Assembly: GCF_043290135.1 (NCBI RefSeq) | Contig: NC_134702.1 | Location: forward strand, 197,130,491 to 197,194,490 | DNA: 64,000 nucleotides | Direction of reading: 5' to 3' | DNA from: Rhipicephalus microplus | Lineage: Eukaryota > Arthropoda > Arachnida > Ixodida > Ixodidae | Shown: positions 1 through 64,000 of the stretch, piece by piece | Layout of the letters: the number at the start of each line of letters is the position of its first letter | How positions within the stretch are numbered: the first letter of the stretch is position 1 | Position numbers and translations under genes: made by a program | Notes under the pieces: generated by a model | Database searches by the model: none | Seen by the model: only the letters and a program-made list of their open reading frames with translations | What the model was told of the DNA's origin: nothing

Positions 1-1474
1 ACAAACTCTGGGTAGCTTCTTCAAGCACCCTTGCAGGATGCCTGCCTACTACGCATTTAATTATCGTGTAGTTGGCAAGCATTCACTATATGACCCTTCG
101 TCATTCTTCGAAATGTCGTACCCCCCGCACATTGGCAAGGAACTTGTGCAATTTTTTATGCGGTGGCTTACGAAGACGATGAAGCATGGTAGAAGCTTTT
201 CTAATCCCTACAATTTCCCGCAGTGGTCAATCGCCACAGCCTATAAGTAAACAAGATCAAGCTTTTCTAAGGGGTTGAAGCATTCGAAGACACACTCATT
301 GAGCAATACGCACTATGTTACAACTGGTTGCTTCTTTGCTGGTCTGAAAAGTTTTATTACTTATATTAATGCGATTACCTTCCCAATATCAAGTCTGCCT
401 AAGGCCTGGTTGCTAAGGAGTTCTAAGCACCTGCGTGCCCAATTTTCTTTTTTTTTATACAAAGAAAACAACCGCGTTCGAATCCCACTGCGTGCTGGGT
501 TTATTTTATCAATTGAGTTTGTTTCTTTTATTTTGTGCGATAGTGGTTACGGACACCACAGGTGGCTGTGGGCAACTACGGCTCTCATGCGATCCGGGTC
601 GAGATGTCATAACAGCTATCGGTGTTGTTGTTGTGAGTGGTTCATGAGGAAAAGGAAGAAGGCACCTAATTTCTGTCTGCCTAATGGTTACACGGCGCAG
701 TGCCTATCGGTGCAAAAATGCGGCGCACAAGGTCGTCCTGCTTACTTGCTTTGATGAGGCGAAATCCTTTCAACGCAGAGCATGTGTTGCCTTGTGTTTC
801 CACATAGTACTGACAAAATCTGTTTTCTCAATTTTTGGTCGTGGTTATCACGAGAAAAAGCAAGCATTTATGCGCACACGCACACACAATCGTTTTTTTT
901 ACTTTTTGTTAGCGCACAGCTCCCTAGAAGTGGGTAAAGGAGTACCTAAATCTGGAGAAGGGCAGCTTGTCTTTCTGTTTATTAACCACGAAAATGCGCG
1001 ACGAAGACAAGGTGAACGACGACAAATAGGATGTTCAGCACACATTGTTTACAGACGGGAAGATCAGAGCTGCCACGGAAATTCTACTCTTCCACTTTGC
1101 TTCAGCTCTGAGCGAGTTGTGTTATTGTTTCTTTTTATTTTTTTCGTTGGCTCAAACACTCGAACTTTATGGGTTAAAGATTTTTCTGGCGCACACCCTA
1201 GAGAGCTAACTCTGTAGAAAAATGCTTAAGATTCCCAACGCTAGTTGTAGCGTACTGCAGAGCATTAGTTTTCACCTACAATACGAAGCTGCAGAAAAAT
1301 AACTAGCACAATTGTTACCAAAAGGTGCCAAAATTTAAAAAAAACGCGTATTTGAAGTTCTGCAACGCACTCTGATAGTCGGGCTTTATGTTTGACCAAG
1401 CGTCCAGTAAATAGATGAAGAGTTCTCGAATTGTGTGTCTTGTTATCAATAAATGTGTAACTAATAACCATTGA
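1..1474. other. No recognisable gene, intergenic
   Basis: Several short open frames occur here on the plus strand, the longest about 177 codons. None resembles a family I recognise, and they overlap one another in different frames. There is no clear splice-bounded exon. I treat the stretch as unannotated intergenic DNA. Confidence 0.5.

Positions 1475-1526
<52 letters not shown>
1475..1526. repeat. (TA)n microsatellite
   Basis: Uninterrupted TA dinucleotide tract of about 26 repeats. It directly abuts the left end of the palindrome at 1522-1686, whose outermost bases merge with the tract. Confidence 0.95.
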
Positions 1527-1528
<2 letters not shown>

Positions 1529-1686
1529 AAATAACTTGCAGATAGGACATAAGAAAAGGATAGTATTTACTAACGTTTCGGCCGTGGCACGGCCTTCGTC
1601 AGACTCTGACGAAGGCCGTGCCACGGCCGAAACGTTAGTAAATACTATCCTTTTCTTATGTGCTATCTGCAAGTTATTTCAATATA
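1522..1686. repeat. 165-bp near-perfect palindrome (foldback element)
   Basis: The two arms, of about 81 bases each, are reverse complements around a centre at 1604, with a 3-base spacer between GTCAG and CTGAC. I find a single arm mismatch (in GATAGGACATAAG versus GATAGCACATAAG). The arm contains GACGAAGGCC and CCGAAACGTT, motifs I associate with short interspersed palindromic repeats found next to TA microsatellites in several invertebrates. Because of the symmetry both strands can be read as near-identical peptides, which are artefacts. The flanks are (TA)n on the left and another (TA)n at 1725 on the right. Confidence 0.9.
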
Positions 1687-1724
1687 GAAAATACCCGGAC
1701 CTGTCGTGCCTTCCCTTCAAGTTC

Positions 1725-1747
1725 TATATATATATATATATATATAT
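1725..1747. repeat. (TA)n microsatellite
   Basis: Short TA tract between the palindrome and the first tRNA-bearing repeat fragment. Confidence 0.9.
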
Positions 1748-1892
1748 GAGATATAACAGACAGTAATGCCAAGGAATGTACAGGGGAAGTTATTAAAACC
1801 AATGGAATGTAAATAGGAAGAAAGAAAAGTGGATGAAAAAATTACCAACTGTGAGCAGGAATCGAACCTACGACCTTCGAATTACGCGGTTG
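1748..1892 (-). repeat. Partial tRNA-bearing repeat, inverted arm
   Basis: This is the 3' half of the tRNA-bearing repeat in minus orientation: the tRNA 3' half with the box-B-like GGTTCGATTCC, then the tail. It is an inverted copy of roughly 2098-2240 with only scattered differences. Together with the plus-strand unit that follows it forms inverted terminal arms of about 140 bp around a core of about 200 bp. Confidence 0.8.
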
Positions 1893-2291
1893 TATAAGAG
1901 GGACAATTAATCAGCTGCCCGCTCATAATAAGTTCACGTGCTACGTGGCGCCAAACATGCGCATAAGAGTGTTTCACACTCGTTGTTTGGCTTATAGATG
2001 GCGCTGACTGTCACTTCTACTTCTAAATTCACAGATAAACCCAAAAAAGTGGATGGAGGGAGGGCCGCTGTGATAGCTCAGTGGTTAGAGCATCGAACGC
2101 GTAATTCGAAGGTCGTAGGTTCGATTCCTGCTCACAGTTGGTAATTTTTTCATCCACTTTTCTTTCTTCCTATTTACATTCCATTGGTTTTAATAACTTC
2201 CCCTGTACATTCCTTGGCATTACTGTCTGTTATATCTCATTAATATTGTGTTAAAAACACGGAAAAACGAGCCCTTAGGTATACACTTCTT
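1893..2291 (+). repeat. tRNA-bearing interspersed repeat, plus-strand unit
   Basis: A repeat unit of about 400 bp containing a tRNA-like segment at 2068-2138. The box A equivalent is TAGCTCAGTGGTTAGAGC and box B is GGTTCGATTCC. The terminal stem GCTGTGA/TCACAGT can pair (one G-T pair), and the anticodon arm TCGAA/TTCGA pairs. Position 33 of the anticodon loop is G rather than T, so a working tRNA is unlikely. The tRNA part sits in the middle of the unit, with about 175 bp of unrelated sequence before it and about 150 bp after. Four further copies lie in opposite orientation at 7557-9345. Confidence 0.8.
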
Positions 2292-2296
2292 TCCCT

Positions 2297-2362
<66 letters not shown>
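2292..2362. repeat. (TA)n microsatellite at gypsy insertion site
   Basis: TA tract of about 35 repeats. The left LTR of the gypsy element starts within or directly after it, and another TA tract follows the right LTR at 7503-7556, so the element inserted into a TA array. Confidence 0.95.
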
Positions 2363-2364
<2 letters not shown>

Positions 2365-2505
2365 TAAAGAAGAGGAAGTACTCCGGCGCAGAGGCAGCAG
2401 CATCGAGTGTGCAGTAGCGGCTCGAGCTCGGAAATTGCGGCTGGTGCATCGCCTTCCAAGCCTTCCAAGCATCAACCCTTCTGCTTAATAAATCTCCTTT
2501 ATAAT
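2361..2505 (+). repeat. 5' LTR of gypsy element
   Basis: About 145 bp, identical base for base to 7359-7503. It contains the polyadenylation signal AATAAA near its end (TTAATAAATCTCC). Exact edges are uncertain by a few bases because the flanks are TA repeats. Confidence 0.92.
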
Positions 2506-2584
2506 TGGTGGAGGTGCCGGGGACCGTCCCTTACACCTTCCCGCTACCATCCTGGAACTCCGTTCTCGACGGCTACCTTCTGCT

Positions 2585-3781
2585 ATGCCGGACGCCGATC
2601 AGCAGACGCTTCCATCTCTTCCGGCCACCTGTCCAGGCAGTGTTCCTCAGCGAGAGCCTCCAATCTTCAGTGGAACAGATGACAACGACGTTGAAGAGTG
2701 GCTCTCGACTTTCGAACGGGTGAGCGCTTTAAACAGATGGACGGACGCGGACAAGTTGACACGCGTTTCGTTCTATCTCACGGGTGTAGCCAGCCTTTGG
2801 CTTAGAAACCACCAGGCAGACGTCCGAACGTGGCCGCAATTTAAAACGTCGATTGTAGCAGTCTTCGATCGACCTGCCGTCCGAAAACTTCGTGCCGAGC
2901 AACGTTTACGCACACGCGCACAAGAAACGGGTGAAACCTTCACAAGTTACATAGAGGACGTCGTCGATTTGTGCAGACGCGTGAACGCCGAAATGACGGA
3001 AGCTGAAAAATGTAAGCACATCCTCAAAGGGATTGACGACGACGCTTTTCAAATGCTCTTGGCGAAAAGCCCGACCACTGTTAACGACGTAATTAGCCTC
3101 TGCCAAAGCTACGATGAATTGCGGAAGCAGCGAGCTCTGACAAGACGTCTTCCAGCGCACGATTTGGCATCGCTGTCTAGTGTGATCAGTGGTCATGACC
3201 ACGCGTCACTAATGGCCGAAATAAAAGCATTTGTCCGCGAAGAAGTTGCACGACAGCTTTCCTTGGTGCCTTTCACACCAGAAGCTACCACAACTTTACC
3301 ATCGTCTCTACGTGACGTCATTCAAGGAGAGGTCGCCGAGGCCTTACCAGCTGCTCGCGAGCCTAATCTTGTGGCTGCTCCTCTCACCTACGCCGCGGCT
3401 GCAGCCATGCCAACTCGCAAGGCGCCTGCGCCTCCGTTCTAGCCTCGCGCGAGCTATCCCCCAGCTCCAGTTCACTGGACCAGCACTAACACCGCCAACC
3501 CGTGGCGCACCCTCGATAATCGCCCGATATGTTACGCTTGTCGATACCCCGGACACGTCGCAAGGTATTGCCGCCGCCGGACGCCTATCACCAATGAAAA
3601 CCGCCGTGAGCCTTTCTTCCCGCTTGACTCCAACGCGCGATACGGTTCCTCCACTCCAACGCCAGCCCGCTACCAGGACGACCACCGCCCTCGGCCGGGA
3701 CGTCTTCGCTCGCCCTCTCCACGCCGCCGCTCGCCTTCTCCTATGCGTCGACGGCCCGCACCTAACGAGGAGGAAAACTAG
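2585..3781 (+). pseudogene. Gypsy Gag, interrupted by one in-frame TAG
   Basis: Capsid/nucleocapsid precursor. From ATG 2585 the frame runs 285 codons to TAG at 3440-3442, then stays open in the same frame to TAG at 3779-3781 (398 codon positions in all). The N-terminal part carries the retrotransposon Gag core (segments such as DVEEWLSTFERV and RVSFYLTGVASLWLRNH) that is shared with Gag of the minus-strand element. The CX2CX4HX4C zinc knuckle, beginning CYAC at codon 316, and the following Arg/Pro/Ser-rich tail lie after the stop. The broken product would therefore lack nucleic-acid binding. A single recent nonsense change is the simplest reading; programmed readthrough is possible but unsupported, since the related element lacks this stop. 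Confidence 0.85.
3772..3778 (+). promoter_or_regulatory. Candidate -1 frameshift heptamer at gag end
   Basis: GGAAAAC is read GAA-AAC in the gag frame directly before the gag stop. The pol frame (-1) is open from here through the protease. The related minus-strand element has the same heptamer in the same place (50376-50370). The heptamer is an imperfect match to the X-XXY-YYZ rule, so the function is inferred from position and conservation. Confidence 0.5.
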
Positions 3782-6700
3782 ACGACGCAGTTCCTGAGGC
3801 AAGAACTGCGCAAGTTTCGATTTGCCCAAGTCCTCATTTGTCACCTACCAATGTTATTGATGTGTTCGTCGAAAATATTCCTACTGTCGCTCTTGTAGAT
3901 ACCGGTGCAGCTGTTTCGGTTATAGATGCTGGATTTTGTCGCTCAATTCGTAAGGTTACGACGCCTTTCTCCGGATTATCGCTTCGCACAGCCAGTGCTC
4001 AACCTGTTCAACCGACCGCAGTATGTACAGCCCGCGTGACAATTCAGGACGTTCTGTATACGATAGAGTTCGTGGTTCTTTCATCATGCTCCCATAATAT
4101 TATTTTGGGATGGGACTTTTTGTCGCGTCATAACGCCGTAATCGACTGTGCTAAGGCTGAGGTCGAATTTTGCTCACTGGATGACCAAGCGTCCGCCGAC
4201 ACCCAGTTTGCCGCTAAACTTGTCGTTAGCGATGACACCTACATCCCTCCATGCTCCTTTGCGTTCGTGCCAGTTTCATGCAGCGCCATATCCAACGGCA
4301 CGGTCTTCTTCACACCATCTCCAATATTCGTCGCCCGAAGAGCCCTCCCCCTGCCTTTTGCTGCTCTCGATCTTGTAGAAGGGTCGACCACAATGCCAAT
4401 TTATAATCATGAGTCGTCGTCTTTATCCCTACTTTGTCACGAGTGCCTTGGCCACGTCGAGACAATCAGTTCTTCCAGAATTATATCCGTCTCCGATGAG
4501 GTGCCTTCTACCTCCGTCTGTGAACTGGCTGTCGTCTCAGCGCCTGACTCAACGTCGGCAAACATATTTCAACCATTCATCGCTGCAGATTTGACATCTT
4601 CGCAGCGTTCACAACTCCTCACCATTCTTGAAAGCTACCGCCACTCTTTCGACGTTGAACAAACATCTCTCGGCCGTGCCTTAGCAGTAGAACACCACAT
4701 CTACACTGGGTCCCACTCACCGTTGCGACAACGACCATATCGCGTGTCCGCTACAGAACGCCGCGTCATTGCTGACCAAGTAGACGACATGCTTCGCAGA
4801 GGCGTCATTCGACCTTCACAGAGCCCATGGGCGTCTCCGGTGGTTCTCGTCAAAAAGAAAGACGGTTCTATTCGTTTCTGTGTCGATTTCCGGCGATTGA
4901 ACAAGATCACGCTGAAGGATGTCTATCCACTACCGCGCATTGACGATGCTTTGGACAGTTTGCAGGGCGCCGAGTTCTTTTCCTCGTTAGACTTGCGGTC
5001 AGGCTACTGGCAGGTGCCTATGGCGGAGGCCGATCGCCCCAAAACCGCTTTTGTCACGCCAGACGGCTTATATGAATTCACCGTCATGCCCTTCGGACTG
5101 TGCAATGCACCTGCAACGTTCGAACGAATGATGGACAACATCCTGCGTGGACTAAAATGGAAGATATGCTTGTGTTACCTCGATGATATCGTGGTCTTCG
5201 CCCCTAACTTTGACACACACTTACGTCGCCTTCAGCACGTCCTTACTTGCTTAACTAACGCCGGTTTGCAATTAAACCTCAAAAAATGTCGATTTGCCAT
5301 GCGTCAACTGAACATTTTGGGCCACGTTGTTTCCAAGGAAGGCATCCTCCCGGATCCCGAGAAATTGCGAGCTGTTACGGCGTTTCCTAAACCTGCCACC
5401 ATCAAAGAACTTCGAAGTTTCATCGGCCTGTGTTCGTATTTCCGGCGATTCGTCCGAAACTTCGCGTCTATTATATCACCTCTCACGCAACTTCTCAGCA
5501 GCTGTAAAGACCTCTTATCGTGGTCCCCTGCCTGCGACGAGGCTTTCACCACCCTGCGACGGCTTCTTACGACGCCACCCATTCTACGCCATTTCGATCC
5601 TGAAGCTCCAACTGAAATCCACACCGACGCCAGTGGTGTAGGCCTGGGCGCTGTGCTCGCACAGCGTAAACCGGAACATGAAGAATACGTCGTGGCATAC
5701 GCTAGTCGCACACTTACCAAGGCTGAGAGCAACTACAGCGTCACAGAAAAGGAGTGCTTGGCCATTGTGTGGGCCCTTGGAAAGTTTCGCCCATATCTAT
5801 ATGGTCGTTCTTTTGACGTCGTGACCGACCACCACGCGCTGTGCTGGCTTTCAACGTTAAAAGACCCATCTGGCCGCCTCGCTCGCTGGGCGTTGAAAAT
5901 TCAAGATTACGACATACGCGTGGTTTATCGGTCAGGACGGAAGCATGCTGACGCCGACGCCCTTTCCCGTTCCCCCCTGTCCCAGAATGCCACAGCTGAC
6001 TCCGCTTGCGATTCCACATTGTCATCGCTTGACTTTGACACCATTGCTAGCGAACAACGCAATGACCCGTGGACTGCGTCTCTCCTCAATCATCTATCCG
6101 ACACTTCTGAACTCCCAAAGACGCGAACGCTTCGGCGCCAAGTTCCACACTTCTCGATACGTGACACGCTTCTCTATCGACGTAACTACGCACCAGAGGG
6201 ACGCAAGTGGCTGCTCGTCGTTCCACGAACCCTGAGGTCGCAGATTTGTTCCTCTTTTCACGCTGACCCACAATGTGGCCACGCAGGAGTCTTCAAGACC
6301 TACGAAAGGCTTAGACATCGCTACTACTGGCGTGGCATGTATACCTTTGTCCGCATCTTCGTCCGCTCTTGTGCCGAATGTCAGCGCCGAAAATCTCCAC
6401 CACACGCCTCCGCCGGTGAACTGCAGCCTTTACCATGCCCTTCCCGACCCTTCGAACGGGTTGGAATAGATATTTATGGGCCACTTCCATTGACTCCGAC
6501 TGGCAACAGGTGGATAATAGTTGCTATCGACCACCTAACGCGCTATGCCGAGACCGCTGCTCTTAAAACGGCTACAGCACAGGAGGTTGCCACTTTCCTA
6601 CTGCGTCATTTTGTGTTGCGTCATGGAGGCCCTCAAGAACTCCTCAGTGACCGCGGCCGCGCCTTCTTGTCCGAGGTCATTGAAAAATTGCTCGCTGAGT

Positions 6701-7323
6701 GTGCTATTGTACATCGCACATGTACCGCTTACCACCCACAAACCAATGGGGCTACCGAGCGCTTTAATCGTACTCTCGGTGACATGCTATCTATGTACGT
6801 GACGCCTGACCACTCTAATTGGGACTTAGTTCTCCCATTCATTACATACGCCTATAATACGGCAACGCAAGCGACAACAGGCTTCTCCCCTTTTTACCTC
6901 CTCTACGGCCGTCACCCCTCCCACACCATTGACACCATTTTGCCCTATCGACCAGACGCGTCCGAGTGCCTACCGATCTTGGACGCCGCCAGACACGCAG
7001 AAGAATGCCGCCAGTTAGCTCGTCGCTTTACCTGCGATGACCAAAACAGGCAAAAAGCAATTCATGATGCCCAGACCTCAACTCCCGTTTTTCTTCCGGG
7101 TTCTCTTGTATGGCTGTCAGTGCCGCATCGCACACCTGGGCTCTCATCCAAACTTCTGCCGAAGTACGATGGGCCATATCGTATTGTCGAACAAACTTCG
7201 CCGGTAAACTACCTCATTGAGCCTCTTACGCCACCATCAGACTTGCGACGTCGCAACCGCGAGGTTGTACACGTCCAGAGGCTCAAGCAGTACCACGGTT
7301 CAACGCCGCCTGCACAGGACTAA
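3772..7323 (+). CDS. Gypsy Pol: protease, reverse transcriptase, RNase H, integrase
   Basis: Uninterrupted Pol frame, in -1 relation to gag. Numbering from codon 3838 as residue 1: the aspartic protease motif DTGA starts at 21. The RT palm runs from [10 protein letters not shown] to the catalytic YLDD at 447-450. The RNase H motif TDASG has its first Asp at 597. The integrase zinc finger HX6HX29CX2C uses H808, H815, C845 and C848. The integrase catalytic triad is D878, D938 and E974, with the canonical 35 residues between the last two. A basic C-terminal domain follows. All catalytic residues are present, so the enzyme set looks functional. There is no in-frame ATG near the protease start; expression is probably as Gag-Pol by frameshift. 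The stop lies 35 bp before the 3' LTR. Confidence 0.95.
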
Positions 7324-7358
7324 GTCGCCAGGATGGCTCCTTTTTTCTCCGGGGGGCC

Positions 7359-7503
7359 ATTCTAAAGAAGAGGAAGTACTCCGGCGCAGAGGCAGCAGCA
7401 TCGAGTGTGCAGTAGCGGCTCGAGCTCGGAAATTGCGGCTGGTGCATCGCCTTCCAAGCCTTCCAAGCATCAACCCTTCTGCTTAATAAATCTCCTTTAT
7501 AAT
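7359..7503 (+). repeat. 3' LTR of gypsy element
   Basis: Identical to the 5' LTR. It is preceded by the G-rich stretch GGGGGGCC at 7351-7358, the likely polypurine primer, and followed directly by TA-rich sequence. Confidence 0.92.
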
Positions 7504-7516
7504 ATATATATTTATA

Positions 7517-7556
<40 letters not shown>
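7503..7556. repeat. (TA)n microsatellite, right side of gypsy insertion
   Basis: Slightly interrupted TA tract between the gypsy 3' LTR and the first minus-strand tRNA-bearing unit. Confidence 0.9.
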
Positions 7557-7559
<3 letters not shown>

Positions 7560-8008
7560 GAAAGAAGTGTATACCCAAGGGCTCCTTTTTCCATGTTTTA
7601 ACACAATATTAATCAGATCTAACAGACAGTAGTGCCAAGGAATGTACAGGGGAAGGTATTAGAACCAATGAAGTGTAAATAAGAAGAAAGAAAAGTGGAT
7701 GAAAAAATAACCAGCCGTGAGCAGGAATCGAACCTACGACCTTCGAATAACGCGTTAGATGCTCTAACCACTGAGCTACCACAGCGCCCTACCCTCCATC
7801 CACTTTTTTGGGTTTATATGTGAATTTAGAAGTAGGAGTGACAGTCAGCGCCATCTATAAGCCAAGCGAAGAGTGTGAAAACACTCTTTTATGCGCATGT
7901 TTGGCGTCACGTAGCACGTGAACTTTATTATGAGCGGGCAGCTGATTAATAGTCTCTCGTATACAACCTAAACACACCAAGTCTGCCAGTACGAAACCCT
8001 CGTTCAAT
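7557..8008 (-). repeat. tRNA-bearing repeat unit A
   Basis: First of four head-to-tail minus-strand units. The tRNA-like part is at 7785-7714, with TAGCTCAGTGGTTAGAGC and GGTTCGATTCC promoter boxes and a pairable terminal stem (GCTGTGG/TCACGGC). Before the gypsy insertion this unit and the plus unit at 1893-2291 would have formed an inverted pair around the TA tract. Confidence 0.8.
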
Positions 8009-8448
8009 GAAATAAGGGAAAGAAGTGTATACCCAAAGGCTCATTTTTCCGTGTTTTAACACACTAATAATGAGATCTAACAGACAGTAATGCCAAGTAA
8101 TGTAAGGGGAAGTTATTAGAACCGACGGAATGTAAATAAAAAGAAAAAGAAGGGGATGAATAAATAAACAGCCGTGAGCAGAAATCGAACCTACCACCTT
8201 CGAATAACACGTTCGACGCTCTAACCACTGAGCTACCACTGCAGCCTTCCCTCCACCCACTTTTTTGGGTTTATATGTGAATTTAGAAGTAGGAGTGACA
8301 GTCAGCGCCATCTATAAGCCAAGCGACGAGTGTGAAAACAATCTTTCTTGCGCATGTTTGGTGTCACGTAGCACGTGAACTTTATTATGAGCGGGCCGCT
8401 GAATAATAGTCCCTCATATACAGCCCACTGATAATAAAGTTCACGTGC

Positions 8449-8450
<2 letters not shown>
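8009..8450 (-). repeat. tRNA-bearing repeat unit B
   Basis: Second unit, closely similar to unit A over its length. The tRNA-like part is at 8242-8171. The unit starts with the same AAGGGAAAGAAGTGTATACC as unit A. It ends near 8420, where a short inverted fragment (TAAAGTTCACGTGCTA) leads into the microsatellite. Confidence 0.8.

Positions 8451-8517
<67 letters not shown>
8451..8517. repeat. (TA)n(GA)n compound microsatellite
   Basis: A TA tract followed by about 11 GA repeats, separating units B and C of the tRNA-bearing array. Confidence 0.95.
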
Positions 8518-8945
8518 AACTGGTGTATACTTAAGGGATTGTTTTGTTATAATATTGAGATCTATCAGACAATAATGCCAAGGAAACTATTAGGGAAGTT
8601 ATTAGGCCAATTCTAATGTAAATGTGAAGAAATAAAAGTGAGTGAAAAGATAACTTGCTGTGGGCAGGATCCAAACCTGCGATCTTCGAATAACGTGTTC
8701 GATGCTCTACCACTGAGCTACCATGGCGGCTATTCTCCAAGCCACTTTATTTGGTTTATATGTGATTTTGAGCGAGGGAGTGTCAGTCAGCGCCATCTGT
8801 AGCCATGGCGGCGAGTGTGGCACACTCTTTATCAGCCTGTACGGCGTGACGTAGCACGCGAACCTATTAAGAACTGGCAGCTGACCAATTTTCCCTCGTA
8901 TACAAGCTAAGGCACGAAGTCTGCCAATACGAGGCCCTCGTTAGT
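8518..8945 (-). repeat. tRNA-bearing repeat unit C
   Basis: Third unit, more diverged from A and B and closest to unit D. The tRNA-like part is at about 8729-8655 and retains TAGCTCAGTGGTAGAGC; box B is degraded (GGTTTGGATCC). Confidence 0.75.
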
Positions 8946-9345
8946 GAATACGAGAAACAAGCGTACACTTACGGGCTTGTTTTTCTGGGTTTTGACACAA
9001 TATTATTTAGACCTACCAAGGAAAGTATAGGGGAAGTTATTAGAGCGAATTCTAATGTATTTGCGAAGAAAGAAAAGTGGGTGAAAAGGTAAGTTGACTT
9101 GGGCAGGAACAGAATCTGCGGCCTTCGAATAACACGTTCGATGCTCTACCACTGAGCTACCACGGCGGCTATCCTCCAAGCCACTTTATTTGGTTCATAT
9201 GTGAATTTGAGCGCGGGAGTGTCAGTCAGCACCATCTGCAGCCATGGCGGCGAGTATGGCACACTCTTTATGAGCCTGTAAGGCGTCACGCAGCACGCGA
9301 ACTTATTGCGAGCTGGCAGCAGGAACACACTGTCATCCATCATTG
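8946..9345 (-). repeat. tRNA-bearing repeat unit D
   Basis: Fourth unit. The tRNA-like part is at about 9169-9092, with an intact box A equivalent and a degraded box B (AGATTCTGTTCC). It shares with unit C several changes absent from A and B, so the array grew from at least two subfamilies or by duplication of a diverged pair. Confidence 0.75.
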
Positions 9346-12120
9346 TGTAGCGGGCATCTTTGCAAAAAGTTTAGGCAGGATTGTGGGAAAGTTTTCCTAA
9401 GCGACCCAGTGTGCAATATCACTTGTGACACTGAAATGGTAAAAACTCGAAGATTTCTAGCATAAGACCGGTGAAAAACTTTCCCGTGAAGACTTCATTA
9501 CTACGGCATTTCTTACGTTACCGTATGAAAATATTTGAAAAAAATACACACTTGTCTAGTGCACATATACATAAATATGCAAAAGAAGGTACGAAAGTCC
9601 CATTGAAGGCAAAGAGCCTTGTTGGTGGGGCCATCAAGCAACAAGATATAGGCGTCTGTTGATACTGCGGACAACATCTTTCCTTTGTTTGACCGCTGAA
9701 TAAAGGTGCTCCTTTGTTTGGAAGATCGATGAAGGTGAACAGTCTGGCGTGCACGAATGACGTGCTACACAAGACAACAGCCTACAAAAAGTACTAATGA
9801 ACAAGAAATTAAAGTTGCGAGGTGAATATAAATTCTTGAGCAGCCATGGGAGTGCTGCACAGCGGGAATTGTACTCTGCACATGAGGATGTAAAAGACTT
9901 TGGCTAGCCGGACTAACCGCGCGTTTGATCTTTTGAGCAGCGGCCACGTTGTGACAATGAAACGTGATTGCTAGTCAAAAATGCACAGTCCGTAAATTTT
10001 ATAGTCATTCCAGAAATCTAGGAGCTGTGAATGATCCAAACTTCCTTGACCACAGGCGACTTCAAAATTTAGCCTTCGTTCAATAAACTTGCTGCTGGGT
10101 GAGTTGGTTCCTAATTGGTAGGTAACTAAGCTTACCATCTTTTATACACCAGGGCATGGACACGGACGAGTGCTCATCCGTGTCTCCCGTGTCATTCTGC
10201 GTGACCATAGGTACTTACTATCTAGATTTCGGGTCTCAGAACAAAATCAACTGTATAGGTTAATTTTGACTAGCGGGTTAAACTACAAGCCAGCTGAGTA
10301 GTGCCAAGCCACCTCAACACAATAAAAATGAAATTACTTACGCCCAATTTTTCGATGCAAGACACTTGGTACGGAGACAGCACCCGTGTTCGCCCCTATT
10401 TAAAAGAGAGTTAATTATCATAGTTCAAGCTGTGCATAATGCATCAGGTTAACTTCCTGAATACGATGCATAAACTTTATCTAAAAGTGTAAACGTTCAG
10501 TAATAGGCACCGAAAAACTGAAATGAAGAATCCAGCATACTACAGAGGGTGCCAAAGCGTAAAATGCATTTAATGCATACCAAGCGCACCATAGGGAACA
10601 TAATAAATGCGTGGTGTGGTTGCCTGGTGTCAGCTTTATTACGTGGTTTGAAAGGCTGTATTCATCTGTGAAGAATTCATAACTTCCTAACAAGTAACAA
10701 CTTATGATCTCTTGTAGACATGAAGCTGCAGTGTGAGGGCTGTGCAGACGTTGATACAGCTCGATAGGACAATATCTGTCTTCACTAGAGTATATGGGAC
10801 AAATTACAGTGTAGTAGTGACACCATACTGTGTGTCTTCCCCATCTCCACAGGCTTGAAGTTGTTGTATCGCACCAAATGCTTCTGATTACTACGCGTGC
10901 GTACACGTCATTCGCTAATAAACGTTTATTAGGTGGTAAAGCTGCTGGCACTCTTCTTCACCGTACTAACAATACCTATCTCTATAAAACATCATATGGC
11001 CGGCGCACACATTATGTTCTTAAAGAGACCTACGAATGCATAGTCGTTTGCACACTACACAACTCTTCGAAACATTCCGCTGAAAATGTGTCACTAAGTC
11101 TTTTGCTAGTAGCGTAAATATTTAGCTGTAGGTTTAGACAAATTATTTGGGACCAACAGCACATGTCATAAGTTCCAGAAATGGAGAAACAAGGCCACAA
11201 GTGCGATTCACCGTTCGAAAGTACGAAGACTAGGTAAATCCATCCACTACCATCATTTCTATGGTTGCTGGCCAATCGCAGCGCCAGAGTACCCTCTAGT
11301 TGATTTTAGGAAACGCTATGGTGAAAGTCAGATATTTTCCAGCTTGCCATGCACCAACTACGTGATTTTAGGGGAATACTCACTATAACGTGGGCGCATT
11401 GGGTAATAGGTGGCTGGCCCAAACCATGAAGGTATTACAATAATGAAAAGTTATCATTCCAAATGAAAATGTGAACTCGTACCACGCAATATTTGTATAT
11501 TAGTGCGATAGTACGTGTATTGTGGAGACTATACTGAACGCGTGTGTTTGTAAATCGTGAAAGTTAGTTTCGTCACGTTTCCGAGCAGGCGCGCAGCTTT
11601 GAGGTAGAACGCCTGCTTTCCGCGCAACTGGTCTGAATTCAGTCTCCACTCGGGGCCGAAAGATTGTATTACTTGATTTAATTGAATCTTACTCTATTTT
11701 GTGGTCAAGGACAAGATGGGAGCTTTTCACTCTTAAACAACTACGCCCACGCAGACAGTCGTAAACGCGAGTATTTATGCAAAACGAGCGCTTTGACGTT
11801 ATCGCGTTAATAACGACGATGATAAGGAGGGAGGTCATAGGTCACGGCCAGCCAATCTTTGTGATTAAAAGCAGTGAAAATGAAAAAAAAGGAACTGAAA
11901 AGATCAGCTTGTAGCACAAAGCTACAAGCAAGCCATTGCGAGTTTCGCAGATAGCGTTTTTATTAACTCAGAAGCTTCATTTCATTATAACATCTGTATG
12001 GATTGTCTTGTGATTAAGTGCTTGACACAGGTCGTTGTAAGTTCTCCTAACCATTCCACCCCCCTGCGGTGTTGCGGAAGATTCATATGAAGTAATGGGA
12101 GTCAGAGGGGGGCAAATTAT
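9346..12120. other. No gene recognised, intergenic
   Basis: AT-rich sequence. The longest open frame is a 156-codon stretch on the minus strand at 10951-10481. It starts at a GTG, is not recognisable and lacks supporting splice or promoter signals. I see no transposon landmarks here. Confidence 0.45.
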
Positions 12121-12123
12121 CAT

Positions 12124-14970
12124 AACCAGGGTTGGTGGTAACGTGTTACAAGTAACACAGTTACCAGTAGCTCGGTACTTTTTTCGTAACGTAGTGACGC
12201 ACTCGTTACAGTTTTAGAGCTGTAACGGGGTATGAACTCACGTTACAGTTGTTCGGTGACGTGTTGTGTCACGTTAGTTTAAACTTTTTATCTTGTAGGC
12301 GCCATTTTCCCAGAGCTCACCCCAATTAATTATTTTGTCGCAGCGATAGACAACTGCCCGCCTACAGATTTTGACAAATAAAGCAAAGATAAAATCAAGT
12401 TTAAGTTTTTTGTGTGATTGATTGATATATGGGGTTTAACGTCCCAAAACCACTATATGATTATGAGAGACGCCGTAGTGGAGGGCTCCGGAAATTTAGA
12501 CCACCTGGGGTTCTTTAACGTGCACCCAAATCTGAGCACACGGGCCTACAACATTTCCGCCTCCATCGGAAGTTTTTTGTGTGAAAACTGGGAATAGAAA
12601 TTCCTGAAGTGCCCCAATTTTATGTAAGTATTTGGGCATTGTCACACGGAGCTTGAAGAAAGCTGAGGAATCCTCTATGACGAACTGTGAACATGCTTAT
12701 CACGTAATTGGATTGTAGCAGGTAGATTGCTGGCCCCAGCGCCTTTCCGTGCCCATAAGACAAGCTGCCTCAACAGACAGCCAATGAACTAAGTTACGCA
12801 ATACCACGTGCTGATTGTCACGCTTTGTACGAAGGGAAAGCAAAGAACTTTTTCGAAAGCCTGCAGCAATATAAAAGAGACGTCTACAAGCTCGAGTGAC
12901 AAGAGAGTGCACTCGCTGAGCATAGTGTGCTGAACGACCAGAGCATCCTGTCGGTCAAGTTCAGCATCGTAGACTTGCAGCCCAACTTATTAGCCGCTAT
13001 TTGTGGAATTATGGCCCATCCAGGAGACAGCCAGTAACTAAACCGGTTTACTCACTAGCGATAGAGGATACCTACAAGAAATTCTGCACATCATTGAAAA
13101 TAGGCGTGACGCTATGGCGGAAATGAAACCTTTATAAAGAATGCAAGTCATGCGCGAATTATCAAATTTTTTCTTGAGAAGAAAAACAAAGCTTTTTATT
13201 TTCTTCTTTTTTCACCATCATGGTTGGCTCGGTTTCTCGCCACATTCTGTTTTAACTAAACTACCTTTGTTCCACAAACACTACGGCTAGCAACAGTTTA
13301 AGGCAGGTAACCGGCAGACGAAACCAGTGTTAGTCCCCTAACCGCCTTTATCGCAAAGCAGGGGCTTAGGCAGAAGGTTTTTCAGAGGGGAAGTGGGGAG
13401 GAGGTCACCTCTTTCAGCTGATGTGGGAGTTGGCAGAAAAGTATGCTATGGCGAAATAAAATTTCGAAGGGGCGGGAAATAGGCCACTCCCTGGCTACGC
13501 TGATGCCGGAAATGGGTTTTTTCTTGTTAAACAAAAATTTCTAAAATGAAACTTTATAGTTGACTGAGTATTTGATATTCCATGCACGCTATAAGATTCA
13601 GTAGCACGAAAAGAAACCTGGTTTTCTTTTCGATTCCATAATTTGCGGGGCAAAATATATTGAATATATTTTACACGAGAACACTAAGTTTATCAGCAGC
13701 TGTTCTCGAAAGTTCACATTGATGTAACACACATATGTAACTGTTACAAAGCTGCACCTTGTGTATGGAATATATGCTCAACGAATAGTGAAGGTAAATT
13801 GTTTGAAACTCTTAGAGCGAAAAAAAAAACTATTTCTGGGATATGTCTAAATATGCATGATTTTGTACACTTCTTACAAAATAGTCGCTACAACGTTCGT
13901 AAGACTTACAATCTTTGTTTTTAAATCAAGTTCTACTACTTTCTGAGTACTTTCTCTCCGCAACGGCCACTACGCTTTTGGTATTGGAACTTCTCAGCCT
14001 CCCAAGTTGTTCTCGAACATGCTCATGCAAATGCTCGCAAACTATTGTGGTAATATTAGAGGCTGAAGTGAGCGAGAAATTTTTATACACAAATAGTTTT
14101 TTCCGTGACTAAGCCATAATGTCTCTCCTCAGGGCGTCGTCAGAATAAGCCTTTTCTGTGTGCATCGTCAGTGCATGCGCGCTAGCGTTGATGAGGCTCG
14201 CGCCATAACTTTTCGTGGCCCGAACGAGACGACAGGAGTGCACCAAGGGACACCTGGCGTCTCAAACGTCACACCAACGTGACCCTCCCCCCCTCCCAAC
14301 AAAAAAAAAGAAAATTACTATTGCGGGCCTTAGAAATTGCTTAATGGTGCGCGGTGGGCGATTTGAGAGGCCAAGGACCACCAGTTTTAATTTCGACGAT
14401 CTCGACTAGAGAGGCAGTTTGGATTAAGTAAAAGCGAATTAGAGCGAAATTCTTGAGCGTTCAGTGATGCTTTTCTTGTGGCTAGCGTGGTGATTTAATC
14501 TGATATTTTGCATTATGTCGCATTTAGAAAAATGGCTTCACCGTGTGCCACAGAGTTACAAGCCGTTACACGTATGAAGAAACTTTAAGCCACTATAACA
14601 TTGCTAAGGTCCGTTACACTTGTGCAAATAATACTCGTTAAGTAAGCATATTGAATATGAGTCTTTTTTTAAGTAGGAAGTTTTATGTGAAACATAAATT
14701 TGAGATATAAATCGTATTATAACATTCTTTCTGCAATTTTTTCCTACAAAAAAAATATTGAATAATTTTTATCATTGTGTAGTAACGGCAGAGGTAAGGG
14801 CTGGCGCTTCTTTTCAGTAACAGTAATGGTAACGCGTTACCTTTTTTTGTAGGTTTCGTAGAGTGGTAACGCATTTCTTTTTGTTGAAGTACTTTTGGGA
14901 AGTTAAACCCTACATATCAATTAATCATTTTTTGTTGGAGTAACAAATAACGTATTCAGTTACATTTCAG
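12124..14970. mobile_element. Possible old GTAAC-rich DNA transposon
   Basis: Two clusters of GTAAC/GTTAC motifs in both orientations bracket this segment, at 12124-12290 (beginning CCAGGGTTGGTGGTAACG) and at 14550-14970 (including GGTAACGCGTTACC). CAGGGTTGG-type ends followed by repeated GTAACG resemble hAT-type non-autonomous elements. I cannot match a clean terminal inverted repeat or an 8-bp target duplication, and no transposase is recognisable between the clusters. An old, decayed element is an inference. A SINE is nested inside at 12418-12569. Confidence 0.3.
12418..12569 (-). mobile_element. Ruka-like SINE, 5'-truncated, with 15-bp target duplication
   Basis: On the minus strand this is the body and 3' end of the tick tRNA-derived SINE: a segment with GGTGGTCTAAATTTCCGGAG, then CCCAAAACG-type sequence, ending in a TCAATCAATCA tail. 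The tRNA-derived head is missing. The copy is flanked by a perfect direct repeat AAGTTTTTTGTGTGA at 12403-12417 and 12570-12584, a clear target-site duplication showing LINE-type mobilisation. Confidence 0.88.
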
Positions 14971-15185
14971 GTGCCGAGCTTCTAAAGGCATGGGTTGAGC
15001 GTCATGTCGTAATTGTATGTGGCCACCTTTGGTTAGTTCTTGAACATGCCGTAGGGGGTGGTACTTCTACCCATAACTTAATTCATATACGCTAAAAAAT
15101 GCTAGTGGTACCACACTATAAGACGTTACTTCCAGTATGATAAGTAATAAGAATCACAACATATTCATGAAGTGAATGATGATGA
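12585..15185. other. No gene recognised
   Basis: AT-rich sequence, apart from the GTAAC-rich cluster at 14550-14970. No open frame resembles a protein family I recognise. Confidence 0.45.
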
Positions 15186-15590
15186 GTGGGACGAAGGGTC
15201 CGTCAGTCCTTCAGCGCTTCCGTCTGTCGATTCATTCTTGCTTCTGCCCATCCGAGCATCCGTCCGTGTGTCCATCCATTAATCTGTGCGTCCGTCCGTC
15301 TATCCATGCGTCCTTTCATTCGTGCATCCGTCCATGCACCCGTCCATCCATCCTCTCATGCATCCATCCATGCGTCTACCTGTGCGTCCGTCCGTCCCTG
15401 CGTGCATCCATTCATCCGTCCACCCGTCCACCATCCGTCCATGCGTCCGTCTGTGCGTTCGTTCGTCCGTTCACCCGTCCGTCCTCTCGTGCGTCCGTCC
15501 CTACGCTCATTTATGCGTCCGTCCGTTCGTCCGTTCGTCCATGGGTCAAACAGACAGACAGACAAACAGACGACGGACGGACGTGGCCAG
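15186..15590. repeat. Degenerate CCRTCCNT tetranucleotide array
   Basis: About 350 bp of pyrimidine-rich tetranucleotide repeat (variants of CCGT, CCAT and TCGT) led in by GATGATGAGTGGGACGAAGG. It ends in purine-rich complementary repeats (GACAGACAGACAAACAGACG), so the array can fold back on its end. It stays open in several frames, which yields spurious peptides rich in Pro, Ser, His and Arg. A second member of the same family is at 26640-26815. Confidence 0.9.
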
Positions 15591-15890
15591 TGGAGGATTC
15601 ACGGTTCGCCGATAAAAAGTATGATACGCGCAAGGTGGCAGCGGCTCGCGCTCGAAGACGGAAGTCCGGTCTTCGAGCGTACGAGAAAATAGGAATGACG
15701 TCACACGCACACTTTGGCAATCGCGTGTTCATCGGCGGCGCCATACGCAATTGGGCATGGTGTAGTGAAGCAAAAGCTGTTTTGGCACGCGCGTGCGTTC
15801 AGAAGATCGGCGGACGAACAAGGCTGCAGAGCGGCGTGCGCGCAAAGCGGTGGCGGCTCGCGCTTCACGGTATTTTGATGTGCAAGCGCG

Positions 15891-16175
15891 CATAAAAGAA
15901 AATGTGCTCCCAGCTGCGTCGTGTCGCCGGAAATGAGCGTGCTTGTCTCGGCCCGCCTAATAATCGCCATTGCTATTTTGTGTGAGGGCACCACTGTTCA
16001 GGGACACGAAATTGGCTTCGTGACAACACGTGATTACCTCGACGTTTACGAATCCTCATTTGCTTGTGGTGTGCTTTTACGTGTGATTGTGTGTGTGATA
16101 AAGCTTTCTTGTGTTTTCCGTACTTGTCTAGGGTTCTTGGATGAATGCATGTGTAGTATTCAGCCTTCCTTGTGA
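15891..16175 (+). CDS. Possible first exon of a secreted protein
   Basis: Weak candidate. A TATA-like CATAAAAG lies at 15891-15898. An ATG at 15933 opens a frame whose first residues form a plausible signal peptide: MSVLVSAR, a hydrophobic core LIIAIAIL, then CEGTTVQG, followed by a polar stretch HEIGFVTTRDYLDVYES. The reading frame stays open to 16175, but the part after about 16070 is low-complexity and probably intronic. The preceding 280 bp are CpG-rich. No later exon on the plus strand is recognisable, and the implied 5' leader is very short. It may be a dead fragment or coincidence. Confidence 0.22.
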   Translation, partial: HKRKCAPSCVVSPEMSVLVSARLIIAIAILCEGTTVQGHEIGFVTTRDYLDVYESSFACGVLLRVIVCVIKLSCVFRTCLGFLDECMCSIQPSL

Positions 16176-17410
16176 TGTGATTCCGTGTAACTGAGGTGCG
16201 TCAACGTGTGGTTCGAACCCCGTAAAATAGGTGAATGTGCAATATTCTAAGTTGCGGCTGAGGGGCGTCGCTAATGAATACTTCTTGCCAAGAGCTATTG
16301 GGACGATAAAGAGTCGAGACACAGGTATTTTTAATGTAAATGCTCCTATACCTCTCTCTGGGAAAGTTCTCTGATTATAAGAACGCTTTGCCTCGATTGT
16401 AATAAAATCCTAATAAACGTGTCAAGCTGGCGGTCCAATCACTTCCCATTTTTTCACCGGCATTAGCAGTTAGCTTAAAAACTACAAGTATATGAATATT
16501 TTGTGTCCATTTCATGACTTAAAAAGGAACATCCAGGCATTTAGGCCGACTGTTTCCTATACGGGAAGAGATGGAAGGAGTGAATATGGAGGTGATATTT
16601 ATGGCAAGCGGGGAAGCAATATATATGATCATAGAAACATGATATCGGGAACATGAAGGTTCGACAGTGCAGAGACAAAGAAAAGGTTGAATTTCGGAAG
16701 GACGCTTCGGGTCCTTCAGGAATTCAGAACCCTGCGCGCTCCCGAAAAGGTATGACTTCGACACTCCGCGAACTTGCGGGTGCTCTGCTTCAATGTGTCT
16801 GCGTCTCCTAATGCTTCATATAAATGAGAAGATTAAGTATATCAACGACAATTCGTTATAATCAGTTTTACTCATTTTGGGCAAAGGTGTGAAATAATAG
16901 ATGCGAAGCAGCTAATGGAACTCTAATCCGGAGTGGGGTGTGACCACCTCCACTGCGCATGGGCATTCCCCCCCCCCCTCTGTCTCATCTCCTACACTTA
17001 ACCTCTCTTTCCCGAATCCCTGGTGAAGGCAACAGAGCGCTTCCTTATAGCTGCGGCGTGCACACACCCATTGCATATGACCCTCTCTTTCTATCTGTAT
17101 TTTCCTACGCTCTCTTCATCCTACGCACTTCGTAGAAACGTGCTTACTGTTTCCGTAAAAACGTGCTCCGCGTTTCCATGAGAAAGAGCGCGTCTGCTTT
17201 GTTTATAGCCGTTGATCATAACAATAATAAAAAACAAGGAGTTTAATGTTTCTAAAAGCACGTTATTGTCAAGCGCTAGGGGCTTGAACAAGCAGACGCA
17301 ACTGTCAGGAATGCCAGACACGAAGAAGAACGTCTCCAGCTGGCGTGGGTTCTTCGTCTTCGTACCCTTCGTTCGCTGGCTCAGAACTGGTTCACCGTTA
17401 CTGGCACAGA
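16176..17410. other. No gene recognised
   Basis: Contains a GATGCGAAGCA motif at about 16900, seen also near 29010, that I associate with interspersed tick repeats, and a poly-C run at 16969-16978. No supported gene. Confidence 0.4.
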
Positions 17411-17411
17411 A

Positions 17412-17610
17412 CACCAAGTGTCAATGTCATTATGGGGGATGCCACATTGAGGGGCTCACCAAATTTTCACCATGTGGTGTTTTTATTCTGCACTGAAATC
17501 GCACAGTACACTGGTCTCTGCCATTTCGCCTCCACCTAAAAGCACCCGCCACTGCTGGGATTGGGCCCATGAACTTCTGGTCACTAGCCGAGCACCCTAG
17601 CCAATAATCC
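17412..17610 (-). mobile_element. Diverged Ruka-like SINE
   Basis: On the minus strand the segment starts with a tRNA-like head (GGCTAGGGTGCTCGGCTAGTGACC, then a degenerate box B CCCAATCCCAGC). It continues into the GGAGGCGAAATGGCAGAGACC body and ends near 17412. It is colinear with the better-preserved copy at 40328-40562 but clearly older. Confidence 0.65.
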
Positions 17611-20600
17611 ACCAAGGTGAACTTGGCCGTTGATCGTCAGTCTTGCTGAGCTCCACGTTTTCATCGCACTGCGCACGTCTGCTTTAATTAGCGCAGAATC
17701 CCCTTCGATGTCTCTGGCATGCACATTGGGAGAGCGGCTGTTAAACTGTTCTATATATAGTCATGGTCACTGCGGCAGCGTTAGCCAGCTAGAGGTTCTG
17801 AATGATGGGGCACCTGGTTAAATGTGATGTATACAAGTTTGTGTGCGTGTCGTTCACCATCCCCTCCCTGCTTCGGATCCACACACAATTCTCTTTAGCG
17901 GGAGATGGCGTAACTTTCTTTTGGAAGTATATAGGGTGTCTCCTCTGCCTTCTGTAGTTTTTAAATGACGGACAGATGTTGTTCGAGAGGAAGTAAAACA
18001 TAACCGTAGCATCTTTCTGGCAGAAGCTCTCATAATGAATTTGTTACGTGATCACGCATACTGCAAAAAAAGTCACGGAGATGCCCGCATCGCACCCACT
18101 CTACGAAAAATTTCTGCACCTGAGGCAATCTGTTGACATCTGTGGCTTAATCAGTACTGCAAAAGATGCCGGGAATAATCAGTAACCAAAAAGGCATTAT
18201 TTTCATTCTGATGAGAGTCAGTGTCATGTGCATCAGCGAAATTGAGGAGGTGGTTCCGCACTATACAAGCAGTCCCTAAGTATTATAGTTCCACCGTAGC
18301 CATAAAGAACCAGGTTCGAGACGCCATTTCGGCGTCATGCAGCAGGCTACTCCCACCTTTGTTTTAATTATAGCGGCCGAGGCCTGGTCCAGCTCAAACT
18401 TCGGTGACCACTTAAAGTTTGTCTAAAGAGCTTAGGACAAGGCCCATGCTTATAGAGACCTGGAACGAGACCTCTTGAGCTATCTTCTCAAAATAAGGAT
18501 TTTTTCTACCTTTGGCTCTCTCAACAAATTTCGCGTGATTGTAACAATGCCTTCTCTTGCAAGGAGCTGTGTTCGTACCTGCATGCTTTCACTGTGTAGT
18601 ACAGAAGAACAGTTGTTCAAGGCTCCACAGAACATAGCGAGGTGCTGAAAAGAAAACGCAAAAAATTAAAGGTTTCAAAAGCAGTTGTACCCTCCAAACT
18701 TGTGCAGAATACGAGTTCTAATGGTAAAATAAGAAATGCATATCATTTTAGGTATTTGTAATGATAGTTCTGTTCGTTACATCGACGCAAGCACGAGCGT
18801 ATTCCTCTTGTTCACGTGAACAGTTTTTGTTGTTCATTTATAAACAATTAAAATATTACTGCTGCACTGCTACCACGTATTTCGTATGACTGAATTGAAA
18901 TACAGCAGCAAGCAGGATGTTAGAGATTTTTATATGTAGTTTAGGAGACAGGAAACTATTTGTGTGTTTTATTTTCTAGGCAACCTGGACATTGATTGGT
19001 ACTTAGATATTGTTAGGCGTTGTCATTCCTTTGTTTTAGGGACATCTCTGCTTTGAAATGTCAAATGACCTGCTTCTCAAAGTGCTTGCTAGTTTTTTCA
19101 GATTTGTACAATTCAGCTAACATGGTCACAGACTAGCTGAAAAGGTTGCGAATTTTGACGGCCATGCGCTGTTCTGTGCCAATCACACTTGAACGATGGT
19201 TCTTCCCGTGGCTGTACTAAGTAAGGTGTTGTGTAAAATATCTCTATTTCATACTGCCTTAAACTCAAAGAAATATTGGCAGAAAATTTTTACCCCTATT
19301 AAGGTCATCAATTACATATGACATGCTTACGATGGCGAATTATCTTCAATACGGCTTAGGTAATTGCCTTCTCTACAAAATATTACAGTTTTAGCATCAG
19401 CAAGCTGCAAATCATGAATCGCAGAATGTCATAAAATTGCGCAGAATTGAATGGAGAGAGTTAATAATATATACGATTGTTTTCGCGACTTATCCGTGCG
19501 CGATGACTACATGCGGCCTGTTGTTTTCTACGAAATTACCTTTGCTATTAGCGAACGCGTATTAATCCCGAAACGCATTGACTTCTTCTTGTAAGCAACT
19601 TTCACAAGATCGTAAGCTGAAAAGCAAAGGCACTATTCGATCAGGCAAACAAACACATTTGAGCAGTGTCGCGAAAGAAATCAAGAACGTCCCGTCAACA
19701 AGTCTAGAGTTTTGCAGCGTTGGTTTTCCCGCCTCCTTCAAAAGATGGCACCAGCTGCTTGCAGACGTTCATGCCAGCCTCGCGCGCGCCAGACAAAGCC
19801 CGACATTCAACCAAGTCACAATTTTGACACTTGTTCGTGCTCATCATGTGTATACTTGTGCGTTAGTTTCATGTGTCTTTCGTTATGTTTGAGCAGCGTG
19901 CCTTAGGTGTCGATCTAAGAGTTGTTTGTCCGCGCACCTGCTGTGTATGATCAATTAGTGCGTGCTTTCTGCATGAGGTGTGCACTGTAAGGTGCGTACT
20001 GTAGTTTTTGAGTTGCTTGCCGTTCTTCCCTTGAAAACTTAGTTTGTTGCCGTTTCATTTATTACTTCGCACTTGTGGCAAAACAAAGCAAAATAAATGC
20101 TCTACTACCTCGGTGAAGACCCGTTTTACTTTCGTGTAATACTGATTCTTAAAGAGAGGATCGGTCATTTTGTACCTGTGTGTGTGTGTGTGGTTAATCA
20201 ACTGGAGATGGCACTAGCTGTGACTTATCCTAGTGTTCGGCTAGTATCATCTTTAACTAATTTTATTCATGAGAGACACTTTTTGGTTCCGCGAACTTAA
20301 CGTTACAAGAGAGGCATCGATATTTACTTCAACTACATGCAATAATTGTGAATGTCTTGATTATTGCATTGTGCATAGGTTAAACACAGTGCATGATTGG
20401 TCAGAAATCGTGTTCCTGGTAATTAGAAACGAATCAATCAATATACACGCGCATAAATGAATAGTGAAACGGGAACTCGTTTTCCAAACTGCGCCATAGC
20501 TTTGCCATCATGTTAGGCATCAACAGTTAATAATGCGTATAGTGCAAGTCGTATAAGCCAGCTTATTGTGAACTGAAATGTAGATTGAACATGAATTCCT

Positions 20601-20714
20601 CAACGTTCCTCGATATGTTACAGCTTCGGACAATCGTTCATCTTGTGTGAGCAGACAACGCGCGCAATTATTACGCAACCATAAAAAACTTAAAATTTAC
20701 TCTATTATTCGGAT
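17611..20714. other. No gene recognised, intergenic
   Basis: AT-rich sequence with short, unsupported open frames only. No repeat that I can name. Confidence 0.4.
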
Positions 20715-20935
20715 ATTAACTTGGCGTACCAAAATTATTATATTATGAGGGGCACGTAATAAAGGCCTCGAAAATTCAGACCATCTGGTGTTTTCGACGT
20801 GCAGGGACATTTGACAGTTTTTTTCTTGATCCATTTAACTGCTATATCTGCCGCACCTGGAATCAAATCCACGACGTTCGGTTCGGCATCCGAGCTCCAA
20901 AATGACTCTTCCACCGCGCTATGAACCCTGCGAAG
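20715..20935 (-). mobile_element. Diverged Ruka-like SINE
   Basis: The minus strand reads a tRNA-like head (GCGCGGTGGAAGAGTCATTTTGG, CTCGGATGCCGAACC, box-B-like GGATTTGATTCC), then a body with CACCAGATGGTCTGAATTTTCGAGGC, ending near 20715. It is colinear with the other SINE copies. Confidence 0.7.
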
Positions 20936-23369
20936 TGTGCTTTGAAGGATTACACGTGAGCGATAAATTCCTTTAACTTCCCCACATCGTAAACACCACG
21001 GTGATACCATGAATGGACGAATGTGATATACTTCCAAAGGTACGCACACAGTGGCCAAAAGCTTGCCGCGGTGGCAGCCCGCCCATCGTCAGCTCCCCTG
21101 CGCGGCAAACAGCGGCACGCTTTCCACATTCGAGGCACCACTAGGGCATCAAGACAAGAGTGGAAAGGTCGAGGCGCACGCGGTGCGCATTCATTGGTTC
21201 ACTACCCCTCCGGGTACAGTATCCTAGAAGGCTACTCCGGGTAAACATTCTTAGGTTGGAAGAAAGCAACAACTAAACAAAGAGAGGGGACGGGCGTGAA
21301 GAGACGACACCCCTTGTGACAAGAAATGGTGAAAAAGCAAGCGCTCATTGGTGGTTTGCTTGCGTGGCAGCCGGCGTCAGCGGCAAAAGTAGCACAGCGA
21401 GCGATTCGTTCAGCGGCAGAAACTTACTGACGCTCCGTGGCAGAAAGAGAGAAAAGTGGCGTCTCGCGAAAGGTGAGTGGCACGCGCGAGTGCCGCTTAA
21501 GAGTGATTCCGATAGAGTTAATCCAGCGCTTAACAGATATCAAGAAAAAAGGCTGCTCACCTGGAGAATGGTGTCCAGATTCGGCAGAGGGGTAATGCAA
21601 CTCACTAGCTTTATGCAGTTCTCCATAAAAGCGTTTACAGCTCTTCGTACTTCGGCAGAAAACACGGTGGCTATTGCATATGCAAGTACAATGAGTATAA
21701 CATAAAACGCATCAACTTATACATATAGAAGTTCCAGAATATGAGAAGCGAATAATTCCATCGAAAGCATTCCACTTCATGTGCAATAGGATTGAAAGGT
21801 ACAGTTAGAATAGCTAAATAAATTGTGAAGATATCAGTCAGTTGTTCATGTGCCTTGTAACTTTTGTTGTAGTTATTCTGTAAATGGATTTTCATGAATA
21901 CGAAAAGATTACTACGAGAAAAGCTTCGTAGCAGACACTGTTCAGCTCACCATTTTTTTTAAATTTTGGTAGTTTTTAAAGTTCGTAATTTACTGGTCAT
22001 AAAAATCTGCAAAATCTAAAAATATTCTTGGGTAGTTTTTTATCTTTATCATTAACTTCGCGGTTTTTAACAAAAGCGAAAATATCATGTGGAGCATTAA
22101 TTCAATTGAAGCGCCCTAGCACAGACCTGCAAACAGCAACGGTATAAGCAGGTGGTGGGTGTGAAAATGGGTCCTATTGAGCACAGTCACACCGAAGACG
22201 ACAAAAGCAACATAACTTGCTTAGCTACATTTCATTTAATGAGTGTGATGGGTATGCAGATTGCTTTTAGCAATAAAGTAGTACCAGCATGCCTCAAAAC
22301 GGGAACTTGTCTCTGACATAAGCAGCATGAGTCACTGGACAGTGAGGCTTGTTTGCAAAACTCTGTGCCCACTGCACCACATCGCTAAAAAGGTTTTAAG
22401 TTTCGCAATGACATGAATTCTTGCTAAACGTCTTTTTAAGGCTAATAAACTACTAGCTGTTCAATTGTTTGTGGTACTTGCTGTAATGAAAACTCATAGC
22501 ATAGGTTAATATAGAATACTGCGATGACTGGTTCATGGATTGAATTGTTGGATTCTTAAGTACTTGAGAAAATACGACTGACATTGGCGTTTCTGCTAAA
22601 CATTTTTCAACTCATAATACATAGACATACCATCCCCAGGCTCTGTTTCGCATTCATTTACAACCGCCGTGCATGAAGCGAATAGTCCGAGTACGAACAG
22701 TACAGAGACGCCGTTCATTTTCCAATGAACTAAAGCTAGAGAGATACGTTCAGTCACAAAGCGAAACTCAGAACTCTTTCTATTCAGAGTTTATCGTAGC
22801 ACGATATTGATCGTTCGTCGCATGGTCTCAATCCATAAATTGTTTGACAGTTTCTAAATAATATTGCTTGCTTTCTCATAAACTTGGTCTAGCTGCCGTT
22901 GTTGACACAGTTGCCTAGCAAGTTTGAACAGTGACCTCCGCGTCCTGAAAAAGAGCTCAGCTTCATTGACTTGCCTAATAAATGGAGTATTTCGTGTTTG
23001 GCAGTGAAAAAAAGTTGAACAGATTTATGTTTTCATTTTATTGCTAAATTCTAGCAAGGGTTTCAAAATCACCACGCCAATATACACTGAACTAGTGCGC
23101 CGTTACTACACCCGCGTAGCATGGAACACCTGCACCCAATAAGAGCTATTGGACTGCAATTACAACGTAATAATGAGTTTGCCTTGACTGCTACTTTACT
23201 ATATTTTACTATAGGAAGTTTGGCCTGAAAAAGCGACGATATAGAAACAGAAGTTGATATTTATGCTCAATTAGTAAAGCCGCAGGATTGAGCAAAGTAA
23301 TGGTTAAATACACATTGGTGTGAGCACATTATTCAGTGCAACTGTTTAGTTTCATCCTAGAAGTGCCGA
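20936..23369. other. No gene recognised, intergenic
   Basis: A GC-richer patch at 21080-21500 has two overlapping open frames of 73 and 129 codons with no recognisable domain. The rest is AT-rich. Confidence 0.4.
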
Positions 23370-24055
23370 TTGCGACAAGCTTGAGCGGGTTCAGAACATG
23401 GGCGCAAGGTACGTTATTGGTAGCTATGACAGAAACCATGGCATTACTGCTACAAAGGAAACAATAAAATGGGAGCTTCTAGAAAACAAGAAGGCAAGTT
23501 TTACGCTCAAAGCTTTTTCACAATATATATCGTGGACACATTGGAATAGACCGTAATCAGTACATTCTTCAGCCTCATTATGTATCAAGACGAAGAGATC
23601 ATCAGCTCAAAGTTAGAGAATATAGCTGCAGCACTAATATTTTAAAAGCTCTTTTTCCCCAGAACAGTTTCTAAGTGCAATCGTTTGCTTGCTGAACCGG
23701 TAAGCATTCTACATGACGAAGCTTTCGCCGCCACTCTTCGACATCTCATTCTGTCTTCGGCTGCAGTTGCATTTTACGCAATATTTCATTGTTATCACAC
23801 AATTCTTCTATTTCATCAATATTGAACAGTATTATTTATTTTTTCTCTTTGTCTATGTTAGACGATACTTATGTCATCCATGTGCATTGACAACAAGGCA
23901 TGCCACCATTTCTTTATAGTAATCATAGTTATAATTTATTTTTGTTGATTTTTCTGCAAATATTCTTGAAATATGCGATGTATAGGTTCTCTGGGACCCC
24001 TCCCCCCACTGTATTGCCTGAATGACGCTGTTGGTATGAGTGGTAAATAAAAACT
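23370..24055 (+). pseudogene. CR1/L2-type LINE, 3' remnant of ORF2 and 3' UTR
   Basis: The plus-strand translation of 23380-23700, read across frame breaks, matches the typical C-terminal end of CR1/L2 ORF2. It begins LERVQNMGARYVIGSYDRN, as in the ENVQNRAARFI region of the full-length LINE in this window, and ends in a SPEQF-type segment. A 3' UTR follows, with CCCCTCCCCCCACTGTATTGCC at 23998-24019 and ending GGTAAATAAAA at about 24050. It is 5'-truncated and full of stops, an old dead copy. Confidence 0.72.
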
Positions 24056-26629
24056 TCAAATCAGTGGAGGCTTGGGGGGCGGGGGCGAGAGGTTTCTTGG
24101 GTATATTCCAGCCCAGAAGTCACATCTACTTGGGGACATCATGTTATGCCTCACTTAGACAGATATTGAATTCACGAGTACCTAACTTTTTGTATCCTTC
24201 AACTTGCAAACTGGCCAGACCATCATTGACTGCAATGAAGAACACTGAATTCGCGTAAGGCGCACTGCTCATTTATCGAGCATTTGCAGACAAGAGGTGC
24301 TCACATCGGCGTTTATCGGCATGAATAATTTATGCAGAAGGATCACGAAGAGCCAAGGTAATGTTTTAGAAGCATTCTGCATAACCACACAAAAAATGAC
24401 TTCCCGCAGTGATGCGTTATCGTGCTTCATTAAAAAGAGGTGAGTTTTCTTTTTTACATGGTAGGAACACAATGAATTTTATTGTTCGCAATAACATTTG
24501 CGTAAGCACCATGTGGTTACCCTCAACAACATTCCCATCATGAGTAAACGTGGCCATACAAAGTTAAATTTGCAATAAAAGACATTTCGCGTAGAATTTC
24601 AAAGAATCTTTCTCGCGGTCACAATAATTTCAAGGTAAGTGTTGAATTACTGCAGGGAAACATTTTTCAGGTCAACATTTATATTAGCAGGCGGAAATAG
24701 TTGTAAATGAAGAACCACATGTGTTTTGATCCGTGACAGCTATGGGACCTTTTGAAATTATATATCGCATTTTTGCACGCCACCGCAGTGGTGCGGTGAA
24801 TAAACTTAAGGCGTGCTTTGCCCGCAACAAATGAGAGTCCAGAAAGTTTATAACCACTATCTTTTGTTTTTGTTACTTTCACGGCGTGAAGGTGCAGACG
24901 ACGTTTTCCTGGAGATCCATGCCATGTAAACAGATCGGAAGGTTACCTCCACTATACAAAATTTGCCATTGAAATAAGAGACGTCACAGGTATGCGTGTC
25001 CCCGCAATCGTGCGTGAGGCCTTGCTAATTCGCCAAGATCGTTCATCCGTCTTCGTTAGGCCTTTTCCCACACTTCAAAGAATGTCTCATTGCGATAATA
25101 TGGCTTGACATGACATGGCTGGTGCGTGTAAGCACCTTACAGTGACCCTACTTCGAGCACATGACAATTAGAGGAAATAAAGAAAAAAAAACACGACACC
25201 CCGCGCTTTATATTGGAAAGATGGCGGCACATTGAGGCCTCCAAGATTTACGTAGGCATTGTCGACGCTATGATGTGTCACTAATTTTTACTAAATCATT
25301 CATTACTTTTGATACTGTTGACCTAGGTTTTGGTCATATACAGAGCGCGTAATTTACTTGTTATTTAACCACAAAGAATAAAACCATAGGTGAACTACAA
25401 ATTTATTTACAGTATTAGTCAACAACAACAAAATGCTTAATATCATGGCTTCGTTTTGCAGTGCTAAATAAGAAAATACTCAGACCGAAATTTGTCATAC
25501 ACCATACGAATAACATGCATCTAGTGTATCTTCAAACTGTACCGTTATTCACTTGAGCGAAAAAAATAAACATAAACCACAAGCATGAATTTCGAGATCA
25601 CCACTTTTTCCTTTACACAAGATAGGAGAACAGCCAGACTAACGTCGGTGACCGAATGGTGAATATACAAAGTTTTCTAACACTACACTCACAAAACTGC
25701 TGAATTGTGCATACAAGATGTAGCCAGGTATTTGACGAATAAATTAAAGTGACCAACGTTTTCATCCCTTTATTTTAATATACACGAAGTCGGAAAGGCA
25801 AGCCTGTCCAAGTACTGTCTGTCCTACTCTACAGGCAAACTCGACGATGACTGCGTCAGTTTGCCGCGTCTTTCGCGGCATCTCGGTCAGCGCCTGTGCG
25901 TGGTACCGTACCGAACAGGAGGCGTTGCTAGGCTAGCCGATTCGTAACTTTAGAAGCGCGAAATCGACGAGGAGCGGAAGGAACACAGATACGCACGTAC
26001 CTTCATATGAAACATCAAGACGCAAAAATCGGTGGCCGAAACCACCAAAATTCCTATACGTGAAACATGACCACATCGCCGAGTTTTTACTGTAATTTTC
26101 TTTGAAATCTACATACGATGTTTATTCTAGTTGACGCGTTCCAAGTATCAGGTCGGTCCGCAACTTCTCTTCGTTTTCTCCATTGCTTTTTTGCTGCTTA
26201 TGGTTTGTTTAACTAACAGTTGTGAATATTATTGCTGTGGGTCTAAATTTAAGCGAGTCATCAGTTTTTGTTTAATTTTCCTCTCATTTGATTGAACTGT
26301 TAGGCCATGAAACCTGTCGATTCCGAAGCGCTGCAGCACGTTTAGGAGCACGAGGTCACAGAAAATAAATGTGTCCCTGAGCCATTTGGGGTGGTTTTCC
26401 GCGAATTAGAGGCGTCAAATGTTATAAAATGGGAAAACATTTCACTGCCGGTAGCCACCATTACACACGTTTTATAATATGATTACGAATTTGTCGCACT
26501 ATGCTTTACAATTCGCGAAAATCTTCTCTCGCACAAGTTTAATACACTCAGGCAGTGTGCATAAAGCTTTTAAAGGGGGCTGTTGAATACTACATGGTCC
26601 ATACAAAAGAAAAAGTTTGCAGCATATCC
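24056..26629. other. No gene recognised, intergenic
   Basis: AT-rich sequence with no open frame above about 70 codons that resembles a protein and no clear repeat boundaries. Confidence 0.4.
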
Positions 26630-27350
26630 ACGGAGTGAATGATGGAGAGTGGGGCGAAGCATTCGTCCGTCCATGCGTCCGTCTGTGTGACCGTCCATGC
26701 GTCTGTTCGGGCGCTCGTCCCTGCGTTCGTTCATGCATCAACCCCTCCATCCGTTCATGCGTCTATCTATGCATCTGTCTGTGTGTCCGTTCGTCCATCT
26801 ATTCAACAATCCAAGTCCCACCTTCTCGCATCTTTTTATCATATATTCCCCATATAGAAGCACAGCCATTCAGTGAACTTTCCAAGGACTAAACGAGAGG
26901 TGGCACACGCACACTTTCTTATGGCTCGCGCTTCGTATCTACTTCCCACCTTCAACCACCTTGATTTCATGGTATACACTAGTTCACTGCATTCATGGCC
27001 CTGCGGCTCAACGCTCGCAAAAACCTTTCTAAAACTAAGGAGGTTACACCCAGCGAGTATAATGTAGCAACCCTTTCTTGTCCGATAGTGCTCAATGTAC
27101 ATGCCAATGGCTGCTAATGGGGATCGCAGCGTGCGCGTTGACTAAATGCCGAATGCTCCTGTCTCTCATTTTCATTAGCAGCCATTGCCATGTACATTGA
27201 GCACTATTATTTATTGTTAAACAACGCACAGAAGAAATCTCTCACCGGCACCACCTTGGAGGTATGCAGGTCAAAGCGCTTGACTGGTTACATACTACGA
27301 CGGGACGCGGGACGAACGGGTGCCGCTATAAGGATCTTCGCCCCTAAAAG
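26630..27350. repeat. Composite tick repeat with GGGGCGAAG/CTTCGCCCC ends
   Basis: The segment opens with GTGAATGATGGAGAGTGGGGCGAAGC followed by a CCGT/CCAT tetranucleotide array (26660-26815). It closes with GGTGCCGCTATAAGGATCTTCGCCCCTAAAA at about 27349. The inverted GGGGCGAAG and CTTCGCCCC motifs at the two ends suggest a single foldback-type or composite unit. A related array start is at 15186. Confidence 0.5.
27085..27207. repeat. 35-bp inverted repeat (foldback)
   Basis: Left arm 27085-27119 and right arm 27173-27207 are reverse complements with one mismatch. They begin ATAGTGCTCAATGTACATG and are separated by 53 bp. The arrangement could form a long stem-loop and is typical of a short foldback element. 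Confidence 0.85.
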
Positions 27351-28589
27351 CAATGTAAATTAGGCCACCTGCTACCAATTTCTAACTCTGCTAATCCCAT
27401 GAAATTATCACTGTCAAAAGATTCGTCCGACCCCCTGCCCACTCCCCGCATCGCTTTTTATTTTGTCCATGTATATTCCCTTTCATTTTGATTCATTTAT
27501 TTCATAGAGGCAGCCCCTTGTGCTGTCTTTATGACGTGACCATGACGGGGCGAAGCACCTTGGGGTCTCGGCCTATTGCGCATAATGCCGTCATGGTGTG
27601 TCATGCAGTTGTGGTTAATCCCCAAAACGGGTAGGTGCCTCTAAATTTGAATAAATCTCTCTACTCATCACTGGTCCACAATAAGACAGACGGCAGCAGT
27701 TAGCCAAACAAATCGTTTTTTATGTTAGTGGAACTCGAACACCCGCCTCTACTTATAGGGAACTCAAATCGGGCAGTAGGGAAGGAAAAGAAAGAAATGC
27801 ATGGCTGATCATTTCCTTTTGGAAGCCGTATAACACGAAAATGAAACACGTATTCACACACCTAGTTGAGTGTATTGAGTGGTTTTTCGACACAAGTGTG
27901 AAGAAATGAATGCTACAGCACTGAATTACAATGCCATACGAGGAACGGCAAGCAGGTCGAAACTTGCAGCGCAAACCTCAAGCAGAAAGCACGCACAAAA
28001 TGAGCACACACAGGATGATCGCGGGAAAACAACTGTCACAGCTCGACGCTTCAAGCACTCTGATAAAACATAAAAAAAACACCAAAGAAACACTCAAAAA
28101 TACACCTGGATTGTCACAATTCTAACTATTTCTTGTGTGAACAGCGCGTTCCTTACGTAAACGAGGCCGCAAAAGCGAGCCAATTGACTTTTGTTCTCTG
28201 TTTACTCAGCGTACGATTCGTCCGAATGCCGAGATAAGTGCGCTCCGAGTGTGCGATCATGCCTGAGAAAGAATATGCATGCGCAGTTCAACCACGTCAT
28301 GCAGAAGCACTCAAGCATCGCCACGCCCGTAGTGGCGCGGGGCGAGGGGAGTGATTTTAGGTGAAAAGAAGAGAAGAGTGTGTCCCGAAACTGTCTCTCA
28401 GCGGGAGGACACCTCAACAGTAGCTCACGAGGAATTGGGGTAGAGTAGGAATTTAAAGGATAGGATTAAAAGGTAAAGAGACAGATAGAGAGGAAGGAGA
28501 GAGCAAGGCGCAGGGACAGCGAAAGACGGAAGTAAAGAGAAGACAAGAAAGGTGGACATGGTTGCAGGAGTCCGAGGACGGGGCACTAT
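27351..28589. other. No gene recognised, intergenic
   Basis: Mixed-composition sequence with a purine-rich patch at 28480-28560. The overlapping short open frames have no recognisable domains. Confidence 0.4.
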
Positions 28590-28713
28590 CGGCGTCAGGA
28601 GATAGCCCAGGGCAAATCCAGTAGCCCAGAGCTACACTGTCGTCGAAGATCGGCGTCAGGAGACGGCATAGGGCCAGCCCTGTCGACCAGAGCTACGCTT
28701 ACGTCGGAGATCG
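28590..28713. repeat. Two-copy tandem repeat of about 61 bp
   Basis: CGGCGTCAGGAGA begins both units (28590 and 28651). Each ends in CCAGAGCTAC...TCG(T/G)...GATCG. The units are similar but not identical. They sit inside a GC-rich stretch of about 400 bp that may belong to an unrecognised transposable element. Confidence 0.6.
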
Positions 28714-29655
28714 CGAGGGCACAACCAGTCGGCACGAAATCCAGCGAGCGAGTCCCTTGGGGGCGCGGGGCTTCTAGATTTAAAGTGCACGCGCCCAACG
28801 CATGACCCTCACGCCATCTCCCTACTGGTGACTGAAACGCGCTGAAGTTACTGAGCTCTGACACCGCCAACGGTACATGGTGTATATAACTGGCTGGGCA
28901 TTAAACATTTCTGCAAAGTGCATGTTGTGGTCGAGTGGCTTGGATCACGTGCTGAGGAGTGAGAAGTCGCTGGTCCAACGCGTCGGTACAGACTTCTCCT
29001 CCTTGTTTTTAGATGCGAAGCACCTTTTTGACTAGCTTGCATAACACTGTCCCTCCATAAGAACACGCCCAGCGCCGCAGATGTTAGCGCGATGCCTAAT
29101 AGCTCACGCCACTGCTGCGCGTAGACGTCAAACTTCCCTCACAGTGCGTGCTGATGTCACTCTCTTTTCGCCTGCCACGCGCTTGGAGCGACACCTGCAG
29201 CTGCCACCTCGTCCTTACGCCTACAGCACCTGCCGGGACCACAACTCGTTATACCACCGCCCCGTCGATTCACGCGCAATAAACCTGATGCGCGCCAAAT
29301 GTACGCGTTGAAGCATGCCTATACATCTCAACTTCAAGACCCGCGCCAGCGATCGCTTCAAACAAATTTTCCAGCGCTCACCACCGCTAGAGTTCCCTAA
29401 AGTTAACTAGAGGAGACTCTGGCGCTATGATCGTTCAGCGACGATGAGAATGATGGGTAGTAGGCGGATTCGCCAAGTCTTCGTACTCGCCTGTGGCGAA
29501 TCGTACTTGCGGCTTTGTTTATTGCTGGTTTTGGTTTCGTTTTGAAAGAAAGAACGAACACATTTAACTTCGTGACCCAATTCAAAATGATAAGCCTAAA
29601 AAAATAAGGTGGTGAAGCGCAGCCTTTGAACATTTCCTCATTGTTGTTTTGTGAG
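28714..29655. other. GC-rich repeat-like sequence, no gene recognised
   Basis: Contains TTAGATGCGAAGCACC at about 29010 and CTAGAGTTCCCTAAAGTTAACTAG at about 29389-29412, motifs I associate with dispersed tick repeats. No open frame with a recognisable domain. Confidence 0.35.
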
Positions 29656-29660
29656 AAAAT

Positions 29661-29735
29661 AGCTCCAAGCCACACAGCTTGGAGCCACACAGCTCCAAGC
29701 CACACAGCTTCTGGCTCCGCACACGGAGCCAGAAG
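29661..29735. repeat. 15-bp minisatellite followed by a 12-bp perfect hairpin
   Basis: Three 15-bp units, AGCTCCAAGCCACAC, AGCTTGGAGCCACAC and AGCTCCAAGCCACAC, are followed by a perfect inverted repeat. The arms 29708-29719 (CTTCTGGCTCCG) and 29724-29735 are separated by only 4 bases. The hairpin is likely to be strong. Confidence 0.85.
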
Positions 29736-30606
29736 CAGCCCAAAAGTACGAAGGTTGCGCTTCCATGGTCGCTGAAGTCCCGTGCGTTGCAGATCCCATA
29801 GGCATTAGCCCCAGAGTTAGTTCTGATGTATAATATGAAACTCTGTGCCCCGCAGCATTTGCGTTAGCGCCGTTCACAGTGCAAAAATACTATAGGTGAG
29901 TGAATGCCGCAAAGGGAGCGCTTCTCAAAAAAGGAGCGATTATATTCTCGTGTGCGGATGTCGACAGATGGCTTGCGGGACTGAGGACTGTTCAGGGCTG
30001 CTGGCAAATTGCGCAAAGCACATTCGGTGCATGGGTTAAGCTTTTCGAATATGACAAAACCGGATTATCGTGCGATATCACGTGCCACGAAAAAGAAGGT
30101 GATAAGGAAGGAGGTTTACGGCGCAGAAAGAGCTTTGTGAGCACCGCTACTTTCATAAATGAGCACCGCTACTTTCCTACATCACGGAGCTTTTCCAAAC
30201 CAAGAGGGAAAAGAAGCCGGGGGCAAAGTTCGTAGCCCCATCGTTCAGGCTTTTTGCGAAGCAGTACATTATCGGTCAGTGGATGTTCCCAGAGTTCGCT
30301 CACCTAAAGTATTTTTCCACCGTGACGCCGTTCAACCCGTGACGCGCCCATGCGCAATGCAGCTACTTCGCATCCAATCAGAGTTGCCTTGGGGAGACGT
30401 TCAAAGTGTTTTCTTTGCAATTTATGTGTATATACAATTTTCAGCATTATATTCGTAATATAAGTACGCCTGTGGAGCCATGGTGGACCCTAGCAATAAA
30501 TACCTTTCTGCGAAAAAAACACTTCATGTTTTTGCCCGCTCTGTATGGAACTTTAATGAAGCTGAAACACTTTTCTCTCCAATCTTTACTCAATCTCGCC
30601 CGTTTC
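29736..30606. other. No gene recognised
   Basis: A 111-codon open frame on the plus strand (29900-30235) shows no recognisable domain. No other signal. Confidence 0.4.
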
Positions 30607-30745
<139 letters not shown>

Positions 30746-32460
30746 GCAACACTTTGAGAGAGCACCTTCAAACGCGGGACTAGAGTGGCCTTTTAAAGGC
30801 TTAGCTTACGTAGTACGCGAGAGTGCAAAGAAGATACGTGAGCCTCTTTCGAGGCGTATAGCAACGTGAGTACCACGTTGATAGCGGTAATAGTACCTTA
30901 TTATAGGGAAAAGGAAAATGACGACTTTGGGGCTTCTGTAGCTGGTGCTCTACGTGCGAGACACTACTGATTGTTTCCGCCCTCCAGAATGCATCAAGAA
31001 GGGGAGATGCGCTACTGGTTGTTAGCTGATGAGCTGCGCCTTAGACTGCTGCGTAGTATATTCATTACTGTTCTACCAAAACAAATTTTTAAATCTACTT
31101 GTTCGCAGGCACACCAACACAAGGAGGGGGGCGAAGTAGGACGTGGAACGAACGCAAGATCCGGTAAACTGTAGCATGTATTCACCGTTATGTCAAAATA
31201 TATGACACATATTGTGCCTGGATTTTTTTTTTGGTACGATCATAAAACTCTGCCGAGAGACTTGAAAGTGTGGAATGTTTCTGTGGCAAAAAGCAATAGT
31301 GAGTAAGCAGCTGCCAGGTAGAACTGGTACGGAAAGCACCTAGAAGTTTGATCGTGAATGAATTGACAGTGCAAGAAGAATGAAATACAGACCATAAAAA
31401 AAGGACACAACGTTGAGTCCTTTTTTTGTTCCTGTCCGTATTTTACCCTCCTTCCGCTGTTATTCTTATTATTATTCTTATTCTTCCGCTGTTATTCTTA
31501 TTATTCTTATTATTTATCTTCCGTTGTTATTCAGCAATAAACAAAAACGAAGTAGTTCAGGTCGCTATTTCCAAATAGAGTGTTCCTGTAGATTGTTAGG
31601 AAATTCCTGAGTGACAGAGTCTTCGATTTTGTTGCCTTTGAACTATTTTGTGGCCGGGCACCAGATAAACTGAGAATGGCGAGTTGGTTTTGGCCCTACC
31701 ACCCTCTGCGCCGTGGCGCAAAAGCAGCCTTATATAGACCTCTTAGTCGGTCAACCCTACGCTCCCTAAACTTTACTTTGGGAACTGTGGCCCAAAGCTA
31801 AAGCAAGGCACATGCGTGACATCCGACATAAATTTGTCGTGTATATGTTTCTAGGTTTTTTTACAAATATTTGAAGTAAATGTGGATGCCGCTTAAGGTC
31901 CACTTCCATGCTCTTCGTTTCCACACAGCCCTTCCAATGAATTTGAAGTGTGTTAGAGGATACGTCAGTTGATTGTTGACTTTCTGTAGATAATGCTCTT
32001 TAGTTATACGCACAAATCTCTCACAAGCTACCTCTCATTTAAGATATGGTCAGAGCTATTCTGACGTTTTCAATTTTGTTGTCGCAATTTGACTTCGTGT
32101 CTTTTGTGAGGACGTACATTCGAAACAAACCCTTTGAATAGAGAGCTCTAAACTCCGATGTTATGACTGAGAATTTCGCAAATGCCACAGAGGAATCAAG
32201 CACACTGTACATTGCAATTATCTACTTAGAATTGACCGATTGTTCAGTTGGTGAGCACACTTCACATTCAGGATTTACGGAAGGCAGTTTTATGAAAGGC
32301 CTGACAGCTCAACAATATTGTGGACCACAGTAACGGGCTGCTTCCTAAGCGTCTCAACTAAACAATGCCATGACATTCATACCACATGTTTCTGATACCT
32401 TCTTCTACGTAATTAAAAAATCTCAATAAACAATTGTATCGGGCCAGTTGGTAAGGATCC

Positions 32461-32530
32461 ATCTTGCTAGGAAGCGCAGCCACTTCTGTTGTGCGTTTTG
32501 TGTAATAGTGGCTGTGCTCCCTAGCAAGAT
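32461..32530. repeat. 24-bp inverted repeat (foldback)
   Basis: Left arm 32461-32484 and right arm 32507-32530 are reverse complements with two mismatches (ends ATCTTGCTAGG/CCTAGCAAGAT), with a 22-bp loop. The AAAAAATCTCAAT motif occurs as a direct repeat outside both arms (about 32415 and 32530), resembling a target duplication of a tiny foldback element. Confidence 0.75.
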
Positions 32531-33739
32531 AAAAAATCTCAATTTGCTTACCTTGTTGGAGCTCTTGGAACGTGAGGTAAAAATTCAACGTCGGGGGAGA
32601 ACGTCAGCGAACAGCACGTGCTACATTCTATTCAAAAAAGCATCAACTGGCGCTCTTTGTTCTCTTATATACAAACAAGAATCGAGAGCACATGTACTTT
32701 TGCCTCTAAATCAGGCAAAACAAGCTCACATTCTGCTAGCACATTGAACAGGAGTGGTTTTTTCTTGCGTCTAAAATAATGTTGATCTGCGGGTTAAAGG
32801 ATTGAAGGAAATTATATCTTTGTCGAACCGCTGGATTATTTGTGGTAGGGTTTCAAAGGGCAAGTACAATTGTCTCAGAAAAGGAAATATGAAGCTGAAA
32901 ACAGGGATGATACTTATGAAACAGGATGATTAAAAAACAGCCCAGGAAGAAGGCGTTTGTGTCGCTTATCACATCCTCCATGTTTAGCTTATACTGTGCT
33001 GCTCGATCCTCTATGCTTTCTTAGTGTGCTGCACGAGATAAAAAATGTGACACTCTAATAATGATTTAACACTGAAAAGAAATTTGTTGAGTGTGCTTGG
33101 GGTGGTGAATTCCTGTTCAAGAACCTATTGAATGGCTATATTACTCATGAAATCCATATTTTGCCCCAGTTAGTTCCTTTTACAAATGCAGCAAGACACG
33201 TACATGGTTTACATTAATTAGGCCTCAACGCAAGCAGCTGTAAGCTCAATATAACGAAAACAAACTAATGATCATACTCATAGTTACGGAACTGCAATTC
33301 ACTTTTGGAGGAATCAAACATGTCATAATGTAGCTAATATAAAATGGGTTCTCACAAACGTACTGCCTCCACACTTTTTTATAGCTTCGATGGCATGTTC
33401 CAGCGGAATAAAAGAAATAAAAAAATAAACTGTGACATTGTAATACAGTTGTGTAAGACTTCCCTTCCTTTACTTTCTTTACCGGTGCTCTTGACTCCCG
33501 AACTTCATTTGTTAGTTCTTAACGTTTGTAAATCGCAACATTTCTGGTGAAAGCACAAGAGTCACTGGATTCTCACCCAATTTCATATTAGGATGTTTAT
33601 TTTTCAGAATATCCTTTTTTCCACAAAGACGCAGCGTAGGCAGATCGTAATAGTGGAACACTTCAAACAGATAGTGACTGACACAAATAAAGCAGGGCCT
33701 GCCATACAAAGAACAATGTGTTGTGGAAATCATGAAAAT

Positions 33740-33745
33740 TTTATT
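33740..33745 (-). terminator. Candidate polyadenylation signal of transporter gene
   Basis: AATAAA on the minus strand, about 100 bp after the transporter stop codon. It is the nearest canonical signal I see, so a short 3' UTR is plausible. Function is inferred. Confidence 0.4.
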
Positions 33746-33845
33746 GCAAATGTGGTCAGTTCTTTTCGTTATTACAAGTATAGCGTGATCACCAGTTCAA
33801 ACAGAAACTACGACACTCATACACGTAGCATTTGTTTATATTCCT

Positions 33846-34054
33846 TCACTTCGGAGGCTCGGTTGCGATGCTTAGGCACCATTTTGTAGTCACGATGGTT
33901 TCCCGTGGTAAGTTTTCAGTCTGGGTAACATTAATCTTCCTCTTACTTCTTTGAAATTCCAAAACAACAATCCAAGTAGCGGCTCCTATGGCGTTGAGCA
34001 GACCACATATTACGAAGAGCCAATCATATGCGCCTACTTTGTCCCTGAAGTGTC
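33846..34054 (-). CDS. Monocarboxylate-transporter-like protein, terminal exon
   Basis: Last coding exon of the SLC16-like gene. The acceptor is TTTCCTTTCTTGCAG just before 34054. The exon starts with two bases that complete the codon left by exon 43830-43042 (ATA G + GA), giving the join PYLI-G-HFRDKVGAYDW. It encodes the loop RDKVGAYDW, which fits the conserved Gly/Asp-rich segment before TM12, then TM12 (WLFVICGLLNAIGAATWIVVL) and a 36-residue basic, hydrophilic C-terminal tail ending at TGA 33848-33846. In-phase joining, family fit and a proper acceptor make this exon secure. Confidence 0.85.
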
Positions 34055-35011
34055 CTGCAAGAAAGGAAAGTCTAGAGTTCTCGTTCAAACCACTTTTTCT
34101 TGAAAGCAAAGCCTAAAAAATACAAATTTTCATAGAAAAGAGACTGCTGTACCCTCATACTTTTAAACAAATTAACATCCTTAAACTCCCAGAACAAGGC
34201 AAAAAATATCAGAGTATATCAGGCGTGCCCGAGTGTGCAAATAAAGCAAGAATGATATATCAAGCACAAGTGGTTTATCAAGCAAAAGTGCATCATTGGC
34301 ATACTTTCTACTCCGTAGTTCCCGCTGGCGTGGGTCAATATTTTTAGGACGTTGTCTGTCGAGACCACTTCCACCTGATTTTTAATGCGATAGCGTTAAG
34401 GAGCCCGTTTCATTGAAACTCCGACATCAGCGTCGGTGTCGGAATCATTGGTTGTGAGCGAAGTATATTGTGAGTGACCATAAAATAAAGAAGGATGTAA
34501 ATAAATAAATATTACAGAACTCCGGAATCTACCCGAGTTCGTTTGAATGGCAAGCGGGTGTTTAATTACAAATTTACGCGTCTATTGGTAAGTGCAGTAA
34601 AAATAACTTTCTCTGCTTGGAAATGCAGTCAAAGAAACTTTCATGCTTGCGAACACACGCAGCCTTTATACACGAATCGCAAAATAACATGAAGTAGTAG
34701 AAGAAAATGCGTGCTAAAAGCATACATTGCCATTGGGCCAACTAACATGCAATTATCAGAATGACTTCATTGTTTAAAGCGGGTCACCCACCACAAAAGG
34801 CCCACACGTTACTGCGCCTATTCCCTTAAGGCCACGTAGTTAATACATAGCATGTTTGAAATGTGTGTATTTGCAACCTATTTGATGTACGCAATATATG
34901 CAAGATATGACTATTGTCTTCAACTATTAACGGGTAAGAATAAGGGTTCCCTAATGCTTCAAGCAACCTACCGAAGCCCACAGAATCTGCAGTGACGGAT
35001 GCACAGGGAAC

Positions 35012-35012
<1 letters not shown>
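34055..35012 (-). other. Transporter intron, part 3' of the LINE
   Basis: Intronic sequence on the minus-strand gene. Around 34386-34450 the motif TTTTTAATGCGATAGCGTTAAGG and the following GACATCAGCGTCGGTGTCGG resemble a dispersed tick repeat that I recognise but cannot name. No exon is seen. Confidence 0.5.
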
Positions 35013-35051
<39 letters not shown>

Positions 35052-35053
35052 TT
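35013..35053 (-). repeat. (AATA)n tail of the LINE
   Basis: About ten AATA repeats on the minus strand, directly after GGGTACC. Simple-repeat tails instead of poly(A) are usual for CR1/L2-type elements. Confidence 0.9.
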
Positions 35054-35540
35054 GGTACCCTCAGGGCTTACAAGAAGCATTGTAGAGGGGAGGGGCTGAA
35101 GTAAATGAAAACACTATAAGGAATACACAGAAAAAGAAACTTAGTCAAAAAATTGTAACATCGAAGGGGAAAAAAAAAAAATAAAAAATAAAAGTGGCAC
35201 TAAGAGATAGAGCACAAAAGGAAACAAACTAGATAAGTTTATACATGAACTAACAAAAGAAAATAGGACGAAAAAATACACTTTGACGTCGCAATCACAG
35301 TGAATGTCAGTGCATGCTGCACAAAAAATAATCGACTGATGCCTTTTCAATACACATGTTCAAAAAAAAAAATGATACATGAAAAAACAAATTTATCGAG
35401 TTACACACACAAAAAGAAAACATCAGTGCAAGGAAAAAAAAAAAAAAAAGTTGAGATAAAGACCTGTACAGAGATAGGTGGTAAAGAAATAAATTGCAGT
35501 TTCAGTGTGTTGTAAATGCATTTGTGAGCGTGATGCAGCT

Positions 35541-38354
35541 TTATAGCGTGTTCGTTAATGCTTTCCGGAAACGGTCAGGGTCTCTGATTGCGACTAGTGA
35601 CGCAGGCAAGAGATTCCATTCATAAGATGTTTTTGGCAAGAATGAATATGAGTAGGTGACTGTGCGCTGTGATGGTACGTGAACTTTGAAAGGGTGGTCG
35701 ACACGTGGGGAGATATAGGATGCGGATGTGATGTATCGGGACTTCAACTCATTGTTATGATAATATATTTTATGAAAAAGGCAAAGACGGGATAACCTCC
35801 TACGAGAAGAAAGAAGGGGAATGCCAAGTGTTCGTTTCATGTCAGTGACACTGGCAGTTCGATGGTAGTTGTGAAGGATGAAACGGGCCGCTCGATTTTG
35901 CACATTTTCAATTATGTTTGTCAGACTAGCATGACCAGGATCCCATATGGAGCATGCGTATTCAAGGTTAGACCTAACATAAGTAATGTACAGCTGTTGC
36001 TTTAACTTCGGGGGAGCTAAGGAAAAATTACGTTTTAAATAACCAAGCATGCGGTTAGCTTTCGATGTAATGTATTCTATGTGTCTTTTCCATGAGAGAT
36101 TGTTAGTAATATGCACACCAAGATATTTATAGGATATTACTTGATCAAGTGAAGTATTATTCAGTAAATAAGTAGGGCATGCTGAAATACTACGGGAAAT
36201 TCTCATTGTTTTGCATTTAGACGTGTTAAGGTCCATAACCCAGAGCTTACACCATGTTGAAATGTTATTAAGATCATTCTGCAGTGTTAGGGTATCATTA
36301 GGGCCTTCAATCTTGCGATATAAAACACAATCATCGGCAAATAAACAGATGGAACTTGTGATTTGGTTAGGAAGATCATTGATGTATATTAAAAAAAGTA
36401 ATGGTGCTAAAACAGAGCCCTGAGGTACGCCTGAGTCAACCGGTACTTCAGGAGAGTTTTTATCATTAATGCTGACATATTGCGTTCGGTTGGATAGAAA
36501 CTCTCGAATCCAATTGAAAACCAGGGGATCAATGTTTAACTGGCTGAGTTTAAATAAGAGTAAGCGGTGACTGACGCGGTCAAAAGCCTTGGCGAAATCT
36601 AAAAATATGCAGTCTACTGTAAATCCATTGTCTAGAAATGCGTGAAGATCATTGCAAAATGTTGCTAGCTGTGTTTCGCATGAGAATGACTTACGAAACC
36701 CATGCTGACTACTATGAAAGAACTTATTCGATTCTAAAAAATTGACCAGATGGGAGAAAATGACGTGTTCGAATATCTTACAAGGAATTGAAGTCAAGGA
36801 AATAGGTCTATAGTTTTGAGGGTTGTGTGTGTCACCGGATTTATGAAGTGGTATCACCTTGCCTGTTTTCCAGTCTTTAGGTAAGGAACTACTGTTCAGT
36901 GATTTCGTGAAAATAAGGTTTAGTAGGATGGAACTATATTCGGCGGTAGCCTGCAAAAATTTCGACGTGATGCCATCAATACCGCACGAGGACGATCTCT
37001 TTAAATTGTTAATGATGGAGCGGATACCAGACGAGTCAAGTAAAATGGGTTCCATGGGAACGTAGCTAGGCGCAGTGAAACGCGGACAGATGTCAGGGTG
37101 AGTAGCACAAAATGAACGGGCAAAAACAGTGTTAAGTGTGGAAGCGCACTGGCTGCTTGGGATTGACTCGCCAGATTTATCAGTAAGAGCTATAGTTAGA
37201 TTATCCCGGTTTCTCACGACGTTCCAAAAGCGTTTTGGGTTGCTTTGGAGCAATGACGGAAGTGTATTATTATAAAATTTAAACTTAGTTTCTTTTAAAG
37301 CACTGGAGTATGCTTTTGCCGCGGTTGTATAAGTGGACCACTTATCAGCAGATGACGATTTCTTGGCGGCACGAAAGAGCCTTTTTTTTTTGTTAGACAG
37401 CCGGTTAAGGTACCTTGTATACCATGGCGCGTTGGATGAATGATAAACCTTCCTTACAGGGATATGCTTTTTTATTAGATGCAGTGCTTTGTCTTTGAAA
37501 CACGTCCATATTTTCTCGACCGTAGCATCATTGTGAGAAAGACAAAAGCTGTCGAGAAATGAGGAAAGCTCGGTGTTGATAGCCTCAAAGTTGGTCTTAT
37601 TGTAATCCTTTATAAGTTTAAAGCGATTGCTCCTTCTATTCCTCGGTACAGAAATGGAAAAATGTAGCACGTCATGGTCACTCAACCCTGGCAAGTGAGT
37701 TATTTCAGATGCAATATCTGGTGATGAGGTGAGTATCAAATCTAGTAGGTGTGATGTGCTAGGAGTAACACGGGTGGGAATACGCACTAATTGTGATAGA
37801 TTGTAATCCAAACAAGTGGTTAGGAAATAACTCGTTTCAGCTGAAGCAGGCTCTGCAAACGGGCATGGATGAGACCATTGGATTGATGGAAAATTAAAAT
37901 CTCCTAGAAGAAAAACTGGAATACCGGGAGTTAATGCCGAAATATGACTTAGGCAATCATGTAATTCTTCGCAGAAAGAGCCGTTGGAATTAGGCGGGCG
38001 ATAGCAAATGCCAAAAACAATTTTTTGAAAACAAATCGTCACGTAGCACCAGACAATTTCTAATCTACAAGGGATTTTCAGAAGTGTACATTGAAAACAC
38101 TCATTCACAGCAATGAGGACCCCACCACCCCTTCTTTCGGAGCGATCACATCGATGTACAGTGAAAGTTTTGTGGCACTGAAAAAGCTCACTTGTTGCAA
38201 TTTGATCGGAAAGCCAGGTTTCAGACAAAAGGATTATGTCAGCATCCGTGTCATTAATTAAAGCACTTAGGCGGTCTCTTTTCGGAATAAGGCTGCGAAT
38301 ATTAGCATACAGGATTGAAAGCTCCGATGGTGAAGATGAGCCACCACCCCTCAC
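35541..38354 (-). CDS. LINE ORF2: endonuclease and reverse transcriptase
   Basis: A 937-codon open frame counted from GTG 38354. The N-terminal exonuclease-endonuclease-phosphatase type endonuclease shows YANIRSL, LSETWL, LGDFNFPSIQW and SDHDVLHF. The RT shows the NYRPISLTS, HGFRKSFSCETQL, DFAKAFDRVSH and PQGSVLAPLLFLIYINDL blocks and catalytic FADD at residues 672-675. The C-terminal region follows (ENVQNRAARFIL, SYEWNLLP). No RNase H domain. It nicks target DNA and copies the element RNA. There is no Met codon before or within the endonuclease; the first is at about residue 430. The frame is the same as ORF1, with only UAG-GAC-AGU between, so expression by stop readthrough from ORF1 is likely. 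Confidence 0.95.
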   Translation of the reverse strand: MRGGGSSSPSELSILYANIRSLIPKRDRLSALINDTDADIILLSETWLSDQIATSELFQCHKTFTVHRCDRSERRGGGVLIAVNECFQCTLLKIPCRLEIVWCYVTICFQKIVFGICYRPPNSNGSFCEELHDCLSHISALTPGIPVFLLGDFNFPSIQWSHPCPFAEPASAETSYFLTTCLDYNLSQLVRIPTRVTPSTSHLLDLILTSSPDIASEITHLPGLSDHDVLHFSISVPRNRRSNRFKLIKDYNKTNFEAINTELSSFLDSFCLSHNDATVEKIWTCFKDKALHLIKKHIPVRKVYHSSNAPWYTRYLNRLSNKKKRLFRAAKKSSSADKWSTYTTAAKAYSSALKETKFKFYNNTLPSLLQSNPKRFWNVVRNRDNLTIALTDKSGESIPSSQCASTLNTVFARSFCATHPDICPRFTAPSYVPMEPILLDSSGIRSIINNLKRSSSCGIDGITSKFLQATAEYSSILLNLIFTKSLNSSSLPKDWKTGKVIPLHKSGDTHNPQNYRPISLTSIPCKIFEHVIFSHLVNFLESNKFFHSSQHGFRKSFSCETQLATFCNDLHAFLDNGFTVDCIFLDFAKAFDRVSHRLLLFKLSQLNIDPLVFNWIREFLSNRTQYVSINDKNSPEVPVDSGVPQGSVLAPLLFLIYINDLPNQITSSICLFADDCVLYRKIEGPNDTLTLQNDLNNISTWCKLWVMDLNTSKCKTMRISRSISACPTYLLNNTSLDQVISYKYLGVHITNNLSWKRHIEYITSKANRMLGYLKRNFSLAPPKLKQQLYITYVRSNLEYACSIWDPGHASLTNIIENVQNRAARFILHNYHRTASVTDMKRTLGIPLLSSRRRLSRLCLFHKIYYHNNELKSRYITSASYISPRVDHPFKVHVPSQRTVTYSYSFLPKTSYEWNLLPASLVAIRDPDRFRKALTNTL

Positions 38355-38360
38355 ACTGTC

Positions 38361-39326
38361 CTAGCTAGTGTTAGAATAAGGACGACCTGATCTGGTCGCC
38401 CTAGGGCTAGAGGAAACGGCAACTTGTGGGGAAGGTGCCTCGCAGACGACGTTGGTGCGAGCATCATACACATAGCATTTATTTTGTGCATATAATTTTT
38501 TGTACCGCAACTTAAACGGTTTTTTTAAAGCAATGCCAAACTCTGTCAGCTTTTTACGAGCTTCACGAGTTGATACAGAGAAGTCTTCAGAAAGGCCAAT
38601 GCCACTACCTCGTAAAATAGATTTCTTAGACAGTAGTAGCATTTTTGACTTGGAATTTGAAAATTTAGCAATGAGGGGTCTATTTTTACCTGCCAAGTAT
38701 CTGCCTATTCGGTGTGCTCGTGCTATGTCATCGGGTGATAAGCGAACATTCAACCTGTCACGAGCCATCGCGATAATTTTTTCTTCTGACTGGTGCGCTT
38801 TCTCGTCTGGCACGTCAGGTAAGCCATAAAATAGCACATTATCACGTCGAGACCGATCTTCAGCCTCATCAAGCCGGGCTTGTAGATCAATTGTCTCTTG
38901 TTCCACGCGAATTAGTGATTGGCGCGTGATAGATAGTTCTTGCTGTACATTTGGAAGATCGCTAATCCGTTTTTCTACCGTTTGTAGCCGTACGGTAATG
39001 TCAGCCACTGCAGTTGCAACCGTCTCATGGGAAACCTTAAGATCAGACAATGCCTGTGACATGCTCGATTGGTTAGTCTCGATTCTAATACAACGCTCAT
39101 TTGTCTCTTTAACCAACTGAATTAGTTCCGTTAGGGTCTTGTCAGGCCCAGGGTTTTCCTCAATGTCCCCACAAAGCATAAGCAGCAAAGAAGAAAAAGG
39201 TTCAAGCAATGCTTCTGGGCACGGAAGCACAATCGCAAATCGGTCACTAGTCTTGTAACATTTGCAAGGCAAGAGAAAGGAATCACCAACCTGCACAACA
39301 AGAAAGATGTGCCGTAAGTTCTTCAT
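38361..39326 (-). CDS. LINE ORF1 with N-terminal 2A-like peptide
   Basis: Counted from the Met at 39326 closest to the body (321 codons). Residues 1-52 include two hydrophobic stretches (HIFLVVQ and FSSLLLML). Residues 53-61 are GDIEENPGP, an exact match to the DxExNPGP 2A consensus; ribosomes would be expected to skip the Gly60-Pro61 bond and release the leader. A coiled coil with regular hydrophobic spacing follows (about 62-165), then an L1-ORF1-type RNA-binding region (RRDNVLFYGLPD, ARAHRIGR, RPLIAKF) and a basic tail. The frame also stays open upstream through the monomers, because 321 bp is 107 codons, so each monomer supplies another in-frame MKNLRHIF start. The stop is TAG at 38363-38361. 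ORF1p is an RNA-binding chaperone in related LINEs. Confidence 0.9.
   Translation of the reverse strand: MKNLRHIFLVVQVGDSFLLPCKCYKTSDRFAIVLPCPEALLEPFSSLLLMLCGDIEENPGPDKTLTELIQLVKETNERCIRIETNQSSMSQALSDLKVSHETVATAVADITVRLQTVEKRISDLPNVQQELSITRQSLIRVEQETIDLQARLDEAEDRSRRDNVLFYGLPDVPDEKAHQSEEKIIAMARDRLNVRLSPDDIARAHRIGRYLAGKNRPLIAKFSNSKSKMLLLSKKSILRGSGIGLSEDFSVSTREARKKLTEFGIALKKPFKLRYKKLYAQNKCYVYDARTNVVCEAPSPQVAVSSSPRATRSGRPYSNTS
39144..39170 (-). promoter_or_regulatory. 2A ribosome-skipping motif in LINE ORF1
   Basis: Encodes GDIEENPGP, preceded by a hydrophobic SSLLLMLC. 2A motifs at ORF1 N-termini are known from some APE-type LINEs (trypanosome L1Tc and CR1-like elements of sea urchin and other invertebrates). 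Here the match is complete at all defining residues. Confidence 0.88.
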
Positions 39327-39611
39327 TCTGTCTGTGCATCCGTGCCCACTGGCGGGGTGGCAAGTGGCGTGTGCTTTTAAACCATCCACTATCAGTCGTG
39401 ACGATGTCACTGACGTTGTACTGCGTGGCTCATGGATAGGGCAAGCCGTGGCGCTGTTGAGAAGACTGGGCGCGGCGCTTTCAAACACGCATGAAGAATC
39501 GGTGGCTGCGCAGATGACATCCACGTACGCCGAAGTCGAGCCGCAAAACGGAATTTCGACCGCGGGAAGCGATCGATGATCCAAGGGATGGCTTGCAAGA
39601 ACGCCCACAAT
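39291..39611 (-). repeat. LINE 5' monomer 1 (321 bp, proximal)
   Basis: The unit nearest ORF1. It is identical to 39612-39932 as far as I can compare. It contains the MKNLRHIF start in the ORF1 frame. Tandem 5' monomers act as promoters in other LINEs such as mouse L1, so a promoter role is inferred. Confidence 0.93.
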
Positions 39612-39932
39612 CTGCACAACAAGAAAGATGTGCCGTAAGTTCTTCATTCTGTCTGTGCATCCGTGCCCACTGGCGGGGTGGCAAGTGGCGTGTGCTTTTA
39701 AACCATCCACTATCAGTCGTGACGATGTCACTGACGTTGTACTGCGTGGCTCATGGATAGGGCAAGCCGTGGCGCTGTTGAGAAGACTGGGCGCGGCGCT
39801 TTCAAACACGCATGAAGAATCGGTGGCTGCGCAGATGACATCCACGTACGCCGAAGTCGAGCCGCAAAACGGAATTTCGACCGCGGGAAGCGATCGATGA
39901 TCCAAGGGATGGCTTGCAAGAACGCCCACAAT
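39612..39932 (-). repeat. LINE 5' monomer 2 (321 bp)
   Basis: Second complete unit, identical to monomer 1. A palindromic GATCGATC lies in both units within GAAGCGATCGATGATCC. Confidence 0.93.
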
Positions 39933-39992
39933 CTGCACAACAAGAAAGATGTGCCGTAAGTTCTTCATTCTGTCTGTGCATCCGTGCCCACT
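39933..39992 (-). repeat. LINE 5' monomer 3, truncated
   Basis: The first 60 bases of the unit (as read on the plus strand), ending at GTGCCCACT where the complete units continue GGCGGGG. This truncation is the 5' end of the inserted element. Confidence 0.9.
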
Positions 39993-40327
39993 ATACGCGT
40001 TTCCTGAAGCACTTACGGCAGAAGCAACAATCACTCGCTTTAAGCTAAAACGTCAAAGTACCGCTTCAAGAACAAAACGCCGATTGTGATAGCAACAAAT
40101 TGGAATGTCACAGGAACAACTGTAAGCAGCTCTAAACTTGCTGCGGGGTGCTCAGACACCACCAAAAAGGACTCATTAAAAGAAAGCACAGTTAAACACG
40201 GGACGGGTGGGGAGTGCTGCAGTCGCTACTTTAACAAGCCTATACTTTGGCTATTTTAGCTGGTAATTCACTTTTTTTGCAAACACGATTGATGCAGCGA
40301 CTCAAGTAACTTCCTTGAATGCAATTT

Positions 40328-40562
40328 ATTGCTATGTGGGGTTTAACGTCCCAAAACCACCATTTAATTATGACAGGCGCCCTGAGAAAGGCTCCGAAAA
40401 TTTCGACCACCTGGGGTTCTTCAGCATGCACCCAAATCTGATCCCATAGGCCTACAGCATTTTCGCTTCCTTTGAAAATGCAGCCGCTGCAGACGGTATT
40501 CGAACTAGTGACTTGCGGGGTTAGCAGCCGAGTACATTAGCCGCTAGAACACCGTGGCGGGG
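40328..40562 (-). mobile_element. Ruka-like SINE, nearly full length
   Basis: The minus strand reads a tRNA-like head with box A region TTCTAGCGGCTAATG and box B AGTTCGAATACC. The body has GAAAATGCTGTAGGCC, TTTGGGTGCATGC and CCACCTGG-type motifs. The 3' end is TTTTGGGACGTTAAACCCCAC. This is the best-preserved copy in the window. It lies in the transporter intron, in sense orientation. Confidence 0.85.
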
Positions 40563-40982
40563 AGCTTGAAGGCAGACTTAGTGGTGAAGCTCAAGACGTG
40601 GACCCCCACTCCTTCGCCCCCAAAAAAAGCGCGGCAACCATGCCCTAGATATCTTTGTACAGTATAGTGGCACACATCCTAACTTCGGAGATACGTTAGA
40701 GAATTCTAAGATTGGGAATCAAACAAATTGGCAGAGGCGCATGAGTACACCTCAGGCACTTTCTGCTGGCGTCGATCATGGGCATTAAAATAAAAGGTCA
40801 TTTCGGTCTAGCCAGCACATATTCCTGTCGCTAAAGTTACAGCGCAATCATAATTCTTGGTAATTGTTTCTTCTTCACTTCTTATGCTTCAAAATTATTG
40901 TTCCGTTATACTTCGTCACGTGCACTCATCGGAATATCATTGCACCTTTACGCCTATATAATTGGATAATATATAGACTAAC

Positions 40983-41089
<107 letters not shown>

Positions 41090-42561
41090 GGTGCGTGTGT
41101 TTAGATTTGTTAACACACATTTTTGTCTCTTTACTCAAACTGGCTGTTAAATATTCCAGTAAAACATTATAAATCTACCATATCAATGCAGACCTTGGAG
41201 CGAATTAGTGTAGAATAATTATTTCGAATTTCACAGCACGCGAACATAGGAAAGATTGTGAGAGAGTATAGAAAAGAGCACTTTCACAGCACTTTTTTCT
41301 ACTGCCACTCATTTTTGCTTTGTGCTCTCGTGATGAAACGCACGCTTAAAGTAACAAATACCTGAGGCAGTTAGTTGATATTCTTGTTAAAAAGACCGGA
41401 CGTGCCAACACGAACCGAAGAGAGATGACAAAGGAGTGGCCGATTTTCTTACGTAGACCACCACGCGCACTTGCCTAATAAGTATCGCATCTTTCTTGGG
41501 AATGTGCTCACTATTTCTTTCGTGGTTCACTTTCACCACTGAATGATTTTTTTTCAATTTTAACAATGTTCTTGGTGTTTTATTACACCCTTATATCCGT
41601 GTTTCCACGCACTGTTTTTTTTAGAGGACTCGAAAGAGCCTGTGAAAATAGAAATAACGAAAGCTTTTTGCTCTCTTGGAGTTTAACCCTTTTTTTGGCG
41701 CTTTTCGTGACGCCTGAACAGTGGATTCCGTGATATTATTAGTCTACAAGCTCTCTTTTGGCCCATGTATAAGAAATACTACTTGAGGATTTCCTTCCAC
41801 TCTGCTTTACCACGCAGTCACCCACAAATTATGCTTTGTCCCGCAGGATTCCCGTGTGCGATCAGCTAATTTTTCTCCACTCTGTGCAATGCCAACTACA
41901 CAAACGAGCAATGACCACACTCAGGAGGTTTCTGCCACCACCATCATCATTTTACGTGTAATGTCCAAATCAATGATATCTTCCTACGCTTGTTATTTAA
42001 TAGGGGCGAAGAAAATTACAGAAGCACTAGGAACGAACGCTGTTGAAGCAGAGATGAAACTAGCTGGTCATCTTATTTTCACGTAGCGTGAATGGATGCG
42101 ATAACATTGCCCCGCGTGCGAGGCTTCGCGTATTAAAGTATTAAAGCAGCCCGGGAAGGGAGGTGGGGTAGCGTCATTCAAGGTGCATACAACAAACTTT
42201 GCTCAAAAGCTCGTGGTTCCTAGTGCTATTAGCAGACATAAACAGACGGCCTTCTTGTTTCGTGTTGAGGTGGCAAGTAGCAACAAAACCGCTTCACTCC
42301 ATGCAGCGGCCGTGTTTTTAAACTCACACTTACGTTATGTATAGTTAGGCGACGTCGGATCCAAGAGAGTTACCACCCAGTCTTAGTAACCATAGCATTA
42401 CCATTTCTTGCTATTTTTAACCATAGCTGATTTTTTGCCATACCGCCACTATAGATTCAAAAAGTGCTCCACCTTGTGATGATGAGAAGCGATCGCATGT
42501 GCGTACAACGTCGCAGATGAGAGTAGCACAGAAGGCATCAAAAGGTACTTGAGAGCAGCTC

Positions 42562-42615
42562 CGGAAACAAAACGCGTTTTGTTTCCGCATCTGCTGCAAG
42601 ATGGTGCAGCAGATG
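42562..42615. repeat. 26-bp perfect palindrome next to a 10-bp hairpin
   Basis: 42562-42587 (CGGAAACAAAACG and its exact reverse complement) has no spacer. It is followed immediately by arms CATCTGCTGC (42588-42597) and GCAGCAGATG (42606-42615) with an 8-base loop. Confidence 0.85.
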
Positions 42616-43041
42616 TGGATTCTCGCAGTAGTTCCACCCGTTCACATGTCAACCAGGAGCGTCTCTATTCCCATACACAAGTATTTTGTAGATTTACAAG
42701 AGTTCAAATCGAATTGATTTAGCTTCAAGACTTCCTTCGCGTAATATTAGGTCGTGTTGCTAACACTTTCTCACTGCTTCGCCATACCAGTCAAACAGAT
42801 TTATTTTCAAAACCAATTGAACAGCTTTTCCCCACCAATCTTAAAGGCTACCCTCCCCTCTTCTTTTCCCGCTCCACGCCACCGCTGATCCAATAAATCA
42901 TGGTGGTGGATACCGCACCCAAGCGCACCACCACAGGTAATATTGGGACCACTGCATAGGTGTTCTATGTGCATGTACAAACATATGGTTTAAACAATGT
43001 AGCTGCAAATACAACACTGCTAATACATGAAGATCTCTTAC

Positions 43042-43830
43042 CTATTAAATATGGCTTCACAAATGAGAACATCCCGGCTGACGCCACGACGATGCCGAAA
43101 GACACTGACATCTTCTCATGCCCGAAGTAGCTTGCCAGTGTCATTGAGAAAATGACCATTCCCGTGCCGATGGTGAATGCAATGACAAAGGCTACCGTAA
43201 AGATAAGTTCGTGGCTATTTACAAAAGGCAGGATAAGAAAAGTTACCGCTTCCAACACCAGAGTGAGCAATACGGCTGTCTTGATCTGCAGCAGACCACG
43301 GTCGATGACGGCTGGTAATGTGAGCCGTCCAAGCACTTCAAATACCGCTCCAGCGGCCATCACAGTGACTGCCGTCGACACCATTACTCCCTTATCACAG
43401 GCGAAGTCCACGAACAGCGACACGTAACATTCGTAACCAAGGCAGTAGGTGTTGAAGCTGTACATTATTAGGTAGAACACCGGTTCTTTAAACACTGTCA
43501 TTGCGTGGTGCAGCATGGGGCTCCGTAGCTGATCGTCACTTTGCGCACGAATCTCGGGGTCAAGCTTGTTGTTGCTCGGAGAAATGTCCCTCCAAGAAGG
43601 AGTGCGTAGAAAGAGGCTAAATGCGAGCCCGTTCAAGCAAACCGCACCGAAGATAAGAAGTGCGCCATGAAGGCCATAGCTGGTGTTGAGAAACTCCAGC
43701 AGTTTGGGAAACACAAACAGGCCTAAGGTCACACCGGTGAAGTTAAGGCCCATTGCAAGGCCTTTGTTCTTGATGAAGTGTTCGCTAATAATAGTAGGAG
43801 CTATGATGAACACCATGCCTGCTCCTACGG
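43042..43830 (-). CDS. Monocarboxylate-transporter-like protein, large internal exon
   Basis: Main exon of an SLC16 (MFS) transporter, a plasma-membrane carrier. The acceptor is TTTTTTTCAATATGCAG before 43830 and the donor is ATAG|GTAAGAG at 43042/43041. It starts with two bases completing a codon from exon 53045-52902 (GTA ATA CAC G + CC, giving GVIHAVGAGMVF). It encodes the end of TM4, then the family segment EHFIKNKGLAMGLNFTGVTLG leading into TM5, and TM6. A short central loop of about 40 residues follows, then TM7 (YLIMYSFNTYCLGYECYV), TM8, TM9, TM10 and TM11 (FGIVVASAGMFSFVKPYLI). The short central loop is at the low end for SLC16. Substrate cannot be told from sequence. Confidence 0.93.
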
Positions 43831-46418
43831 CTGCATATTGAAAAAAAGATACATACAGGCTGTGCTAAACTTTTGTTGTAAGTACAGTACTGAATTTTTT
43901 TATAGTACGCAGTCGGACTTCCTTTACTGAGTTGAGTGCAAAAATTTGAGCATTCCTTGTGCTCACTGTATTGATATTTTAGAATTGTAATCTTTTTTTA
44001 GTGTACTATGAGTGCCCTTCTTCAAGGACCAAACTCTGGTCTGCAGTATGCTATAAAGAAATAAAAATAAATAAATAAGAGCTCAGAATATTCGAAGTCT
44101 GCAAGCTTGCTCCAGAGTTTTGGACATCGCTGCCACCTCTGGTTCTTTACGTGCATTTCAGTCAAAGCACACGGGCGTTAAACAATTTCGCTTCCATCGA
44201 TAATTAGGCCACTGTGGCGGGGATTCAATTCCGCGACCAGTGTGTCAGCAGCCGAATATCGTAGACTAGGCCACCGTGGCAGGCATGCTACATCTCTCAC
44301 AATTCCTACAACTAAGAAATACTTATTCAGTTTCATGCTAAATGGAGCATTGCGGAACCGTTGGTTTTAAAAGCTTCATGGTTAACAATAATTCTATGTT
44401 TCCAAATGATAAAATGTATTAAACGCCAGCTACTGCAATGGTTTCTAATTGAGGTATCATGTACGAGCGTAACTTTTCATGCAAGTAATCAATTCATGAA
44501 ATGCATAAAATAATGTTTGGATAATGCATAAGTAGTTATACGTTAAATACATATGTATATTTCGTGAAACATACTTATGCTGCTTCAACTCAAGTAATGG
44601 ACAGCTCAGCTACTTCACAGGTACTGATTCTAAAAAAATGGCTTGAAAACGCAGACACAAGAAAGAGTTCAAGGTGCCACAAACACCGAGTAGCAACTGC
44701 AAAGGCGCACTACCTGAAAAAAGAGAAGGCATGAAGTGTCGTATGCCCGGCCAATCAATGTGGCATGCCTGGCGGTTTTGCATGACAGATGCCTTTTAAG
44801 GCATTTGATTTCCTCTGCATGAAAGACAGTCAATGTTTTCTCACTTCTGCGTAGTCGCTATATATTACCTATATTGCATGCATCTATATTCAGACCTGTT
44901 TTGTCATTACGGTGTCTATATGAAACTGCGCATTTATCGAATTTCAACATAAATTTTCCGTCTCGAGAATATGCAGATGGGCGTTTGTTTACTACCTTCT
45001 TAATGGCGCACTCTGCTGTTTGACTCTACAGCTTGTATAACGTGCTTTGAATAGGTGTTAGTGTTCTTTAGTCTAGATTTTATTGATAGTTGTGTTTGGA
45101 TGATAGCTGAAAGCACTTTACTGACGGGGAAGAAAAATGGGCGAAAGGTTCCCCAGTGCGAAGGGTCTCTAGTTTGTAACTTCTATAATGACTTCACCAA
45201 CCGCCCCCACTGGCCGAAGTCTTGTGAGCCTCTGCGAAGAGGTGTGCCTTCTTACTGTTCTGAGGTGCGCGAATATTGAAGAAATTAGGGGACGAGTGCA
45301 AAGAAAATAACAGCGCATCGTACGGTTACATGAAAATCATAATTGGATTACCACATACTGTAAATTAGGGGCTATAACGTGATAAATGTGAGAAATGCAT
45401 GAAAAAGGTTAAATCGCTTACCTCTTGACTGCTTTGACCACAAGAAAAAAACGAGCTTTTGGACATAGGCAGCCAATTTTTTTCTAAATTTCTTGCAATA
45501 TTGCTCTGATGATTAGATATAAATATCTCGTAGACTTGCGGGCCTAAGAAACGGCCGTCATTTCCTGTTTAGTTGAAGGTCGCCGGTTCGATTTTCATCA
45601 ATGACGCTCCCTTGAGAGTTGGTTGAAGTTGGAGCTATCTATACTTCAACACTCTGGCTTACATTACTTCTATGCCAACTCAGTTTTAACCCATTTTTAT
45701 TTTGTAATGATTCGGTACTTGAAATACTACGCAGTGTACCAAGTTTCGAAGTCTGCCGGTTTATTTTTTTCTCACATTGATGACTTTCGTACACTACAAA
45801 ACTCATACACAGTGGTTGTAATGTACAGCAATTTTTTTCAATTACTTGATTGATGAAACCACAGTGACATATCAAAGAATACCACTGCATGCAATACTGG
45901 AAACTGAAACAGCACAACAAATACAAAAGCAAGTACAAGATAGACAGAAGAAACAGCACTGTTATCGGCGCCATTTCGTGGGTCCTCTGTGTTTTGCGCA
46001 CTTCGATATTGTAGCAGGTGTAATACCACTTTCAAGTATAACTCTTCTCTGACATTTTCAATTTTATGTGGTAAGACATATCCACTCAAGCCCTTCAAGA
46101 CATATCGGTGCTTAAGTTTATTTAGCTGACAGTTAATTATTATTATTATTTAACGTACCTTCATAAACACTTTCGATTGTTTACTTTGGAACATTAAGTT
46201 GTAGATTTGTAATATTATATTGCAAAACTTGAGTGTAAACCTTTTTCGGCTGAATACTTCTTGGTTATTTCGTTTATTTTATCGGCAAATCTGCCTGCCA
46301 CTTTTACGCAGCTATAACTTCTAATTGCCAAGACTTTTATAAGCAGAACTGCACGCCAAACGTCATATTGTTTTTTTTCTGCTAATGTCTCGAGACATCA
46401 ATTTTCTGCTGCTGCCTT
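43831..46418 (-). other. Transporter intron, part 3' of the gypsy insertion
   Basis: Intronic sequence. A short segment ending GAAATAAAAATAAATAAATAAG at about 44058-44079 looks like a LINE 3' tail on the plus strand, but I cannot extend it. No exon recognised. Confidence 0.45.
44110..44284 (-). mobile_element. Diverged Ruka-like SINE
   Basis: The minus strand reads a tRNA-like head (GCCACGGTGGCCTAGTCTACG, CGGCTGCTGACAC, degraded box B GGAATTGAATCCCCGCC), then the GGAAGCGAAATTG body with a GTGTGCTTTGACTGAAATGCACGT segment. It is colinear with the copy at 40328-40562. Confidence 0.72.
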
Positions 46419-46577
46419 GCTCTCTTAGTGATGTAACGTGAGTTTTTAAACTATTGCAAAATTGCGTTCATGGTTCTTTGTAAGAGCACGTTTTCATTTA
46501 CATTTGAAAATTATGATGCTGTGGATCACAAGTGAAATATTTCACTACCTAAATCAAGCTTTCTTTTTATAACATAT
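46419..46577. repeat. Left copy of the 158-bp direct repeat flanking the gypsy element
   Basis: About 158 bp from GCTCTCTTAGTG to AACATAT, nearly identical to 51863-52021 (about four substitutions). It directly abuts the 3' LTR. It contains GTGATGTAACG, which also occurs at the adjacent LTR edge. Confidence 0.9.
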
Positions 46578-46751
46578 TGTGATGTAACGGTGAAGGCAAC
46601 CTTTATTAGGCCCGCAAGACACGATGAAGCGACCACGCCCAAGGCACAGAACTCAGACAAGCCAAGTCCCCACAGCAGAAGAAGATGACGACCACACATG
46701 ATGATGAATATGTGTAAAGATAGATGATGTGCTTAATGAATGCCTACACTA
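46578..46751 (-). repeat. 3' LTR of defective gypsy element
   Basis: 174 bp, three substitutions from the 5' LTR. It contains AATAAA (TAATAAAGGTTGCC on the minus strand). The purine tract at 46766-46753 immediately precedes it. Confidence 0.92.
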
Positions 46752-46807
46752 ACTTCCCCTCCCCCCACGTGAAAGCGGTCATCCTGACCGCAGTTCCTGG
46801 CCGCATT

Positions 46808-49800
46808 TTAAAGCGAAGATGAACGCCGTATGAAAGGCTTCATGTGGGATACGTGGACTATTTCTGCTGCCCTGTAGCGGCGGTCCGTCGGAAGAAGAAC
46901 TGGTGCCACGCGATAATTCACAGGAGACGTTTGCTCCAAGACAGTGTAGGGGCCAATAAAACGTAATTGAAACTTCTCGCACAGTCCGGGAGTGCGAATG
47001 GGTGTAAGAAGGAGGACTTCGTCGCCAGGGCTGAAAGACACGGCACGATGAGAGGCATCATATTCAAGCTTGCGATCCTGTTGCTTGGCTTCAGTGTTGA
47101 CGCGAGCCAGCTGGCGGCAATGAAGTAGACGAGACACGTATTCTTCACTTGAAGATGAACATGGTTTGACAGGTGCAGAGAAGAACGAAACATCGAGGAA
47201 AGAAGAGGGGAAGCGACCGTGGACGAGGTAGAAGGGCGAGTAACCGGTTGTGCGCTGTACAGAGGTATTATAGGCAAAAGTGACAAATGGCAAAATGGTG
47301 TCCCAGTTTCTGTGGTCGGGTTCGATATACATCGCAATCATATCTGACAGTGTACGATGGAAGTGCTCAGTCAGGCCGTTTGTCTGAGGATGGTAACTGG
47401 AGCTTGTTTTGTGTGTGTGCCGGCTGCCTTGAGCACTTCTTCGACGAGTGCTGAAAGAAATACTCTTTCGCGGTCGCTCAGGAATACACGAGGAGCTCCG
47501 TGTCGAAGGATTATTGCTCGAAGGATGAAGTCGGCCACTTCCGAAGCTGACGCAGAAGGCACGGGAGCTGTTTCGGCGTTGCGGGTCAGGTGGTCGATAG
47601 CTGTAACTATCCAACGATTGCCCGTGACAGTCATAGGAAGCGGACCATACAGGTCAATGCCAACTACCTCGAATGGTTGCAGGGGACACGGGAGCGGTTG
47701 TAATTGTCCATTTCGAGTTGATGTAGGTAGCTTGCGACGCTGACAAAGGGCGCATGAGGCAACGTACTTCGCGACACAGGTGGACAAGCCCGGCCAGTAG
47801 TAGTGACATCTTATGCGGTCATACGTTTTCTGGAAACCCATGTGTCCAGCAGACATGTCGTCTTGATATGTCTTGAGGACTTGAGCCCGAAGAGAGCGAG
47901 GTAGAACGGGCACCCAGCGTTGACCATCAGGGTGGTAGATATGACGGGACAGGACGTGGTTGTTGAGCTTGAATTGCGTGAGCTGTCGGCGAAGACGGGC
48001 GTTAGGGGGCCGGCAAGTCCCGTAGAGACGGTCCATGATGCGGCGACAGTAAGGATCAGCACGTTGGTGAGATAAGAACAAACCACACTCGCTTGGAGAA
48101 GTTGGGTTCATAGTAGTTAATGACGAAACATGTAGGGAAGAGACGGCCGAAAGCTTCTCGTGTGCGGCAGTGGCGGGTTTGTTAAGCGGGTCCGAAGAAA
48201 GCGGGCAACGCGAAAGGGCGTCGGCGTCTTGATGCTTGTTTCCCGACTTGTATGTGATAGTGAAGTCGTATTCTTTTAAGCGAAGAATCCAGCGACCAAG
48301 GCGGCCGGACAAGTTCTTGATTGTTGAGAGCCAGCACAAGGCGTGATGGTCCGTAACCACAGTAAAGTGGCGGCCGTGGAGATAAGGTCTAAACTTTTGT
48401 ATCGACCATACGACCGCTAGGCACTCTTGTTCGGTGATGGTATAATTCTTTTCAGCAGGGCTGAGTGCACGGCTCGCGTATGCGACAACTTTCTCACGTG
48501 AATATTTGTCTCGCTGTAGGAGAATTCCACCAATGCCTCGACCACTAGCGTCTGTATGCAGGAGCGTAGGCGCGGTTTCGTCGAAATGGCAGAGGACTGG
48601 TTCGGATGTGAGTGCACACTTCAGTTGGGCAAACGCCGCTTCACATTCAGGAGACCACACAAAGGTGACGCCTGATCCGAGCAACTTGTGCAATGGTGAA
48701 GCTATTGAGGCGAAGTCTCGAATGAATCGGCGAAAATAAGAAGCGAGGCCGAGGAAACTGCGCAAATCTTTGGCCTTTTCAGGACGCGGGAAGTGTTGGA
48801 CAGCGGGAATCTTGTCAGGATCGGGACGAATACCATCCTTGCTTGCGATGTGGCCTAACACTTTAATCGTCTTGCTCGCAAAACGGCACTTCTTGGTGTT
48901 CAGCTGAAGGCCTGCGTTTGCAAGGCACGTAAGAACTTCGTCCAGTCGTTGCAAGTGCTGAGGGAAGGTTGACGAGAAAATAACGATATCGTCTAAATAT
49001 CACAAGCAAGTCTTCCACTTCAAGCCTCGTAAAACTGTGTCGATCATCCGCTCGAATGTTGCTGGAGCATTGCAAAGGCCGAATGGCATGACGTTGAATT
49101 CATACAGCCTGTCTGGTGTTGAAAACGCTGTCTTTTCTTTGTCATCCTCGTGCATGGGTATTTGCCAGTAACCTGAATGCAGGTCTAGGCTTGAAAAGTA
49201 CTCCGCACCTTGCAGTGAATCCAAAGCATCGTCTATGCGCGGCATGGGGTAAACATCCTTGTGGGTAATCTTATTAGGTGCTCTGTAGTCAACGCAAAAC
49301 CGCACGGAGCCATCTTTTTTCCTTACTAAAACAACAGGGGATGACCAAGGACTCGCGGAGGGACGTACAATGTTCCGTTGCAGCATATCGGCTACATTTT
49401 GTTCAATGATTTCACGCTCGGATGAAGAGACGCGATATGGTCGACGGCGTACGATAGAAGTGCCATCGGTCTGGATACGATGCCTAATAATGGACGTCTG
49501 TCCCAGAGATGAGGAATGGGCATCAAACAATCTCCTATGCTTTTGTAGCAAGGCAAGCAACTCATCTGTCTGTGAAGAGGTCAGTTCTGGACTAATAGTC
49601 GCAGCAAGAACAGAAACGCTTGATGAACGTCCAATAGAAGGAAGGTTAGAACACGCTGGCATAAGAGAGACAACAGAGACAGGTTGAGATTCAGAAACGC
49701 AAGCCATTGTGGTGCCTTTAGGAATGAGAATTTTCTCAGAAGTCTGGTTCGTAGCGTAGAGAAGTCCGGAGCCATTGTGGAATCGCGCTAGACCTGAAGC

Positions 49801-50376
49801 AAAGGCTACACCTCTTGCGAGACAGCGTGCAGATGGTTGGACAAACACGTCACCAGAGTGGATCACATTAGAAGTGATGGCAACTATCCGCTGATGACCA
49901 GGTGGTAGTTCGGTCTCTTCAGCAGCGAGCAAGCGAACGGGTTTGTCATCCGCATACAGGGCATAGTCAGTTTCCATCATATGAACAACATTTTCTTTAC
50001 AGCAGATGGAAGCGTTCGCCGTAGACAGAAAATCCCAGCCTAATATAATCTGGTGGGCACACGAATTCAGCACAGCAAATTGTACAAAATGAAGAATACC
50101 AGCTATGAAAACACGAGCGGTGCACATACCGGCAGGTCTAATGGCGTCCCCTTGAGCAGCGTGCAGTGTAGGTCCATTATAAGGGGTGGTGACTTTCCGT
50201 AGACGTGAGCACAAAGAACAATCAATCACAGACAAAGAGGCACCAGTGTCTATTAAAGCATCCACGTACACACCTTCTATTAAAACAGCTATCGTATTAT
50301 ATGGACGCACTGGGGGAATTTCTGTCTTTTCGTTCGATGCAGCTTTTCCTCCAAAAGCTGCAGAGGTTAGTTTTCC
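46808..50376 (-). pseudogene. Gypsy Pol, broken by one nonsense codon and one frameshift
   Basis: The Pol frame (-1 to gag) runs from the gag-end heptamer through the protease (IDTGASLSVI) and the first half of RT to a TGA at 49002-49000, which falls directly before the catalytic YLDD. The frame then continues unchanged through YLDDIVIF, RNase H (HTDASGRGIG) and the integrase zinc finger and first two catalytic Asp to 47371. A frameshift near 47408-47416, inside a CACACACA run, moves the integrase end (YHPQTNGLTEH onward) to another frame, which continues to 46808. The first break would stop translation before the RT active site, so this copy makes no working Pol. The remaining catalytic residues look conserved, so the decay is recent. 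Confidence 0.92.
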
Positions 50377-51590
50377 GGGCGTTGGTTGCTGAATTGCGAG
50401 ACAGGTCGCAATGGAGACGTGGAACGGCGGAGGGGTGAGGGTGAGCGGCGTCTAGTAGAGCGGTAGGAACTGGTTGGCTCAGATGTCGAAGTTGGAGACG
50501 GTGAGCGGCGTAGCGGCGGATCATAAGGACGACGTTGGAAAGCGTACCAGCTTGTCCCATCATCCCGTCCGTAGGTGTCGAGTCCACGACGCTCGTCCTG
50601 CTGACGCTTCCGACAGACGCATGCAATGTGGCCCCGATAGCCGCAGTAATAACAGATCGGACGATGCGGCCGACACGGTGGGTGAAAGGGCTGGCTAGTC
50701 ACACTCGGAGTTAACGAAGCCAGCGGGACAGGCGTCGAGTGTGCGGGCATCGGTTGTACCACGAGTGATGAGCCAGCGAGGACTTGTGCGTACGTCGGCT
50801 GGAGTCGAGGTACTGGAGAATCTAAAAACGCTGGCCTGGTCATGGACGCCAACTCCTCTTTGATAACATCCCGCAAAACATTGTTGGAGGGGGGAGGTGG
50901 ACTCGGTGTCATTGAGAGGCCGAAAGATTGCAGCTCTTCCCGTGTAAGCGCCCGGATCATGGCACGCAATGAGGCATCAGTCGTGGTAGTGTTTTCAGAG
51001 CTGTCCGGCGGTAACCGTTGGGATTCAAGTTCCTCCAGGCGTTGGCACGTGGCAACAACGTCAGCGACCGTAGTCGGGTTTTGAATGACCAAGGCATTGA
51101 ACGCGACCGTGCCTATCCCTTTCAGAAGATGACGAACTCTCTCTGATTCAGACATGGACGTGCTGAAACGGTGACAGAGAGCAAGCACATCCTCTATGTA
51201 CGATGTGTAGGACTCACCGCACTGTTGCTTGCGAGGATCCAGTGTCTTCTTCGCGAGAGCTGAACGAACCGCCGGGGTCCCGAAAATTTGGCGAAGCTGT
51301 TGCTTGAAACGTGTCCAGTCCGTAATGTCCGTTTCATGATTGAAAAACCATGTTTTCGCTACGCCCGTGAGGTAGAAAGAAACACGGCGAAGCTTGGTAG
51401 GATCGTCCCATTTGTTAGTGGAACTCGCTCGATTGAACTGGTCCAACCAATCTTCCACATCTTCACCTCGAAGTCCGGCGAACGTGGGCGGCTCACGCTG
51501 GTGCACGGTGATAATCCATGATGGATAGGCCGTGGTAGCCGGGGCCGTGGAGGTAGACGCAGAAGCGCCGGTTGGTTCGTCCTGAGGCAT
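50367..51590 (-). CDS. Gypsy Gag, intact frame
   Basis: Capsid/nucleocapsid protein, 407 residues from ATG 51590. The frame is open further upstream into the LTR, but this Met aligns with the Gag start of the plus-strand element, both shortly before an EPP-F-G segment. The core has DVEDWLDQFNRAS and RRVSFYLTGVAKTWFFNH, shared with the other Gag. The zinc knuckle CX2CX4HX4C is at C313, C316, H321 and C326. An Arg/Ser/Pro-rich tail follows. Stop TAA at 50369-50367 directly follows GGAAAAC. Unlike the plus-strand Gag it has no internal stop. Confidence 0.92.
   Translation of the reverse strand: MPQDEPTGASASTSTAPATTAYPSWIITVHQREPPTFAGLRGEDVEDWLDQFNRASSTNKWDDPTKLRRVSFYLTGVAKTWFFNHETDITDWTRFKQQLRQIFGTPAVRSALAKKTLDPRKQQCGESYTSYIEDVLALCHRFSTSMSESERVRHLLKGIGTVAFNALVIQNPTTVADVVATCQRLEELESQRLPPDSSENTTTTDASLRAMIRALTREELQSFGLSMTPSPPPPSNNVLRDVIKEELASMTRPAFLDSPVPRLQPTYAQVLAGSSLVVQPMPAHSTPVPLASLTPSVTSQPFHPPCRPHRPICYYCGYRGHIACVCRKRQQDERRGLDTYGRDDGTSWYAFQRRPYDPPLRRSPSPTSTSEPTSSYRSTRRRSPSPLRRSTSPLRPVSQFSNQRPEN
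50370..50376 (-). promoter_or_regulatory. Candidate -1 frameshift heptamer at gag end
   Basis: GGAAAAC, read GAA-AAC before the gag TAA. The position matches the plus-strand gypsy element exactly, and the -1 frame reads Gly-Lys-Leu and onward into the protease in both elements. Confidence 0.5.
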
Positions 51591-51688
51591 GTTACCGGAC
51601 ACCTGGTACAAACGACGACCTGAGCGCAGCTCCAGGAGGCAGATCGAGCTGGGAGAGGACAGAAGATCGTAGAGCACACTCCACCACT

Positions 51689-51862
51689 TGTGATGTAACG
51701 GTGAAGGCAACCTTTATTAGGCCCACAAGACACGATGAAGCGACCACGCCCAAGGCACAGAACTCAGACAAGCCAAGTCCCCACAGCAGAAGAAGATGAC
51801 GACCACTCATGATGATGAATATGTGTAAAGATAGATGATGTGCCTAATGAATGCCTACACTA
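51689..51862 (-). repeat. 5' LTR of defective gypsy element
   Basis: 174 bp, paired with 46578-46751. The outer edge borders the right copy of the 158-bp direct repeat. Confidence 0.92.
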
Positions 51863-52021
51863 GCTCTCTTAGTGATGTAACGTGAGTTTTTGAACTATTG
51901 CAAAATTGCGTTCATGGTTCTTTGTAAGAGCACGTTTTCATTTACATTTGAAAATTATGATGCTGCGGATCACAAGTGAAATATTTCAATACTTAAATCA
52001 AGCTTTCTTTTTATAACATAT
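51863..52021. repeat. Right copy of the 158-bp direct repeat flanking the gypsy element
   Basis: Matches 46419-46577 with about four substitutions. It starts GCTCTCTTAGTG and ends AACATAT, after which the two flanks differ (TGTGATG of the LTR versus GATGAAG). Confidence 0.9.
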
Positions 52022-52901
52022 GATGAAGTAGCGCAATTATTAGGCGGACAATGAAGAAAATGGCGACAAGAATGACATAATATTCTATACACTAAACTAA
52101 GTTTATTTCAGAAAAAATGTTTCATTTTTATTCAATTGTATACGCCCCCCACCCCGAACGACACCTAAATGAAATACCAGTCAGTCAAAACTTATCCAAT
52201 AGCACAATTCGCACACTTACTAATTTTGCTGCGGGGTGCTCTGGGTGTATATATGCAGCATATTTTTGTGAATAAATGTAGTTGCGACTGTAGCGAGTGT
52301 CGTGTGCTTTTTTTTCTTTCTCCCTGTAAAATGTGCGCTACTTCACCACATGGCATAGTTACCAGTCGCCAGCTAGCCCAGCTCTTAATCCTATCGAGCT
52401 TCCGTATTCAATGTTTCTTCTTAGTATTTCTTTCATTTTTGTGAAGTCATTAACGAGCTGCAAATACCAAAAAGAAATGTCTGTGTATCCAAGTACGTAA
52501 CAAAAGAACACAAGAGAAAAAAACAGAGACAGTAATTTGGAAGTGAAAGTCATGTAGCGCGAAAAATAGACGTTGTTGTTTCAGCGTCGTTTCTGGCGTT
52601 ATTTTTTATTTGATTATTTTTTCAAGATTTCTGTTATCATCTCCTTCCCAATATTGACACAGTACTGCTAGAAGGTACCATTTTCTGTGCGTGGTGGCTT
52701 ATATGAAAATTTCGCAAACGATTTAACCAGTTTACATGAAACAATGAAACACAATAATTCAAAGTTTTGTTGTATTTAGAAGAAAAATGACCATGACAAA
52801 TCAAGACAAGCCTCCGTGACTCAACGTAGAGCAGTTTTCACGGTGTTTGAGGGCGTGATTGTCTTTCGTTCCATCAACAAGGGTAGGTAAGGATGCCTTA
52901 C
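52022..52901 (-). other. Transporter intron, first part
   Basis: AT-rich intronic sequence with no recognisable repeat or exon. Confidence 0.5.
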
Positions 52902-53045
52902 CGTGTATTACACCGAGTGTCAGCGCCATAAGTTTTATGGTACTTGCAAAGAAGCAGAGAATGGAGCCTGCGCTTGCAATCGCTGCACCCGCAATAATCA
53001 CTGGACGAGCGTTGAATCTGTGAGCCAAGGGTCCCGTAATTAAAC
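52902..53045 (-). CDS. Monocarboxylate-transporter-like protein, 144-bp internal exon
   Basis: The acceptor is AATTTGCTTGCAG before 53045 and the donor is CACG|GTAAGG at 52902/52901. The exon encodes the end of TM2, the family segment GPLAHRFNARPVII (compare the usual RFGxRPV), TM3 (GAAIASAGSILCFFAS) and most of TM4 (IKLMALTLGVIH). It ends in phase 1, and the joined codon with the next exon gives GVIHAVGAGMVF, a good fit to the family. Its own first two bases need a codon start from an upstream exon. That exon, expected to carry TM1 and the DGGWGW-type motif, is not visible in 53046-64000. Confidence 0.88.
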
Positions 53046-54539
53046 CTGCAAGCAAATTATCAAGGGGTACGCATATAGTTTACAATTTTTTGTGTGAAAT
53101 TATGAGAATTATATTTTTTCTCATGAGCCCTATGTGTCTTGCACGTGGCGCAACTCTTTCTCACACACGCTGGTTGAGGCTTAAATACAGAACGTTCACT
53201 ATCAATGATAATCGGCCGAGGAAACACTGTACTATATGCGCAGGGGTCTAAACAAGCATAAGTTTCTCAAGACAGCAATAAATTAGGAATGCTACCTAAA
53301 TGCAGCAAGAAAAGCAAACCAAACATTAGGTTTGAAAAAAAAGACTGCGATTGCAAAGCATGAAAGTTACATTGATTGCTGATTTCCATTTCTATATCAG
53401 ATTGAATGTAGCCCGCGAGTACCACACAAAAGTTTGTACCATATAATGACATCGCTTCTAAGACTGCTGGGAAGGAGTGCTAGGAAAGAGTGAAGGTACG
53501 GGACTTTATTTATATTACCACTAATGGTATACCCGATCATCCTTTCTCTGACTACCATAATTGACGAAGGTTAATATTATAATTTTGAGTAGCAAAAGTC
53601 GGCAGTACGAAGAGCTTCAGTCTTCTGGAAATAGTGGACAAAAAGATATCGACAGTGTGTTGAAGTTGCCGGGAAATATTCTGTATATAACAAAACCATA
53701 TCATGAAGAACTTGATCTTAGACACTTGATAGATTGAACTTTTGAAACAGATCGGCGCCTCTGATATTTACGCTTTTAGTCCTCGCTATGCGAACCACCC
53801 CTATGTGGATAGTCAGCCCGAAATTCCGGTGAGATTTGCATGTGCAGCTGTTTATAACAATGCAGTGGTTTATGTGTAAAACAATGAATACATAATAAAT
53901 ATTAATTTCTGTATACCTAAAAACAACTTTGACAGTCACAGAAGGCATGTTTTATTATGAGGCTTTCTGAACAGCGTTGCGTGAATGTAAATTCAATTTA
54001 AGGTAAAGCTAAGACTACTTGCAATACATTTGTGACTACCTTGCTGTTAGAAACGGTCATTGATGAATATATGTTTATGCGCCAATATTTGTGGTCTTTC
54101 AGAGACAAAAGTTCATGAATATATTATAGGCAGAACTAGGTACGATGACATTAGTAGTGCCTTCGCCATGAATATTGCCAATTTAGGCGTTAACTTTGTT
54201 AAATAACTTTCTTTCGTCCTTATGTAGTAGCATTTCGTAACGTCATCTGTATAAAGTATCTCAGCAGCGCTGATCAACAATGAAAGTAATATAGTAACGA
54301 ACAAGAAAAGCACTGATTCATGTACCGAGCAATGTGGTATATCAATTTTAAATAATTTAGAGATGATTGTAAGATGCCCATACATAAATTTTATGTTAGA
54401 TCTTATAAATACGTGCTGCTGAGTGCTAAATGTGCTCCAGTAATTCAATATTGGTCAAGGTTACGTTTTTACACAACATTATTTAAAGAATAAAATGCCT
54501 AAGCAGAGGGTAAAAAACTTTTCGTTCAACAATGGCGCT
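53046..54539 (-). other. Presumed transporter intron, no feature
   Basis: AT-rich sequence upstream of the 144-bp exon. Short hydrophobic open frames on the minus strand do not fit an SLC16 first exon. Nothing else recognised. Confidence 0.45.
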
Positions 54540-54856
54540 GCGATGAACGCAGAGTGCGGGCGTGTTTGCGTCGGCTCCGGTTTCCTCGAATGTTTACGCG
54601 GTTTTGTCTGTGACTAGCCATTTAAATATTTCACCAAACAATTTTTGAAGTTCTCCGGACTCTCGCCACATCTTGTTTGCAGGCGGGACTTCACATTTAG
54701 CAGAGAACCACCACGTACTGCACACCCACCACGCCCCTACCGTTTTAAGCCTATAAGCGTGCTGACCAGTCGTCTCGTCTACGACTGCGCCGGCCACGTC
54801 TCGGTGCATGTGATCTGCATCTCTCACCAGCGTGAGCCCGCACGTTCGTCTTCGCT

Positions 54857-56017
54857 ATGGAAATCCAGGTCGCCGGCCTGGATATTTTACCGGAAGACGT
54901 GACCACCGAGTCTGGCTGGCTCATGAATCATCTCAAGCCCCATGTAACAAGCTGCGGTCTCGAGCGAGACCACGTGTGAAAGCTCAATTTTTAAAGGTGG
55001 GCCTCATGCCACCGCTCCCAACGGAGGACCTCAAGATTGTTATTCGCCCCAAAGGTACCCTTCATACAGCCAAGGTAGGCACTCATGTGGTGACTGCAGC
55101 CATTCTCGAAGCAGCCGAACTCACGGATAACGAAAGCATAGAAGATACCGTCTGCCTGAATATACAACAAAACATTGTTGTCATCAGCACACCTGACCAA
55201 GGCCATGCAGACCGGTACATCCGCATTCGTGCCATCCAGGTGAAAGGCGTCACCCACGACCTGAATGCTTACGACACCGCAGCTGTACACACAACGAGAG
55301 GGTGATCCGTGGCATCCCACTCATCGAGACCCCCTGCAGATACGTAGCAATACCATCACTGCTCGAAACCTGACGGCCCTGGCAGCCAAGCGTATCGCCT
55401 CAACTAAAACGATGGTTATCGTCTTTGACGACGAGGATGTGCCTCATCAGCTCCACTACAAGCCCAAGTTACTTCCATGTTTGGTATATCGGAAACAAAT
55501 TGATGTTTGTTACCAGTGTGGCCGTCTGGGAAACCACATGGATGTTTGTCCCTACACAAAGAACAAGATTTGCCGAGACTTCGAAGCCCGCAACTCTCCC
55601 CCCCCCCAGTCGATCACAACTGTGACCCTAAGTGCTCTTTCTGCGGTGGCCCTTATCTCACAGCCGAAAAAAGCTGCCCTGCTCGTTATAAAACCCTGTA
55701 CGTCCTTCGCAAGCGCATTGGGGAACGACAGTATAAACAGCCAAGCTATCGACCAAGACGCCGGCCTCTCCACCCTCGACACCAAAGCCAGATCCCCTTC
55801 CCAAAAACAGGACAAAGAAAGACGATCCCACTTCCTAACTTCATCTAGGTTTGGGCAACAATGCTTAGAATCCCGGTCCGCATCAGCATCAGGCAGCAAA
55901 TATACCAACAATACCAAGGTGAGCTTCAGAGAGACCCTCAAGGGCACTTCGCCAAAGGAACGTAACACAAACAACGCAGAAGCCATCGCCCCCGCTCCTT
56001 CGAGAGACAACCCGTAA
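54857..56017 (+). pseudogene. LINE ORF1 (gag-like zinc-knuckle protein), broken
   Basis: Starts MEIQVAGLDILPEDV at ATG 54857. An in-frame TGA occurs at about 54977 (after ERDHV), the frame then runs to 55305, and it shifts before RGIP...; the second part continues to 56017. The zinc knuckle is CYQCGRLGNHMDVC at about 55507-55548, and a second Cys cluster (CSFCGGP...C) is read in another frame at about 55640. The middle part (DLKIVIRPKGTL, IEDTVCLNIQQNIVVIST) is the conserved RNA-binding-like core of this family. RNA-binding protein of the element; dead here. Confidence 0.75.
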
Positions 56018-56233
56018 ATAACTCAACTCAAGTGCGAGAACGCGAACCTACGCGATCTCTTAATTAAACTCACGCAAAAGGTTAAAGCCCTCAAACAAAC
56101 TCAGACGCCAACCCCCACAGCTACCGCTCGGAACACCCCTACCCGTAGTCAGGGGGCATCTTTGACTCCTGCCCCCAAAAGAAGAACTCTGCAAGATGGA
56201 GCCATGGGCCTAGTCTGTTTTTAGGTCAATGAC

Positions 56234-59200
56234 ATGTTCATCGCGCTCCAAACGGCTATGAGTACTTCCCAACAAGCGCTCGACACCATCCAGCACGCCC
56301 TCACGGGCATTGTTCAACCAGTGAAGAACTTGAAAAATTATATTCTTAAGCCTCCTTCTAGCCAAGCTGCGCCCGTCTGTGAGCCTTCTGGGATGCCAAT
56401 GGCGACATCTCCCGTTTCCTACCATGGTCTCACTAACGAAGGCACCCTCGTTTGGCAGTGGACCTTCCAAGGATTTCACCAGAAATTATTGGTCCTTGAT
56501 CAATACCTACGTCAACATACCTGCCACCCTGAGGATATTATACTCCAAGGAACGAACAATGCCCTACCACACTCCGCGCTTATCAAACAATCCACACAGC
56601 TCACCGACATCGCCGGGTTTGCACCCCAGGATGGCGTCACATTCCCGTTATTGAACAGGATCTCCGTAGCCCTCACATTGAACACCTGTTCCTCGAAATA
56701 TTTCCTAACCACGAATGGAACTCAATAAAGCGCTTGTGTTGTCTCTTCTGAGTGATAGTTGCTGCGTTTCCTACCAAGTAGTAAACGAGAAGAATGCATC
56801 TTTCTTTTAAACGTTTACAATAGTCCTAACAGCAAAGCAAAGTGTCGATTTCTCACTCTTTTTAAGAGGCCCTACATATTGCTGGAACGCACCTTCTTCT
56901 TATTGGCGGCGACTTTAACCTTGCCTATACTGCTTGGCGCTATGTACGCACGGAAGCAGCATCTCGCAACCTCTGGCAATATTACCATCACTTAGGCCTC
57001 ATGCTTATAACAGATTAATTTTTTCCCACACGCCTGGTGCCTCCACTATCCGGGACTTTACTCCAGACCTCACATTTACTTACCATATCTACAATGCACA
57101 CTGGAGTAACACCCAACAGGACCTAGGAAGTAACCACTACCTCATCACTATCTCTTTACCTCATCTCGTTGCTACCTGTGCCCCCTCCAAAAAGTTCACT
57201 TTGACCGACTGGGATTCATTTCTCAAGATGCGCATCAGCGCCGCCTCAGCGAAGCGCGTCACCCACATTGACACCTGGACGCAAACGCTATGCATTGACA
57301 TCCAGATGGCCACCCGGGTGATAACCACAGATGCCCCGGTTGAACGCATAGATAGCCACCTAGCCCACCTTTTGGAGGCTAAGGGCTGTATCGTAGCTTG
57401 GTGGGAGGGGCAGTGCCTTAACCATCACCTCAGATGCAAGATCTCTAAACTCAACACAATAATAGAAAAGCGCTGTCAAATGCTCAGCCGGCAACAATTG
57501 ACTGAGCTGTTTAACACGATTGACGGGCCCAACTCACCGCTCTTGAACATCAAAACTCTTGAAACACCTACTCGACACTACCAACACCAGCATTTCGGAA
57601 CCGGATCGGCTGCAGAAACTTCTTTATACGGAGACCCTTAAGCAAGGCCAGCAAAACGTGCTTGACTATCTCTGTACCAAGTATATCTCAAGGGAACAAG
57701 TCAGTACACACAGCAATTATGTCAGTAACCGCAACCCCACACTAGATGCAGCATTTTTATAATCCGAAATACATGCTGCCGTCTGTAAGCTAAACGGTCA
57801 CTCTGCTCCAGGCCCGGATGAGGTCACGAACAAAACCCTTCACAGTTCAGATGACGAATCAATGTCTCATCTGACTGATTACATCAACGATTGCTGATGC
57901 AATGGATCCCTTCCTCCTATCTGGAAAACAGCGAAAGTCACCCTAATTCCAAAGTCCTGCAAACCATCTAGTCTCAACAACGTAAAACTCATTTCCCTCA
58001 CTTCATGTGTGGGTAAGGTTATAGAATTTGCCGTTGGGTCACGTGTAAAGATTTACCTCGAAGACAACTCTATCTATCATCACACCATCATTGGATTTCT
58101 TCCTCACCTGTCAACACAACACGCTGTGCTGCAACTTAAGCACCAAGTTCTGAATGACTGTTTCCGTAACACCAAAGCTATTTTCGGAATCGACCTCCTT
58201 AGTCAAGCTTTTGACAACATTTCTCATTCTGCTATTCTTGAACAACATTTTCTCCCCCACATGGAAGAGGGAGCCTACAATTACATTCGTGATTTTCTGT
58301 CCAACTGCACGGCCACACTTTCGATCGGAGATTTGCGATCAACCCAGATTCCTCTTGTCAGCATAGGCACCCAGCAATCATCTCGCCAATGCTCTTTAAA
58401 TTAGTCATCTTCGGCCTTGCACAGCAGTTACAACAGGTCGACAACCATACTAACTACGCTGACGACATCATCATCTGGGCGTGCCAAGGTAGTGATGGTC
58501 AAGTGGAGACAGCCCTGCAGACAGCGATTGAGACGGTTAAGGCCTATCTGCAATCAACTGAACTGCACTGTTCACCGGCTAAATCGGAGCTTCTTTTATG
58601 CGAGCCCATTCAGCGGGGACGCCTCCCCCCCCCCAAACACCTACACGAGCAACGACCCTGTGACGCCATCACCCTTAACGTTCAAGATGGCAGCCACATC
58701 CCGCACGTCCCTTGTATCTGGGTCCTCGGTCTCACAATATCAGCCGATGGCTCTAACAGCTTGGCTCTCAGCGAGACCTCAGCTCAATCTCACAATACCT
58801 TACGTCTCCTCAAAGATATATGCAACCGAAGAAGTGGTCTCAAAGAAGAGAGCCTTTTCCCCCTCGATACCCTTACACGAGGGGTCTACAAACAAGCACT
58901 TGGGCTCCCGCACTACACCAGCACCAAACTTTTCAATCAACTGGGAGTTCACAACACTCTTGCCGAACTCATCGAAACCCAGCAACGCAGTCAGCTTGAA
59001 CAGCTCACGCTAACTGAAACGGGACGTTTTATTCTCTCCATGCTTGACTTCATGTCTCATCAGCAACAGGGCCCCAAACAATCCATTCCACATAACATCC
59101 GCAGCTCGATCCACGCGGATCTCATCCCTAAAATTATTCATCCTGAGTACAATAGAGCCCGGCGCCAAGCTCACGCTGGAGACAACACAGAAGTTTTTGT

Positions 59201-59838
59201 CCACGTACCTGGCGCCACATTTGTTGATGCAGCTCAGTATCCTTAAAGCACACGTTTTGTAGCTGTCACCACACGCCATGGAGTACTGCACCATGCAACC
59301 AGCATCACTATTCCCTCTTTAGACGGTTGAAGAGGTGGTCGTCGCCCTGGCCATTCTATATCCTGCCTGTGACACCATCGCATGCGACTCTCGCTCAGCC
59401 GTCACTAGCTACAGTGAAGAGCGCATTTACCCTCAAGCTCTTCGCATCCTCTGCCAGGCACCGCACTCCAAAAACAACATAATCAATCCGACATGGATCC
59501 CCACCCAAGCGGGCCCAGTCCACCCACGCCTCCCCAACCTCAATGCGGTCACCAACTCCCTTGCGTGAGGCTTTGTCGACCATGCTGGAGGTACTGGAGA
59601 CAAGATGGACACCAGGGACAACCTGACTACCTACAACTATCTCGTTCAGACATTTTACCTCAGACGCCGAGCCTTCGCCCCACTTCACCCCAAGCTTAAC
59701 CGGGCACAGCCCACTACTTTGCGTCAACTTCAAACACGTATCCCTCGCCTGCCCACCTACACCTCATATTCCCGGACCTGTGCACAACCTTCCACTACCA
59801 ATGCTGTGGCACTCACCCGGCCACGTTTCCGCATATAA
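56234..59838 (+). pseudogene. LINE ORF2 (endonuclease, RT, RNase H), broken
   Basis: Pieces in changing frames. The endonuclease starts near VWQWTFQGFHQK (about 56452) and has GGDFNLAYTAWRY at about 56905. RT is at 57770-58560 with SAPGPDEVTNKTL, FGIDLLSQAFDNISHSAIL and YADDIIIWACQGSDG (about 58455). The connection domain follows to 59246. RNase H includes CDSRSAV and WIPTQAGPVHP (about 59380-59520), with further Cys/His residues at about 59770-59840. At least five frame breaks and several stops are present, so no activity is expected. Confidence 0.8.
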
Positions 59839-60050
59839 TGTGGGAGTGCCCGGCACAGTACAGACACACTAACACAATGATCCTTTCGTCGAAGACCCAT
59901 GAGGTTCCGGGGAGCTATACTCTTCATGAGCAAACCTGGGCGACCCAACGTGCCCGTGAGGCAGCCTCGAGGCAACTCGTTAACGTCCCCTCATAGGAGG
60001 CCTAGGCCCGGCCCCCTAAACCTGCTGGTTTCTTACAATAAAGTATATTT

Positions 60051-60636
60051 CTTCCGCCGCGTAAGCATACCTTTTGAACACTGTCTACCAGTCAACCGGA
60101 ATTCGTCACTTTCCTAATGGTGTCGGCACATGCACGAGTTTCTTTCGCTGAATTATTTTATGAAGCAGAACTGGCGAAGTAAAGGGATTTCGAATGCTTC
60201 CGAATAACTTTTTAGTCAAACGCAAATATTGTTTTTCGAGAGACCACTGAAAAACAATTTTGCACCATACCTTTTTATTTCATTCATCCAATGTAAACCT
60301 TAAACTTTGCGGAAGCTTCGCCTGAGATATTCATCCCCTCATGTCAAGCGAAAACTCTGTGTTAGTTTGCGCTTTATGTACGGGGAATGCAACACAGTTT
60401 TTCATGTCACCACCGTTAACAGCACACCTAGGTACAAAGACAGGGCTGGCTTTGGTCACTGATCTGGCTTTGGCCACTGTCATACAGCGAGAACTATGGC
60501 CTGTCGGAAGGGGGAAATGAAGCGCACTTGTGCATTGCATTTCCACTGAAATAAACAAAAATTGAAATTGCTCATCATTCAGTGACAGGTACGAAGATAT
60601 CTGTCTTACACAATAGAATGGCATTGCGTTCGCCCT
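60051..60636. other. No feature recognised between the two decayed LINEs
   Basis: Sequence without an open frame or repeat that I can identify. Confidence 0.4.
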
Positions 60637-62155
60637 GCGCGTATCAACAACGAGGTGGTGTGCGTTGCGGACAACACCATAGCCTGTATGCTGGCGATCT
60701 CACTGTATGGATCACGCAGGCAAGCCACAGCTAGATAGAAGACGCTTTCCAGGCCACCATCGATCGTGTCCACAGATAACTTAACACTGCTGGTCTTGGC
60801 TGTTCCACTACGAAGTCAAACTACATCGTCATACCGTCGCCAGGACAACATGTACCAAAGACACTTCCTGAGATGAACCTCCAGATTCGTGGTGACCCCA
60901 TCCCTCGAACAAATCACATAGGGATCTGGACCTGTACCTATGACTGGCAAATGACAGCAATTTTATTTTGCTTCAACGCATCGAGCAGTCTGCGAGGCAG
61001 ATCGGACGCCTTAAGCGAGTCTCCCACAAGCACCGAGGCATGCGAGAGTCCAAACTTCTGCGCCTCGTTCAAGCTTTTATCTGCTCTCGCATCACCGACT
61101 CTGCACTTTACGTACGTATCACCCGCACCGAAAACGAACGGCTGTAGACAACGTTTCGCATGGTATATAAGACGGCCCTGGGTAATCCACATTCACAGCC
61201 ACTCGCAAAACTATGGCTCTGGGCATCACCAACACCGTGAGCGAGCTGATTGAATCTACCCTCAACACCCAATATGAGCGGCTGTCACACAGACAAGCTG
61301 AACAGGCGCTACTGCGGCAAGTGTGGATCTCCGCAAGGAGGGCGGCCCTCAATAGGCAGACCTCACACCATAATATAGTCAAAGTGTCTGCATCCCCTCA
61401 TTCTCAAGCGGTGCATCCAGAACACTGCGCCCAAACCCCATTACCGACCCCATTACCGAAGTTGCCATCATTGGCTCTCAATAAGCAATCCGCATCTACG
61501 ATGGGGGCCGCATCTGCCACCAATGATTGTACATCCTACTATCTGCTCCCCCCTCATCTACATATCGCTAACTACTTCGGGTTCTTGCCCATTAGTCACT
61601 GAGCGGAAACGCTCACGTACATACACTCACCCGAGATCTCAGTGGCCGAGCTTATTGTAGGGTTCACGACACCGCTTCCCCTGACACAAGTATGTCGCTC
61701 GACGCACTACTCACCGCATATACGGACATCCTACAGTGCCAAAGGCTTGGTTGATGCATATACCCATCTGCACGCCACGATTTAACAAGACGCGAGCCAT
61801 TCGATGGTGCAAACTACGCAGCTATAGCTTTCCACACCTCCTATTATACATTCTTTATTGTGAGGTAAGAAAAAAATCTTCTGCTCGCAGCATAGGAATA
61901 TAGGAAGCAACCCCTCTCATACATCCGAATTTTTCGGGAACAGATAGCGCCAAAGTGCAAGCATTGCTCGCATTTGACGGCACTCATACAAATGGTGTGT
62001 ATGTGACGCACTACAACTCAGACAAGACAAACACTCGAGAGTCGTGGGAGTCCCTCATGCGTCCCTACGAGTTAGAAGACCAACGCTGGCTCATCAAGAT
62101 CACGGTGAAAGCTGTGGTATCTAAAGGGGTACCCGCCGACCTCTCTTAAAATAGC
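60637..62155 (+). pseudogene. 5'-truncated I-clade-type LINE ORF2 remnant
   Basis: Begins inside the RT. A degraded YADD-region segment is readable around 60700-60740, then SPGQHVPKTLPEMNLQIRGD-type sequence (about 60838), the SARQIGRLKRVSHKHRGMRE region (about 60990), and LWALGITNTVSELIESTLN with TQYERLSHRQAEQALLRQV (61205-61330). A degraded RNase H-like part follows around 61600-61760. The C-terminal segment at about 62010-62149 (WESLMRPYELEDQRWLIK) ends the ORF. It has many frameshifts. It has the same orientation and family type as 54540-60050 but is a separate insertion. Confidence 0.68.
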
Positions 62156-64000
62156 ACAATCAGTCTCTGTACTGGTCCCCTTCATTGTTTTTTTCTTTTT
62201 TTCTGTGAGAAATTGAATATCACCACCACCAGTATTCCGGTCAAAAAACTCAAATACCACTGTGGCATATGCTATTGCAGCTGCACATGTTACTGAAGAC
62301 AAGAAATTGTGGCTCCGGGACCCACTAAAGGTGTGAACAAATCTCTAACGCTAGACACTAATAACGAAACGAAAGCAGCTGGTCACCGCTTAATTAAATT
62401 AAAAGCAAGCGACATACCGGGGTCTCCGACTGCCGGAAACGCCGTTCGCCGCGAACGACAATCTGATTCATCCTTTATAAAAAAGCCTGGGAACCTTAAA
62501 TCAAACCAGTATTGCATTACTGCCGCCGCTGATACTTTTATCACTCACTGCACTTTGCAGAGTACACATTTTTATTAACTGTCACTCGTATAAAGTGGAT
62601 TCTTTATTTCTAATGAAATGTGTCCCCTACTTGTCAATGTAGGTTTCAAGTTTTGAAGACAGGTGAAAGATGATTAACCGTTGGTCAGTTGGCTGAAAAT
62701 GTGCTATAATTCCGCTGAATACACCAGATGTTTTTTTTTCGTGTAAACGGCCAACGTTCTTCTAAAACAAAATGGCACCTCACGTGACTGACATCATGGT
62801 CCTTTGCATGAAAAATGCAGCCCCCCTCCTTCCTAAAAAAGAAAAAGAAGCTGCAAATCTTCACTCAGGCATTCATAATTTTGTTAATTGCTTCTTTACC
62901 AGTTTGGCGCAACCCACTCAGGTGGATAGGCAATGAACAAGTAGGGGATTTTCTCCTTGCGTGTTCGCGAAAGCTTCTTCCTTTATAGAGAGAGGAGTAG
63001 CGGGTACCTGTGAACTTATTATCCGTTTATTGTTATATTACAGGTCAACGCATCGATATTTATTTCTTTTGAACATTTTCGCTCAGGTGGTGGGTGTTTC
63101 GCAACAGCCAGTCTTGATGTGCCGTTTAAAAGGTTGAACGTGACCTCGTAATTTTGCTGCACTGAATTTTTTACTATAGGGCAATCATACGTGAAATCAG
63201 CAATATTTTTTTTCAAATTTAAATCTTTTCATTGAAAACAAGAATAATGTGAGCACGCATCAGGGTTACTGATGACGACGAATGTGATCTTCTCAACACA
63301 TATTCCTGAGAGCAGGCTCTCAAAACAATGCGACTGGATGTGCTGACAACAAAAAATATAAACATCTCAAAATACGAAGCAGAGAATGCCAAAATGTGTG
63401 AATTAAAGGCGCTTGGCATACACGTGCACAGGAGGGGCAGGGGGGGGCGACCACCCCCCGTCTTGTCACCTAAAAGGGGGTTGCGCCAAAGTGGCTCCAT
63501 AGACTGGCTCAAAAGTGAGGCGGGTCGCTGCGATGAACCATCGCCCTCCTCCACCACCCTGAACGGGAACTCTGCGCACGCCTATGACGGTTGGTACATC
63601 TAAATAGGTGTATTCTTAATCATTGTACTCACGAGTTTGTTGGCCAAGCAAACCAAAGTTAGAATTTCTCAATGCTTTTTACGTTGTCCTCGGCTGGCGG
63701 TACTTACTCTTCGACTATTCGGTAGCATGTAATAAATATATCCGATGCTTTACAGAATAGGGCACGCATGCTAAAATATTTTTTTGGTTAAAGGTGCCAT
63801 GCTCTTTTCTATTCTTCTCACAAAAGAAACTGAAATATCTTCCTAATAATAAGAAAAAGAGACCAGTCATTTTATGTGCGGTGCAACTACGTAGTCCACC
63901 TCGTATTGTTCAGAAATGTGGCATGCGTATGAGCCATGCGGTGTCTTCATCAATTTCTTCCTAGAAGTTATCAAAGAGTAATAAAATAATTGTTCACCTG
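62156..64000. other. No feature recognised
   Basis: Sequence with short open frames only. A CG-rich patch at 63430-63560 is open on both strands but shows no known domain. The first exon or exons of the transporter gene are not seen here. Confidence 0.45.

Follow-up and report, generated by a model that had tools for sequence, protein, structure and literature searches.

The ORF1 of a LINE in the tick Rhipicephalus microplus contains a canonical 2A (StopGo) ribosome-skipping motif near its N-terminus, which raises the question of what such a motif would release and why it is kept there. The window analyzed here is a 64,000-nt stretch of contig NC_134702.1. The whole element spans about 35013-39992 on its minus strand, the strand to which all coordinates of the element refer, and its 3' end is an (AATA)n tail (35013..35053). 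By six-frame reading, the motif GDIEENPGP was confirmed at 39144..39170, where it forms residues 53-61 of a 321-aa ORF1 counted from the Met at 39324-39326; the predicted 2A break falls between Gly (39147-39149) and Pro (39144-39146). The plus strand across 39144-39170 reads RPRVFLNVP. The hydrophobic segment that the first-pass annotation placed ahead of the motif is indeed there, as SSLLLMLC directly N-terminal of it. The six-frame scan found D[VI]ExNPGP at this single site of the window, compared with 6.7e-5 sites expected from base composition; the chance expectation on the same basis for the whole 3.26-Gb genome is about 3.4. A second NPGP in the window, at 55869 (+), was dismissed as a 2A motif because a stop codon immediately precedes it.

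ORF1 has at least 125 matches in its own genome (3.26 Gb, 1202 contigs), and at least 21 of these cover all of ORF1 with 99-100% identity, which agrees with the earlier description of the LINE as young. Its description as a tick element is supported as well: in a comparison by eye, a copy of another family from the same genome (L052) was identical to the Rhipicephalus microplus record P0006 along the stretch examined. Among ORF1 relatives sought in viral contigs, eight stretches matched a pattern and none was confirmed.

We scanned 45 distinct copies for the motif, namely the window and loci L009-L052, which were retrieved with an ORF1 query and therefore form a non-random sample. Loci L001-L008, which duplicate the window and other loci, were left out of this count, and the short pieces L053 and L054, which lie elsewhere in elements, were not counted as copies. 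Absence of the motif from all other copies, named in the first-pass annotation as evidence against it, was not observed: the 2A core is kept in 42 of the 45 copies, all from the same genome, and recurs in several tick genera. Forty copies carry D[VI]ExNPGP and two (L044 and L045) carry DIEQNPGM. In L031 and L049 a Lys replaces the Glu of the motif, so that two of the 44 motif-bearing copies are degenerate, while the match of L032, which is without the motif, begins only at residue 61. Family 4 (L044, L045 and L049) has NPGM instead of NPGP, and its Met could double as a start codon. In the available part of PMC12846837, M at position p19 is described as rare yet active (92.3%).

Two protein searches (50 listed in one, the best 120 of 203 listed in the other) gave 158 relatives. 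The pattern (D/G/C/N)(V/I)ExNPG(P/M/W) is carried by 129 of the 158 relatives listed. By eye, the remaining 29 comprise about 20 without the N-terminal region, seven with a deviating sequence (P0004, P0079, P0102, P0104, P0113, P0128 and P0134) and two with an unrelated N-terminus (P0050 and P0051). Named relatives are all ticks, of the genera Rhipicephalus, Dermacentor, Haemaphysalis, Amblyomma, Ixodes and Ornithodoros, although many entries are nameless. The residues ahead of the core are also well conserved. Position p11 is Gly in all 123 relatives that have six or more residues ahead of the core, and at least two hydrophobic residues occupy p6-p9, a Leu-rich stretch, in 122 of these 123; the window itself has LLMLCG. 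In the part of PMC12846837 available to us, the upstream motifs 2 and 6 are L-rich and finish with (A/S/C)G ahead of p12 = D; motif 6 was assayed and found active in reticulocyte lysate. The upstream context of the window and its relatives falls in this motif 2/6 class, as the available text of PMC12846837 defines it. The available main text of PMC12846837 contains no occurrence of 'tick', 'ixod' or 'arachnid'. Judged by these residues, the upstream context of the tick 2A is that of active StopGo sites, and the 2A of the window LINE is very likely functional.

The 2A core forms the C-terminal end of a conserved 49-codon module (39144..39290). The distance from the CAG that precedes the module to the end of the core equals 49 codons in all seven sequences compared. 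Against two older relatives, the dN/dS of the module is 0.17 and 0.21, and that of ORF1 after the 2A is 0.28 and 0.29; in 20 further pairs the module has pN of 0.18-0.33 and pS of 0.54-0.95. The 2A residues are invariant while their codons vary, and the first Pro of the core is encoded by four codons in six families. On these substitution patterns, the module is selected at the peptide level and not at the nucleotide level. Within its VLPC stretch, the codons GTG, CTT and TGC are invariant across the six families, whereas other synonymous sites vary. Selection for a splice site at the boundary between the module and the upstream sequence was considered but not claimed: CAG (6/6) and AGT (5/5) are invariant there, but GTG, CTT and TGC are equally so.

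What lies upstream of the module is not a leader of fixed size. The open frame of ORF1 is not confined to 321 codons but belongs to a 557-codon frame that extends upstream to 40034, and within it the sequence is a tandem array in the order E-P-E-P-E-module, where E measures 60 nt, P 261 nt and the period 321 nt. The first E copy (39933..39992) begins AGTGGGCA and encodes SGHGCTDRMKNLRHIFLVVQ; its outer end at 39992 is the 5' end of the insertion and the putative transcription start, and it contains the first in-frame AUG (39966..39968, with A at -3), the putative translation start. It is followed by the first P (39672..39932), a candidate promoter part that is open in the ORF1 frame and contains a TATA-like TTAAAA (39696..39701) 30 nt ahead of the AGTGGGCA of the second E (39612..39671). 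The second P (39351..39611) likewise has TTAAAA (39375..39380) 30 nt ahead of the AGTGGGCA of the last E (39291..39350), which contains the Met at 39324-39326. Counted from the first AUG, the released leader would therefore have 60 + 107n residues, where n is the number of upstream 107-codon units (0-3), and 274 in the window copy. The first-pass annotation had given the leader 52-60 residues; a 60-residue peptide stands for n = 0, but the size is otherwise variable.

The array was compared among copies. In 35 copies from three families we counted 61 complete P-E units, at zero to three per copy, all in frame and with no stop codon. For instance, in family 1 one copy has no complete unit, four have one, twelve have two and four have three; the copies with zero complete units are L028 and L048. 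Unit lengths in five families equal 321, 321, 318, 315 and 339 nt, every one divisible by three, and the units of these five families contain no stops in the ORF1 frame and one to five in each other forward frame. The probability of a stop-free shuffled unit is 0.014-0.032. Exceptions were noted in L050 of family 5, with a unit of 337 nt, and in the old copy L031, which has a stop in one unit. Units within a copy differ at fewer sites than units of different copies in family 1 (0.12 vs 0.47) and family 2 (0.12 vs 1.44), and family 3 shows the opposite, with its single within-copy pair at 1.00 compared with 0.50 between copies.

The predicted proteins repeat this arrangement. At least 110 residues precede the core in 58 of the 129 core-bearing proteins, and in-frame repeats occur in this upstream part in 41 of the 58 but in none of the 58 downstream, which served as the control. 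In 35 of these 41 gene models the repeat ends within two residues of the Q/V boundary; the other six are P0011, with one mismatch before this boundary, P0022, P0052, P0067, P0097 and P0107. Since gene models are biased to open frames, the DNA copies are the stronger evidence for in-frame units. The peptide sequence of the units is less well conserved than their layout. The dN/dS of P in the ORF1 frame equals 0.66, 0.49, 0.74, 0.58 and 0.71 in five pairs, compared with 0.58-1.18 in the two other frames, and in two of the five pairs a lower value was found in another frame. For E, dN/dS ranges from 0.62 to 1.13 where defined, and clear protein-level constraint is absent. By these measures P is weakly constrained, and its length and openness are kept more than its sequence.

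The 5' ends of the copies point to where transcription may begin. Homology between copies stops at AGTGGGCA, beside differing flanks, exactly in 19 of 35 copies, within 2 nt in 28 and within 7 nt in 33; the outliers are L014, which ends 42 nt inside, and L028, which extends 28 nt beyond AGTGGGCA. TTAAAA occupies position -30 in families 1, 2 and 3 as well as in the old relative L031, and is missing there from families 4-6. Judging from the 5' ends, P is probably a promoter. At the 5' junctions of L015, L017, L022 and L027 parts of E are repeated, a pattern suggestive of template jumping where the RNA reaches its 5' end. Counted from the same start, an in-frame AUG lies at +25, +25, +28, +28, +28 and +19 in families 1-6, respectively, with A at -3 in five of the six families and G in family 6. 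In families 1-5 an out-of-frame AUG at +8 or +12 lies upstream of it and may be skipped, being near the cap. The E plus P start is hydrophobic in all six families, with an 11-residue Kyte-Doolittle window maximum of 1.9-2.9.

Downstream of the skip site, ORF1p (38364..39146) has a predicted coiled coil, RRM and C-terminal domain. An AlphaFold model based on 44 sequences has a mean pLDDT of 83.2 with low confidence across most of residues 1-61, followed by a long helix from residue 64 to 159, the RRM and the C-terminal domain. The coiled coil that had been expected after the motif is thus predicted, and in fold the model most closely resembles the human LINE-1 ORF1p trimer (2yko, E 1.2e-8). In this model the folded ORF1p would begin right behind the skip site. 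Against Pfam, most matches of 21 ORF1 relatives were weak ones to coiled coils, and one of the 21 matched the L1 RBD family.

A single UAG (38361..38363) separates ORF1 from ORF2, which continues in the same frame for 939 codons plus a stop (35541..38360), encodes an endonuclease and a reverse transcriptase, and has no AUG before the endonuclease. The domains matched are PF14529, PF03372 and PF00078, and human L1 ORF2p is matched from residue 3 or 10 onward when the ORF is numbered from its GTG. One UAG followed by a same-frame ORF2 was observed in 22 of 22 copies of family 1, 9 of 11 of family 2, 3 of 3 of family 3 and 2 of 2 of family 4; with the sole copies of families 5 and 6, the layout occurs in all six families. 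The family 2 exceptions, L038 and L041, have the frame broken before the UAG. The base after the UAG is G in six of six families and is followed by (A/G)GGGG. ORF2 is open through its 939 codons in 14 of 21 family-1 copies. The first in-frame Met after the UAG is residue 436 in family 1 and residue 32 in family 3, where it lies past the endonuclease motif at residue 21, and no in-frame Met was found within the 160, 195, 22 and 71 codons read in families 2, 4, 5 and 6, respectively. No stable RNA structure 3' of the UAG was detected in comparison with shuffled sequences (z 0.03-1.44, pseudoknots excluded). From the layout, ORF2p is likely made by readthrough of the UAG, and its translation may also begin at a non-AUG start.

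The frame, the absence of stops, the variation of the array, the conservation of the 2A module and the UAG layout are all seen directly in the copies, and we suggest a mechanism that would join them. Translation would begin at the first AUG of the array and pass through zero to three in-frame promoter-like units and the 49-residue module. StopGo between the last Gly and Pro of GDIEENPGP would free the variable leader, and the L1-like ORF1p would start at the same proline every time. Some ribosomes would then read through the in-frame UAG and extend ORF1p into ORF2, giving a fusion that carries the endonuclease and the reverse transcriptase. In the window, one frame of 1476 codons, which runs from the first AUG to where ORF2 ends and has one UAG inside, could yield three products with the help of two recoding events. 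As each unit places an AUG of its own ahead of ORF1, the units would be obliged to remain in frame and free of stops. Because copies without a complete unit exist (L028 and L048), ORF1 would be readable from an inner start too. We regard this combination of a start in the array, removal of the leader by StopGo and UAG readthrough as probable; promoter activity, initiation at the first AUG, skipping and readthrough are its inferred parts. More broadly and more tentatively, it is quite possible that a large lineage of tick LINEs codes through its promoter. Its units would be translated, a leader (or a spliced host exon) would be cut off by StopGo, the UAG would be read through, and the arrays would change in exact codon units by choice of the start unit and by template switching via E.

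Several of these features would also be expected of an ordinary promoter array. Transcripts would start from the innermost E and ORF1 from the last AUG, the 60-residue leader would be a signal or targeting peptide upon failed skipping, as in sea urchins, and the upstream open frame would be a by-product of ancestry. Every unit indeed has its own apparent start, unit-less copies exist, the leader is hydrophobic, and N-terminal 2A signal sequences are described for sea urchin NLR proteins in the available part of PMC4981915. In-frame, stop-free units that differ in length and sequence between families are left unexplained, however, and E is without clear protein-level constraint. We consider this reading unlikely.

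Given the hydrophobic start of E plus P in all six families, another reading takes the array for a polyprotein in which each unit supplies a secreted or membrane peptide of some use, and the hydrophobic E-P junction would act as its signal sequence. P does show a mild synonymous excess in three of five pairs, but its constraint is weak and none is clear for E, and the pyrimidine-rich stretch before CAG yields hydrophobic codons regardless. A peptide function of this kind appears improbable.

The same pyrimidine-rich run, which reaches up to CAG in each family, would fit a third reading, in which the CAG at the end of E serves as a 3' splice acceptor for upstream host exons, and the 2A is present mainly so that StopGo can strip from ORF1p whatever peptide these exons add. 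In P0022, P0061 and P0067 a different upstream exon is joined exactly at the boundary (39291-39293 or the homologous position); P0022 and P0061 (R. microplus) share the body of P0017, and P0067 (D. variabilis) shares that of P0062. These three are predicted gene models, however, and the invariance of CAG/AGT at the boundary is matched by other codons of the module, which makes splicing a very slim prospect. Finally, that the 2A is dead in ticks and the leader stays on ORF1p is scarcely credible: two of the 44 motif-bearing copies are degenerate (L031 and L049) and seven relatives are off-pattern by eye, but the core residues are kept despite codon variation and the L-rich context is present in 122 of 123 relatives.

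Other features were noted in the window. LTR-retrotransposon-like frames at 2585-7323 (+) consist of a gag (PF03732) and a 1161-codon frame with protease, reverse transcriptase, RNase H and integrase domains and a SH3_Tf2-1 match, and a second set of gag, protease, reverse transcriptase, RNase H and integrase lies in pieces over four frames at 46808-51710 (-). Four tRNA-Thr predictions, at 2067-2139 (+) and at 7713-7785, 8170-8242 and 8656-8727 (-), flank the first LTR-type element on both sides, two of them inside a 457-bp tandem repeat (7554-8422). A 283-codon frame of the major facilitator superfamily (PF07690) at 42965-43816 (-) is perhaps part of a tick transporter gene, and a 285-codon frame at 58389-59246 (+) contains a weak reverse transcriptase fragment (PF00078, under the curated cut-off).

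StopGo/2A sequences reportedly occur in APE-type non-LTR retrotransposons, including L1Tc and elements of sea urchins and other invertebrates. Like these elements, the window LINE has the canonical core in an N-terminal position. A search with P0045 gave 110 new proteins, mostly nameless and some from ticks, with the core in 51 and the upstream repeat in none of the 51; non-tick relatives found in this search also place the 2A after about 50 residues. Unlike the known 2A LINEs, the window element has an upstream frame that is a variable tandem array, apparently promoter-bearing. With human LINE-1 it shares the ORF1p fold, as predicted here, and an ORF2p whose endonuclease and reverse transcriptase are alike by sequence, but in the tick element ORF2 lacks a start AUG ahead of the endonuclease and lies in frame with ORF1 behind the UAG. 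Murine leukaemia virus makes gag-pol by UAG readthrough; there the structural and the enzyme part are separated by one UAG in frame, and the next base is G. One in-frame UAG with a following G is shared by the tick element, which is without stable downstream RNA structure and in which readthrough is suggested by the sequence layout.

The sea urchin NLR proteins have N-terminal 2A signal sequences, and 2A is also present in non-LTR elements, according to the available part of PMC4981915. The NLR proteins share with the tick ORF1 an N-terminal hydrophobic leader that ends in 2A; however, there the 2A sits in host genes, with no repeated units described in that part of PMC4981915, and here it belongs to a LINE ORF1. 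In mouse L1, the monomers are part of the 5'UTR, have promoter function and are separated from ORF1 by a tether, as described in the available part of PMC9022269. The mouse arrays likewise consist of tandem 5' units in variable number, but in that description the monomers lie in the 5'UTR, whereas the tick units share an uninterrupted frame with ORF1, and a 2A comes after them. Other recoding modes of LINEs include the reinitiation of SART1 and the frameshifting of HeT-A (available parts of PMC5972666 and PMC5009743).

A literature search found no 2A in a tick LINE, within the bounds of its wording and of the papers covered and with the possibility that 2A surveys list tick proteins, and, within the same reach, no translated promoter array with a 2A. 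If the proposed mechanism holds, the need to free ORF1p from a translated 5' array whose length varies would explain why a LINE ORF1 should carry a 2A so near its start, and a promoter array bound to a reading frame would be an unusual constraint. Should the UAG be read through, two recoding events would take place on one mRNA. Natural StopGo sequences would moreover be available from tick genomes, including the NPGM form in a mobile element. Taken together with the systems above, an N-terminal 2A in a LINE ORF1 is of a known kind, and its coupling to a translated promoter array looks new.
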